DNA of 46,540 nt. It comes from Erysipelotrichia bacterium. Lineage in GTDB: Bacteria > Bacillota_I > Bacilli_A > Erysipelotrichales > Erysipelotrichaceae. Below the pieces are notes generated by a model, which worked only from the letters and a program-made list of their open reading frames with translations, searched no databases and had not been told where the DNA came from. Positions 1-46,540 of the stretch are shown piece after piece (positions within the stretch are counted from its first letter, which is position 1; every line of letters starts with the position of its first letter). Both the position numbers and the translations under genes were made by a program. Location: assembly GCA_018333955.1 (NCBI GenBank), contig JAGXSD010000035.1, forward strand, positions 1-46,540. The letters run 5' to 3'.

Positions 1-286
1 CCACTCGGATCAAGGGTTTCAGTATATTTCAACTGAATACCAGACTGTGTGTGAATCAAGGGGAATACTTATTTCGATGTCCAGAAAAGGAACCCCACTT
101 GATAACGCAGTCATAGAGAGTTTTCATTCATTACTGAAGAAAGAAACTCTATACAATAATGATATCAAATCTCATGACGAATACATCAAAATAGTGAAGT
201 CATGGTTAATCTTTTATAACACACGCAGAAGACGAAACAAAAAGTAGACACTTTTTTTAAGTGTCTACTCTATGGGGTGCACTTCA
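1..286 (+). mobile_element. IS3-family (IS150-like) element, right end only
   Basis: This is the 3' end of an insertion sequence cut by the window edge. It holds the transposase C-terminus followed by a probable terminal repeat ending near 286, which on the minus strand begins TGAAGTGCACCCC. That resembles the IS150-type terminus (TG..CTGCACCC). A hairpin, GTAGACACTT with AAGTGTCTAC (about 243-268), follows the transposase stop. The element abuts the stop codon of the decarboxylase pseudogene directly. The family call comes from the transposase; the exact boundary is inferred. Confidence 0.7.
2..247 (+). CDS. IS3-family transposase OrfB, C-terminal fragment
   Basis: The reading frame is open from base 2, before the first ATG, so this is the end of a longer gene. 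It encodes the end of the DDE integrase core. HSDQG carries the second catalytic Asp, and SRKGTPLDNAVIESFHS carries the Asn/Glu-containing stretch with the catalytic Glu typical of IS3/IS150 transposases. It ends in a basic YNTRRRRNKK tail. The N-terminal zinc-binding/HTH part and the first Asp lie outside the window. Confidence 0.85.
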   Translation, partial: HSDQGFQYISTEYQTVCESRGILISMSRKGTPLDNAVIESFHSLLKKETLYNNDIKSHDEYIKIVKSWLIFYNTRRRRNKK

Positions 287-1201
287 TCATTTAAAACTTT
301 CTAAGGTGTATTTTAACCCATCAACAAGTGGGGTCACATGACGAGTCATCAATGCATCGATACGACTTAAATCAGGTTGTCTTAATCGTGGATCATGTTC
401 TAAAGCGGACATATGAACACATTCAAGTTTTGATTGGGTCATTGTCTCAAAGGTTTGGATCAGGGTGTTTAAACTTATCTCTTCATTATTGCCACAATTA
501 ATGATACATCCTGGGGTTCCATGAAAGAAAACATGAAGCATTTGATCCACTGTGTCATCCACATAACTAAAACAGCGTGTTTGTTGACCATCCCCATAAA
601 TAGTGAGTGGTCTTTGATGTAAGTAAGCATAAATCATTTCAGTGATAATACGGCCATCATGAAGTTGCATGCGTGGTCCATAAGTATTAAAGAGTCGAAC
701 AGTTTTAATGTTAAGTTAGTATTCATGGGCATAAATATACCCTAAGGTTTCCATATAACGCTTGCTTTCATCATAACTTGCACGCAAAGATTGAATACTT
801 ACATTGCCATGATAGTCTTCACGTTGTGGATGTTCTAAGGGTTCTCCATACACTTCTGAGGTTGATACTAGTAGAGTTGGTGCATGATATTTAAGTGCAT
901 TATCAAGGACATGTTTACTTCCTATCCCAATCGTTAAGGCTGTCTTTAATGGATCTTTCATGTAATATTTTGGGGAAGCAATGGCCGCAAGATGAATCTG
1001 GGCCTCACATGTAATATCAAAGGGTTCACAGATATCATGAAACACAAAACGAAAATGAGGAGAATTAAGAAAAGGTTCAATATTTGCTTTTGTCGAGGTT
1101 TGAAAATTATCAATGCAAACAACCGTGTGCCCTACTTGCAGTAAGCGCTCACACATATGACTTCCAATAAATCCTGCTCCGCCAATCTCACTAATGTTCA
1201 T
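287..1201 (-). pseudogene. UDP-glucuronate decarboxylase-like SDR, nonsense-interrupted
   Basis: This is an extended short-chain dehydrogenase of the UDP-glucuronate decarboxylase (UDP-xylose synthase) type, which would convert UDP-GlcA to UDP-xylose. The N-terminal part has GGAGFIGSH (NAD site), STSEVYGEP and YDESK (the YxxxK pair). The C-terminal part has NTYGPRM and GDGQQTRCF, as in this family. A TAA at 716-718 interrupts the frame after AHEY, where the family continues without a gap, and the frame then resumes unchanged. The residues before GGAG (MNISEI) also differ from the usual ILVT. The C-terminus is at a normal position, and the IS end follows immediately. It is probably a relic of an older polysaccharide locus. 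Confidence 0.85.
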
Positions 1202-1258
1202 ACACCCTCACATTCAAAAACCATTATACATGAAAGTCATAACTTTGAGAAATAACAA

Positions 1259-1287
1259 TAAAAAGTGAGGATTGGTCGCCTCACTTT
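1259..1287 (-). terminator. Intrinsic terminator downstream of the aminotransferase
   Basis: AAAGTGAGG (1262-1270) pairs with CCTCACTTT (1279-1287) around an 8-nt loop. On the minus strand the stem is followed by TTTTTATTG, a good U-tract. It lies about 130 nt after the aminotransferase stop. Confidence 0.85.
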
Positions 1288-1416
1288 AATTGGAGATCTA
1301 TTGATTTTAATGGGGGGAAAAATCAAAAGACTTTTGTATTGTATCGCATCTTTTTTTAAAAAACAATGCGGAACACTTCATTTTTAACAGTTTTCTCCTC
1401 AAATTCAAAATAAAGG

Positions 1417-2625
1417 TTAAACGTTTATCCCTTTTTGCACAAATGTGTATTGTTTGATGGCTTCTTTAAGTAAATTTAAACCTTTTTCAAGGACCACCAC
1501 ATCATGCACAAAGGCTAAACGAATTTGATGGGCTCCCGATTTTGGGTTACTATAGAAGTCTTGAGCTGGAGCCACCACAATCGATTCATGATTCACATGA
1601 AAGTGTTCCACACACCATAAAGCAAACGCTTCAGCACTATGAAAAGGAGTATCCACTAAACAATAGAATGCCCCTTCAGGCACACTAACATGAATGCCTT
1701 CAATATCTTTTAATGCATTGACCATCACATTACGACGGCATTCATAGATTTCTGCGGTTTTCTTGATAAATGAAGGGGCAATGTTATATAAAGCTACCGC
1801 TCCAATTTGCTCTAAAGTGGGTGCACTTAAGCGAGCTTGGGCAAGTTTTCCAATTTCTTTCATAAGATTATGATTGCGTGAGGCAATCGCTCCAATTCGC
1901 GCGCCACAACTGCTATAGCGTTTAGATACACTATCAATTATCACGACATGATCATCCAGATCTTCAAGACTTGCGAATGAGCGGGATGGGATTTGATCAT
2001 AAACAATGCCGGTATACACTTCATCCACCACCAGATAAAGATGATGTTTAATGGCAATCTCTTTCAGCATTTCCATTTCATACTCACTATACACGGTTCC
2101 TGTTGGATTATTAGGATGCGTCAACAACATCGCCTTAGTTCTAGGTGTAATATGGGTTTCAATGTCTTGCATACTTGGTAAATGATAGCGATCACTCGCA
2201 TAGGTGGGAATCCCCTTCACCACCACATCCAGTTGCTTCATAAATGACACCGTATTAACATAGTATGGTTCTGGAATGAGCACTTCATCAAAAGGATCAC
2301 AGATCGCATTCATGACAAAGAATATGGCTTCAGATGAGCCTGTTGTGACGATGATTTCATTGGATTTAAAACTTATACCTTGGTGCTTAAAATAACCTTG
2401 TATGGCCTCAATAAGCGGTGGTATGCCAAGAGATGGTGCATAAGGAACATTATTTCCTTTAAAGTTTTGAATCGCATCAAAGAAACACTGAGGTGTTTCT
2501 AAATCGGGTTGGCCAATATTGAAATGAATGAAGGTTTTCCCTTCTTTTTTCTTCGCTTCAATCAGTGGAGTGAGTTTTCGTAAAGGAGAATCTTTGAGTT
2601 GAAGGACGCGTTTTGAGACTTGCAT
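1417..2625 (-). CDS. PLP-dependent class I/II aminotransferase
   Basis: This is an intact 402-aa fold-type I aminotransferase of the aspartate-aminotransferase superfamily. It has an N-terminal FNIGQPDLETP, THPNNPTGTVY (substrate/cofactor Asn), VVDEVY (pyridoxal Asp) and DSVSKRYSSCG with the Schiff-base Lys. The C-terminal IRLAFVHD contains the carboxylate-binding Arg. The open frame extends upstream to 2724, but family alignment supports the ATG at 2625 (MQVSKRVLQLKDSPLRKL); the SD there is weak. The substrate cannot be fixed from sequence. Its position among dead sugar genes could mean a sugar aminotransferase, but the sequence looks like an amino-acid type. It is the only intact enzyme in the first 6.6 kb. 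Confidence 0.85.
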   Translation of the reverse strand: MQVSKRVLQLKDSPLRKLTPLIEAKKKEGKTFIHFNIGQPDLETPQCFFDAIQNFKGNNVPYAPSLGIPPLIEAIQGYFKHQGISFKSNEIIVTTGSSEAIFFVMNAICDPFDEVLIPEPYYVNTVSFMKQLDVVVKGIPTYASDRYHLPSMQDIETHITPRTKAMLLTHPNNPTGTVYSEYEMEMLKEIAIKHHLYLVVDEVYTGIVYDQIPSRSFASLEDLDDHVVIIDSVSKRYSSCGARIGAIASRNHNLMKEIGKLAQARLSAPTLEQIGAVALYNIAPSFIKKTAEIYECRRNVMVNALKDIEGIHVSVPEGAFYCLVDTPFHSAEAFALWCVEHFHVNHESIVVAPAQDFYSNPKSGAHQIRLAFVHDVVVLEKGLNLLKEAIKQYTFVQKGINV

Positions 2626-2868
2626 AATGCACCACATTTTCTTGATTTTAATACTCATAACAGTATCAAAAACACTGATAAGATACAAGATGGAAATGAT
2701 ATGAATATTTGAATGTCTTGTCATGCATCATGATCAATATTTTAACGGTATTGACGATGAGTCTAAATGAAGTTATGTGAATGTGAATACATAATGCACG
2801 GGAAAATAATCAAAACTTAATAAACCCAATGATCAATGTATAAGCCATGAAATAACTATTTATAGAAT

Positions 2869-2890
2869 TTAAAAAAGTCCCTTAGGACTT
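2869..2890 (-). terminator. Intrinsic terminator of the sugar transferase pseudogene
   Basis: AAGTCC (2875-2880) pairs with GGACTT (2885-2890) around CTTA. The minus-strand transcript then runs into six U residues. The hairpin overlaps the stop codon. Confidence 0.75.
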
Positions 2891-4254
2891 AGATTGTTCA
2901 GGTGGGGTAACAAGTGCACTTACACCATCATGAGTAATGCCTTCGCTCTTTTCTTTCATAAACATAATCTTAACAGTGAGTAAGATGATATGAAGATCAC
3001 GCACAAAGGAATAGTTTTCAATATAGAAAAGATCAAGTTTAAGTTTATCGGAAGGCGTTGTATTATATTGCCCAAAGACTTGAGCATACCCACTTAATCC
3101 TGCTTTTACTTTGAGTCTATAAGAGAACTCAGGAATACTTTCTTCATAGATCTTCGCAATATCAGGTCGTTCTGGTCGTGGTCCCACTAAACTCATGTCT
3201 CCTTTGAGGATATTGATAAGTTGTGGCAGTTCATCCACATGGGTTGCTCTTAGTATTTTACCCAGGGGTGTAATGCGATGATCATTAAGACTTGCTAAAC
3301 GTGCCACTTGATCAGCTTCGGAATCAACTCTCATACTTCTAAACTTGATGATGTGAAAAATCTTACCACCTCGAGTAAGTCGCTCTTGTGTATAGAACAC
3401 TGGTCCACCATCATGAAGCTTAATGAGAAGGGATATAAGGACTAAGGGAATGAACAATATGATTAAGGCAATGAGTGATACAAACACATCAAATACGCGT
3501 TTAAAGAAGCGTTGTTCAAGTTTTAAACCACGATTATTGGCGAGTAAAAGTGGCGTATCAAATAAGTGTATGTTTAAAGACCCTCGAATAATAATATCGG
3601 AGATCTTAGGAGTCATAAAGACCCGCTTAGACTCCTTATAACACTCTTTTAAGATCTTATTACGATATTCTGAAGGCACATCTGAAATAATGACATCACT
3701 GTAATGTTTTAAGCTCTCTAATATTACATCCATGCCTTGACTTAAACGAACTGATTCGTGAATATCAAAGGAATCGTGATTGCCTTGCATTTTCTTTCGT
3801 AAATGAGAGGTTTCGTTCTCACCTAGAATCATCAACATTTTTGTAGGCCGAAAGTATTTGGTATAGATTAATTTGGAAAGAATACTCCAAATCATGACAA
3901 ATAAAAACTGAAGTCCAATCACTTCAACCAGAGGCCATAGCGGTAACATAATTCTCGCAATAAGGTCATTTGAGTGTAAATAAAAATATTCGCAAAGATG
4001 AGCGATAATGTATTGGTATAGACCACATCTGAGATGCGATTAAACCCTAATCGATTGCCTCCAAATAGGCGGATTAAAACATAGAGTAAGAAGATATATA
4101 GCCCAAGTAATGTCAAGTAACCACGGTCCCAAAATGGGTATCCAACCACATCATTAAAAAAGGATGCCCAAATTAAGCTATAGATTGTACTGTGAACCAC
4201 AAGAAGAAGCATTGATTGGAATAATACAATAAGTCTTCGTAATATTTCTTTCAT
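2882..4254 (-). pseudogene. Exopolyprenyl-phosphate sugar-1-phosphate transferase (WcaJ-like), frameshifted
   Basis: This is a polyprenol-phosphate sugar-1-phosphate transferase that would start a polysaccharide repeat on undecaprenyl phosphate. The N-terminal 111 codons (2-3 membrane helices, from ATG 4254 with a GGAG SD) are in one frame. The remaining 355 codons are in another. The break is near 3945-3955, where the frame leaves ...MTLLRE and re-enters at MLPLWPLVEVIGLQF; restoring one base joins them into a normal protein of about 455 aa. The C-terminal domain has the family signatures RVFDVFVSL, KFRSMR, DELPQLINILKGDMSLVGPRPE and the QVFGQYN turn. No slippery heptamer is visible, so it is called a pseudogene. 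A second, intact initiating transferase lies at 30794-31465. Confidence 0.85.
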
Positions 4255-4317
4255 GGATGGTCTCCTAGATTAGTTATTATTCTCCCAATTGTATTAAAAT
4301 CATATTCATACATTGAC

Positions 4318-4345
4318 ATTATACATGAGTTAACCTATTTGTTCA
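4318..4345 (-). promoter_or_regulatory. Candidate promoter of the sugar transferase pseudogene
   Basis: Minus strand: -35 TGAACA, 16-nt spacer, -10 TATAAT (plus-strand 4318-4323), about 64 nt upstream of the ATG at 4254. The -10 is perfect and the -35 matches 4 of 6. Confidence 0.5.
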
Positions 4346-4387
4346 TCATGATTAAGTCATTAACTTAATTAAACCATGATATTTAAT

Positions 4388-4956
4388 CTATTCAAACATT
4401 ACATGTCCTTCATCCATTGAGGTAATGCGGACTAATGCTTTCACCACTAATCCTTGATTTTTAGCATCGTTGAACCGTGTTGGAACGTTTTTTCAATGAC
4501 TACACCTGCACCAACACAATGAGCCTTTGAATGCTTTACAAGTTCCCATAAAGCTTTGAGTGATTCTCCATTGGCTAGAAAATCATCAATAATTAAGACA
4601 TGATCTTCTGGGCTTAAGAATGGTTTACTCACACGAAGTTGGTAGTGTTTTTGTTTTGTATAGGAGTAGACGGGTACTTAAAATACATCATCCTCTAAGG
4701 TTAAGGATTCAAATTTCTTGGCGTAGACCACAGGAACCTTGCAATGAAGACCAACTAAAGTGGCAATCGCAATGCCTGAGGCTTCCGCAGTGAGAATCTT
4801 GGTCATCTCGTGATCTTTAAATAATGATTTTAATTCTTGAGCAACCTCATTTAAAAACATCACATCAAGTTGATGATTAAAAAAACTATCCACTTTAAGA
4901 ATGTGGTTGTTAAGTACAATGCCTTCATTGAGTATTTTGTCTTTAAGTGCTTGCAT
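4388..4956 (-). pseudogene. xpt: Xanthine phosphoribosyltransferase, broken by a stop and a frameshift
   Basis: This would be Xpt, which converts xanthine and PRPP to XMP. The start is ATG 4956 (MQALKDKILNEGIVL, typical Xpt N-terminus) with SD AAAGGA. Diagnostic parts are VDSFFNHQ, TAEASGIAIAT, VPVVYAKK and the PRPP loop VLIIDDFLANGES. A TAA at 4678-4680 interrupts the frame after TLEDDVF, and the same frame resumes with VPVYSYTKQK. A further frameshift near 4480-4490 follows EKTFQ, and the true C-terminus GLVVKALVRITSMDEGHVMFE is in another frame, ending at 4388. Two independent lesions make recovery of function unlikely. Confidence 0.85.
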
Positions 4957-5076
4957 AGGGGTCCTTTTTGAAAAAATCAGGGTATATTGTTTATTTGAGT
5001 TACTCACTATATTAAATCATAAAAAAATGAGATTAATTTACAAATCATGTTTCCATGAATGCACAAAAGGAATTGT

Positions 5077-6457
<1,381 letters not shown>

Positions 6458-6667
6458 AAATACGAGCCATTCATAGGACATGATCTAAATATGACCTTCT
6501 TGTCTGATTTTTTCTATAAGGATGTCCATTGTAGAACCCTATGATTTTGAATAAGCATTAATGAAACGCGGATGATGGTCTTAATCAAATTCTTCAAAGA
6601 TCATAAACATGAGTAAACCGCTATGAAACAACCATCACTTAACTGAACCGTGTAATCATTCAAAACT

Positions 6668-9334
6668 CTAACCCCTTGGAATGTTCACCACATACCACTG
6701 TAATCCACGTTTGATCCAAAAGATGTTGTTGTAGACACCTGTAAATACTTCTTTCATTTCCCCTTTTATGAGGATTGTATTGTTTTTATCAATAACCAAG
6801 TATTTTCCCTTACTTATGACACTAAAATGGCTCATCGCTCCATTTGTTTGGACAAACTGATTATAGGTCGGTTCAATCAGAGTTTTCCCTGTATGATCAA
6901 GTAAACCCCATAAACCATTCTTTGCCTTCACCATGTAAACATTTTGATTATCATGGGTTACACTTCGTATATCCGTAAAATCAAAACGTGTCAGTGGTAC
7001 AATTTGATGTCCTGATTCGGTTTTTATAATGCTTAATAAGGCATACTCATCCATTAATCTATAGTCAGCGGCCTCTTCTTCACTCGCTCCACTTCCAACG
7101 ATTACACGCTGAGCAATTACAGTACGCTGTTGATTTATATGCGAAAGACTTGGTTTTTGTAGAACATCAGAATAATCAAACTCATAAATCCACTTTTTAG
7201 TGGTGTCATAATAGTAACCCTCGACATCCCAACCTCTTCCCCAGCAAGGCACCTCACGACTTAAATCTTCAGCAAACCCAACAAAATCTCCTTCTCGATA
7301 ACTGCATATTTGATTATCTGGACTTTCAAAGAAATGCGAATCATATATTGCAGGAACAATGAATCCATCAGGGGTCACAACACCGTACTTGCTATTGTGT
7401 TTATAGCTCCAATATCCTTCCTTAACAAACACAATCTCATCTGCTTGTAGATTTGCGATTAGAGTTTCTTCTCCTAATCGCTGAACTAGTTCAAGTTCTA
7501 CATCTTGAGTATAGGTATTTCCATGATATACCCATTGTAACGTTACAGCATTCTTACCTAATACCAAAGGATGCGCAAGATAAGCATTCCCATCCTTTTG
7601 AAGAACTGATCCATTAACTAAGACTTTCAATGTATCTTGATTGATTGGCACTATAGTAAAATCTCGTGAAATCACATGATAATATTCCACATCAATGGAA
7701 CTTATAACAAACTTACCATCTAAAAGCACCATAGGATGGGTTTTTATTTTATGAAAGGTGTGTGCATTAGAAATCGAAGCAAGTGGAATCTTAGTCTCAT
7801 TTATTGGGTATTCATATTCATATTTTATGAGGTTACTGGTATTGTAGAAAAATAAAGAAGATTCATGATATCGTCCAAACTCAAATTCATAGTAACCTAA
7901 TGCATTTAGAGGGGTTGCAAGCATGTTAGATGAGCTTATCACACCATCTATGCTTGCATACATTCCAACAACTACCTCACCACCAAATTTAAGCGGTCCA
8001 AGAAACTCAACTGCGGCACTTAATCCTATACCTGATTTAACATGGTAAGATCCTACTAACTCGATAGGAAGCTCTGGGAAATTAACTCTGTGTGAGGTGT
8101 ATGGAGCACACTCTATTGTACATCTTAGTGCAAAACCAAGGTCTATTTGTCCCTTAACTTCAAAATTTCCACCACCTGATGCTTCAAATGAGACAGGGAT
8201 ATCAAAATCAATGAAAAGATTAACGGTAGAAGACGAACTCATAGGAAACTTAACACCAAAAATCTTACCTTTAGGGGTTTTCATGCTCACTCTAGAACCT
8301 ACATTATCGAGCCAATCATTCACCTCATCAAAAGAAAGAGCACCTTCAATGATTGGATCTGGTTTTAACTGCGACATTAAACGTATAGATGGGGTCACAT
8401 TTGAAGAAACAAATAAGTTAGTGTTTGACAGTCCATCCACTTGTAAGGTTGCATCCGCCACTATTTCTAGTATAATTTGTAGCCCAAGTCGAGTTGTTTC
8501 TGGATTAGGGAACATTTCCACAACAACTTGAATTTTTCCTTGTTTATTTTTAACTTCAATCTTAAGTTCTGGTTTCTCTGTTGCCCCAACATGTGTCATG
8601 AATCGATTTAGAAACCCTTCTTCTTCAATCCATCGAATGATTTCATCTTCATACACAATGATATCTTTAGCTTCAAGTTTAAATGTTTTATATATTTCTA
8701 GTTCTTCATAAATCTCAGCCATTTCAGGCGTTTCAAATTGAGCGAGTTGACCATCACTATGAGGTGATAGATTGCTTATTTTCAGCGCTTTAGGAGTTCC
8801 TGACGTAGTATCCATGACAAGCAGTATATCCCCACCTTTAACCTCGTGTTTAAGTGGAATGATTGCACTATTTTCAGAAAGTAGTCTTACTTGACTGCGA
8901 CGAAGGTCTTGGACACTTTCCTTAAACTTTTCAATGAATACTTCTTTTTTCTTAACGATAAAGATGATTGTTCGAGCGTCCTGAAAATCTTCATTTTCAA
9001 AAAAAGCACCTTCTGGTAACATGAGTTGGTACTCTTCACCTGGAGTGTATCCACCTTGAGGAGATTGTATGGTTGTTTTATTGCCTTGTTGGGAGGTTCT
9101 CACATCGACGATGTCACCTTTAGAGTCTGTGACAATCAAACTCTTAGGAATATCACTTTTCACAACAAACTGAAAATCACGTCGAACTCCTTGGATGAGG
9201 TATTCTGCATTATCATCATGACTAATAAATACTTTGTATGCACTGCCTTGTTCACGTAACAGTGAAAAAGCCACTATAGCACTTATCACAACAACAATGA
9301 CACCAAAAGCAAGTATGATTTTTTTCCTTCTCAT
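6668..9334 (-). CDS. Membrane-anchored extracytoplasmic protein with WG-type repeats
   Basis: This is an intact 888-aa protein. I chose ATG 9334 (MRRKKIILAFG, SD AAAGGAAAC) over the TTG at 9352. A basic start and a hydrophobic stretch (about residues 5-25) look like a signal anchor with no lipobox. The middle (about 30-600) is beta-rich with many Val/Ile/Ser/Thr and matches no domain I recognise. The C-terminal third has WG-type beta repeats: SKYGVVTPDGFIVPAIYD near 660 and KNGLWGLLDHTGKTLIEPTY near 810, with degenerate copies between and after. WG repeats occur in many surface proteins without a known enzymatic role. No close operon partner exists. I cannot assign a function. Confidence 0.75.
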   Translation of the reverse strand: MRRKKIILAFGVIVVVISAIVAFSLLREQGSAYKVFISHDDNAEYLIQGVRRDFQFVVKSDIPKSLIVTDSKGDIVDVRTSQQGNKTTIQSPQGGYTPGEEYQLMLPEGAFFENEDFQDARTIIFIVKKKEVFIEKFKESVQDLRRSQVRLLSENSAIIPLKHEVKGGDILLVMDTTSGTPKALKISNLSPHSDGQLAQFETPEMAEIYEELEIYKTFKLEAKDIIVYEDEIIRWIEEEGFLNRFMTHVGATEKPELKIEVKNKQGKIQVVVEMFPNPETTRLGLQIILEIVADATLQVDGLSNTNLFVSSNVTPSIRLMSQLKPDPIIEGALSFDEVNDWLDNVGSRVSMKTPKGKIFGVKFPMSSSSTVNLFIDFDIPVSFEASGGGNFEVKGQIDLGFALRCTIECAPYTSHRVNFPELPIELVGSYHVKSGIGLSAAVEFLGPLKFGGEVVVGMYASIDGVISSSNMLATPLNALGYYEFEFGRYHESSLFFYNTSNLIKYEYEYPINETKIPLASISNAHTFHKIKTHPMVLLDGKFVISSIDVEYYHVISRDFTIVPINQDTLKVLVNGSVLQKDGNAYLAHPLVLGKNAVTLQWVYHGNTYTQDVELELVQRLGEETLIANLQADEIVFVKEGYWSYKHNSKYGVVTPDGFIVPAIYDSHFFESPDNQICSYREGDFVGFAEDLSREVPCWGRGWDVEGYYYDTTKKWIYEFDYSDVLQKPSLSHINQQRTVIAQRVIVGSGASEEEAADYRLMDEYALLSIIKTESGHQIVPLTRFDFTDIRSVTHDNQNVYMVKAKNGLWGLLDHTGKTLIEPTYNQFVQTNGAMSHFSVISKGKYLVIDKNNTILIKGEMKEVFTGVYNNIFWIKRGLQWYVVNIPRG

Positions 9335-9453
9335 CAATGTGTTTCCTTTCAACCACTCAAATAAGACGTTTTACATATTCATCCAATGAGTGACATTATT
9401 CTATAGATGAAGTTACATTGAAATAATTAATCATGAATACTAACCAATAAAAA

Positions 9454-9488
9454 ACGACGATATAAGTTGTGCTTAACTTTTATCGTCG
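9454..9488. terminator. Bidirectional intrinsic terminator
   Basis: ACGACGATA (9454-9462) pairs with TATCGTCG (9481-9488), with an inner AAGTT/AACTT stem. T-runs follow on the plus strand (TTGTTTTTT) and A-runs precede it, giving a U-tract on the minus strand. It separates the dead dehydrogenase from the WG-repeat gene. Confidence 0.8.
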
Positions 9489-9635
9489 CTTGTTTTTTGA
9501 TTATCACCCATACTATTACCCCATTGAGGCAATTATAGCATAACTTGTGAAAACATGAACATGGATTTTGAATGAGTTTTTTAGTATAAATCAGTTTGAT
9601 ACATGGAGTGCTGTTTGATTTATATTAAATTATCA

Positions 9636-10640
9636 TTAGAGTCTTAAGATTGTAAGGCCTGCTTTTTCATAGTTATTTTTTGGATAGATTCCTATAACAT
9701 CATACACTATGGTTGCCTTTCTTTAAGGAGTGTTTTAATTGCTTGAGCATTCCACGATTTAAAGAGTGTGTGTCACACTGTGAGAATAAGGGCATCACAG
9801 TCATAAATTTCTTCAAGTGTAACGATATGATAGTGTCCATTAATGTTTTGGGGGTGTTTCTTGAACAAGAGAATCATACAAGACAGGTGTAATACCCACT
9901 TCATTAAGATGAGGAATCATATCAAAGACCTTAGAATTTCGTATATCCACTGCATTTTCTTTGAATGTAAAACCTAAGATTGCAACCTTTGCACCTTTGA
10001 CTTTAGTTTCTTGAAGAAAAAGTTTTATGAGTTGATTGACAATAAACTGTGGCATTCCATCATTGATTTGTCGTGCTGGAGCAATGATTTGGCTTTGATA
10101 GCCTAATCGTTGCTTCATAAATGAAGTAATATAGATCGACTCCAATGCAGTGTCCTCCAACCAGTCCTGGAGCAAAGCCTAAAACATTTCATTTCGTATT
10201 CATAGCTTCAATGACTTCTAGGGTATCAATATTCATTTTTTCAAAGACCATGGCACATTCATTGAGGAAGGCAATGTTGATGTCTCGTTGGGCATTTTCT
10301 ACCACTTTAGCAACTTTCATATCTTTAATACTACTGACTGAATGGACTTTGGCTTTGATATTGGTTTGTTAGAATTTGGTGATCTCATGTGTGCTTTCTT
10401 CATCTATACCAAAGACTATCTTTGTAATGTTTTCTAAGGTATTCTTTTTATCTTGAAGGTTTATTCTTTCTGTAAAGTATCTACTTTAAAGTTTTGTGGG
10501 CATTATAAAGATGAATGTGTTTCAAATAATGGTAAAGATAAATTTTGAGTTACTACTGGATGGAAAGTGGATTCATAGATGACTATGTCACCTAGTTGTA
10601 GAATGATTCTTAAAGCTTTGGTGACGTTTAAGATATGATT
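9636..10640 (-). pseudogene. Nucleotide-sugar dehydrogenase (WecC/TviB-type) remnant
   Basis: This is a decayed UDP-sugar 6-dehydrogenase, a family that makes UDP-uronic or UDP-aminouronic acids. Recognisable pieces in shifting frames are GDIVIYESTFHPVVT (about 10560), SSIKDMKVAKVVENAQRDINIA (10240-10330, the tetramer helix), [10 protein letters not shown] with the catalytic-Cys-type motif (about 10150-10170), the longest open piece [15 protein letters not shown]...GFTFKENAVDIRNSK (9840-10175) and VYDVIGIYPKNN near the end. Many frameshifts and stops are present. The N-terminal Rossmann part is missing next to the IS21 remnant, consistent with truncation there. Confidence 0.75.
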
Positions 10641-10754
10641 TAATGTTTACGTCACCTAACTAATACACAGCGTCGTTTTAGTTAGAGCCATCTCATCGTT
10701 CAAATAAAACCAGTTCATCGCTTATTGAGAGCTATAATTATATATCGTACAGTT

Positions 10755-10788
10755 AAGTTGCACAGAAAATATCCGTGCAACTTTTTTG
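10755..10788 (+). terminator. Terminator hairpin just upstream of istA
   Basis: AAGTTGCAC (10755-10763) pairs with GTGCAACTT (10775-10783), followed by a T-run on the plus strand. It would block read-through from outside into istA, a common insulation strategy in IS elements. Confidence 0.7.
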
Positions 10789-10801
10789 TGCATTATGGAG
10801 G

Positions 10802-12260
10802 ATGCAAAAGTTGCATAACATTAAAGAAGTTTCACACTTGCGACCGCTTGGACTAAGTCAAAGAATGATTGCGAAGCAGTGCCGTATGTCACGAAATACG
10901 GTACAAAAGGTGTTTAAGATGTTGGATTTAAAGAGATTAGATTATCTTCAACTCAAGGAGTTTGATGATGAACAAGTTCAGGAATTAATTGAATATAAGA
11001 AATCTAAACGAGAGCTGCAGTATGAGTTACCTGACTATGAAAAGTTAGCATTAGAACTCACTCAACCTGAAGTAACAATGCAACTGCTTTGGGTGGAATA
11101 TATTCAAATCTGTTGCAAAAACCATCACATTTACACTCAAATGACACAGTTTAAGAAGTATTTCAATGAATACTTAAATACTCATCAGTTCACTGATGTG
11201 ATTCAACACAAACCAGGCGAAAGAATTGAAGTGGATTGGGCAGGGACTCCTGTAAAGTATCAAGACAGTGATCATGGTGGGGATGTTACTGTTTCATTAT
11301 TTGTCGCAGTGTTACCATTCAGTGGGTATGCTTTTGCACGAGCTTGTCCTGACCAAAGACAAGCAAGTTGGATTGATGCCCATGTGCGAATGTTTCACAC
11401 TTTTAGTGGGTTAGCGAAAATCCTTGTTCCTGACAACCTTAAGACAGCGATTATCAAACACCCTAAATATGAAGACCCCATTCTTAATGAAAGTTATCGT
11501 GAAATGGCTGAACATTATGGTTGTGTTACCATGCCAACACATGTTCGTAAACCTAAAGATAAAGCGAGTGTAGAAAACAGTGTTAATCAACTCCCACGAT
11601 TCATTCTTGTACGCTTGCGTCATCAGCAATTCTTCACTCTAGAAGAATACAATGATCAACTACTAAAAACTCTTGATGAGTTTAATCGTAAACTGTTTCA
11701 AAAGAAATCAGGGTCACGGTTCGAAAGTTTTGCTCACTTGGAGCGAAACAGACTTTTACCTCACCCAAGTACTCCTTACGCATTGGCTTAGTGGCGTAAA
11801 TCGAAAGTTCAAACCAACAGTCATATCCAGGTTGAAAAACGTTACTATTTTGTTCCTTATCGTTGGATTGGGCAGGAAATTGATGTCAAAATCTATCCTG
11901 ATTCTATCGAGGTGATTGCTTTAGGTAAAACGATTGCTCAACACAGAAAATATCCCATTATAAGTGGAACCACAATTTTGGCTGCTCATGTGCCACCGCA
12001 AAGTCAAATTCATCAGTCATGGTTGAAACAACGATTCATTCAAGATGCAATTCAACTTGGTCCCAATATAACTCAAGTCATTAAACATCACTTGAACCTT
12101 GTTAAAGTAGAAGCACAAGGATACAAAACAGCGGCTTCAATTTAAAGTTGGCACAACTCTACTCTGTGGAACGATTGGAGAATGCATGCCGACTGATGCT
12201 TGAAAAAGATCAGTATTCTCGCTATAAGCATCTTAAAACACTACTTCAAAATGGTTAAGA
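10802..12260 (+). pseudogene. istA: IS21-family transposase IstA, interrupted
   Basis: The N-terminus has an HTH (LGLSQRMIAKQCRMSRNTVQKV), then the DDE integrase core with VDWAGTPV (first Asp), LVPDNLKTAI (second Asp) and KDKASVENSV (Glu). I use ATG 10802, which has a GGAGG immediately before it; a GTG at 10775 is also in frame. A TAG at 11789-11791 replaces the codon before the conserved Trp of the C-terminal region, and the same frame then reads WRKSKVQTNSHIQVEKRYYFVPY. A one-base loss near 12143 shifts the last part (LKLAQLYSVERLENACRLML). Confidence 0.85.
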
Positions 12261-12351
12261 TAAGATCGACAGTATTTGAAGGTACTCAAAAGGAAAAATG
12301 CGTTTGCTAGAGGAGGACAATATTATTCCAGAATAGATTGACCACCTTACA

Positions 12352-13070
12352 ATGATTAGACGACTGCGTGAAATGCGATTACCTGTTATGGCTGATGAAT
12401 TGGACAAACTAATGAACTCAAATCATTTATGTGAGATGAGTACACTCGAAACACTCAAACACTTAATTGATGAGGAGTATACGAGTCGAAAGAATAGCAC
12501 TGTCAGATGTTTTATTAAAAAAGCACGTTTTTCAGATAGTCGTGCTCGTTTAAGTGAACTTATTCCTAACCCTGAAAGAAAGATTAATATGAGTGTTATT
12601 GAACAACTTAAAACGAATCAATACATATCAAATCGTCGTAACGTCATCCTTCTAGGTGCACCAAGGAATTAATCATTTTTCGCTAACGCTTTAGGAGTTC
12701 ATGCTTGCGAATCGGGTTTACCGTCAAATACACCCTAATAATTGAACTTTTATCAGACTTGGAAATAAGCAAAATTCAAGGCAATTATAGTCAATGTTTG
12801 AAGCAGCTTGGAAAACTTGATGTCACCATCATTGAAGTCTTCGTATTAAGTACTACGACCTAGCATGAACAGCAGGATTTAATGGAAGTCATTGAAAAGC
12901 GTTCGTGTGATCGCTCCACTCTTTTCTGTTCAAAGATGGATATTGAAGAATGGCATCGTCGTTTAGGAAGTAGCGCTATGCTGACTCGATACTGGATAGA
13001 ATTATTCCAAAGTCCCATCAACTTATTCTTAAAGGTGAATCCATGCGATCAATCATTGAGTAAACAATAA
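12352..13070 (+). pseudogene. istB: IS21-family helper ATPase IstB, interrupted
   Basis: The N-terminal part (RRLREMRLPVMADELDKLM, LIDEEYTSRKN) is typical IstB, an AAA+ helper for IS21 transposition. The P-loop is destroyed: the frame reads VILLGAPRN then TAA at about 12670, where IstB should have a GxxGxGKT/S loop, and ALGVHACESG follows in shifted or deleted sequence. The C-terminal half survives only as fragments ending near 13070. Confidence 0.8.
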
Positions 13071-13165
13071 AAATGAGCCATTCCTTAGGAGTGGCTCCAT
13101 CTTTGCGATGAAATGGCTCTCAATGTCCGATGCGATGGTTCTGATTTGGCGATCTATTCAATTTA

Positions 13166-13474
<309 letters not shown>

Positions 13475-13501
13475 TGTATACCTACCTTTAATAATATGTT
13501 A

Positions 13502-13524
13502 AAAGCCTGAAATGATTCAGGCTT
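13502..13524 (-). terminator. Terminator at the end of the polysaccharide operon
   Basis: AAGCCTGAA pairs with TTCAGGCTT around ATGA, immediately after the DUF3048 stop. The minus strand continues with TTTT. It marks the probable end of the long operon. Confidence 0.85.
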
Positions 13525-13526
13525 AG

Positions 13527-14576
13527 TTACTTCTCAGAATCTTTGAGTATTTCAATGTTTGGATGGACAACTTGAATCCAAGTGTTTCCAGGTAAGAATG
13601 TGATTTCTCTTCCGACGGAATCAAAGTATTGAGTTTTGGAAGTAGCTGTTGCTTTTTTCCATGTTCCTTCTTCGTATTGTCCATTCATGAAGAATTCAGC
13701 TTTACCTTCTCCAACAAAATCGACCAAAACATATCGAACTCTTTCCACATCACGATGTGGAGCGTGTAGAGCGACAATATTAGTTACAGTGACCTGATTA
13801 TTGGTGTAGTCATCCATCATTGGCAATTCATTAATAAAACGTTTATATACTTCGAGAGTTATATCATAAATGTATGTTATCTGATTACTAGATGAGTAAT
13901 TAAATCTAATTTCACTCACTTTTCGATCATTGACATTGGTACTTGAATCAAACTTAAATCGTGGTTCATAATCTTTTAGAGGAATCTTAACTAATGCAGC
14001 TTCAGCATTAAAATAGGCATTATGTGGAGCACTTCTAGAGTTATCCCTTGAGTAAAATTCAGCATTGAGTCCTTTGTGACCATCAAAGCGTATTGGTAGG
14101 TTAATCGTTCTTAAAATGGATAAAGCATCCCCTTCACCGACTTCTGCTGACCCATAATGTGCAAATGGCAGTTTAAGTTCTTTTAATAACTCAGCAAATG
14201 GAACCCGTGCACTTCGTACTGGTCCTACCTTAGTTAGATGTGTTTCACTGAAAATGGCCATAAAACGTGAGATAGCCCAACCATCCACGGATATCTCATA
14301 AACAATGTCTGCTTCTGCTATGCCTGATTGAGGTCGTGCGGCTGCAGTGTTTTCAATCATGATTGCGAAAGCTTTATAGGATGTTTCTGCTTCAATTTCT
14401 CGACCATTGAATGGTTGTCTTAAAACAGGTTCTTCATCCACAGGATCAGTTGGTAAATCATTTGTAGGAGGATTGTTATCAGTAGGTTCTTTTGGTGTAT
14501 TCATTCTCACTAAAATCACGATCCCAAGTAATAAAGATAGCCCAAGTGCTGCATAAGTATAATAGATTTTTTTCAT
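13527..14576 (-). CDS. DUF3048 domain protein (YerB-like)
   Basis: This is an intact 349-aa protein of the DUF3048 family, which is common in Firmicutes and of unknown function. A membrane anchor (YYTYAALGLSLLLGIVILV, residues about 5-23) is followed by a Pro/Thr/Asp-rich linker (PTDNNPPTNDLPTDPVDE), so the domain should lie outside the membrane. Conserved parts include FAIMIENTAAARPQSGIAEADIVYE and GPVRSARVPF. ATG 14576 is preferred because GGGAGGGG lies 6 nt upstream; an ATG at 14600 overlaps the previous stop but has no SD. It is the last gene of the polysaccharide operon. Confidence 0.88.
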   Translation of the reverse strand: MKKIYYTYAALGLSLLLGIVILVRMNTPKEPTDNNPPTNDLPTDPVDEEPVLRQPFNGREIEAETSYKAFAIMIENTAAARPQSGIAEADIVYEISVDGWAISRFMAIFSETHLTKVGPVRSARVPFAELLKELKLPFAHYGSAEVGEGDALSILRTINLPIRFDGHKGLNAEFYSRDNSRSAPHNAYFNAEAALVKIPLKDYEPRFKFDSSTNVNDRKVSEIRFNYSSSNQITYIYDITLEVYKRFINELPMMDDYTNNQVTVTNIVALHAPHRDVERVRYVLVDFVGEGKAEFFMNGQYEEGTWKKATATSKTQYFDSVGREITFLPGNTWIQVVHPNIEILKDSEK

Positions 14577-14599
14577 GTTACCCCTCCCATGGATTGACA

Positions 14600-15223
14600 T
14601 TAAACTTCAATATTTGAAATAAGTAATCCAACCAATGGTTTATTGAGTTCTTTAATGAGTGAAGCATGTTTAGAAAGAACTGATTTAGATGGTCTTCTAT
14701 CTTCTTTCACATATAATATACCATCACAGAATTTGCCTACAATAAGTGCATCATAGCATTCACTTAGAGAAGGTGTTGCAAGGAAGACATAATCATAATT
14801 ATTTTTTAAGTTGTTGATGAGTACTTCAAGTTGCTTCTCATTGAGTAAATCAGTTGAGTTATCAAAGGTATCTTTATTTGTGATAACATCAAAATTCTCA
14901 CTCTGATGAATGAGTAATTGATTGAGTGTGGATTGATTGAATAAGTATTTCTCAATACCATTGAATACTGTTTCTTCATCAATTGTCATGTTCTCAAATT
15001 TCTGAAGTAGATTGATGTTGACAAACACTGTCTTCTTTCCAATAATAGAAAAGCTTTTTGCGACATCAAGAATGACTTTTGAGATGGATTGACTAGGTAT
15101 TGAGTTAATGAAATGCACAACTTTTACTTCTTCATTTTGAAGAAGTAGCGTTCTTACTCGTCTAATTTCTTCACTTCTATTGAGGTTTACATCCTTTTGA
15201 GTGATTTTATCCAGTAGTTTCAT
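14600..15223 (-). CDS. CpsD/CapB-like protein with degenerate ATP site (pseudokinase)
   Basis: This intact 207-aa gene sits directly after the CpsC-like gene, where bacterial tyrosine kinases (BY-kinases) of the CpsD/CapB/YwqD family normally lie. It keeps the family layout (SEEIRRVRTLLL start, KTVFVNINL, NYDYVFLATPS, a final VGLLISN strand). The expected Walker A GEGKS/T sequence is replaced by NSIPSQSISK, the Walker A' Asp is replaced (VNINL for the usual IDADLR) and the Walker B Asp is Ala (FLATPS). The C-terminal tyrosine cluster is absent; the protein stops at SNIEV. A catalytically inactive partner that still modulates chain length through CpsC is my inference. It overlaps cpsC by one base. 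Confidence 0.82.
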   Translation of the reverse strand: MKLLDKITQKDVNLNRSEEIRRVRTLLLQNEEVKVVHFINSIPSQSISKVILDVAKSFSIIGKKTVFVNINLLQKFENMTIDEETVFNGIEKYLFNQSTLNQLLIHQSENFDVITNKDTFDNSTDLLNEKQLEVLINNLKNNYDYVFLATPSLSECYDALIVGKFCDGILYVKEDRRPSKSVLSKHASLIKELNKPLVGLLISNIEV

Positions 15224-15921
15224 TAGCGTACCTCAAGTAATTTTCTAAGTTTTGATTTAGGTGTTTTTCCAGTAAACTTTCCTAACACTTTAGAATCAAA
15301 AAGACTTTCAAAATCATTGTCTGTAATGATATAAGGTGACATGAAGTAGACAGCAAAGACATAAAACACTGCGAACATACCAGATAGAATGATTCCTAGA
15401 ATAATGTTCATTAACCAGTTAACGTTATTCTCATTAATCTTTGGCACTAAGACTGGTTCACTGGTTTGAAATTCACGAATTTCAACGGATGGAAATGCCC
15501 CTTCAATAATTGGTTTAACAAGTTTAAAGATTTCAGTAGAAATCTGAGTAATAGTTTCACTGTTTGATCCTTCAACTTTGTAAGCTAATAGCCCTGAATC
15601 TGAATCATATTGTGATGTTAGCTTATAATTGGAATTTTCAATCTTAAGTGTTGTTAGTGCTGAGTTTAGTGAACTAACATGGGACAAAGTATTTACTATG
15701 AGTGTGATTCCTTGTTCGTTATTGAGTGATCCACTTAGAATAATTTGTGTTTCTACAGAATAGGAGTTGACTTCTCTATTTCGATAAAAAGAAATTCCTG
15801 AAAGAATTATTGAACTCAGCAATCCAAGAATTATAAGCATGGTAATTAATTTTAGATTACGGCGAAGAACATCAAGAAGCTCTAAAAGACTGATTTCTTC
15901 TTCATATTGTTGATTTTGCAT
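15223..15921 (-). CDS. CpsC/Wzz-like polysaccharide chain-length regulator
   Basis: This 232-aa membrane protein has two transmembrane helices, near residues 27-47 and 168-192, flanking an extracellular region. That is the Wzz/CpsC (CapA) layout, and the N-terminal EEEISLLELLDVLRRNLKLI is the typical entry to helix 1. The Pro-rich stretch before helix 2 (SEPVLVPKINENN) fits the family. The cytoplasmic tail (DNDFESLFDSKVLGKF) usually contacts and activates the tyrosine kinase. Here the partner is the degenerate CpsD at 14600-15223, whose start overlaps this stop. Confidence 0.85.
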   Translation of the reverse strand: MQNQQYEEEISLLELLDVLRRNLKLITMLIILGLLSSIILSGISFYRNREVNSYSVETQIILSGSLNNEQGITLIVNTLSHVSSLNSALTTLKIENSNYKLTSQYDSDSGLLAYKVEGSNSETITQISTEIFKLVKPIIEGAFPSVEIREFQTSEPVLVPKINENNVNWLMNIILGIILSGMFAVFYVFAVYFMSPYIITDNDFESLFDSKVLGKFTGKTPKSKLRKLLEVR

Positions 15922-15970
15922 TAATATGCCCCCTATTTCTAATAGATATTAACAGAAACCTTTGAAACAT

Positions 15971-16672
15971 TCAAGTAATCAAATCAGAATAATCATTAGA
16001 ACCCCAATTAATAAATGTTGGGACTAAATTGACAACAGTTAGTATAATCACTAGAACCGTCATCCATGTTGTAATTTTAAACTGCTTGGCTGATTCTTTT
16101 GCTCCTTGCTCCATCATTTCTTTGTTTGATATATATTGTTGTTCAGTCTGTTTTGAGAAGTCCTTCAGAACTTCTGTAAGCTTATGAGTGGACAAGATTG
16201 TTCCTGCCTGAGCAGGTTCACAGTGGTTTCGGGAAATTATCGGCATAATTGATCGATATGTCTTATTTTCAACTGTCTCACATATACCTCTTAAATTCCC
16301 AATTTCTTCACACTTGTGATACGCTGTGCATCTTGAATATTCATAAATTTCGTAGCTGTCATAATTTCCACTTTTGATCAACTTATCAAGACACGCATTC
16401 GAACAAACAGCTATTGATTTTGTTTCATCTCTTCCATTCCTGAGATAATACCAAAAGTACCCTTCTTCGATTTGCTCTCCACATATTTTGCATTCCCAAT
16501 TTGAAAAGTCAGGACGGTCAAATTCATCACTATCTTCATCAAGAATTTCTTCTGGTGAATGATATTTTTTTCTGTTTGGATCTAAAATCTCATATGCTGG
16601 TATCACAGGTTCAATCTTTGGAAGTGTGAATTTACCAAATTCCCCTAATAAGTTCTTGAATTTATCATCCAT
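15971..16672 (-). CDS. Hypothetical zinc-finger-like, tail-anchored membrane protein
   Basis: I do not recognise this 233-aa protein. It has an acidic N-terminus, then a Cys-rich segment (CKICG near residue 60, SNAC about 34 residues later, further Cys and His in CTAYHKCEE and CETVE) that looks like a metal-binding treble-clef or ribbon. A helical stretch follows, then one C-terminal transmembrane helix (TTWMTVLVIILTVVNLVPTFI, about 200-222). It lies 16 nt downstream of the 63-aa gene and 50 nt upstream of cpsC in the operon. An SD (AGGTGGGAG) precedes the ATG. There is no evidence for a role in sugar metabolism. Confidence 0.65.
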   Translation of the reverse strand: MDDKFKNLLGEFGKFTLPKIEPVIPAYEILDPNRKKYHSPEEILDEDSDEFDRPDFSNWECKICGEQIEEGYFWYYLRNGRDETKSIAVCSNACLDKLIKSGNYDSYEIYEYSRCTAYHKCEEIGNLRGICETVENKTYRSIMPIISRNHCEPAQAGTILSTHKLTEVLKDFSKQTEQQYISNKEMMEQGAKESAKQFKITTWMTVLVIILTVVNLVPTFINWGSNDYSDLIT

Positions 16673-16688
16673 TTAATCTCCCACCTTG

Positions 16689-16880
16689 TTAAATTAGCTC
16701 AATAACTACATCACATTCCAAGTTCTTTATGTATCCTTTACTCGTATTAATTTCTAGCTCAGCTGTTGGTGTCCATGTACAGCAGGTCGGTAGATCTCCT
16801 GGATTTACGAGATATTTTTCACCATCTAAAGTGATTAATTCACCTGTATCCAAATTTACTTCTGATAATAATGCTCTCAT
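16689..16880 (-). CDS. Small hypothetical protein (63 aa)
   Basis: This is a short acidic protein with a Cys pair (PTCCTW) and no membrane helix. It is preceded by a strong SD (GAGGGGGAC, about 6 nt before ATG) and followed after 16 nt by the zinc-finger-like gene, so the two are probably translated from one transcript. No family recognised. Confidence 0.6.
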   Translation of the reverse strand: MRALLSEVNLDTGELITLDGEKYLVNPGDLPTCCTWTPTAELEINTSKGYIKNLECDVVIELI

Positions 16881-16906
16881 TATCTGTCCCCCTCATCTTT
16901 CTCAGC

Positions 16907-17068
16907 TCACCCATTAATACAATATTCTGTAAACTCATCTTCTAAAAAAACGGACATCTCTGCTTCTAAAAATGCCCGTTCTCTTTCACAGCACATCCAG
17001 GTGTCAAACTGATCAAACTTATCTGGGATGTCAATGTAATCATGACCTATCTGAAAACCCACCGTCAC
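16907..17068 (-). CDS. Possible small ORF (53 aa, GTG start) or gene remnant
   Basis: The frame reads through GHDYIDIPDKFDQFDTWMCC and FLEAEMSVFLEDEFTEYCING, which has protein-like composition and ends just before the 63-aa gene. There is no ATG start; GTG 17068 is the best choice and no clear SD precedes it. A terminator-like hairpin lies inside it, which argues against it. It may be the 3' relic of a deleted gene. Confidence 0.35.
   Translation of the reverse strand: MTVGFQIGHDYIDIPDKFDQFDTWMCCERERAFLEAEMSVFLEDEFTEYCING
16943..16979 (-). terminator. Terminator-like hairpin inside the polysaccharide operon
   Basis: On the minus strand ACGGGCAT pairs with ATGTCCGT (8 bp including one G-U) around a 14-nt loop, followed by seven T residues (plus-strand A-run 16944-16950). 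It lies between the flippase and the cpsC/cpsD-like genes, so transcripts reaching cpsC would need read-through or a local promoter. Confidence 0.6.
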
Positions 17069-17144
17069 TACCGATCTTGATACCAGCCTATTTGCCTATC
17101 TGTTTATTCTGTATAGCTGCTCATCTCTCCATCACCCTAATCAA

Positions 17145-17170
17145 CTTGTCCACTTGTCCGTGCCCGGCAC
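17145..17170. repeat. Short GC-rich block: tandem CTTGTCCA plus GTGCCCGGCAC palindrome
   Basis: Two copies of CTTGTCC (17145-17159) are followed by the palindrome GTGCCCGGCAC (17160-17170) in otherwise AT-rich noncoding DNA. GTGCC..GGCAC palindromes are typical of small dispersed REP-like or miniature elements. Only one copy is seen in this window. The rest of 17069-17327 shows nothing else I can support. Confidence 0.45.
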
Positions 17171-17327
17171 CTCTCAAATCTAAGCTTTAGTTGATGTAAC
17201 CCTTATTACTTCTAAGCCTCATGAAAGATTCCCAAAATTTACTTATGTGGATGAAAAGTTTCTTGGGGAGTTGGGATGGTTGGAGATTTGTGTTCTGGGG
17301 AAGTGGTAACATATTTTAATACTTCTA

Positions 17328-18851
17328 TTAAGCAGCTCCTCTTCCAAACTTCTTTTTAATTGCTCCAACGATTACGTCAACATCTTCAATTTTCATAAAG
17401 TAGATAATCACAAAATATGAAACTGCTCCAACACTGATTGCCATTAGAAGCGAAAGGTTCTGAGATAAAGAAGCTGTTAAGTAAATAAAGGTCAGTTTAG
17501 CTAATCCGCCCATTAGAGAGGAAGCGAATAGGATTTTTAGGAATGAAATGCTGATTTGCTTCATGCCGAATGGTCCTATTTTTTTACGTAGACTGATGAA
17601 TAGGAGGAATGTAGTGAATGTAGCCGCGATAGAAGTAGCTAAAGCTAACCCTCCTATTCCAAGGTATCGTGACAATATTATATTAAGTATAATATTTAAT
17701 AGCATGCCTAAAGCTGCATTTAACATCGGGGTCTTAGTATTTTGCATCGAATAAAACCCTCTTGCTAAGACTTCTCTATATCCAAATCCCAACATCCCTA
17801 AAGCATAAAAAAACAAAGCCGTAGAGGTCATTTGAATTGCAATTTCATCGAAAGCTCCTCTACCAAAAAGCATTAAAACCACTTGATTACTGAAAATCAT
17901 AGTGCCTATTGTTATAGGTAAAACAAAAATTGTGATTATATTTATCGATTCCTTTAAAGATTTCTTTATACCTTCGTAATTCTTATTACTTGCGAAAGAT
18001 GATATTTGAGGATACATTACAGTGATTATTGAAGTGACAAATAAGCCTTGAATAAATAAATTTAGTCTATTTGCATAATTGAGTGATGATATACCACCAA
18101 TTGCAATTGATGATGCTAAAGTTCGATCCACAAGGATATTGATCTGATTTACGGAAGTTCCCATGATTACTGGTATAGCAATATAAATGGTTTTAATGAT
18201 CCTTGAATCCTTAAAAGCTAATAATGCCGTATATTTGAATTTAGCTTTCTTAATAAAAGGTAACATTAAAATAACTTGTGATGCAGTAGCAACAAGAGTC
18301 CCTATTGCAAGAATCAAATGATTACCTCTTGATGCGAGTATGATAGAGATGATAACTATACTGTTCAGAGGTATACCTACTAAAGCTGGTATAACATAAT
18401 TATTTTTGAGCTGAAGATATCCAGAAAAAATCGTTACCAAAGCCGTAAAATACATTCCCGCAAGGCTGATTCTAGTAAAAACAATAGATAATGTAAAGGT
18501 ATCGTTAGTAAAACCAGAAGCGAATAATTTTATAAGAGGCTCAGTAAATACCAAACCAAACACGAAAAATATTGAAACAAACACCATGATAATATTGATA
18601 AAATTGCTAGTAAATTTATCTCCCTCTTCAATGCCGAATTCATCACTAACTCTACTCTGCATCGGTATATAAGCTGTAACTATTCCAGTTCCTATAAGTC
18701 CAAATATAACACTAGGTATAGTAAGTGAAATCAAGTAGGCATCACTTATATTTGAAGCTCCATAAAAATATGATAATATTATATCTCTCCCGAATCCAAA
18801 TATTTTTGAGATTAGAGTGATTATCATGATTGTTAAAGCGGTCTTCTTCAT
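17328..18851 (-). CDS. MurJ/MviN-family lipid-linked oligosaccharide flippase (Wzx role)
   Basis: This 507-aa polytopic protein of the MOP superfamily has about 14 predicted helices. MurJ-type features are the N-terminal ISKIFGFGRDIILSYFYGAS, helix regions beginning DAYLISLTIP, and the later GFGYREVLARGFYSMQNTKTP with the Arg-Phe-Tyr run common in MurJ. The locus has no other Wzx-like flippase, so this is the likely exporter of the undecaprenyl-linked repeat unit. A general lipid II flippase role is possible but less likely from context. It starts 28 nt after the pseI stop. Confidence 0.88.
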   Translation of the reverse strand: MKKTALTIMIITLISKIFGFGRDIILSYFYGASNISDAYLISLTIPSVIFGLIGTGIVTAYIPMQSRVSDEFGIEEGDKFTSNFINIIMVFVSIFFVFGLVFTEPLIKLFASGFTNDTFTLSIVFTRISLAGMYFTALVTIFSGYLQLKNNYVIPALVGIPLNSIVIISIILASRGNHLILAIGTLVATASQVILMLPFIKKAKFKYTALLAFKDSRIIKTIYIAIPVIMGTSVNQINILVDRTLASSIAIGGISSLNYANRLNLFIQGLFVTSIITVMYPQISSFASNKNYEGIKKSLKESINIITIFVLPITIGTMIFSNQVVLMLFGRGAFDEIAIQMTSTALFFYALGMLGFGYREVLARGFYSMQNTKTPMLNAALGMLLNIILNIILSRYLGIGGLALATSIAATFTTFLLFISLRKKIGPFGMKQISISFLKILFASSLMGGLAKLTFIYLTASLSQNLSLLMAISVGAVSYFVIIYFMKIEDVDVIVGAIKKKFGRGAA

Positions 18852-18878
18852 AATTTCTATATACTTATAGGACTCAAA

Positions 18879-19913
18879 TCATCTAATGTGTTTCCACTTA
18901 AGAGGAGTCCCCCTTTCAATATCAAAATTTGATTTTTTACCAACAATATCATTATAATACTTTGGATGCAATCCATTCCCAGGTCTAATGGATCTCACAT
19001 TTTCATCGGTGAAATTTTCTCCAGCTTTGATATCTCTTACAACAAACAGTGATCTGCCAAGTAGCCTGCTGTTTTTCTTTTTCTCAGTCATACTATAATC
19101 GACATTTCCTATTGCTTTTTCAGCACTTCTAACCGCATCTACCATTTGTTTAAATTCATTAGGTTCTAAGGAGAAACTAGAATCTGGTCCTCCGATCGCT
19201 TTATCTAATATGAAGTGTTTCTCAATTACACGAGCACCTAACGCAATAGACACAACAGGAGCGGTTATACCTAATGTATGATCCGATAATCCTACTTCAA
19301 CACTAAACGTTTCTTTCATATTCGGTATTGTCTTTAAATTAGCATCTTCAATTTTTGCTGGATATGAGGATGTGCACTTTAGTAAAATAATTTGATCATT
19401 CCCCATACGTTTACAAGCATTAACAGCTTCTTCAATATCGCTTAATGAAGCAACCCCTGTAGACATAATCATTGGTTTTCCTTTTGATGCGATGTATTCA
19501 ATTAATGGAATATCCATAATTTCAAATGATGCGACTTTATAAACAGGTACATCTAATTCCTCAAGAAAATCTACTGCTGTTTTATCAAAAGGAGTGGAAA
19601 AGAAAATAAGACCTATGCTATTGGCATACTCCATCAATTCTTTTTGCCATTCCCATGGAGTGTATGCTTCACTATATAAGTCGTAAAGAGTACGTCCATC
19701 CCAGATAGTCCCACTATCAAGCTTAAAATACTCATTATCACAATCAATAGTAAGCGTATCAGCTGTGTATGTTTGTATCTTAATTGCATCAGCCCCTGCT
19801 TCTTTGGCTGCTTTTATTGTATCTTTCGCAATATTGATATCATGTCCGTGATTTGCTGATAATTCCGCAATAATAAATATCTTTTCATTAATGTCAAATT
19901 TATCAATTAACAT
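18879..19913 (-). CDS. pseI: Pseudaminic acid synthase
   Basis: This 344-aa NeuB-family synthase condenses phosphoenolpyruvate with 2,4-diacetamido-2,4,6-trideoxy-L-altrose to give pseudaminic acid. An N-terminal TIM barrel holds IIAELSANHGH, DAIKIQTYTADT, FFSTPFD, CTSSYPA and VGLSDHTLG. PseI-type IGGPDSSFSLEP contains the metal/PEP region. A C-terminal antifreeze-like SAF domain begins near residue 285 (GRSLFVVRDIKAGE). Start ATG 19913 has a strong AAGGAGG SD, lying inside the end of the upstream pseG-pseH gene. PseI rather than NeuB or LegI is chosen from motifs and neighbours. Confidence 0.9.
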   Translation of the reverse strand: MLIDKFDINEKIFIIAELSANHGHDINIAKDTIKAAKEAGADAIKIQTYTADTLTIDCDNEYFKLDSGTIWDGRTLYDLYSEAYTPWEWQKELMEYANSIGLIFFSTPFDKTAVDFLEELDVPVYKVASFEIMDIPLIEYIASKGKPMIMSTGVASLSDIEEAVNACKRMGNDQIILLKCTSSYPAKIEDANLKTIPNMKETFSVEVGLSDHTLGITAPVVSIALGARVIEKHFILDKAIGGPDSSFSLEPNEFKQMVDAVRSAEKAIGNVDYSMTEKKKNSRLLGRSLFVVRDIKAGENFTDENVRSIRPGNGLHPKYYNDIVGKKSNFDIERGTPLKWKHIR

Positions 19914-21369
19914 AAAAAACCTCCTTCTTTAGGATAAGCTTCATCATACTATCTTCATCCTTGTGTCTCTTAAAGTTAAGTCCTTCAAATATTTTCTTTG
20001 AAGCGATATTATCTTCAGAAACAAAAGCAATAATATCTTTTACAGATTGTTCTTCGTCAAATATTTTTTTAATGCTTTTATTTAATATCTCCTTTGAAAG
20101 ACCCTTTCCTTTCAATTTTTCTGATAAGCTTATACTGACCGTTGCACTGTTTTCAATTATTTTGTATCGAATCTGACCAAGAAAAGATTCATTTTTATCG
20201 GTTACTACATAAAACACTGTTCTTTCATCTTCAAGAACTGAATTAAACCACTTAACATGATCAACCCATTTAATTTTATCTTTATTAATAGAGTATAGTC
20301 TCACGTAATCTTGGTTCGATAAATCAAACACATCCTTGATGTCTTCTGCTTTGACTTTCCTCAAATTTATTTTATGCTCTTTATCTGTATCTTTTAATAA
20401 ATAATCTACTATTCTCCTAGAGCCATATCCGTCTACAAGATCTGTATATTTCCGGTTATAGTTTTTTCTATATTCGACGTCATTATATATTTCTAACGCA
20501 TTATTCAAGCTGCTTAAAAAACCTGAACCATTATATTTTAATACAATCTGCTCAGGATTGTATTCTAACAATGATTTTATATTATTTTCTTGGTTTTCTA
20601 TTACTTTAATTGGAATAAAAGGTGTCTGTGTAGCTAACAACTCATAAATGGTTTGACCTGCTGCAGTAATAGCTAAGTCAGAACTTATCATTAACTCCAT
20701 CATTTGAGTTGCATCTAGATTGTTATGGAAAGTAATATTATTCGGTTTAGAAATCTGCGACTTGATTTTCTCCATATCTTCAGAACCAGTCACAATATAG
20801 AATTCTATATCTAAAATGTTTCTACAAATATTATCAATGATCAAAGGAGTTAATCCTCTGATATCGGTTCCGCCCATCATAATCAGAACTCTTTTAACCT
20901 CATTTGAGATACCTTCTCTTTTCACACCCCTAAACTGCTGTCTTAAAATCACATATTCTGGTCCAGATAATAGAATACTATTTGAAGAATGTGAGTAATC
21001 GATATGACTAGAATCTAAAGATGGGTTTACAATAATTCCTTCAGGATATGCTATCCTACCTATATCATCAATGAATAGTGCTCGTTTTGAGTTCTTTGAA
21101 ATAATTTCATAGATTTCTTTAGTGGCTTTATAGGAGTCAACAATTACATAATCATTTGCTGATAAGGTATTCATTAAATATTCTTTATCTAACCAATTTT
21201 CATTAACGATGTTTATACCCTTTAGAAAGCCTAAATCTGCAATATCTCCATAGACTATGAAATCGACCAAAACACCTCTATTAATAATCTCATTATACAA
21301 AGAGGAACACCTTGAAATATGACCTAAGCCTATATCTTTTCCACCTTCTGTAAATATTTTAACTTTCAT
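19903..21369 (-). CDS. pseG: PseG UDP-sugar hydrolase fused to PseH-like N-acetyltransferase
   Basis: This 488-aa bifunctional protein starts at ATG 21369; a TTG at 21378 is also open but overlaps the SD. Residues 1 to about 315 are the PseG/SpsG hydrolase that removes UDP from UDP-2,4-diacetamido-2,4,6-trideoxy-L-altrose. GLGHISRC places the catalytic His at residue 17, as in Campylobacter PseG, and LIMMGGTDIRG is the nucleotide-binding loop. Residues about 325-485 are a GNAT domain (INLRKVKAEDIKDVFDLSN, KLKGKGLSKEIL as the acetyl-CoA loop, SVKDIIAFVSEDNIASKKIFE), fitting the PseH 4-N-acetyltransferase. Note the fused order is hydrolase then acetyltransferase, whereas the reactions run PseH then PseG. 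Confidence 0.9.
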   Translation of the reverse strand: MKVKIFTEGGKDIGLGHISRCSSLYNEIINRGVLVDFIVYGDIADLGFLKGINIVNENWLDKEYLMNTLSANDYVIVDSYKATKEIYEIISKNSKRALFIDDIGRIAYPEGIIVNPSLDSSHIDYSHSSNSILLSGPEYVILRQQFRGVKREGISNEVKRVLIMMGGTDIRGLTPLIIDNICRNILDIEFYIVTGSEDMEKIKSQISKPNNITFHNNLDATQMMELMISSDLAITAAGQTIYELLATQTPFIPIKVIENQENNIKSLLEYNPEQIVLKYNGSGFLSSLNNALEIYNDVEYRKNYNRKYTDLVDGYGSRRIVDYLLKDTDKEHKINLRKVKAEDIKDVFDLSNQDYVRLYSINKDKIKWVDHVKWFNSVLEDERTVFYVVTDKNESFLGQIRYKIIENSATVSISLSEKLKGKGLSKEILNKSIKKIFDEEQSVKDIIAFVSEDNIASKKIFEGLNFKRHKDEDSMMKLILKKEVFYVN

Positions 21370-21380
21370 TTTTATCAATC

Positions 21381-22118
21381 CTAATTTTTTAATTTTTTCT
21401 GTTCTATGTGAGCATTAATATCAAAAAGTCCCTGCTTTGTTTCAAATAGCTTAACAATATCACTTAAATAGAAATCATGCTCTCCATTATATAAATGCTT
21501 GTAAATTTCAGATATAAGCTTAAAGTCTTCATCTGTATCAAGCGTCCAACGATGTTTGGAATAATCGATATCATTCTTATAGTAGTAAACACCGATAGAA
21601 TTTTCATAAATGAAAGGCGTCACATGCTCTCTTTGATATGTCTCTTTAGCATTAATAAAAGCATTTTCTAATACTTTAAACGAAAAAACTTCTGTATCTA
21701 ATCCTCTTGGGTATGTCCTTTTAGATAGATCTGATCCTGCATTGGAGACAATATCATAATCATTATTACAATAACACTGAATAACTTCATCCAATACTTT
21801 GGGATCTATCAAAGGGCAATCTGATGTTATGCGAACAACAACAGCTAAGCCATTCTCTTTAGCCGCATAATAATATCTTGATAAGACATCATCTTCACTA
21901 CCTCTAAAAACTTTCACGCCACATCTTAACGCTTCAGTTTCAATTACATCGTCCCTGTCGTGTGTTGTTGTTGCAATAATTATCTCATGAATCATTTTTG
22001 ATTGTCTAACTCTTTCTATCACATGCTCTAAGACAGTTTTTCCTTCTAGGTCTTTCATGACCTTTCCAGATAACCTTGTAGAACCCATTCTTGCTTGAAT
22101 AATTGCTCCTATTTTCAT
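21381..22118 (-). CDS. pseF: Pseudaminic acid cytidylyltransferase (PseF/SpsF-like)
   Basis: This 245-aa nucleotidyltransferase would activate pseudaminic acid with CTP to CMP-Pse. The N-terminal GAIIQARMGSTRLSGKVM is the CTP-binding loop of the CMP-sugar synthetase family (SpsF/KdsB-like), followed by RVRQS, FRGSEDDVLSRYY, RITSDCPLIDP (metal Asp) and RWTLDTDEDF. It lies between pseC and pseG-pseH with spacings of 8 and 11 nt. SpsF-like proteins act as PseF in Firmicutes pathways by gene context; the substrate is inferred. Confidence 0.86.
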   Translation of the reverse strand: MKIGAIIQARMGSTRLSGKVMKDLEGKTVLEHVIERVRQSKMIHEIIIATTTHDRDDVIETEALRCGVKVFRGSEDDVLSRYYYAAKENGLAVVVRITSDCPLIDPKVLDEVIQCYCNNDYDIVSNAGSDLSKRTYPRGLDTEVFSFKVLENAFINAKETYQREHVTPFIYENSIGVYYYKNDIDYSKHRWTLDTDEDFKLISEIYKHLYNGEHDFYLSDIVKLFETKQGLFDINAHIEQKKLKN

Positions 22119-22126
22119 GTACTTAC

Positions 22127-23314
22127 CTACTTTCGGTAATAATCTATTACTTTATTTACAGCTTCGATTACACTATAGACATCCTCATCTGATAATGAAT
22201 AATAAAGCGGAATAGTTATAATCTCTTCATATAATGCTTCTGCGTTTGGACATAATCCTTTTTTATATCCTAGTTCTTGATAATAAGGATGGAAATATAC
22301 CGGTAGATAATGTACTTGCAAACCGACATTTTCTGCATTCAAAGCTTTATAGATTTCATCCCTGCCAACTTTTAACTTATCAGATTTCAATCTAATAATA
22401 TATAAATGTCTAGTGGTATCAGATTCCTTAATCTCTTTTTGAATTGTTATCTCTGGAATTTTAGAAAAGGCTTCGTTATACTTACTTACGATTTCTTTTC
22501 TTCTATTTGAAAACTGATTCAACTTTCTTAATTGACTAGTTCCTAGTGCTGCTTGAAAATCAGTCATTCTAAAGTTATAACCTAACTCGATTTGCTCGTT
22601 GTAGCCGTTAAATGGTGTGTGAGTTAGTAATTTTTCGTCTCTTGTAATTCCGTGAGAACGGAATAAAAGCATTTTATTGTAATATTCCTCGTTATTTGTT
22701 AAAACTGCGCCGCCTTCACCACAGGTAATTGTTTTTACCGGGTGGAAGCTAAACGTTGTGAAATCTGCATGTGCACCAACAGGTATTCCATTATACTTGG
22801 TTCCTATAGAGTGGGCTGCATCTTCTATGAAAACTAAATTATGTTTTTTGCAGATTTCTTTAATTTCATTGATTTGTACAGCCTGTCCAGTAAAATCAAC
22901 TGCAATAATTGCCTTAGTCTTTGCTGTAATTTTCTCTTCAATTTTTTCAGGATCTATGTTCCATGTTTCTGGATCAATATCTGCAAATACAGGAGTTCCC
23001 CCACAATACAATACACAATTTGCGGATGCAGCAAATGTAATTGGGGTAGTTATTACCTCGTCTCCTTTAGTAATTCCAGCTGCATAACATGAAGCATGAA
23101 GTGCAGTAGTTCCATTTGAAATAGCAACTGCATATTTTGCACCTGTAAGTTCGCAGAGTTTTTTTTCAAACTCATCTACTTTTGGACCAGTTGTAAGATA
23201 CGGAGATTGTAATACCTCATTAACAGATTTGATATCTTGATCGTCAATGTATTGCTTTCCATAAGGTATAAAATCGCTTCTTGTTGGTTTTCCTCCATTA
23301 ATTGCTAGTAACAT
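22127..23314 (-). CDS. pseC: UDP-4-keto-sugar 4-aminotransferase
   Basis: This 395-aa DegT/DnrJ/EryC1 aminotransferase converts UDP-2-acetamido-2,6-dideoxy-beta-L-arabino-hexos-4-ulose to the 4-amino-altrose derivative. Key parts are SNGTTALHASCYAAG (cofactor phosphate), DFTGQA, EDAAHSIG, and FHPVKTITCGEGGA with the PLP Lys in the PseC/SpsC-type context HPVK. The C-terminus contains QVHYLPVYFHPYY. The start overlaps the end of the polymerase gene by 17 nt and has SD AAGGGGGT. Its substrate would be supplied by CapE (27594-28613). Confidence 0.9.
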   Translation of the reverse strand: MLLAINGGKPTRSDFIPYGKQYIDDQDIKSVNEVLQSPYLTTGPKVDEFEKKLCELTGAKYAVAISNGTTALHASCYAAGITKGDEVITTPITFAASANCVLYCGGTPVFADIDPETWNIDPEKIEEKITAKTKAIIAVDFTGQAVQINEIKEICKKHNLVFIEDAAHSIGTKYNGIPVGAHADFTTFSFHPVKTITCGEGGAVLTNNEEYYNKMLLFRSHGITRDEKLLTHTPFNGYNEQIELGYNFRMTDFQAALGTSQLRKLNQFSNRRKEIVSKYNEAFSKIPEITIQKEIKESDTTRHLYIIRLKSDKLKVGRDEIYKALNAENVGLQVHYLPVYFHPYYQELGYKKGLCPNAEALYEEIITIPLYYSLSDEDVYSVIEAVNKVIDYYRK

Positions 23315-24470
23315 TATTGTTTACCCCCTTAAGAGTTTTCTTTGTTAGTTTCGGTTGAATGTTAAAACTTTTGAATATGAAATAATATAATAACGGATCA
23401 AATGGTCCGTGAAAAGCCACAATATCTGTAACTCCTCGTATCAAAAGAATCACTGATAGTATGAAAAACAAAAAATATTTATGAATGAAAAACTTAGAAA
23501 TTGACCTAAAACTGAAAATAAATATCATTATAAACCCTAGTAACCCGTGATAAGCATGCAGTCTAAGATATGAATTATGTAGATTATATCCATAAACAGA
23601 AAACAGCAAATTTTGATTAATGTTCACACCAAAAAACAATGCATAAAAGGAAATTTTACATTGATTTAAATACTCTACTACTATACTTCTTCTATGACTA
23701 TCAGTTATTCCTAGTCTGAATAATCTAGCTAAAGCTGGTTCAATTAACTCCTCATAAAAGAATACCGAAATTACAGAATAAACTATTAGAATCAAGAACG
23801 ATAAATATATAATTTTCAAGTTTTTCTTTTCACTTTCAAACTGAATGTATAGAATTATTAATATTAACATAAGAAGTGACGTGAAAATTCCACTCCTACC
23901 TATAGTCCAAATTGAAAATAATAATACAGTTAACGCAGGATATATTTTTATTTGTTTCTTATTTTCAAACATAGACACATATAATAATACCGACTGAATC
24001 AACAAAGTAACCGGTATGTTATTTCTACTAAAACCAATAAACACATTATCGGGATGTATCCCAGCAAGCATATTGGCGCCAAAATACAGAACATAAAACA
24101 TAAAAAAGAACTTATTTATCGAGAACTTTGTTCCGTACCTAAATAGTAATAATGCTATACCGAAATACTGTACTATGATCAAATAATCCTGTACCCTGTA
24201 GTTACTAGTATAAACAGAAGATACTAGACCAAATAAGTAAAACGCAAAGAAGAATACAATTATTTTTGTTTTACTATGAAATTTTTGTGTAGTCACAACA
24301 TAAGCAAAACTACCTATACCGATTAAACTCATTAACACGTATGTTGTTATGCCGTATATGCTAGATGTACCTATTATCATTCTAATAAAGTAAAGAAAGT
24401 AAAAAAGTTGAATAAATAGGCTAGCAACATGTGATTTTGTAATCTTATTTTTTTTAATTTTTAGTTTCAT
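23298..24470 (-). CDS. O-antigen/capsule polymerase (Wzy-like)
   Basis: This 390-aa polytopic membrane protein has about 10-12 hydrophobic helices and a larger extracytoplasmic loop around residues 235-290. Short motifs such as GFSRNNIP, FSIWTIGRSGIFTSLLM and YNLHNSYLRLHAYHGLLG match Wzy/O-antigen ligase-type proteins, in which a conserved His in an HNxxL loop is typical. Wzy proteins are poorly conserved, so the call rests on topology, the loop motif and its place in a Wzx/Wzy-type locus. Codons are notably AT-rich, as usual for Wzy. Confidence 0.85.
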   Translation of the reverse strand: MKLKIKKNKITKSHVASLFIQLFYFLYFIRMIIGTSSIYGITTYVLMSLIGIGSFAYVVTTQKFHSKTKIIVFFFAFYLFGLVSSVYTSNYRVQDYLIIVQYFGIALLLFRYGTKFSINKFFFMFYVLYFGANMLAGIHPDNVFIGFSRNNIPVTLLIQSVLLYVSMFENKKQIKIYPALTVLLFSIWTIGRSGIFTSLLMLILIILYIQFESEKKNLKIIYLSFLILIVYSVISVFFYEELIEPALARLFRLGITDSHRRSIVVEYLNQCKISFYALFFGVNINQNLLFSVYGYNLHNSYLRLHAYHGLLGFIMIFIFSFRSISKFFIHKYFLFFILSVILLIRGVTDIVAFHGPFDPLLYYFIFKSFNIQPKLTKKTLKGVNNNVTSN

Positions 24471-24497
24471 CTTACTCTCCTAGCCTAAATAATTTGA

Positions 24498-25295
24498 TTA
24501 TCTTTTAAGTACAACTTCAAGTTTCTCTTTGGGATAAGCATCAAGTAAACTGTCTTCAGTAAGATTCATTATTTTAATCCCTTTAGAATTTGCATATTTC
24601 TGTAAAGCATAATGATGAAATGATACAGTTGAATATTCTTTCAATTCATCACCTAGACTTCTGTTTCTTAAAGATACATTTTTCATGTCATAAAAATGTA
24701 GTACCTTTGGTGTTGCAAATGAATTGAAGTCACTACCTAATAAGTAAATTTCTGAAAACCCCATGTATATTGCTGTTTGAATGCAACCAAGCAACACATT
24801 AAATGGGGCAGTAATGCTCTTATCCATGTCAACTTCAATGAAGTCTTTAAATTGATATAAGTTACAATGCTGAAAATGAATATTACTATTTGCTTCCATT
24901 TTCTCTTTTATGTTTTTATACGCTTTAGTGCGCATGAAAAATATTGTTTCTGGAAACAAGTTTATCAGCCTTTTTGTTTCTTCAATATGTGTTGTATGAA
25001 AAATTTGATCGTATAAACAGTAATAAGAAGGAGTTATCCCGTCTAAAAAATCACTATTATATAAAAAATTTACCCCGAATAAAATCTCATCCTTTAATAA
25101 TTCGGGACTTACTTCTCTTAACGATGGACCAGTTCCCAAAATAAAACATCTTTTCCCTTGATGAATATTATGGAACTTTTTATTCTCTTTAACGATTTCT
25201 CTATACTTCGAAAAAATAAATTGAATTTTGGAAATCCTATTATATGTTCTATATATGGAGTTATCCAACTTTTCTTTTAGCAGAATTTTACTCAT
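24498..25295 (-). CDS. DUF115/sialyltransferase-fold protein, candidate pseudaminyl transferase
   Basis: This 265-aa protein has a Rossmann start GKRCFILGTGPSLREV (about residues 46-61), then NFLYNSDF, a TAPFNVLLGCIQTAIYMGFSEIYLLG segment (about 165-190) followed by SDFNSF, and a late FHHYALQKYANSKGIKI. This order resembles both the DUF115 proteins (Maf-type flagellin glycosyltransferases, MptE-like) and the GT42 sialyltransferases of Campylobacter, whose catalytic His precedes a similar helix. Because the cluster makes CMP-Pse and contains no other obvious nonulosonate transferase, I propose it adds Pse to the repeat unit. Function is inferred; the fold resemblance is by eye. Confidence 0.65.
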   Translation of the reverse strand: MSKILLKEKLDNSIYRTYNRISKIQFIFSKYREIVKENKKFHNIHQGKRCFILGTGPSLREVSPELLKDEILFGVNFLYNSDFLDGITPSYYCLYDQIFHTTHIEETKRLINLFPETIFFMRTKAYKNIKEKMEANSNIHFQHCNLYQFKDFIEVDMDKSITAPFNVLLGCIQTAIYMGFSEIYLLGSDFNSFATPKVLHFYDMKNVSLRNRSLGDELKEYSTVSFHHYALQKYANSKGIKIMNLTEDSLLDAYPKEKLEVVLKR

Positions 25296-25320
25296 CTAAT
25301 CTTCCCTTCGCTAACAAATG

Positions 25321-26481
25321 CTACTCATTTTTATTCACTCTACTTGTTTTAGTATCTAGATTCCCCCAAACAACTCTATTTACATAATCTGTGTAAGACA
25401 AGATAATTCTCAACACCTTATCAGATACATTTGGCATACTATAATCTTCAACCAATCTTAAAGTATCTTTTTCTTGTGTCTCCAGCACTTCTAATCCTTG
25501 AAGAATTCTTTCCTTCTTAAGTCCAACCATCATCACTGACGCTTCTTCCATTGCCTCAGGTCTTTCATATGCTTGTCTAATGTTTAGTGCTCTAAATCCA
25601 AGAATAGATGATTCTTCACTGATTGTGCCGCTATCACTTAAAACAGCCTTAGCATACTTCTGAAGTTTAACATAATCGTTAAACCCAAGCGGCTTCATGG
25701 TCTTAACTAATTGGTTGAATTCAATTCCTTTTGCTTCAATCATTTTTCTAGTTCTTGGATGTGTGCTAACAATCAATGGCATCTGATATTTATCTGCTAT
25801 CACATTTAAGCTTTCGACTAAATCCATGAAATTTTGTTCAGAGCTGATATTCTCCTCTCTATGTGCAGAAACAACAAAGTATTTTTCTATATCTAGCCCT
25901 AATCTTTCAAGTACATCCGATTTTTCAATGTCTTCTTTTTTAGAATTAAGAACTTCAAACATTGGGCTGCCAGTCTTAATTACTCTGTCTGCAGGAAGAC
26001 CTTCTCTTAAAAGGTACTCTCTAGCAATATCGCTATAAGTTAGGTTAATATCTGCTGTATGGTCTACAATCTTTCTGTTAGTTTCTTCAGGCACTCTCTG
26101 ATCAAAGCATCTATTTCCTGCTTCCATATGGAAAATAGGGATATGTCTTCTCTTTGCAGCTATCGCACACAAGCAACTATTTGTATCACCAAGCACAAGA
26201 AATGCATCAGGCTTTACTTCTTCAAGTATTGGATCAATTTTAACCAGAATATTTCCTATTGTTTCAACAGCAGTTCCCGTTGCAGCATTTAGAAAATAAT
26301 CAGGCTTCTTTAAATTGAAGTCATTAAAGAACACCTCATTCAGTTCATAGTCATAGTTCTGTCCTGTATGAACAAGAACATGTTCAATCGCTTTTGATTC
26401 ATCTAGTTTATTTATAACAGCTGACAGTCTTATTATTTCTGGTCTTGTACCAACGACTGTCATAACTTTTAGTTTTTTCAT
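25321..26481 (-). CDS. capG: UDP-GlcNAc 2-epimerase-family enzyme for UDP-L-FucNAc (CapG/FnlC-like)
   Basis: This 386-aa WecB-fold 2-epimerase has VGTRPEIIRLSAVI, HTGQNYDYELNEVFF, HMEAGNRCFDQRVPEE, STHPRTRKMIEA and SDSGTISEES, all family signatures. Next to capE and capF, the substrate is predicted to be UDP-2-acetamido-2,6-dideoxy-L-talose (UDP-L-PneNAc), epimerised at C2 to UDP-L-FucNAc, as in S. aureus CapG and E. coli FnlC. The order capE-capF-capG with gaps of 0-3 nt supports this over a plain ManNAc-forming WecB. Confidence 0.9.
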   Translation of the reverse strand: MKKLKVMTVVGTRPEIIRLSAVINKLDESKAIEHVLVHTGQNYDYELNEVFFNDFNLKKPDYFLNAATGTAVETIGNILVKIDPILEEVKPDAFLVLGDTNSCLCAIAAKRRHIPIFHMEAGNRCFDQRVPEETNRKIVDHTADINLTYSDIAREYLLREGLPADRVIKTGSPMFEVLNSKKEDIEKSDVLERLGLDIEKYFVVSAHREENISSEQNFMDLVESLNVIADKYQMPLIVSTHPRTRKMIEAKGIEFNQLVKTMKPLGFNDYVKLQKYAKAVLSDSGTISEESSILGFRALNIRQAYERPEAMEEASVMMVGLKKERILQGLEVLETQEKDTLRLVEDYSMPNVSDKVLRIILSYTDYVNRVVWGNLDTKTSRVNKNE

Positions 26482-26484
26482 CAG

Positions 26485-27594
26485 TTATACCTCCAAATAA
26501 TAAGTATCTGCGTTCTTTGGATTATAAGTTTCATTAGCCCACATTATTGTTATCAAATCCACGTTTCCAACATTTTCAATATTATGAGCGTATCCTGTTG
26601 GTATATCGACAACTTCCATCTTTTCACCACTTACCAAATACTCTATGACTTTATCTGAATCTATTTTTCTAAACCGAATAACCCCTTTACCGCTGACGAC
26701 TAGAAACTTCTCATTCTTCGTGTGGTGCCAATGATTTCCCTTTGTAATTCCAGGTTTAGATATATTAACTGACACTTGACCACGATCAGGCGTTTTGATG
26801 AACTCGGTGAAAGACCCTCTTTGATCCACATTCATCTTTAAGGAATAAGTGAATTTGTCTTCTGGCAAGTAGCTTAAATATGTACTGTACAGTTTTTTAG
26901 TAAATGCATCAGCCATGTTTGGAACTGATCTATCTTCTCTACTATTCTTGAACGAGTAAATCAAATCTACTATTTCACCAAGAGTAATTGTATGTACCAC
27001 AGGCACTTCACAAAATGGGCCTATTTTATTTTCTTTTCCCTCTAGCGCATTAATGAGTTCGTTAACCACATCATCTATATAAACAAGGTTCATTATTACA
27101 CTTGGATCATTCACTTGAATAGGCAAAGAATGAGCAACATTATAACAAAATGTAGCAACCACACTATTATAATTAGGCCTACACCACTTCCCGAAAACAT
27201 TAGGGAATCTATAAACAAGAACTTTAGCCCTAGTTTCTTTGCCGTAAGTAAATAAGAGATCTTCCCCTGCTTTCTTACTTTCACCATAAGGATTATCTAA
27301 CTCAGATTGAATGGAAGACGAAATCATCACCGGGCAGGTGTTGTTGTGTTTTTTAAGAGAATCTAATAGATTGGAGGTAAAACCAAAGTTACCTTCCATG
27401 AACTCAGATTGTTCTTTTGGACGGTTAACTCCAGCAAGATGAAATACAAAATCAGCTTCTTTACAATACTGATCAAGTAATGAAGGATCTGTATCTCTGT
27501 CATACTCATAAATATCATCATACTTTCGATTTCTCAACTTAGATATTAAGTTTTTACTTATGAAGCCCTTTGCCCCTGTGACTAAAATCTTCAT
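26485..27594 (-). CDS. capF: Bifunctional SDR-cupin 4-ketoreductase (CapF/FnlB-like)
   Basis: This 369-aa two-domain enzyme of UDP-L-FucNAc synthesis has an N-terminal SDR domain with VTGAKGFIS (cofactor loop, residues 5-13) and NPYGESKK (Tyr103, Lys107). A C-terminal cupin (from about 245) carries HWHHTKNEKF and PTGYAHNIENVG metal-binding His residues. In S. aureus CapF the cupin performs C3 epimerisation and the SDR domain reduces the 4-keto group to give UDP-L-PneNAc. The start touches the capE stop at 27594. Confidence 0.92.
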   Translation of the reverse strand: MKILVTGAKGFISKNLISKLRNRKYDDIYEYDRDTDPSLLDQYCKEADFVFHLAGVNRPKEQSEFMEGNFGFTSNLLDSLKKHNNTCPVMISSSIQSELDNPYGESKKAGEDLLFTYGKETRAKVLVYRFPNVFGKWCRPNYNSVVATFCYNVAHSLPIQVNDPSVIMNLVYIDDVVNELINALEGKENKIGPFCEVPVVHTITLGEIVDLIYSFKNSREDRSVPNMADAFTKKLYSTYLSYLPEDKFTYSLKMNVDQRGSFTEFIKTPDRGQVSVNISKPGITKGNHWHHTKNEKFLVVSGKGVIRFRKIDSDKVIEYLVSGEKMEVVDIPTGYAHNIENVGNVDLITIMWANETYNPKNADTYYLEV

Positions 27595-28613
27595 TATCTA
27601 TCCCAACTTTCCAATTGTTCTCTTACATAATCAAGCTGTAATAGCTTTTCTTTAATCTGCTCTATGTTGAGTCGCTCTGTATTATGAGAGTTGTACTCAT
27701 CTTCTGATGAAAGCTTTTGATCTCCTTCAACGAAATATTTGTCGTAGTTTAAATCTCTCTTATCTGCAGGTACTCTATAGAATCCACCCATATCTTTTGC
27801 TACAACATGCTCTTCTTTTGTAAGGAGCGTTTCATAAAGCTTTTCTCCATGGCGTGTACCGATTACTTTGATTTCATTGTCAGCATTAAATAGTTCTTTA
27901 ACTGCTTGAGCTAAGTCTCCGATAGTTGATGCAGGTGACTTCTGAACCATAATGTCTCCAGCTTCAGCATTCTGAAATGCAAATACAACAAGCTCTACAG
28001 CTTCTTCTAGGCTCATTAAAAACCTTGTCATATTCGGATCAGTTACTGTCAGTGGTTGTCCATTCTTAATCTGATCAATAAACAACGGAATTACTGACCC
28101 TCTTGAAGCCATAACATTACCATATCTTGTACCACAAATAAGTGTTCTTTCAGAATCAACAGTCTTTGCTTTAGCTACAAATACCTTCTCCATCATTGCT
28201 TTTGAAATTCCCATTGCATTGATCGGATAGGCTGCCTTATCTGTAGAAAGACATATAACCTTTTTAACTCCCATTTCAATAGCACCAGAAAGCACATTGT
28301 CTGTTCCTAATACATTCGTCTTTACTGCCTCAAGAGGGAAGAACTCACAAGATGGCACCTGCTTAAGAGCAGCTGCATGAAAGATATAATCCACTCCATG
28401 CATAGCATTTTTAACACTTGCAAGGTCTCTAACATCTCCTATATAAAATTTTAATTTGTCATTTTTATAAAGTTTTCTCATATCATCTTGTTTCTTTTCG
28501 TCACGAGAAAAAATACGAATTTCTTTAATATCTGTATTTAAGAATCTTTTCATTACTGCATTTCCAAAAGATCCTGTTCCACCTGTGATTAGTAAAGTCT
28601 TTCCTTTAAACAT
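27594..28613 (-). CDS. capE: UDP-GlcNAc 4,6-dehydratase/5-epimerase (CapE/FnlA-like), probable dual supply
   Basis: This 339-aa extended SDR starts LLITGGTGSFGNAVMKRFL and has IRIFSRDEKKQDDMR and HAAALKQVPSCEF. In STDKAAYPINAMGISK the usual catalytic Tyr is Met (MxxxK), a feature of CapE, PseB and PglF-like dehydratases. Overall it is very close to S. aureus CapE by recall. The product is UDP-2-acetamido-2,6-dideoxy-beta-L-arabino-hexos-4-ulose. That is the substrate of CapF and, after PseB in other species, also of PseC. As no separate PseB exists here, it probably feeds both pathways. It overlaps the upstream glycosyltransferase by 8 nt. Confidence 0.92.
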   Translation of the reverse strand: MFKGKTLLITGGTGSFGNAVMKRFLNTDIKEIRIFSRDEKKQDDMRKLYKNDKLKFYIGDVRDLASVKNAMHGVDYIFHAAALKQVPSCEFFPLEAVKTNVLGTDNVLSGAIEMGVKKVICLSTDKAAYPINAMGISKAMMEKVFVAKAKTVDSERTLICGTRYGNVMASRGSVIPLFIDQIKNGQPLTVTDPNMTRFLMSLEEAVELVVFAFQNAEAGDIMVQKSPASTIGDLAQAVKELFNADNEIKVIGTRHGEKLYETLLTKEEHVVAKDMGGFYRVPADKRDLNYDKYFVEGDQKLSSEDEYNSHNTERLNIEQIKEKLLQLDYVREQLESWDR

Positions 28614-29859
28614 TTAACTTTTCCTCCACTCCATACTGTTTATTAAAATATATATCCATCTTATCTAGCAGAATATTTTTATTAAAATGACTATTATAAT
28701 ACTTCCTAGCATTATCGCCTAGTATAATAAGTTCTTCTCTGGACTTGCTTGATAGCTTTATAATATTATCAGCTAGTTCTTCTGCATTACCCGGATTGCC
28801 GCATAAACCCGAATTTGATTCTTTAATAATTTTTGCAGTCTCGCCAGCTGCAGATGCGATATTGGGGATGCCGCAAGCCATATAGGATTGAAGCTTAGCA
28901 GGTATAGTCATTGCAAATAACGGGCTATCCGTCAAACTAAGAAAAGCAGCATCACTTGCAGCCATGAACTCTGGTATTCTGGTTGCCGGTTGCTTGGAGA
29001 TGAAATTAAACATATCATCCAATCCCTTAACATTGACTATGTTTACAAACTCATTCTTATATCTGCCATCTCCAACGATATTAAATCTTATCTGTTTTTC
29101 AGATCTAGTCTTTATGATTTCTGCTGCTTTTGGCAGAATATCTAGCCCTTGAGCTGCTCCAATATTCCCTGCAAAAATGATATTGAACGCATCATCTTTT
29201 GGTATCTCTGGGATACTCATTTTCTCAATCGGAATATAAAAATCTTCAGCATATTGCGGCCAGTACTCGATTTTATCTAGTGGAACTCCACGATCATGAA
29301 TAGACTTAACAAAACTCTCTGACGTGGTAAATATCCTAGTACAGCCTCTATATATGTAGTCCACCATATTACCAATGGCACCAATAATCTTCTTGTTCTT
29401 AATTCCAGTTATTATTTCAACATTTTCAGGCCATAGATCTTGAACATATAAGTAACAAGGAATCTTCCTCTTCTTTGCATACCAAACTCCAGGAAGTGCC
29501 TGAGTCATTGGAGAAACTTCAAATATAAATACATAATCAGCCTTAATCTTAGTAAACATCTTCCAGAAGAACCCCGACACCACAAATGACAAATAATTAA
29601 GAGCAAGCATGATTGAATTGTTTCCCCTCGGAACCAAAGGAATTCTTATGATATCCATACCGTTATAGGTTTCTTTCCTCTTCTTGAATAGCCCATATCC
29701 ATCATAATATTTGCCTTGAGGGTAGTTTGGAATTCCTGTAACTACCGTTACTTTGTATCCTCTTTTCACCCACTCAGTACATATGTCATTGATTCGGAAC
29801 TGTTCAGGGTAGAAATATTGCGCGATTACTAATATGTGTTTTTTCAAGCTCGTATCCAC
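28606..29859 (-). CDS. GT4-family glycosyltransferase (CapL/WbuB-like, L-FucNAc transferase)
   Basis: This 417-aa glycosyltransferase of the GT-B fold has an N-terminal domain QYFYPEQFRINDICTEW followed by VTGIPNYPQGKYYDGYG, both typical of WbuB/CapL. The C-terminal domain has FAGNIGAAQGLDILP, FNIVGDGR and a donor-binding stretch SLTDSPLFAMTIPAKLQSYM. WbuB and CapL add L-FucNAc to the first lipid-linked sugar, and capE/F/G lie directly downstream, so this role is likely. It is cytoplasmic or peripheral to the membrane. The start follows an SD overlapping the end of the preceding intergenic gap (9 nt after capN). Confidence 0.88.
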   Translation of the reverse strand: MDTSLKKHILVIAQYFYPEQFRINDICTEWVKRGYKVTVVTGIPNYPQGKYYDGYGLFKKRKETYNGMDIIRIPLVPRGNNSIMLALNYLSFVVSGFFWKMFTKIKADYVFIFEVSPMTQALPGVWYAKKRKIPCYLYVQDLWPENVEIITGIKNKKIIGAIGNMVDYIYRGCTRIFTTSESFVKSIHDRGVPLDKIEYWPQYAEDFYIPIEKMSIPEIPKDDAFNIIFAGNIGAAQGLDILPKAAEIIKTRSEKQIRFNIVGDGRYKNEFVNIVNVKGLDDMFNFISKQPATRIPEFMAASDAAFLSLTDSPLFAMTIPAKLQSYMACGIPNIASAAGETAKIIKESNSGLCGNPGNAEELADNIIKLSSKSREELIILGDNARKYYNSHFNKNILLDKMDIYFNKQYGVEEKLNV

Positions 29860-29868
29860 CCTTCCTAA

Positions 29869-30738
29869 TTATTTCTCCGTCAACTCAATAGATTCTCTAA
29901 AATCTCTTATTCGGTAATTCGCCTTATCATAGTCACTCATGGACTTCTCATAAACCAAATTGCCGAATACCTTATTAACCAATCCCACTCTGCCAAACAT
30001 CAATCTAATAAGCCAGTTCATCCACCCAATCATCCAAATCTTCTTCCCATGAACCTCAGCAATCGTCCTAACAAGTTCACTGGTCTTCACATACTCCTTG
30101 TTCTGTGGAAAGTAAATCCCTGTTTCTTCATGGTCAATCATAACCTTAATGAACTCACAAAGATTATCTATATGAAGCATGCTGCGCTCATTATCGATAT
30201 CAGGAAACACAGGTATCTTCTGTGCTAAATTAGATAATTTAGGATAGTTCCCTTTAGAACCTTTCCCATAAATCATAGGTGGTCTAAGAACCACAATCTT
30301 AAAATCATCAGTCTCTAAATGCTTGATACCTTCCTCTGCCTGCAGCTTACTGTTCCCATAGAAGTTACTTGGCGTTGGAACTGTATTTCTATCAATAACT
30401 CGTTTGCTACTGCTGCTGTCACCGTAGACAATGATGCTGCTCATAAAAATGAACTGCTTTACACCTTCTGCCTTAGCCTTCTCAGCAGCTTCAATCGTAA
30501 GATCTCTATTCACTTTATAGTAGAGGTCTTCCATCTTTGGATCAGATGAAACATGAGCAATCCCAGCGACATGAAACACAACATCATACTGAGAGAAGTC
30601 TTTCTCTTTCCATGACCCATCTTTCATATCCACCGTATCTACTTTATATTGATTATGTTCTCTCATGAGCCAATTCTCTAGAGATGTACCTATGTAACTG
30701 TTCTTACCAGTGATTAGAACATTTTTTAGATTTTTCAT
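29869..30738 (-). CDS. capN: NAD-dependent SDR 4-ketoreductase (CapN-like)
   Basis: This 289-aa extended SDR has LITGKNSYIGTSL (cofactor loop), FHVAGIAHVSS, QFIFMSSIIVYG, NFYGNSKLQ (YxxxK) and VVLRPPMIYGKG. The last part, VNKVFGNLVYEKSM, matches the CapN C-terminal region as I recall it (FRKLFGNLIYSNTL). In S. aureus, CapN reduces the CapD product (UDP-4-keto-6-deoxy-GlcNAc) to UDP-D-FucNAc. That function fits here since a membrane CapD-type dehydratase is encoded upstream. An alternative is a UDP-D-QuiNAc-forming reductase, as stereochemistry cannot be read from sequence. Confidence 0.83.
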   Translation of the reverse strand: MKNLKNVLITGKNSYIGTSLENWLMREHNQYKVDTVDMKDGSWKEKDFSQYDVVFHVAGIAHVSSDPKMEDLYYKVNRDLTIEAAEKAKAEGVKQFIFMSSIIVYGDSSSSKRVIDRNTVPTPSNFYGNSKLQAEEGIKHLETDDFKIVVLRPPMIYGKGSKGNYPKLSNLAQKIPVFPDIDNERSMLHIDNLCEFIKVMIDHEETGIYFPQNKEYVKTSELVRTIAEVHGKKIWMIGWMNWLIRLMFGRVGLVNKVFGNLVYEKSMSDYDKANYRIRDFRESIELTEK

Positions 30739-30793
30739 TTTGTCACCTCAATCAAGTGGGCTGTATTTAATATGCTGCTGATATCTATAAGCC

Positions 30794-31465
30794 TCATATT
30801 TTTGATTTCTCTGTTTTGTTATTTGTATCAATATTAGAATTTGAAGCTTGAGATGTTTGACCAGCCTTAGCCTTAACCCCAGTCCCACCTTCAACAACAC
30901 CATCACTTCTCAGAACACTAAATATCGTCCCAAAGAAGCATCTGACATCCATCAGAAAACCAATCTTCTCAGCATACTCACCATCAAGTTTGGCCTTCAC
31001 ATCAATCTCAAGCTCATCCCTACCATTAATCTGCGCCCATCCTGTAAGCCCAACCGGTACATCATTCGCACCGTACTTGTCTCTCTCTTCTATCAGGTCA
31101 TACTGATTCCAAAGAGCTGGTCGAGGGCCAATAATACTCATCTCGCCTTTAAAGATGTTGATGATCTGTGGCAACTCATCAAGAGAAGTCTTTCGTAGGA
31201 ACTTACCTACTTTTGTAATCCACTGATCTGGATTCTCTAGTTGATGCGTTGGCGTGTCCTTTGGTGTATCAATTCTCATCGTTCTAAACTTCAATATATG
31301 AAAATGACTCTTATGGATCCCAACTCTCTTCTGCTTGAAGAGAACAGGTCCAGGGGAGTCAACCTTGATTGCAATAATGAGTACTAAAAAAACAGGAGAT
31401 AATATAATAAGTCCGAGTGTAGAAAGTATGATATCTATTAATCTTTTGATTTTTAAATAAGCCAT
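30794..31465 (-). CDS. Undecaprenyl-phosphate sugar-1-phosphate transferase (CapM-like)
   Basis: This 223-aa short-form initiating transferase has a single N-terminal helix (IIDIILSTLGLIILSPVFLVLI). The catalytic core follows: GPVLFKQKRVG, FHILKFRTM, DELPQIINIFKGEMSIIGPRP and GLTGWAQINGRDEL. It would transfer a D-FucNAc-1-phosphate (or related sugar) to undecaprenyl phosphate, starting the repeat unit. The C-terminal tail after GGTGVKAKAG is polar and low in complexity. A strong GGAGGA SD precedes ATG 31465. It is the first structural gene after the long leader. Confidence 0.9.
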   Translation of the reverse strand: MAYLKIKRLIDIILSTLGLIILSPVFLVLIIAIKVDSPGPVLFKQKRVGIHKSHFHILKFRTMRIDTPKDTPTHQLENPDQWITKVGKFLRKTSLDELPQIINIFKGEMSIIGPRPALWNQYDLIEERDKYGANDVPVGLTGWAQINGRDELEIDVKAKLDGEYAEKIGFLMDVRCFFGTIFSVLRSDGVVEGGTGVKAKAGQTSQASNSNIDTNNKTEKSKI

Positions 31466-32308
31466 GTTAGTTCCTCCTGCCCTATGTAAATGTACATTAG
31501 TGGTGTGTAGAACACCTTATTTTCTTGATCTATATGTAGTATGTATCACTGTTTTATACACTACATCTTGCACAAATCTATGAGTTGATTGGATGCTTAT
31601 ACGTGTAATGCTTCTGTAACATTAGTACATTTGACGATTATCCTTAATCCCTTGATATTACTGGCTTACAGCCTGTTTATCCTTTCACCATACTCACGTC
31701 GTAATAGATCCCCAATATTAACATGGATTATTGAAAATTGACATCGTCTAATTCAACTTTTAAATATTTGATTCAAATTAACAAATGAATTATTTAAAAC
31801 AAGATTTATCAAATTGTCATCTACATATGAATTTATCTAAAAATTTTTAAGTTTTGACATTATTTAAGAACGCAACTCAATTAAAACTAATCAAATGATG
31901 AATTCTATGCTTGATTACATTTGCAACCACGGTATCTCTTCAAATAGGTTATTAATTCATTATGATAAAATTAAATACAAATTGAACAAACATCATGATA
32001 ATAATCATTAAGAAATTGATTAGAAAGGAATCTTAAAGATCAACTCCATGCTTCAAAAGATAGAAAACATAATTCTTATCTAATGTCTTATTAATGATTA
32101 ACAACTATTTAATGCTGTAAAGTAAATAGAAACTACTATTTTGGGAGTCTACAATGAAACCAATAACACAGTAAACATTAAGGTAAATATAAAATTCAGT
32201 TTAAGATACAGCTTCGCCCACAGACATGACTCGCATGCAGTGTCGTAATGGTAATCCAACTCGTCTTAAGATGCTCCAGGCAACCATTAAGAGGATGAGT
32301 TGTGCTTG
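31466..32308 (-). promoter_or_regulatory. Long untranslated leader (about 840 nt) between loaP-like gene 2 and the biosynthetic genes
   Basis: No protein-like frame exists on either strand. The segment is very AT-rich except its first 90 nt (32215-32305), which hold a strong hairpin. Near the downstream gene are smaller dyads: GGTGT/ACACC (31502-31516), a broken TGTAGTATGTAT/ATACACTACA stem (31535-31564) and AATGTACATT (31489-31498) just before the SD. I see no confident promoter; a weak match exists near 31960. LoaP proteins in other bacteria act on hairpins in operon leaders, so this is a candidate target region. Confidence 0.6.
32257..32302 (-). ncRNA. Strong two-part hairpin immediately downstream of loaP-like gene 2
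   Basis: On the minus strand CAACTC pairs with GAGTTG, and after an ATCC/C internal loop TCTTAA pairs with TTAAGA, closing a GC-rich loop containing TTGCCTGGAGC. It begins 7 nt after the loaP stop codon. There is no U-tract, so it is not a simple terminator. Position and stem-loop form suit an antiterminator-binding RNA element. Confidence 0.6.
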
Positions 32309-32824
32309 TTATTGCTTAGAAAGTATCTCTAAGCTAACTTTAACTTCTTTCACTTCATTAAACAAGGGAATTTCAAGTATAGCCATTTTCTTATGGCGAT
32401 CAATATACTTAATTTGTGATTCTAGTCCCATTAGAGGGCCTGAAGTAACAATGACTTTATCATCCTTAACAAACCCAACCGATGATTCAAACAAGCCATC
32501 ATTCCTAAAGAATGGAGTAATTGTACGAACTTCTTCATCTGATAAAGCAGAGACATCCTTGTCAGCATGGGATAAAACCTTAATAAATCCTTTAATTGGA
32601 TAGACATAATGTTGGATAAAGGCTCTAAAATCCTTGGTCTCTTTGCTCGTTTTTATAAACACATATCCTGGAAATAACAGTTGTTCCTCTTTAATTACAT
32701 CTGTTCTCTTTTTAATCAACTTAATCCTGGAAGGAACAATGGCTTCCATATCATCATATGCATTGATAAATTCTCTAATCTTATGTTCATACCTTTTTAA
32801 GACGAAGAGAATGTAAATATTCAT
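32309..32824 (-). CDS. loaP: LoaP-like specialised NusG paralog (copy 2)
   Basis: This 171-aa protein has a NusG N-terminal domain (MNIYILFVLKRYEHKIREFI) with LLFPGYVFI and a C-terminal KOW domain (DDKVIVTSGPLMGLESQIKYIDR). It lacks the acidic insert region of core NusG. LoaP paralogs bind RNA polymerase and promote processive antitermination in long polysaccharide or antibiotic operons. ATG 32824 overlaps the capD stop in an ATGA arrangement, so translation is coupled. It is diverged from copy 1 (34958-35476). Confidence 0.9.
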   Translation of the reverse strand: MNIYILFVLKRYEHKIREFINAYDDMEAIVPSRIKLIKKRTDVIKEEQLLFPGYVFIKTSKETKDFRAFIQHYVYPIKGFIKVLSHADKDVSALSDEEVRTITPFFRNDGLFESSVGFVKDDKVIVTSGPLMGLESQIKYIDRHKKMAILEIPLFNEVKEVKVSLEILSKQ

Positions 32825-34734
32825 ACATTCTCCTGGTGTTTAAAGGTTGGAATCATTTGTTCTAGTTCATGAATGAGTTCATTCTTAGATACTCTTTTTT
32901 GCACTAAAGAATCAAGTCGTTCCAAATAACCCATTATGATATCAGGATGAATATCAAGTGGTTTTGCTACATAAATTAATTCATTGCTTGTCTCTTTTAA
33001 ACCTTCATCCGCAAGAAGTAGTTCTTCAAAAAGCTTCTCTCCAGGTCTTAAGCCTGTGAACTCAATTGAAATATCTTGTTCATTCAGACCAGCTAATCGA
33101 ATCATATTCTTAGCTAAATCAAGTATTTTAACAGGTTCACCCATATCAAGAACAAAGATTTCACCTCCATCACCATAGCTGCTTGCTTGCAAGACCAATG
33201 AGACGGCTTCAGGAATACTCATGAAGTAGCGAATCATGTCAGGATGAGTGACTGTTATTGGCCCGCCTGCTTCAATTTGCTTTGTAAATAAAGGAATGAC
33301 TGAACCATTGGATCCTAAGACATTCCCAAATCGTACACAAACAAACTTGGTTTTTGAGTTAATGGTCATGGACTGCGCAATCATTTCAACCAATCGTTTC
33401 GATGCACCCATGATGTTAGTCGGATTCACTGCTTTATCTGTGGATATGGTAACCACAAGTGGAACATTATGATTCTTTGCCCCAGTGAAGAGTTTATAGG
33501 ATCCCAAGACGTTGTTTTTTATTGCTTCAAGATAGGATGTCTCCATAAGTGGAACATGTTTATGTGCAGCAGCATGGAAAACCACATCAATACTAAATTG
33601 TTGAAAGAGAGTATCCATACTGTTTTGATCTCGTATGCTGGCCACCAAAGGAATGAACTCAACATCCTCACAAGATTGCTTGTTGTTGATTTTTAGGTTT
33701 TGCTGTAAGTCATATAATCCATTTTCATTGATATCTATGGCAACGATACTTTTTGGTTTTAGTTGGATAATTTGCCTTACAAGTTCTGAACCAATTGATC
33801 CAGCAGCACCTGTAACCAAAACAGTTTTATTATAAACAACACTCTTTATCAATACATTGTTTAGTTTAACTTCCGTTCTTCCTAAGACATCATTGATTGA
33901 GATTTTACCAATACTTTTAACTATGTCTCCTTTTGTGATTAACTTTGCCGCACCTTGTAAGGTTAACACCTCAACACCAGTGGAAAATGCTTTTTGTATG
34001 ATTTTCTTTTTTGCATCCATACTTGCACTTGGTATTGCTACGATAATGACATCCACTTCAAGTTCTTTCACAATATCTTCAATTTGTTGTCGTCCACCAA
34101 AAACTCGTAATCCTGATATATAGGTATTATGTTTATAAGGATCATCATCTAAAAATCCCACTATTTTATATCTGATTTGTGAGTTGTTTAAAACTTCTTT
34201 GTAAATAAGTTGTCCCGCAGCTCCAGCACCATAAATGATAGTTCTAGGATAATTAGGCATTTGCTTGTATCGAATGATGGTCATTCGATACATTCGATAG
34301 GAGAAGCGGGCTGTATTCAAGCCCAAAATATTCAAAAGCATTGCAATTAAATGAACACCATTCGGAATAAAAACAGAAGAGACGTCATTCGTGAATCCAA
34401 GCAATGAAAACAAGCGATTAATTGCTTGAATCATTACCTCAAAATCAAGAAGAATAGTTATTGACCAGAAAATAACACCACTAAGGACAACAGCAAAAGA
34501 CACAGTGACAAACTCATATAACCCACTAGTTGTCCAAAGCGTTTTATGAATATTAAATGCAATAAAAACCATTGCATAAAGTGAAACAATGACAGGTGTT
34601 AAGTATACGACTCGTAATACGTAAACGACAGATATTGGAGCAAAATCAAAACGTATTAATGTTGCTAATGCATACATAAATACAATAATGATTAAGTCAA
34701 TAGCGAATAGTAGTAAAGAGCGATATGATTTCAT
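32821..34734 (-). CDS. capD: Membrane UDP-GlcNAc C6-dehydratase (CapD/PglF-like)
   Basis: This is a polysaccharide biosynthesis/epimerase protein of about 637 aa. Four N-terminal helices (about residues 5-150) precede a CoA-binding-like NAD domain (IYGAGAAGQLIYKEV) and a C-terminal SDR domain with LVTGAAGSIGSELVRQI, HAAAHKHVPLME and STDKAVNPTNIMGASKR (Met for Tyr, retained Lys). PglF and CapD use this site to make UDP-4-keto-6-deoxy-D-GlcNAc with retention at C5. With CapN-like reductase and CapM-like transferase it supplies the first sugar. ATG 34734 (MKSYRSLLLF) is preferred over 34803; the SD (AAAGGGAG) is rather far away, so the start is not certain. Confidence 0.88.
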   Translation of the reverse strand: MKSYRSLLLFAIDLIIIVFMYALATLIRFDFAPISVVYVLRVVYLTPVIVSLYAMVFIAFNIHKTLWTTSGLYEFVTVSFAVVLSGVIFWSITILLDFEVMIQAINRLFSLLGFTNDVSSVFIPNGVHLIAMLLNILGLNTARFSYRMYRMTIIRYKQMPNYPRTIIYGAGAAGQLIYKEVLNNSQIRYKIVGFLDDDPYKHNTYISGLRVFGGRQQIEDIVKELEVDVIIVAIPSASMDAKKKIIQKAFSTGVEVLTLQGAAKLITKGDIVKSIGKISINDVLGRTEVKLNNVLIKSVVYNKTVLVTGAAGSIGSELVRQIIQLKPKSIVAIDINENGLYDLQQNLKINNKQSCEDVEFIPLVASIRDQNSMDTLFQQFSIDVVFHAAAHKHVPLMETSYLEAIKNNVLGSYKLFTGAKNHNVPLVVTISTDKAVNPTNIMGASKRLVEMIAQSMTINSKTKFVCVRFGNVLGSNGSVIPLFTKQIEAGGPITVTHPDMIRYFMSIPEAVSLVLQASSYGDGGEIFVLDMGEPVKILDLAKNMIRLAGLNEQDISIEFTGLRPGEKLFEELLLADEGLKETSNELIYVAKPLDIHPDIIMGYLERLDSLVQKRVSKNELIHELEQMIPTFKHQENV

Positions 34735-34884
34735 TTGTACACTTATGCTCCCTTTCAATATCGTGTTAAGGTAAGAAATGACTAGTAATCGATTAAATGA
34801 CATATTGTTATGAAATATTACCTATTATTGATTATTTTATCACACATTCATTAAAAGTTAGAATTTCATGTTAATTCACATATC

Positions 34885-34916
34885 TTTTTACATTTTCTTA
34901 AGTGCGAATGTAAAAG
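34885..34916 (-). repeat. AT-rich inverted repeat between loaP-like gene 1 and capD
   Basis: TTTTACATT (34886-34894) pairs with AATGTAAAA (34907-34915) around a 12-nt loop. It lies 42 nt after the loaP-1 stop. There is no long U-tract on the minus strand; it may be an attenuator or an RNA-processing site. Confidence 0.5.
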
Positions 34917-34957
34917 TTGATTGTTTTTTTGAAACTCCTTGGAAATAGTTGCTCTTG

Positions 34958-35476
34958 CTATATAGGCATAGTCAGAATCTCACAAGTCAACTTAACTTCC
35001 TTCAATTCATTAAAGAGCATTAGAGTTATAGTAACTTCTTTTTTAATGAAATTGACTTGCTTGATTTTTGACTCAAGACCTAATAATGGTCCTTGGACAA
35101 TATTAATCCTTTCATTTTTAATAAATCCTTTTGAAGGTTCAACAATACCTTTGTTTGAGAAAAATGAGTTAACAATGTTCAACTCATCCTTCTTTAATGC
35201 AGGTATATGATCTTCATATGTCATTAAACGAGTAAATCCACTTAAACCTGCAAGATAACGTTCAGTGTAAACTTTAAAAGATTGGGAGTCTAAATCACTT
35301 CTTACAAACACATATCGAGGAAAAAGAATTATTTCCTTTTTTGTCATCATTGATTTTCTTTTTTGTAGCATCACTTTAACTGGCACTATTGCTTCATGAA
35401 AAGTACGGCTATTAATATATTCTTTCACTCTTTGTTCACTATTGTTTTGTACTAACAAGACGTAAGTATTCATCAT
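34958..35476 (-). CDS. loaP: LoaP-like specialised NusG paralog (copy 1)
   Basis: This 172-aa protein shares the layout of copy 2: MNTYVLLVQNNSEQRVKEYI, EIILFPRYVFVRSD, and KOW GPLLGLESKIKQV. It is the first gene of the polysaccharide locus and the best candidate for the factor that lets polymerase pass terminators further down. SD AAGGAGG precedes ATG 35476. The 5' leader is about 175 nt from the promoter at 35659-35687. Confidence 0.9.
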   Translation of the reverse strand: MMNTYVLLVQNNSEQRVKEYINSRTFHEAIVPVKVMLQKRKSMMTKKEIILFPRYVFVRSDLDSQSFKVYTERYLAGLSGFTRLMTYEDHIPALKKDELNIVNSFFSNKGIVEPSKGFIKNERINIVQGPLLGLESKIKQVNFIKKEVTITLMLFNELKEVKLTCEILTMPI

Positions 35477-35658
35477 GTATCCTCCTTGTAATCACAGGTA
35501 AAAACAATCTCTGATTTAATGCTCTCACAATGATATTTTTAGAACTTTGTGGTCTTTGAAGTAATTAAAAAAAATATGCACTTTACATACTATAAGTCTT
35601 ATTTGAAACTTTAATTATTGAAAAACTCATTTGATCCCCCTTAAATGACTTCTAAAGT

Positions 35659-35687
35659 AGTATAGCGTTTATGTTGTGTTCAATCAA
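35659..35687 (-). promoter_or_regulatory. Promoter of the polysaccharide operon
   Basis: Minus strand: -35 TTGATT (35682-35687), 17-nt spacer, -10 TATACT (35659-35664). It reads toward loaP-like gene 1 with a leader of about 175 nt. The remainder of 35688-35909 between the divergent promoters shows nothing else I can support. Confidence 0.75.
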
Positions 35688-35909
35688 TATTAATTTGAAT
35701 TTAAAAAAAGGTTAATCGTTTCATCATTCATATTAAAATGAATCGAGAATATAGTTTTGAGATTATGATTTAAAGGCGATAATTTTACTTTACCAAAAAC
35801 AAAAATCAATTAGTTTCTATTATCTCTATCCTGATTTAAATGATACATGAATATAACAAACTCAAGTGACATAATAAATTCACTAAGTCCTTCACAGGAC
35901 TCATTTCTT

Positions 35910-35938
35910 TTGACATCAACCTCAAAAACCATGATAAT
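35910..35938 (+). promoter_or_regulatory. Near-consensus promoter of the acyltransferase, predicted leaderless start
   Basis: TTGACA (35910-35915), exactly 17 nt, then GATAAT (35933-35938). The ATG at 35945 lies 7 nt after the end of the -10, so transcription would begin at or next to the A of the start codon. No SD precedes the ATG. Confidence 0.75.
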
Positions 35939-35944
35939 CATAGC

Positions 35945-36967
35945 ATGAACCATCCTCATGACACGCGCTTTCTTAATATCATGAAACTGCTCATGGCATT
36001 TTTTGTCATGGTGGTGCATTTCTCCCCGTTTAAAACCATTCATCCTATTCTTCATCATGTCAGTATTCATGGCTTTCCACGCATTGTGGTACCCTTCTTC
36101 TTTTTATGCAGTGGGTACTTGTTAAGTTCACATGGGGTAATATCCCCTGATCGCTTACGCAAAACCTTAAAAAAACTTGTGTCCTTGTATTTATTCTGGA
36201 CCTTGCTTCATTTACCGCTCATCATATTAGAACTCACACACTTTCCAAACGCAGAACCACTATGGATATCTTTACCTCGAAGTTTTTTCTTTGAAGGATC
36301 GTTTCTTCATTTATGGTATCTATTAGCCTCTATCATTGGTTTAGTTATCGTCACATCCTTACTTAAGGTTTTCTCCATCACTCAAGTATTGTTCTTGAGT
36401 CTAATTCTCTACATCATTGGAGTTTTAGGAGATAGTTATTATGGCTTCTCAATCGGTTTAAGAGGATTAAGTGACTTGATGACCCTTTTATTTCAATTTA
36501 TCCGAACAACCCGTAATGGCCTTTTCTTTGCGCCCATTTATTTAAGTTTAGGCATGTTTATTAAGAAAAACCCAAAAGTATTCTCAATGTGGACACTCAG
36601 TCTCATCTTCATCATTATTCTAGGACTCAATACAGCTGAAGTCTTGTGGCTTAAAGGGATGGTGTGGGCTAAAGATTATAACTTGACCTTCACAAGTCTA
36701 CCTTTATCACTGATAACCTTCCTCATTAGCTTACAAATCAAAGTCAACTTTGATACCACACGATTTAAAGAGATAGCGGCCACACTGTTTTATATTCATA
36801 TTTGGGTTTATGTTTTAGTACAATTTGTGTTGACCGGTGGGGATACCACTTACTTTAAAAACTATGGCATGGATGGATTTCTAATCACTGTGGTTTTAAC
36901 CACAGTAATCACCCTATTCATCCATAAGTTTAAACACATTCCATTTATTAGAAACTACTTCATGTAA
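35945..36967 (+). CDS. Membrane acyltransferase (acyltransferase-3 family, OafA-like)
   Basis: This intact 340-aa protein with about 10 transmembrane helices starts RFLNIMKLLMAFFVMVVHFSPF, with the conserved His after the first helix, and has VPFFFLCSGYLL and HLWYLLASIIGL, all typical of acyltransferase-3 proteins that O-acetylate surface glycans. It stands alone on the plus strand, divergent from the polysaccharide operon and convergent with the LCP gene, so it could modify that capsule or the wall. Acetyl as the group transferred is inferred. Confidence 0.88.
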   Translation: MNHPHDTRFLNIMKLLMAFFVMVVHFSPFKTIHPILHHVSIHGFPRIVVPFFFLCSGYLLSSHGVISPDRLRKTLKKLVSLYLFWTLLHLPLIILELTHFPNAEPLWISLPRSFFFEGSFLHLWYLLASIIGLVIVTSLLKVFSITQVLFLSLILYIIGVLGDSYYGFSIGLRGLSDLMTLLFQFIRTTRNGLFFAPIYLSLGMFIKKNPKVFSMWTLSLIFIIILGLNTAEVLWLKGMVWAKDYNLTFTSLPLSLITFLISLQIKVNFDTTRFKEIAATLFYIHIWVYVLVQFVLTGGDTTYFKNYGMDGFLITVVLTTVITLFIHKFKHIPFIRNYFM

Positions 36968-36971
36968 AGAA

Positions 36972-36998
36972 AACGACCATGGTCTCACCATGGTCGTT
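36972..36998. terminator. Bidirectional terminator between convergent genes
   Basis: A perfect 12-bp stem AACGACCATGGT/ACCATGGTCGTT with loop CTC. T-rich sequence follows on both strands. It serves the acyltransferase (plus) and the LCP gene (minus). Confidence 0.92.
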
Positions 36999-37002
36999 GA
37001 TT

Positions 37003-38397
37003 TTACTCTGGAATTCTTCTTAAATCTTTAATGAGTTCTTGAAATTCTTTGATTTGTTCTTCAGTATGAATCACCACTGAATAAAAGCGAGTTGGATCAT
37101 TAGGCATCGGTCGTGAGGCATTATCCCCTCTAAATACGTACGAATCCATTTGCCAAGCCTTGGTTGAAGACACATGTAAGTCTAATAAAGCTGTGATTGA
37201 TGATGATTCTAAATTAGTATTCACAAAGCGACGGGTGGAGTTTATCAGAGTTTGAATGTTTCCAAATTGACTTGGGGATGTCACTTTCTTAAAGACACCT
37301 TTAATGATTTCTTGTTGGTGAAGACCTCGTGTTTGATCTCCTCCTGGTACTTGTTTGCGCGCTCTCGCAAAACTTAAGGCCATGGCGGTATCCATGGTAT
37401 TCATACCCTTGGTATAACTAAACTCATTTACTTTGAATGTATAGTGTGAATACACTTCTACGGGTCCAATAATGTCAAAGATTGAAATAAAGGATGAAAA
37501 GTTCAAACGTACATAGTAATCAATGGGGACATTGAGGTAATTTTCAATGGTTGAAATAGAACATTCAATCCCTCGCACGGCCGCATGCGCAAGTTTATCA
37601 TTCTTGTTATTGAGGCATGTGGTCGGAATATACGTATCTCGTGGAATACTGACTAAAGATATGGTTCGAGTATCTGGATTCACAATCGCCAGTTGATTCA
37701 CATCACTGCGAGAACGCCATCCTAGGGCACCGAGATGATCAATACCAGAGATATAGAATACAATCGCATTCGACTCAAAATCATCCACAATCGGCTCACG
37801 TGGAGTCACGATTGTACTTTTTTCAAAGGTGTAAATAATCACCGTCTTATTAAGAAAATCGTCCAACTCCTCATCTTCTAAGAAAGCTAAATTCGCCACA
37901 TCAAGAAGAATTCCTTCGAGTGATGAGTTGTAAAGCGCTTCAATTAAATCTTGATCATAGGCTTCTTGTGTGGGTCTTACGATAAAATCTAATTCATTCT
38001 CAACGTGTAGGGTAAAACTTTCATAAATACTTGGTTCAATATCTAAGCTTACACCTAAAACTAGAGACTCATTCAATGTGAATGAAGCATTTTCTTTAAG
38101 CACATATACACTCAGTTGAGTGGTTTCTAGATTAATAGGGTTTAAAATGTCATCTATACTTCGACTTATCCAGATATTAAGAGAACTTAAGAGTAAAGCT
38201 AAGACTAAGACCACTTTATGGATGTTGAATATCTTTCTATACTTTGCGAAACGCACAAAAAGACCCATCGACATAAAAATCGCCACAAGGATTAAACCAT
38301 ATTTTAAGTTTGTAAAGATCAACGGATTAAGCCATGTGCTTAATGCAAATAGGATTAAGATGATCAGGTTAATGATGTGATACGTTAGTTTTTTCAT
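37003..38397 (-). CDS. LytR-CpsA-Psr (LCP) family glycopolymer ligase
   Basis: This 464-aa protein has three N-terminal helices (about 5-90), an extracellular linker and a C-terminal LCP domain. Hallmarks are SLVSIPRDTYIPT, KLAHAAVRG, YYVRLNFSSFISIFDIIGPVEVY, LSFARARKQ and GDQTRGLHQQEII, which contain the catalytic Arg/Asp residues. LCP enzymes transfer lipid-linked glycopolymers to peptidoglycan, so this is the probable wall-anchoring enzyme for the neighbouring polysaccharide. A promoter with TATAAT only 6 nt before the ATG and no SD suggest a leaderless transcript. Confidence 0.92.
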   Translation of the reverse strand: MKKLTYHIINLIILILFALSTWLNPLIFTNLKYGLILVAIFMSMGLFVRFAKYRKIFNIHKVVLVLALLLSSLNIWISRSIDDILNPINLETTQLSVYVLKENASFTLNESLVLGVSLDIEPSIYESFTLHVENELDFIVRPTQEAYDQDLIEALYNSSLEGILLDVANLAFLEDEELDDFLNKTVIIYTFEKSTIVTPREPIVDDFESNAIVFYISGIDHLGALGWRSRSDVNQLAIVNPDTRTISLVSIPRDTYIPTTCLNNKNDKLAHAAVRGIECSISTIENYLNVPIDYYVRLNFSSFISIFDIIGPVEVYSHYTFKVNEFSYTKGMNTMDTAMALSFARARKQVPGGDQTRGLHQQEIIKGVFKKVTSPSQFGNIQTLINSTRRFVNTNLESSSITALLDLHVSSTKAWQMDSYVFRGDNASRPMPNDPTRFYSVVIHTEEQIKEFQELIKDLRRIPE

Positions 38398-38403
38398 GCG
38401 CTT

Positions 38404-38412
38404 ATTATACCA
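38404..38412 (-). promoter_or_regulatory. Extended -10 element of the LCP gene, predicted leaderless
   Basis: Minus strand TGGTATAAT (TATAAT at 38404-38409) ends 6 nt before ATG 38397. A weak TTTTCA -35 lies 16 nt upstream. The initiation point falls on the start codon and no SD is present. Confidence 0.65.
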
Positions 38413-38440
38413 CGACTTTAATCTTTGAAAAGAAGTTGAC

Positions 38441-39208
38441 CTATTTTAGTTGTTTTAAAACATATTCATCCAGCGTTAACCCTTCAGACACCAATAAGGT
38501 CGCAAGCTCTACCCCAACATATCGCCAATGCCATGGTTCATAGATATACCCTGTGATGTGAGAGGCACTATGGGGATATCGTTCAATAAATCCAAACTTA
38601 TAGGCATGTTCCTTTAAATATGGATAGGCCTTTGATGCTTTAAAGTTTAGGTAACTATCATGATTTTCAGATGCATCAAAGGCAAGCCCTGTTTGATGTT
38701 CTGATTGACCTGGTAGTGCACTGTAGGTATTGGCCTTTAAGAATCCATCTTTTTGCGCATAAGTATTAAATAATCTTTCTTGTGTCTGATAGGAGCGATA
38801 GGCACTACGTGCCTCAATAATGATCCCAAGATCATGTTTCACTGCTTGTCTTAGTTTCATAAATGCTTGGGCTGCTTCTTCTTTTAAAGTTGCACTAGGA
38901 TGTGATGAATCCAGTGATTTTAAGTCCACAAGATTACTGGGAACATAGGTTGAAGGCAATGTATAAAATCGATTCACAAGAATGGTAGATTCTGTTATCT
39001 CTTGATGAATGATTTGTAAGGTGCTTGAAGGAGTATAGTCTTCATGAAATGGGTTTTTATGATTAAAGAAATAATGGTTTCTTTGAATATGCCTTAGGGT
39101 TTGGGCATGGTGAGCCTTGAGGGCATGCACATCAAAATCTCTCACACTCAATTGAGGTGGTGACATCCATAAAGGCATTAAAATGAATAAACATGTGAGT
39201 GGGGTCAT
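38441..39208 (-). CDS. VanY-type D-alanyl-D-alanine carboxypeptidase
   Basis: This 255-aa M15B peptidase trims D-Ala from peptidoglycan stems. An N-terminal hydrophobic segment looks like a signal sequence (LTCLFILMPLWM). The catalytic domain has ARSAYRSYQTQERLF, SEHQTGLAFDAS (Zn ligands His and Asp) and EPWHWRYVGVELA (third Zn His). Its C-terminus lies 43 nt from the LCP start. The ATG is preceded by a -10-like TATACT at 5 nt, and no close SD. Confidence 0.9.
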   Translation of the reverse strand: MTPLTCLFILMPLWMSPPQLSVRDFDVHALKAHHAQTLRHIQRNHYFFNHKNPFHEDYTPSSTLQIIHQEITESTILVNRFYTLPSTYVPSNLVDLKSLDSSHPSATLKEEAAQAFMKLRQAVKHDLGIIIEARSAYRSYQTQERLFNTYAQKDGFLKANTYSALPGQSEHQTGLAFDASENHDSYLNFKASKAYPYLKEHAYKFGFIERYPHSASHITGYIYEPWHWRYVGVELATLLVSEGLTLDEYVLKQLK

Positions 39209-39213
39209 AGTGT

Positions 39214-39264
39214 AGTATACGCCCTTCCCTTCCCGTTATCCTTGACTTAATGGGATAAAGTCAA
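39214..39264 (-). promoter_or_regulatory. -10 element and upstream dyad of vanY-type gene
   Basis: TATACT (39214-39219, minus) lies 5 nt before the ATG. No -35 is recognisable at the right spacing. A dyad TTGACTT (39242-39248) / AAAGTCAA (39257-39264) sits just upstream and could be a regulator site. Confidence 0.45.
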
Positions 39265-39340
39265 AATCTCAATTTTTATACATTGGATGTACTATTTAGG
39301 TTTTAAAAATACCGTAATAGCATCAATGTATTCAATCAAA

Positions 39341-39363
39341 AAGTCTGTAGTTACTACAGACTT
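39341..39363 (-). terminator. Terminator of the Ltp-repeat gene
   Basis: AAGTCTGTAG and CTACAGACTT form a 10-bp stem with loop TTA; on the minus strand TTTTT follows. It lies 15 nt after the stop codon. Confidence 0.9.
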
Positions 39364-39377
39364 CATGTGTACTTAGA

Positions 39378-40061
39378 CTATAAACCGGCTTCATTGACTC
39401 CATGAACGGCTTGTTCTTTTGTAAATCCTTCAAACTCAAGTTGATCAATAAGCCCTTGTCTTGAGTATGGCATAATCTTTAAATACGATTTTGCTTTTAG
39501 AGCAGCTTGTTCCATCCAGTCCACTTCAATATTTTCGACACCATATGTTGCTTGTTCTAAAGTGAATCCTTCAAACTCAAGTTGCTCAATTAAACCTTTT
39601 TTTGAATAAGGGATTAATTTTAAATAGCTTTCCGCTTTTGAAGCTGCTTGTTTGTTCCAATCAATGTTAAGTTTATCAACAGCATACTCAGCATCTTCAG
39701 ATGTATATTTTTCAAATTCTAGCTGCTCAATAAGTCCGGTTCTTGAAAATGCCATAATTCTTAAATATTGTTCAGCCTTCTTTATCGCATTCTTCTGACT
39801 TACTGTTTCTGTATCTACTACATCATTATTCCCATTATTTCCAGTTTCATTTACTGGTGGATTATTATTGCTCGTTGGTTCAGAGTCACCTAAGGCAGAA
39901 CCAATTAACGAAAGTGAAAACAACACTGCTAGAACGATAAACCATGTTCTTTTGTAGAATGGTTTTTTATTCACTTTTCCACAATTTGGACAAGTCACTT
40001 TCTTATCATTCGCAATATCACTTCCACAAGCACTACACTGAGTCATTTTGGATTTTTTCAT
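39378..40061 (-). CDS. Zinc-ribbon membrane protein with three Ltp-type repeats
   Basis: This 227-aa protein uses ATG 40061 (SD GGGAGGG, 7 nt); the frame is open upstream to 40115. Layout: a zinc ribbon (CSAC near residue 9 and CPNC near 24), one membrane helix (about 34-52), an Asn/Gly/Pro-rich linker, then three tandem repeats of about 47 aa with the core LKxxxYSxxGLIxQLEFEGFTxEQAxxGV. This is the host cell surface-exposed lipoprotein (Ltp) repeat, known from a streptococcal prophage protein that blocks phage DNA entry and also found in many chromosomal genes. No lipobox is present; the anchor is the helix. Confidence 0.85.
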   Translation of the reverse strand: MKKSKMTQCSACGSDIANDKKVTCPNCGKVNKKPFYKRTWFIVLAVLFSLSLIGSALGDSEPTSNNNPPVNETGNNGNNDVVDTETVSQKNAIKKAEQYLRIMAFSRTGLIEQLEFEKYTSEDAEYAVDKLNIDWNKQAASKAESYLKLIPYSKKGLIEQLEFEGFTLEQATYGVENIEVDWMEQAALKAKSYLKIMPYSRQGLIDQLEFEGFTKEQAVHGVNEAGL

Positions 40062-40086
40062 TTTTTCCCTCCCTTTGACTAATATC

Positions 40087-40115
40087 ATCATAGGAAAGTT
40101 GTTCACATCAAACAA
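40087..40115 (-). promoter_or_regulatory. Promoter of the Ltp-repeat gene
   Basis: Minus strand: TTGTTT (40110-40115), 17-nt spacer, TATGAT (40087-40092), about 26 nt upstream of ATG 40061 with its SD between. Confidence 0.6.
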
Positions 40116-40215
40116 GTATGATTTGAGGAGATTCCATAAAGAAAATCGAAATCATATAGAAATCAATGTTTTTTTTAAGTTTCTTGTCATTTATTGGGTA
40201 AATATTATCACACTT

Positions 40216-40242
40216 AAAAGACCATGAATCTCATGGTCTTTT
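40216..40242 (-). terminator. Terminator of the dehydrogenase operon
   Basis: A 12-bp stem AAAAGACCATGA/TCATGGTCTTTT with loop ATC, 12 nt after the P5C dehydrogenase stop. Confidence 0.92.
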
Positions 40243-40253
40243 ATGAAATATAT

Positions 40254-41810
40254 CTAAAACGCTTCTGAAATGGTCTTTCCTTGCATATGAAGTTGTAAGT
40301 ATTCTGGTCCACCAGCTTTAGAGTCAGTTCCACTCATATTAAAGCCACCAAAAGGTTGATAGCCTACGATGGCTCCGGTACATTTACGATTGATGTAAAG
40401 GTTCCCGACATGGAAGACTTGTTTTGCTTTTTCAATGTGTTCACGACGATTGGAGATCACTGCTCCAGTTAATCCATATTCCGTATTATTCGCCACTTCT
40501 AGGGCTTCTTCAAAGTCTTTGACCTTACATACCGCTAACACTGGTCCAAAGATTTCTTCATGCATCAGGCGAGCATGCTTATCCACATCAATGAAGATGG
40601 TGGGTTCAATAAACCATCCTTTGGAATCATCACTTTTGCCTCCAAAGAGCAGTTTTCCTTCTTCATGACCGAGTTTGATGTATTGCGAAATCTTATTAAA
40701 GGCATTTTGATCATTCACTGGACCCACAAAGGTTTGAGGATCTGATGGATCACCAACTGGTATTGTCTTCACAATCGCATGCATCTTCGCCACCACCTCA
40801 TCATACACATCTTCATGAATAATCGCTCGTGAACATGCGGAACATTTTTGACCACTAAAGCCAAAGGCTGAGCGCACAATCGAATCAGCGGCTAAATCAA
40901 GATCCGCATAAGAGTCGACGATAATCGCATCTTTACCACCCATTTCCGCAATCACTCGTTTTAACCAGATTTGTCCTGGATGGACCTTAGCAGCTTTCTC
41001 ATAGATATTAATCCCCACTTCTTTACTTCCAGTAAAGGAAATAAAGCGGATTTTGGGATGATTCACCATGTGATTACCAATCTCACGACCACTGCCTGGA
41101 ATAAAGTTAATAACACCGGCTGGAAGTCCAGCTTCTTCTAACACCTCAACATACTTATAGGCAATCACCTGAGTGGTACTTGCTGGTTTTAATAAAATGG
41201 TGTTTCCAGAGACAATCGCTGCACTACTCATACCGACTAAAATGGCTAAAGGAAAGTTCCACGGCGTAATAATGGCCCCTACGCCAAGAGGAATATAGCG
41301 ATACTCATTACGCTCAACATTGCGTCGACTTAAAATCACATCATCCACGCGGGTCATCGCTCTCATTTGCCGTCCATAGTATTCTAAGAAATCAATGGCT
41401 TCCGCGACATCCGCATCAGCTTCAGCCCAAGGTTTTCCTGCTTCAATGGTAAGTAGTGCACTAAACTCAAACTTACGACGACGAATAATCGCTGCAGCTT
41501 TAAATAGCACATCTGCTCTAACAAGTGGATCAACGAGCTTCCATGATTCAAAGCGATTTAAAGCCACTTGAATCGCATGTTCGGCTTCTTCAAGAGAAGC
41601 TTGGTGAATCGTGCCGACCACTTCTTTGTGGTTGGCAGGGTTCACTGAGTCCATTGTTTTCTTAGAAAACACTCTTTCACCATTAATGATGAGAGGATAC
41701 GTCTTACCCAAATAGGACTTCACAAGCTCTAAGCCTTGTTTATATTGGGTTTGGACTGCTGGACTACTAAAATCACTAAAAGGTTCCATTTGATACGGTG
41801 TTGTTGACAT
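40254..41810 (-). CDS. rocA: 1-Pyrroline-5-carboxylate dehydrogenase
   Basis: This 518-aa NAD-dependent aldehyde dehydrogenase oxidises glutamate-5-semialdehyde to glutamate. Motifs are [37 protein letters not shown] (general-base Glu) and [12 protein letters not shown] (catalytic Cys), followed by IFGPVLAV. The C-terminal [18 protein letters not shown] matches RocA/PutC2-type P5C dehydrogenases. It is the last gene of the operon and has an AAGGAG SD. Its presence is the main clue that the upstream complex oxidises proline. Confidence 0.92.
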
Positions 41811-41818
41811 AGTTCTCC

Positions 41819-42964
41819 TTAGACCACTGAAAGCTCTTGCTCAATGGTGGTTTGTTGTTTAAATCGTTGCATACTTAATTCACTTAAGTCAAATGAGGTT
41901 GGATGTTGACACATGACATCAGCTAAGATTTCTCCTGTCACTGGCGCAAACATGAACCCATGACCACTAAATCCACAGGCGACATAGAAATTATCCACTT
42001 CATCCACTGCGCCTAGAATGGGTTGACGATCAGGCGACATATTATAATGTCCGGCCCATTGTCGTACCACACGAAGTTTTCCTAAAGCGGGTAAGATGTG
42101 GGTGGCTGTTTTTGCCATATCCTCTAAAAACTTCCATGATGATTCGATATCATGATTTCTTGGCACATCTGGATCACTGCGTCCCATGAGAAAGGCTCCA
42201 TGAGGAACTTGTTGACAATAAATGTTTTGTGAAAACGACATGACCATCGGACCTTGCATTCTTATGGTCGGTTCAGTTGCTAAGATCTCATGTTTTTCAG
42301 AATAGACTGGAATATTGACTCCCGCAAGACAACCTACTTCATGCGAATATCCGCCTGCGGCATTCACCACTTGATTCACATGATAGGTGGCTTTACTTGT
42401 GACTACTTGAGTAATATGATTTCCTACTCGATGTATTTCTTTCACTTCCTCAAAGAAGTTAAAAATGACTCCTAATTTTTTTGCCGCAAGCATATACGCT
42501 TCGGTCATTTTAAATGGATTGAGATGTCCATCTGTGGGACAGAAAGTTGCGGAGTAAAATGCTTCTGGATTTAAATGAGGCACGATCTGTAGTGCTTCTT
42601 CTTTACTGACGACTCTTGATGGAATACCACATTCATTTTGTAAAGCCACATTCTTTTTGAATTGAGCTTCTTCCTCATGAGTTGAGGCTAAGATAAGATA
42701 CCCTTCTTGTTTGAATTCAAGATTGCCTTCATAGTCTAAGATCTCTTTCGCTTTCTCAAAGAAATCAATACTGTGTTTCGCAAGAAGGCAATTATTTCTT
42801 GTGGCCCATTGTTGTCGCACACCTGCACCACATCGTCCAGTATCACCTGATGTAAAATACGACTTATCGACGACCACAATATCCTTCACACCTTTTTTGG
42901 CTAAGTTATAAGCAATACTTGCTCCTGAGATACCGCCTCCAATAATCAGGACATTAATCTTCAT
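41819..42964 (-). CDS. FAD-dependent dehydrogenase, proline dehydrogenase/sarcosine oxidase beta-like
   Basis: This 381-aa DadA-superfamily flavoprotein has [19 protein letters not shown] (FAD ADP-binding), [32 protein letters not shown] and a C-terminal [18 protein letters not shown] followed by [11 protein letters not shown]. The CGAGVRQQW element resembles the beta subunit of archaeal heteromeric L-proline dehydrogenases and HcnC. It would carry the substrate site and pass electrons to the iron-sulfur and FAD partners. Sarcosine or D-hydroxyproline are alternatives. Confidence 0.85.
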
Positions 42965-43235
42965 GATTATCCCCCTTCACGAGTTGATCTAAGGTCACTC
43001 CCATACTTAAGGGTCTTACTTTATGCACTAAGACATCTTCGAGTGGAATATTATGAAACTTAGCAATTTCTTTTTGAATAAGAAAGCCACATGTATTCGC
43101 TTGACATGGTCCCATCCCAACTCGAAGTAATCGCTTTAAATCTTCAAAGGTGGTGTATCCTTCTTCAAGTACTCGATGAACATCCGCTAAGGTCACATCT
43201 TCACAGCGACAGATGATAATTTTACTTTTATCCAT
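42954..43235 (-). CDS. BFD-like [2Fe-2S] subunit
   Basis: This 93-aa protein has CRC near residue 10 and GPCQANTC about 32 residues later, the four-cysteine layout of bacterioferritin-associated ferredoxin-like [2Fe-2S] domains. In related complexes this domain is a small subunit or the C-terminus of the FAD/NAD(H) subunit. It overlaps the next gene by 11 nt. Confidence 0.85.
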   Translation of the reverse strand: MDKSKIIICRCEDVTLADVHRVLEEGYTTFEDLKRLLRVGMGPCQANTCGFLIQKEIAKFHNIPLEDVLVHKVRPLSMGVTLDQLVKGDNHED

Positions 43236-43713
43236 GATTGAAACCTCTTATCGTAATGAAATCATGAAGTAAGGCTTTATCAATCTCTACGCCAATGAGT
43301 TGGGTTTTAAGTTGATGAGGATGTTTAGAAATTGAAAGTATAATCCCTTCCCCAATGACTTCCCCAGCGCGATTAATCGCATGAACCTTCATGCCTTTTT
43401 CAAACACTTCATTCATTTCATAAGGAATTTTAAAGAATGCTTTATCCTTCACGACCTTCGCAAGCATGATGGCTAGCCCAGGACATGAAGTGACACAGAT
43501 TGAACATCCTATGCATATTTTTGGATCAAGTTTTGGTTGCGCATGAATATTAGGGGCAATGGTAATCGCTTGAACTGGACAACTTGTCGCACAAGGATTA
43601 CATGGGATATCTTCATAACATTCAATGATTGCCTTGTATTCACTTAAGGTCGACTCATCAAAGAAAACTGAAGAAACTTGCTCAGGAGTAGGTACACCTG
43701 TTTTATGTAACAT
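43228..43713 (-). CDS. Ferredoxin-like two-[4Fe-4S] subunit
   Basis: This 161-aa protein has two cysteine clusters: PCNPCATSCPVQAI and CIGCSICVTSCPGLA. Together with an upstream Cys these fit two [4Fe-4S] clusters. A C-terminal domain of about 70 aa follows (GMKVHAINRAGEVIGEG). It would relay electrons between the two flavoprotein subunits. It overlaps both neighbours, showing translational coupling. Confidence 0.87.
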   Translation of the reverse strand: MLHKTGVPTPEQVSSVFFDESTLSEYKAIIECYEDIPCNPCATSCPVQAITIAPNIHAQPKLDPKICIGCSICVTSCPGLAIMLAKVVKDKAFFKIPYEMNEVFEKGMKVHAINRAGEVIGEGIILSISKHPHQLKTQLIGVEIDKALLHDFITIRGFNHG

Positions 43714-44797
43714 GACTTAGTTTCTCCTTTCGTTTTTCAATGCCATCCAAGGTTTTCTTACCAAATAAACCATGTCTTAATTCATAGAGTTGCGTTTGGT
43801 AATGCGTCACTAAAGCATCATGGTTTGGGTGGGGGTGTTGAAGATAGGTACTGGCAAACAACCCACACAAATACCCTTCCATCATCGCAGAGCTGGCTTC
43901 TTCGATGCCCACCATATCTCCACACGCAAAGACACCTTCAATACTGCACATAAAGGAGTCATCCACTAATGGAACAAATCCTCCGAGTTCTTTCACATAC
44001 CCTACTTTCGCATTCAACATGGATGCGAGTTGATGTTGTGGAGATAACCCAATAGAAATAACACAGCACTCCGTTTCAATGATTTCACTACTACCTGGGA
44101 TTTCGTTATAGTTTGAATCAAGCTTTACAAGCTCGACAGCTTCCACTCGCTCTGTTCCAATCGCACGTTTAATGGTCGTGTTGGTTTTAATGTCTACACC
44201 TAAGCGTTTAAGTTTAGAGGCATGAACTTTATATCCTCCAATACAATCAGCAGCCTCCACCACCGCTTTTACCTTAATCCCTGCTTGCATCATTTGATAC
44301 GAGACTATCAGACCAATATTACCACTACCAATCATCACTAAATCTTGACATGGTTTCACTTGGTAAAGGTTGACTAAGGTTTGGAGTGCACCAGCCCCAA
44401 TGATTTGAGGCAAATCATTATTTTCAAAAGCTAAGAATTTCTCACTTGCGCCACTAGCTAAGATAATCACATCAGCTTTAATCTTTTTATAAACATTGTT
44501 TTGAAGTAGTGTGGCCACTTTATCTTCATAAAGTCCCACCACTGTGCTTTCAAGCATGATCGTTAAGTTTTCAAATCCTGCTAAGTCATTTTCCAAAGTA
44601 GTGGCGATATCAATACCACGAATCTTAGCATACTGATCTTTTGAACCAAAAAACTTATGGGTTTGTTTAGTAAGTTGCCCCCCTAATAAATGAGATCGAT
44701 CAACTAAAATAGTAGAACATCCCGCTTCACATGCCATCTTAGCGGCAGTCAGCCCAGAGGGTCCCCCTCCAATGATAAGAACTTGCGTATGAATCAT
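43703..44797 (-). CDS. FAD/NAD(P)-dependent oxidoreductase subunit (alpha, HcnB/PDH-alpha-like)
   Basis: This 364-aa pyridine nucleotide-disulfide oxidoreductase-fold protein has LIIGGGPSGLTAAKMACEAG (FAD), MIGSGNIGLIVSY (second dinucleotide site, about residue 170) and GVFACGDMVGIEEAS. It lacks a redox-active CxxC. In archaeal proline dehydrogenase complexes the equivalent subunit has NADH-dye activity and accepts or delivers electrons. Start ATG 44797 overlaps the upstream stop by 4 nt. Confidence 0.87.
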   Translation of the reverse strand: MIHTQVLIIGGGPSGLTAAKMACEAGCSTILVDRSHLLGGQLTKQTHKFFGSKDQYAKIRGIDIATTLENDLAGFENLTIMLESTVVGLYEDKVATLLQNNVYKKIKADVIILASGASEKFLAFENNDLPQIIGAGALQTLVNLYQVKPCQDLVMIGSGNIGLIVSYQMMQAGIKVKAVVEAADCIGGYKVHASKLKRLGVDIKTNTTIKRAIGTERVEAVELVKLDSNYNEIPGSSEIIETECCVISIGLSPQHQLASMLNAKVGYVKELGGFVPLVDDSFMCSIEGVFACGDMVGIEEASSAMMEGYLCGLFASTYLQHPHPNHDALVTHYQTQLYELRHGLFGKKTLDGIEKRKEKLSHVT

Positions 44798-45099
44798 AGA
44801 CTATGTCCTTTCTCATCTTTAGTGATCACCATGTTGGCTTCTAATGGCGTAATGCATGTGCGCACATGAGCAACTCCATTCACATTCATCTCACATGATG
44901 CACAATTTCCAATCGCACAATAAAAACCACGTGGGCGATGTTTTTTAATACTGGTACTAAAAGATACAATGCCATTCGCAACAAGTGCTGAGGCAATGGT
45001 GTCTCCTTCTAACCCTTCATAGTCTTCTCCTTCAAAACTAAACGGTATAGTTTTTCTTGATTTCACATCAAGAATGGGGTGATCAATTAGTCGACTCAT
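44794..45099 (-). CDS. [2Fe-2S] subunit (SoxA N-terminal/HcnA-like)
   Basis: This 101-aa plant-type [2Fe-2S] domain has FEGEDYEGLEGDTIASAL as the ubiquitin-like start, with the cluster ligands in FYCAIGNCASCEMNVNGVAH and then RTC. It equals the N-terminal part of sarcosine oxidase alpha or HcnA. It is the first gene of the operon, with SD AAAGGAAAGG. I see no confident promoter in the 45 nt upstream, so transcription may come through from the ABC genes. Confidence 0.86.
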   Translation of the reverse strand: MSRLIDHPILDVKSRKTIPFSFEGEDYEGLEGDTIASALVANGIVSFSTSIKKHRPRGFYCAIGNCASCEMNVNGVAHVRTCITPLEANMVITKDEKGHSL

Positions 45100-45144
45100 G
45101 TCATCCTTTCCTTTTCAATGAATTAATTATTGTTTCTGGGCTCT

Positions 45145-45945
45145 TCAGCGATGAATACCCAAGTCTTTTTTGGGAAAATGTAAAATACTAACTACATAAA
45201 AGAGTATCATACAAGCGATGCATGTCACAATGGCTTGAGGATTAATCTTACTATCTAAGATAAGTTTTGAGTACTGTGAAAGTGAGAAGATTGAGATGGG
45301 CTTTAGCCAAGACAATGAATCCACCAAATTCATAAAGACAGAAAGTAGATAAAGTCCAAATACAGTGACCGAGGCAATCGTGCTTGCAAGCTTGGAGCTT
45401 TTCACAACGCTTCCTAAAAAGTACCCAAACCCATAAAAGAAACATAGAATGAACCAAAGCATGAGGTGAGCTCTTAGTAAATACGACCAATAGGCTGCTT
45501 CAGGTGTGTATTGTGAAGCGATTAATGCAAAGAAGGTTCCTACCACAATCACCATAAAGCTCATTAAGAGTAACCCCGCAATAAACTTAATGGTATTAAT
45601 GCGAAAACGCGATTGTGGCATCACATAGAGGAAATCACTGGTTCTCCAACGTGCTTCTTTACTCACAATGATTGCCCCTAGTAGACTTGCGTAAATGGCT
45701 AATGCGAGTTGAATATAATCTAAGGTAATGGAGGTAAATCCGGACACGGTTGTGAGGTTGACATCAAGTAAATTAAATGCGGCTAGTAATTCTTGAGGTA
45801 ACACCTCAAGAATTTCTAGAAGTTCTGGATTACTTCGATAAGCAGAAAATTCCATCATAATGATGATGATGAACACAAATAAACTTAAACTCCAAAAGAA
45901 GAAGGATTTGCGATGACTTTTAAGTTCAAATCGTAGTTGTTTCAT
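45145..45945 (-). CDS. ABC-2 type transporter permease
   Basis: This intact 266-aa membrane protein with about six helices starts MKQLRFELKSHRKSFFFWSLSLF and has SKEARWRTSDFLYVMPQSRF before the second helix, a sequence common in ABC-2 permeases. The matching ATPase is not in the window; it probably lay upstream beyond the IS. The substrate is unknown. It begins 7 nt after the stop of the partial permease. Confidence 0.85.
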   Translation of the reverse strand: MKQLRFELKSHRKSFFFWSLSLFVFIIIIMMEFSAYRSNPELLEILEVLPQELLAAFNLLDVNLTTVSGFTSITLDYIQLALAIYASLLGAIIVSKEARWRTSDFLYVMPQSRFRINTIKFIAGLLLMSFMVIVVGTFFALIASQYTPEAAYWSYLLRAHLMLWFILCFFYGFGYFLGSVVKSSKLASTIASVTVFGLYLLSVFMNLVDSLSWLKPISIFSLSQYSKLILDSKINPQAIVTCIACMILFYVVSILHFPKKDLGIHR

Positions 45946-45952
45946 ACTCCTC

Positions 45953-46264
45953 CTATTTACTTAAGATATCTTTTTTAAGATATCGAATGTAGCTAATCGA
46001 TGGAGCAAGGATACCTACACTCACCCCAATAATCACAAAGCTAAAATCAATGGCTTCATTATTCAAAATCACTGCAATATCCACAACATTAAAATAGTTA
46101 AAATAGCGTAGCATGTCACTTTCTATCGCCGCTCCTAAGGCATAAAGCATATACATACCAAACCCTAATCCCATGGCTAAGGTAGTTGGACTTCGAAGTG
46201 AGCGCATAAACTGCGACAAACCTAAAGCAGTCACATAAAACAAATACTGTAGTGGTAGTAAGGG
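45953..46264 (-). pseudogene. ABC-2 permease C-terminal fragment truncated by an IS
   Basis: The frame (FYVTALGLSQFMRSLRSPT...DILSK) is the last 100 or so residues of a second ABC-2 permease with three helices. It is open into the IS end and has no own start context; the ATG at 46243 is internal. The IS at about 46265 replaces the N-terminal part, so function is probably lost. Confidence 0.75.
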
Positions 46265-46540
46265 GATGCGGACAAAAACTTGGACTAAAAAGGAGAAAAA
46301 ATGCCTTCGTATGCAAAAGAAGATATCAGAATTGCTTTAGAACTTTTTGACCAAGAGAAGAATGCTACACGAGTAGTAAGAATCCTCGGGTATCCGACCA
46401 CAGCGACCCTTTACAATTGGCTTAGACAACGAAATTCAAGATTACTTAGTGCTAACCCTAACCAAAGAACTCAGAGTGAAAAAGGCACGACATCCTTCTA
46501 TAAGCATCGTAAAAGTGCAACTGTTGACGAGAAGTTGGAT
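46265..46540 (+). mobile_element. IS3-family element, left end
   Basis: The interrupted permease frame and a plus-strand transposase start mark the edge. The terminal sequence GATGCGGAC...CTTGGACT (about 46264-46290) resembles, imperfectly, the inverted terminus at 250-286. The element continues past the window. Boundary approximate. Confidence 0.65.
46300..46540 (+). CDS. IS3-family transposase OrfA (HTH), N-terminal part
   Basis: From ATG 46300 (SD AAGGAG) the frame reads PSYAKEDIRIALELFDQEKN, then ILGYPTTATLYNWLRQRNS, a helix-turn-helix as in IS3/IS150 OrfA. It is open to the end of the window. Confidence 0.85.

Follow-up and report, generated by a model that had tools for sequence, protein, structure and literature searches.

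What is a BY-kinase gene for if its product appears to have lost the means to bind ATP? The question is raised by a reading frame on the minus strand (14600..15223) of the window, the whole stretch of 46,540 nucleotides from an Erysipelotrichia bacterium that was analyzed here. The frame is open over 207 amino acids and begins with ATG. Its start overlaps the stop codon of the preceding cpsC gene (TAATG), and GAGGT lies upstream as a ribosome site. The first-pass annotation had described the gene as intact, of proper length, and coupled to cpsC, and these features bear it out on each point. A promoter scan performed no better than shuffled sequences, and an Rfam search gave no match.

To which family does the product belong? 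Against TIGR01007 it scores 75.3 bits (E 4.5e-21), which does not reach the curated cut-off of 108.05. The closest solved sequences are Staphylococcus aureus CapA/CapB chimeras, with E values of about 1e-12 to 1e-11, among them the CapA1B2 chimera 2ved (E 3.7e-12). An AlphaFold2 (AF2) model of moderate confidence (pLDDT 67, pTM 0.73), computed from three sequences only (the window protein and two relatives from another genus, g8, described below), is closest to the BY-kinases VpsO, CapA2B2, CapAB, Wzc, and Etk, with VIA Z scores of 18.5-20.4 over about 190-202 residues. An identity as MinD or ParA was considered and rejected. These ATPases are distant fold relatives, much weaker in sequence, where the MinD profile gives 19.8 bits versus 75 for eps_fam, and clearly behind in fold, with Z about 14 versus 19-20 for BY-kinases. 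Judged by sequence, the gene encodes a homologue of the BY-kinase (CpsD/CapB) superfamily, and in the model the BY-kinase fold is kept.

The ATP site is another matter. When the protein is aligned by profile with 125 canonical relatives, nine changes stand out (numbered by profile column): S44N, E49Q, G50S, K51I, D73N, D75N, R77L, D152A, and P155S. The Walker A motif has degenerated to S41-IPSQSISK-49 (15077..15103, minus strand), in which a Gly of the P-loop has become Ser and the catalytic Lys has become Ile (Ile47 of the window protein, column K51I), while the residue that follows remains Ser. Walker A' reads N69-I-N71-L-L73 (15005..15019, minus strand) in place of D-x-D-L-R, so that both Asp residues are replaced by Asn and the Arg by Leu. 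Walker B, VFLATPS at residues 146-152 (14768..14788, minus strand), has Ala149 for its Asp. Among the conserved motif columns, the Pro of "TP" is the sole survivor. No second P-loop of the form [AG]x4GK[ST] is present anywhere in the protein, and an alternative P-loop was rejected on that ground. The C-terminal Tyr cluster is absent as well; the last Tyr is Y171 of 207, and the protein terminates at the final strand. Could a tail be concealed in another frame? This too was rejected, because the next gene probably starts only about 20 nt beyond the stop codon. That gene, directly downstream, encodes a DUF3048 (YerB-type) protein (13527..14600, minus strand; PF11258/PF17479), whose likely real start is the ATG at 14576 behind GGGAGGGG. 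The annotation's statements that the residues of Walker A, A', and B have all been replaced and that the Tyr cluster is missing thus hold, and the intact alternative P-loop that it had named as grounds for refutation is not there. Such a protein would be expected neither to bind ATP nor to act as a kinase.

Is it then simply a decaying cpsD gene, a young pseudogene that is open by chance and has no function? The long branch of the window protein in the tree, the lack of an orthologue in other genomes of the genus, and the broken genes with IS21 remnants at 1-12.7 kb would all fit such a history. The pattern of the losses argues otherwise, as they fall mainly on the ATP site and leave the fold in place. 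Among 22 alignment columns, each at least 80% conserved in the 125 canonical relatives, the window pseudokinase has retained 9 of the 12 outside the ATP-site motifs and 1 of the 10 within them (Fisher p 0.0037); canonical proteins retain on average 97% of the motif columns and 89% of the others. Decay without direction would have struck the fold as well, and the loss, as read from these columns, is selective. Also retained is E18-x2-R21-x2-R24 (15152..15172, minus strand; alignment columns 21/24/27), the BY-kinase octamer-interface motif, described for CapB (PMC3795738). In simulations of neutral change, a frame stays free of stop codons with a probability of 0.015 once 0.2 substitutions per site have accumulated and of 0.0005 once 0.5 have, yet sequence identity between the window protein and its canonical relatives is only about 25%. 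The start codon, the ribosome site, and the coupling to cpsC are all preserved, and the related g8 pseudokinases evolve under constraint. On balance, decay is a fairly unlikely account of this gene.

How common are such proteins? Among 151 non-redundant BY-kinase domains of relatives with the core covered (one motif-less fragment was left out of this count), the catalytic Lys is lost in only five: the window protein, its relatives in two species of genus g8, a fused protein in genome G025, and a 206-amino-acid protein in G075. The g8 pseudokinases have P-loops reading EEGVST or NEGVTT, in which the Walker A Gly, Ser, and Thr are kept; the first Asp of Walker A' has become Ser, the Walker B Asp is retained, and there is no Tyr tail. 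Their genes overlap those of CpsC-like proteins, and each pair follows immediately on a CapD-like gene within a cps locus. The pseudokinases of the two species are 64% identical, and are by these estimates under purifying selection because dN is 0.245 versus a dS of 1.12 (LWL85; NG86 was saturated). The accompanying CpsC proteins have similar values (dN 0.238, dS 1.08). The G025 protein, from a third genus, is a fused, degenerate PCP-kinase without the catalytic Lys.

Trees (FastTree, and IQ-TREE on 51 sequences) place the window pseudokinase with Erysipelotrichaceae BY-kinase homologues and group it with the g8 and G025 proteins, with a FastTree local support of 0.92 and a UFBoot value of 94, or 74 without the motif columns. 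These lineages sit on long branches, and attraction between them is possible. Searches for further members came back empty. A single-protein search of genome contigs gave no match, no orthologue was found in other genomes of the genus, and a profile of the four degenerate proteins, run across the order (316 genomes) and the class (395), recovered no further member; the next matches, at no more than about 121 bits, were canonical BY-kinases where the sequence was fetched. A scan of viral contigs gave only weak, distant matches. The collections searched contain no close orthologue of the window gene, and the evidence that selection maintains it is accordingly indirect.

Several other arrangements were seen among the relatives. 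The G075 protein (L064:1305-1925) is an independent BY-kinase homologue with Thr for the P-loop Lys and no Tyr tail, and it groups away from the window protein. Genome G012 (L054, L057, L149) carries a canonical BY-kinase/CpsC/CpsB set and a pseudokinase/CpsC pair about 18 kb apart. Eight Erysipelotrichaceae loci (L101, L109, L110, L117, L120, L131, L132, and L139) encode fused PCP-BY-kinases, often as tandem pairs, with intact Walker motifs and a tail that lacks Tyr and in several cases is acidic; the adjoining copies tend to have a Tyr-rich tail, and a division of labor between a phosphorylated and a non-phosphorylated partner is possible. In another tandem of fused PCP-kinases (L059:874-3743, genome G055), the first copy has Glu for an A' Asp together with a long YGRYG tail, and the second has intact motifs and no tail.

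Might the protein still bind or hydrolyze nucleotide in a non-canonical way, as a switch of the ParA/MinD kind for which tail phosphorylation is impossible? The model predicts that the fold persists around the nucleotide site, the Ser that follows the lost Lys is still there, as is the TP of Walker B, and the g8 relatives keep more of the site, namely the Walker B Asp and the Gly, Ser, and Thr of Walker A. Such a switch would have to work in the window protein without the Lys, both Asp residues and the Arg of A', the P-loop Gly, and the Walker B Asp, all of which are gone, and with no alternative P-loop to take their place. We consider it unlikely.

Where the gene is found offers further clues. 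Its upstream neighbor (15223..15921, minus strand) encodes a CpsC/Wzz-like PCP of 232 amino acids with two TM helices (21-47 and 167-196), a cytoplasmic C-terminal tail ending in ...DNDFESLFDSKVLGKFTGKTPKSKLRKLLEVR, and no kinase domain. Its matches to PF02706 (E 4.5e-4; 20.9 bits, under the cut-off of 25.5) and TIGR01006 (E 4.2e-4) are both under the cut-off, and its AF2 model, which is of low confidence (pLDDT 62, pTM 0.42), finds its best matches in KpsE and Wzc (Z 10-12). Just upstream of cpsC lies a gene for a 233-amino-acid protein with one C-terminal TM and no family above cut-off (15971..16672, minus strand). Beyond it, family scans outline a cps locus with a surface-polysaccharide gene set of the Wzx/Wzy type (17328..38397, minus strand), which includes a MurJ-family flippase, pseudaminic-acid genes, WecB/FnlA/CapF-type genes, a polymerase-like membrane protein, a sugar-phosphate transferase, a CapD-like dehydratase, two NusG/LoaP-type antiterminators, an LCP ligase, and an acyltransferase (35945-36967, plus strand). 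The flippase (17328-18851) is of the MurJ family and not a typical Wzx. The two NusG-like paralogues lie at 32309-32824 and 34958-35476, and the first exceeds the LoaP antiterminator cut-off. At the other end of the window, positions 1-12700 hold broken or truncated genes, including a glutamate dehydrogenase in two reading frames, a sugar transferase in two frames, a fragment of a UDP-sugar dehydrogenase, and remnants of IS21 istA/istB.

Does the pair serve the capsule at all? A 656-bp gap separates it from the rest of the locus, at whose far end it lies beside the DUF3048 gene, and it might belong to another envelope process, for example one that involves the DUF3048 protein. In G002, a genome of the same genus, a canonical BY-kinase/CpsC pair stands instead at the start of the syntenic locus, in the order LCP, acyltransferase, BY-kinase, CpsC, CapD-like, NusG-like; where G002 has that pair, a NusG-like gene occupies the window, whose own divergent pair is at the opposite end. 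Descent from the G002 pair was rejected, given a tree distance of 4.3 and the different position in the locus. A role outside the capsule is nonetheless very improbable: the pair adjoins a full Wzx/Wzy-type set that otherwise has no PCP in the window, and in g8 the cps cluster itself contains the corresponding pair, next in line after the CapD-like gene.

What does the rest of the genome supply? It is 99.3% complete, and a search with TIGR01007 gave three matches across it, none above cut-off; the best two of the three are the pseudokinase and, at 51 bits, a frame of 263 amino acids interpreted as a MinD/ParA-type ATPase. The CpsB_CapC phosphatase (PF19567) is likewise absent from this genome, which has two low-molecular-weight phosphatases. 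Canonical BY-kinases and CpsB tend to occur together: of 60 relatives, 28 have both, 25 have neither, and 3 and 4 have a single one (Fisher 1.7e-9). That the pseudokinase joins or regulates an active BY-kinase encoded elsewhere, an arrangement that the canonical set and the pseudokinase/CpsC pair of G012 would allow, is therefore most improbable here, as neither CpsB nor a BY-kinase above the family cut-off turns up in the genome of the window.

Proteins of this description have been studied before in other bacteria. EcpK of Myxococcus xanthus and HfsB are published BY pseudokinases whose partners are PCP-2 proteins without a kinase domain (PMC12004946). EcpK binds EpsV, is required for exopolysaccharide, and has been proposed to act as a scaffold through cycles of binding alone (PMC12004946). 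Like the window protein, it is a stand-alone protein with the BYK fold that has no Walker A, A', or B motif and no Tyr tail, and its PCP has no kinase domain. It differs in coming from a Gram-negative bacterium and in that ecpK is not adjacent to epsV, while the window gene is translationally coupled to cpsC. Several BYK elements are also missing from EcpK, which carries a basic helix at its C-terminus; the alignment of the window protein spans almost the entire BYK fold, and nothing follows its last strand. In the same source, HfsB and HfsA of Caulobacter crescentus are described in like terms, as a stand-alone BY pseudokinase and its PCP-2 partner, with HfsB stabilizing its PCP; theirs is a holdfast system, again in a Gram-negative (PMC12004946). 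The nearest Gram-positive models are CpsC/CpsD of Streptococcus pneumoniae and CapA/CapB of S. aureus, which share with the window pair the two-gene PCP-2b organization, the BYK fold, the E-x2-R-x2-R helix, and the cytoplasmic PCP tail. CpsD and CapB are, however, active kinases whose Walker motifs and Tyr clusters are intact, and a CpsB/CapC phosphatase is present. S. aureus CapB1 was once suspected of being a pseudokinase; its motifs are intact, and it is active when fused to CapA1 (PMC3795738, PMC6441080).

The reading that we regard as probable is that the window protein is a BY pseudokinase, most likely a phosphorylation-independent scaffold for the co-encoded CpsC. A CpsD-type protein would have lost ATP binding, kinase activity, and the phosphorylatable tail, while retaining the BY-kinase fold and the helix motif for ring assembly. 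It would sit on the cytoplasmic C-terminal tail of the CpsC-like PCP, in place of an active CpsD, and hold or position the PCP ring through binding alone, so that polymerization and export of the capsule chain could be supported without a phosphorylation cycle. The annotation had already suggested a structural pseudokinase, and that reading is now well supported by the kept fold and oligomer motif, the selective loss, the coupling to cpsC, the purifying selection on the g8 relatives, and a genome with neither a canonical BY-kinase nor CpsB. Its further step, that Wzz is regulated without phosphorylation, is one that we too infer; the binding to CpsC, the formation of a ring, the role in polymerization, and the effect on chain length are all presumed in it. 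Weighing against the scaffold are the lack of a close orthologue in the collections searched, a partner that scores below the Wzz cut-off, AF2 models built on only three sequences, and the decaying genes at 1-12.7 kb. A broader proposal, which we put forward tentatively and hold to be somewhat doubtful, is that the lineage dropped the phosphotyrosine circuit (active CpsD and CpsB) for a purely structural ring of CpsC and pseudokinase. This would make it a phosphorylation-independent PCP-2b, within a small clade (window, g8, and the fused G025 protein) that shows stages of active-site loss.

What would this mean for the family? The pseudokinase/PCP mechanism is already known in Gram-negatives from EcpK and HfsB (PMC12004946). 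The literature surveyed contained no convincing Gram-positive BY pseudokinase; what appears to be new is a clear case of the CpsC/CpsD type in the Bacillota, with the whole BY-kinase/CpsB circuit apparently absent from the genome. In S. pneumoniae, Wzd and Wze are located at the septum and bring in the LCP ligase Wzg, and reports on how CpsD/Wze phosphorylation relates to capsule levels conflict, leaving its role disputed (PMC9216600). Whether a capsule tyrosine kinase acts through a phosphorylation cycle or as a structural, positional scaffold is thus a matter of dispute. A natural CpsC/CpsD-type pair predicted to be incapable of phosphorylation, in a genome where neither CpsB nor another BY-kinase above cut-off is found, would separate the two roles, and the subfamily of BY pseudokinases with their PCPs, for which the case has so far been made in Gram-negatives, would extend to the Bacillota.
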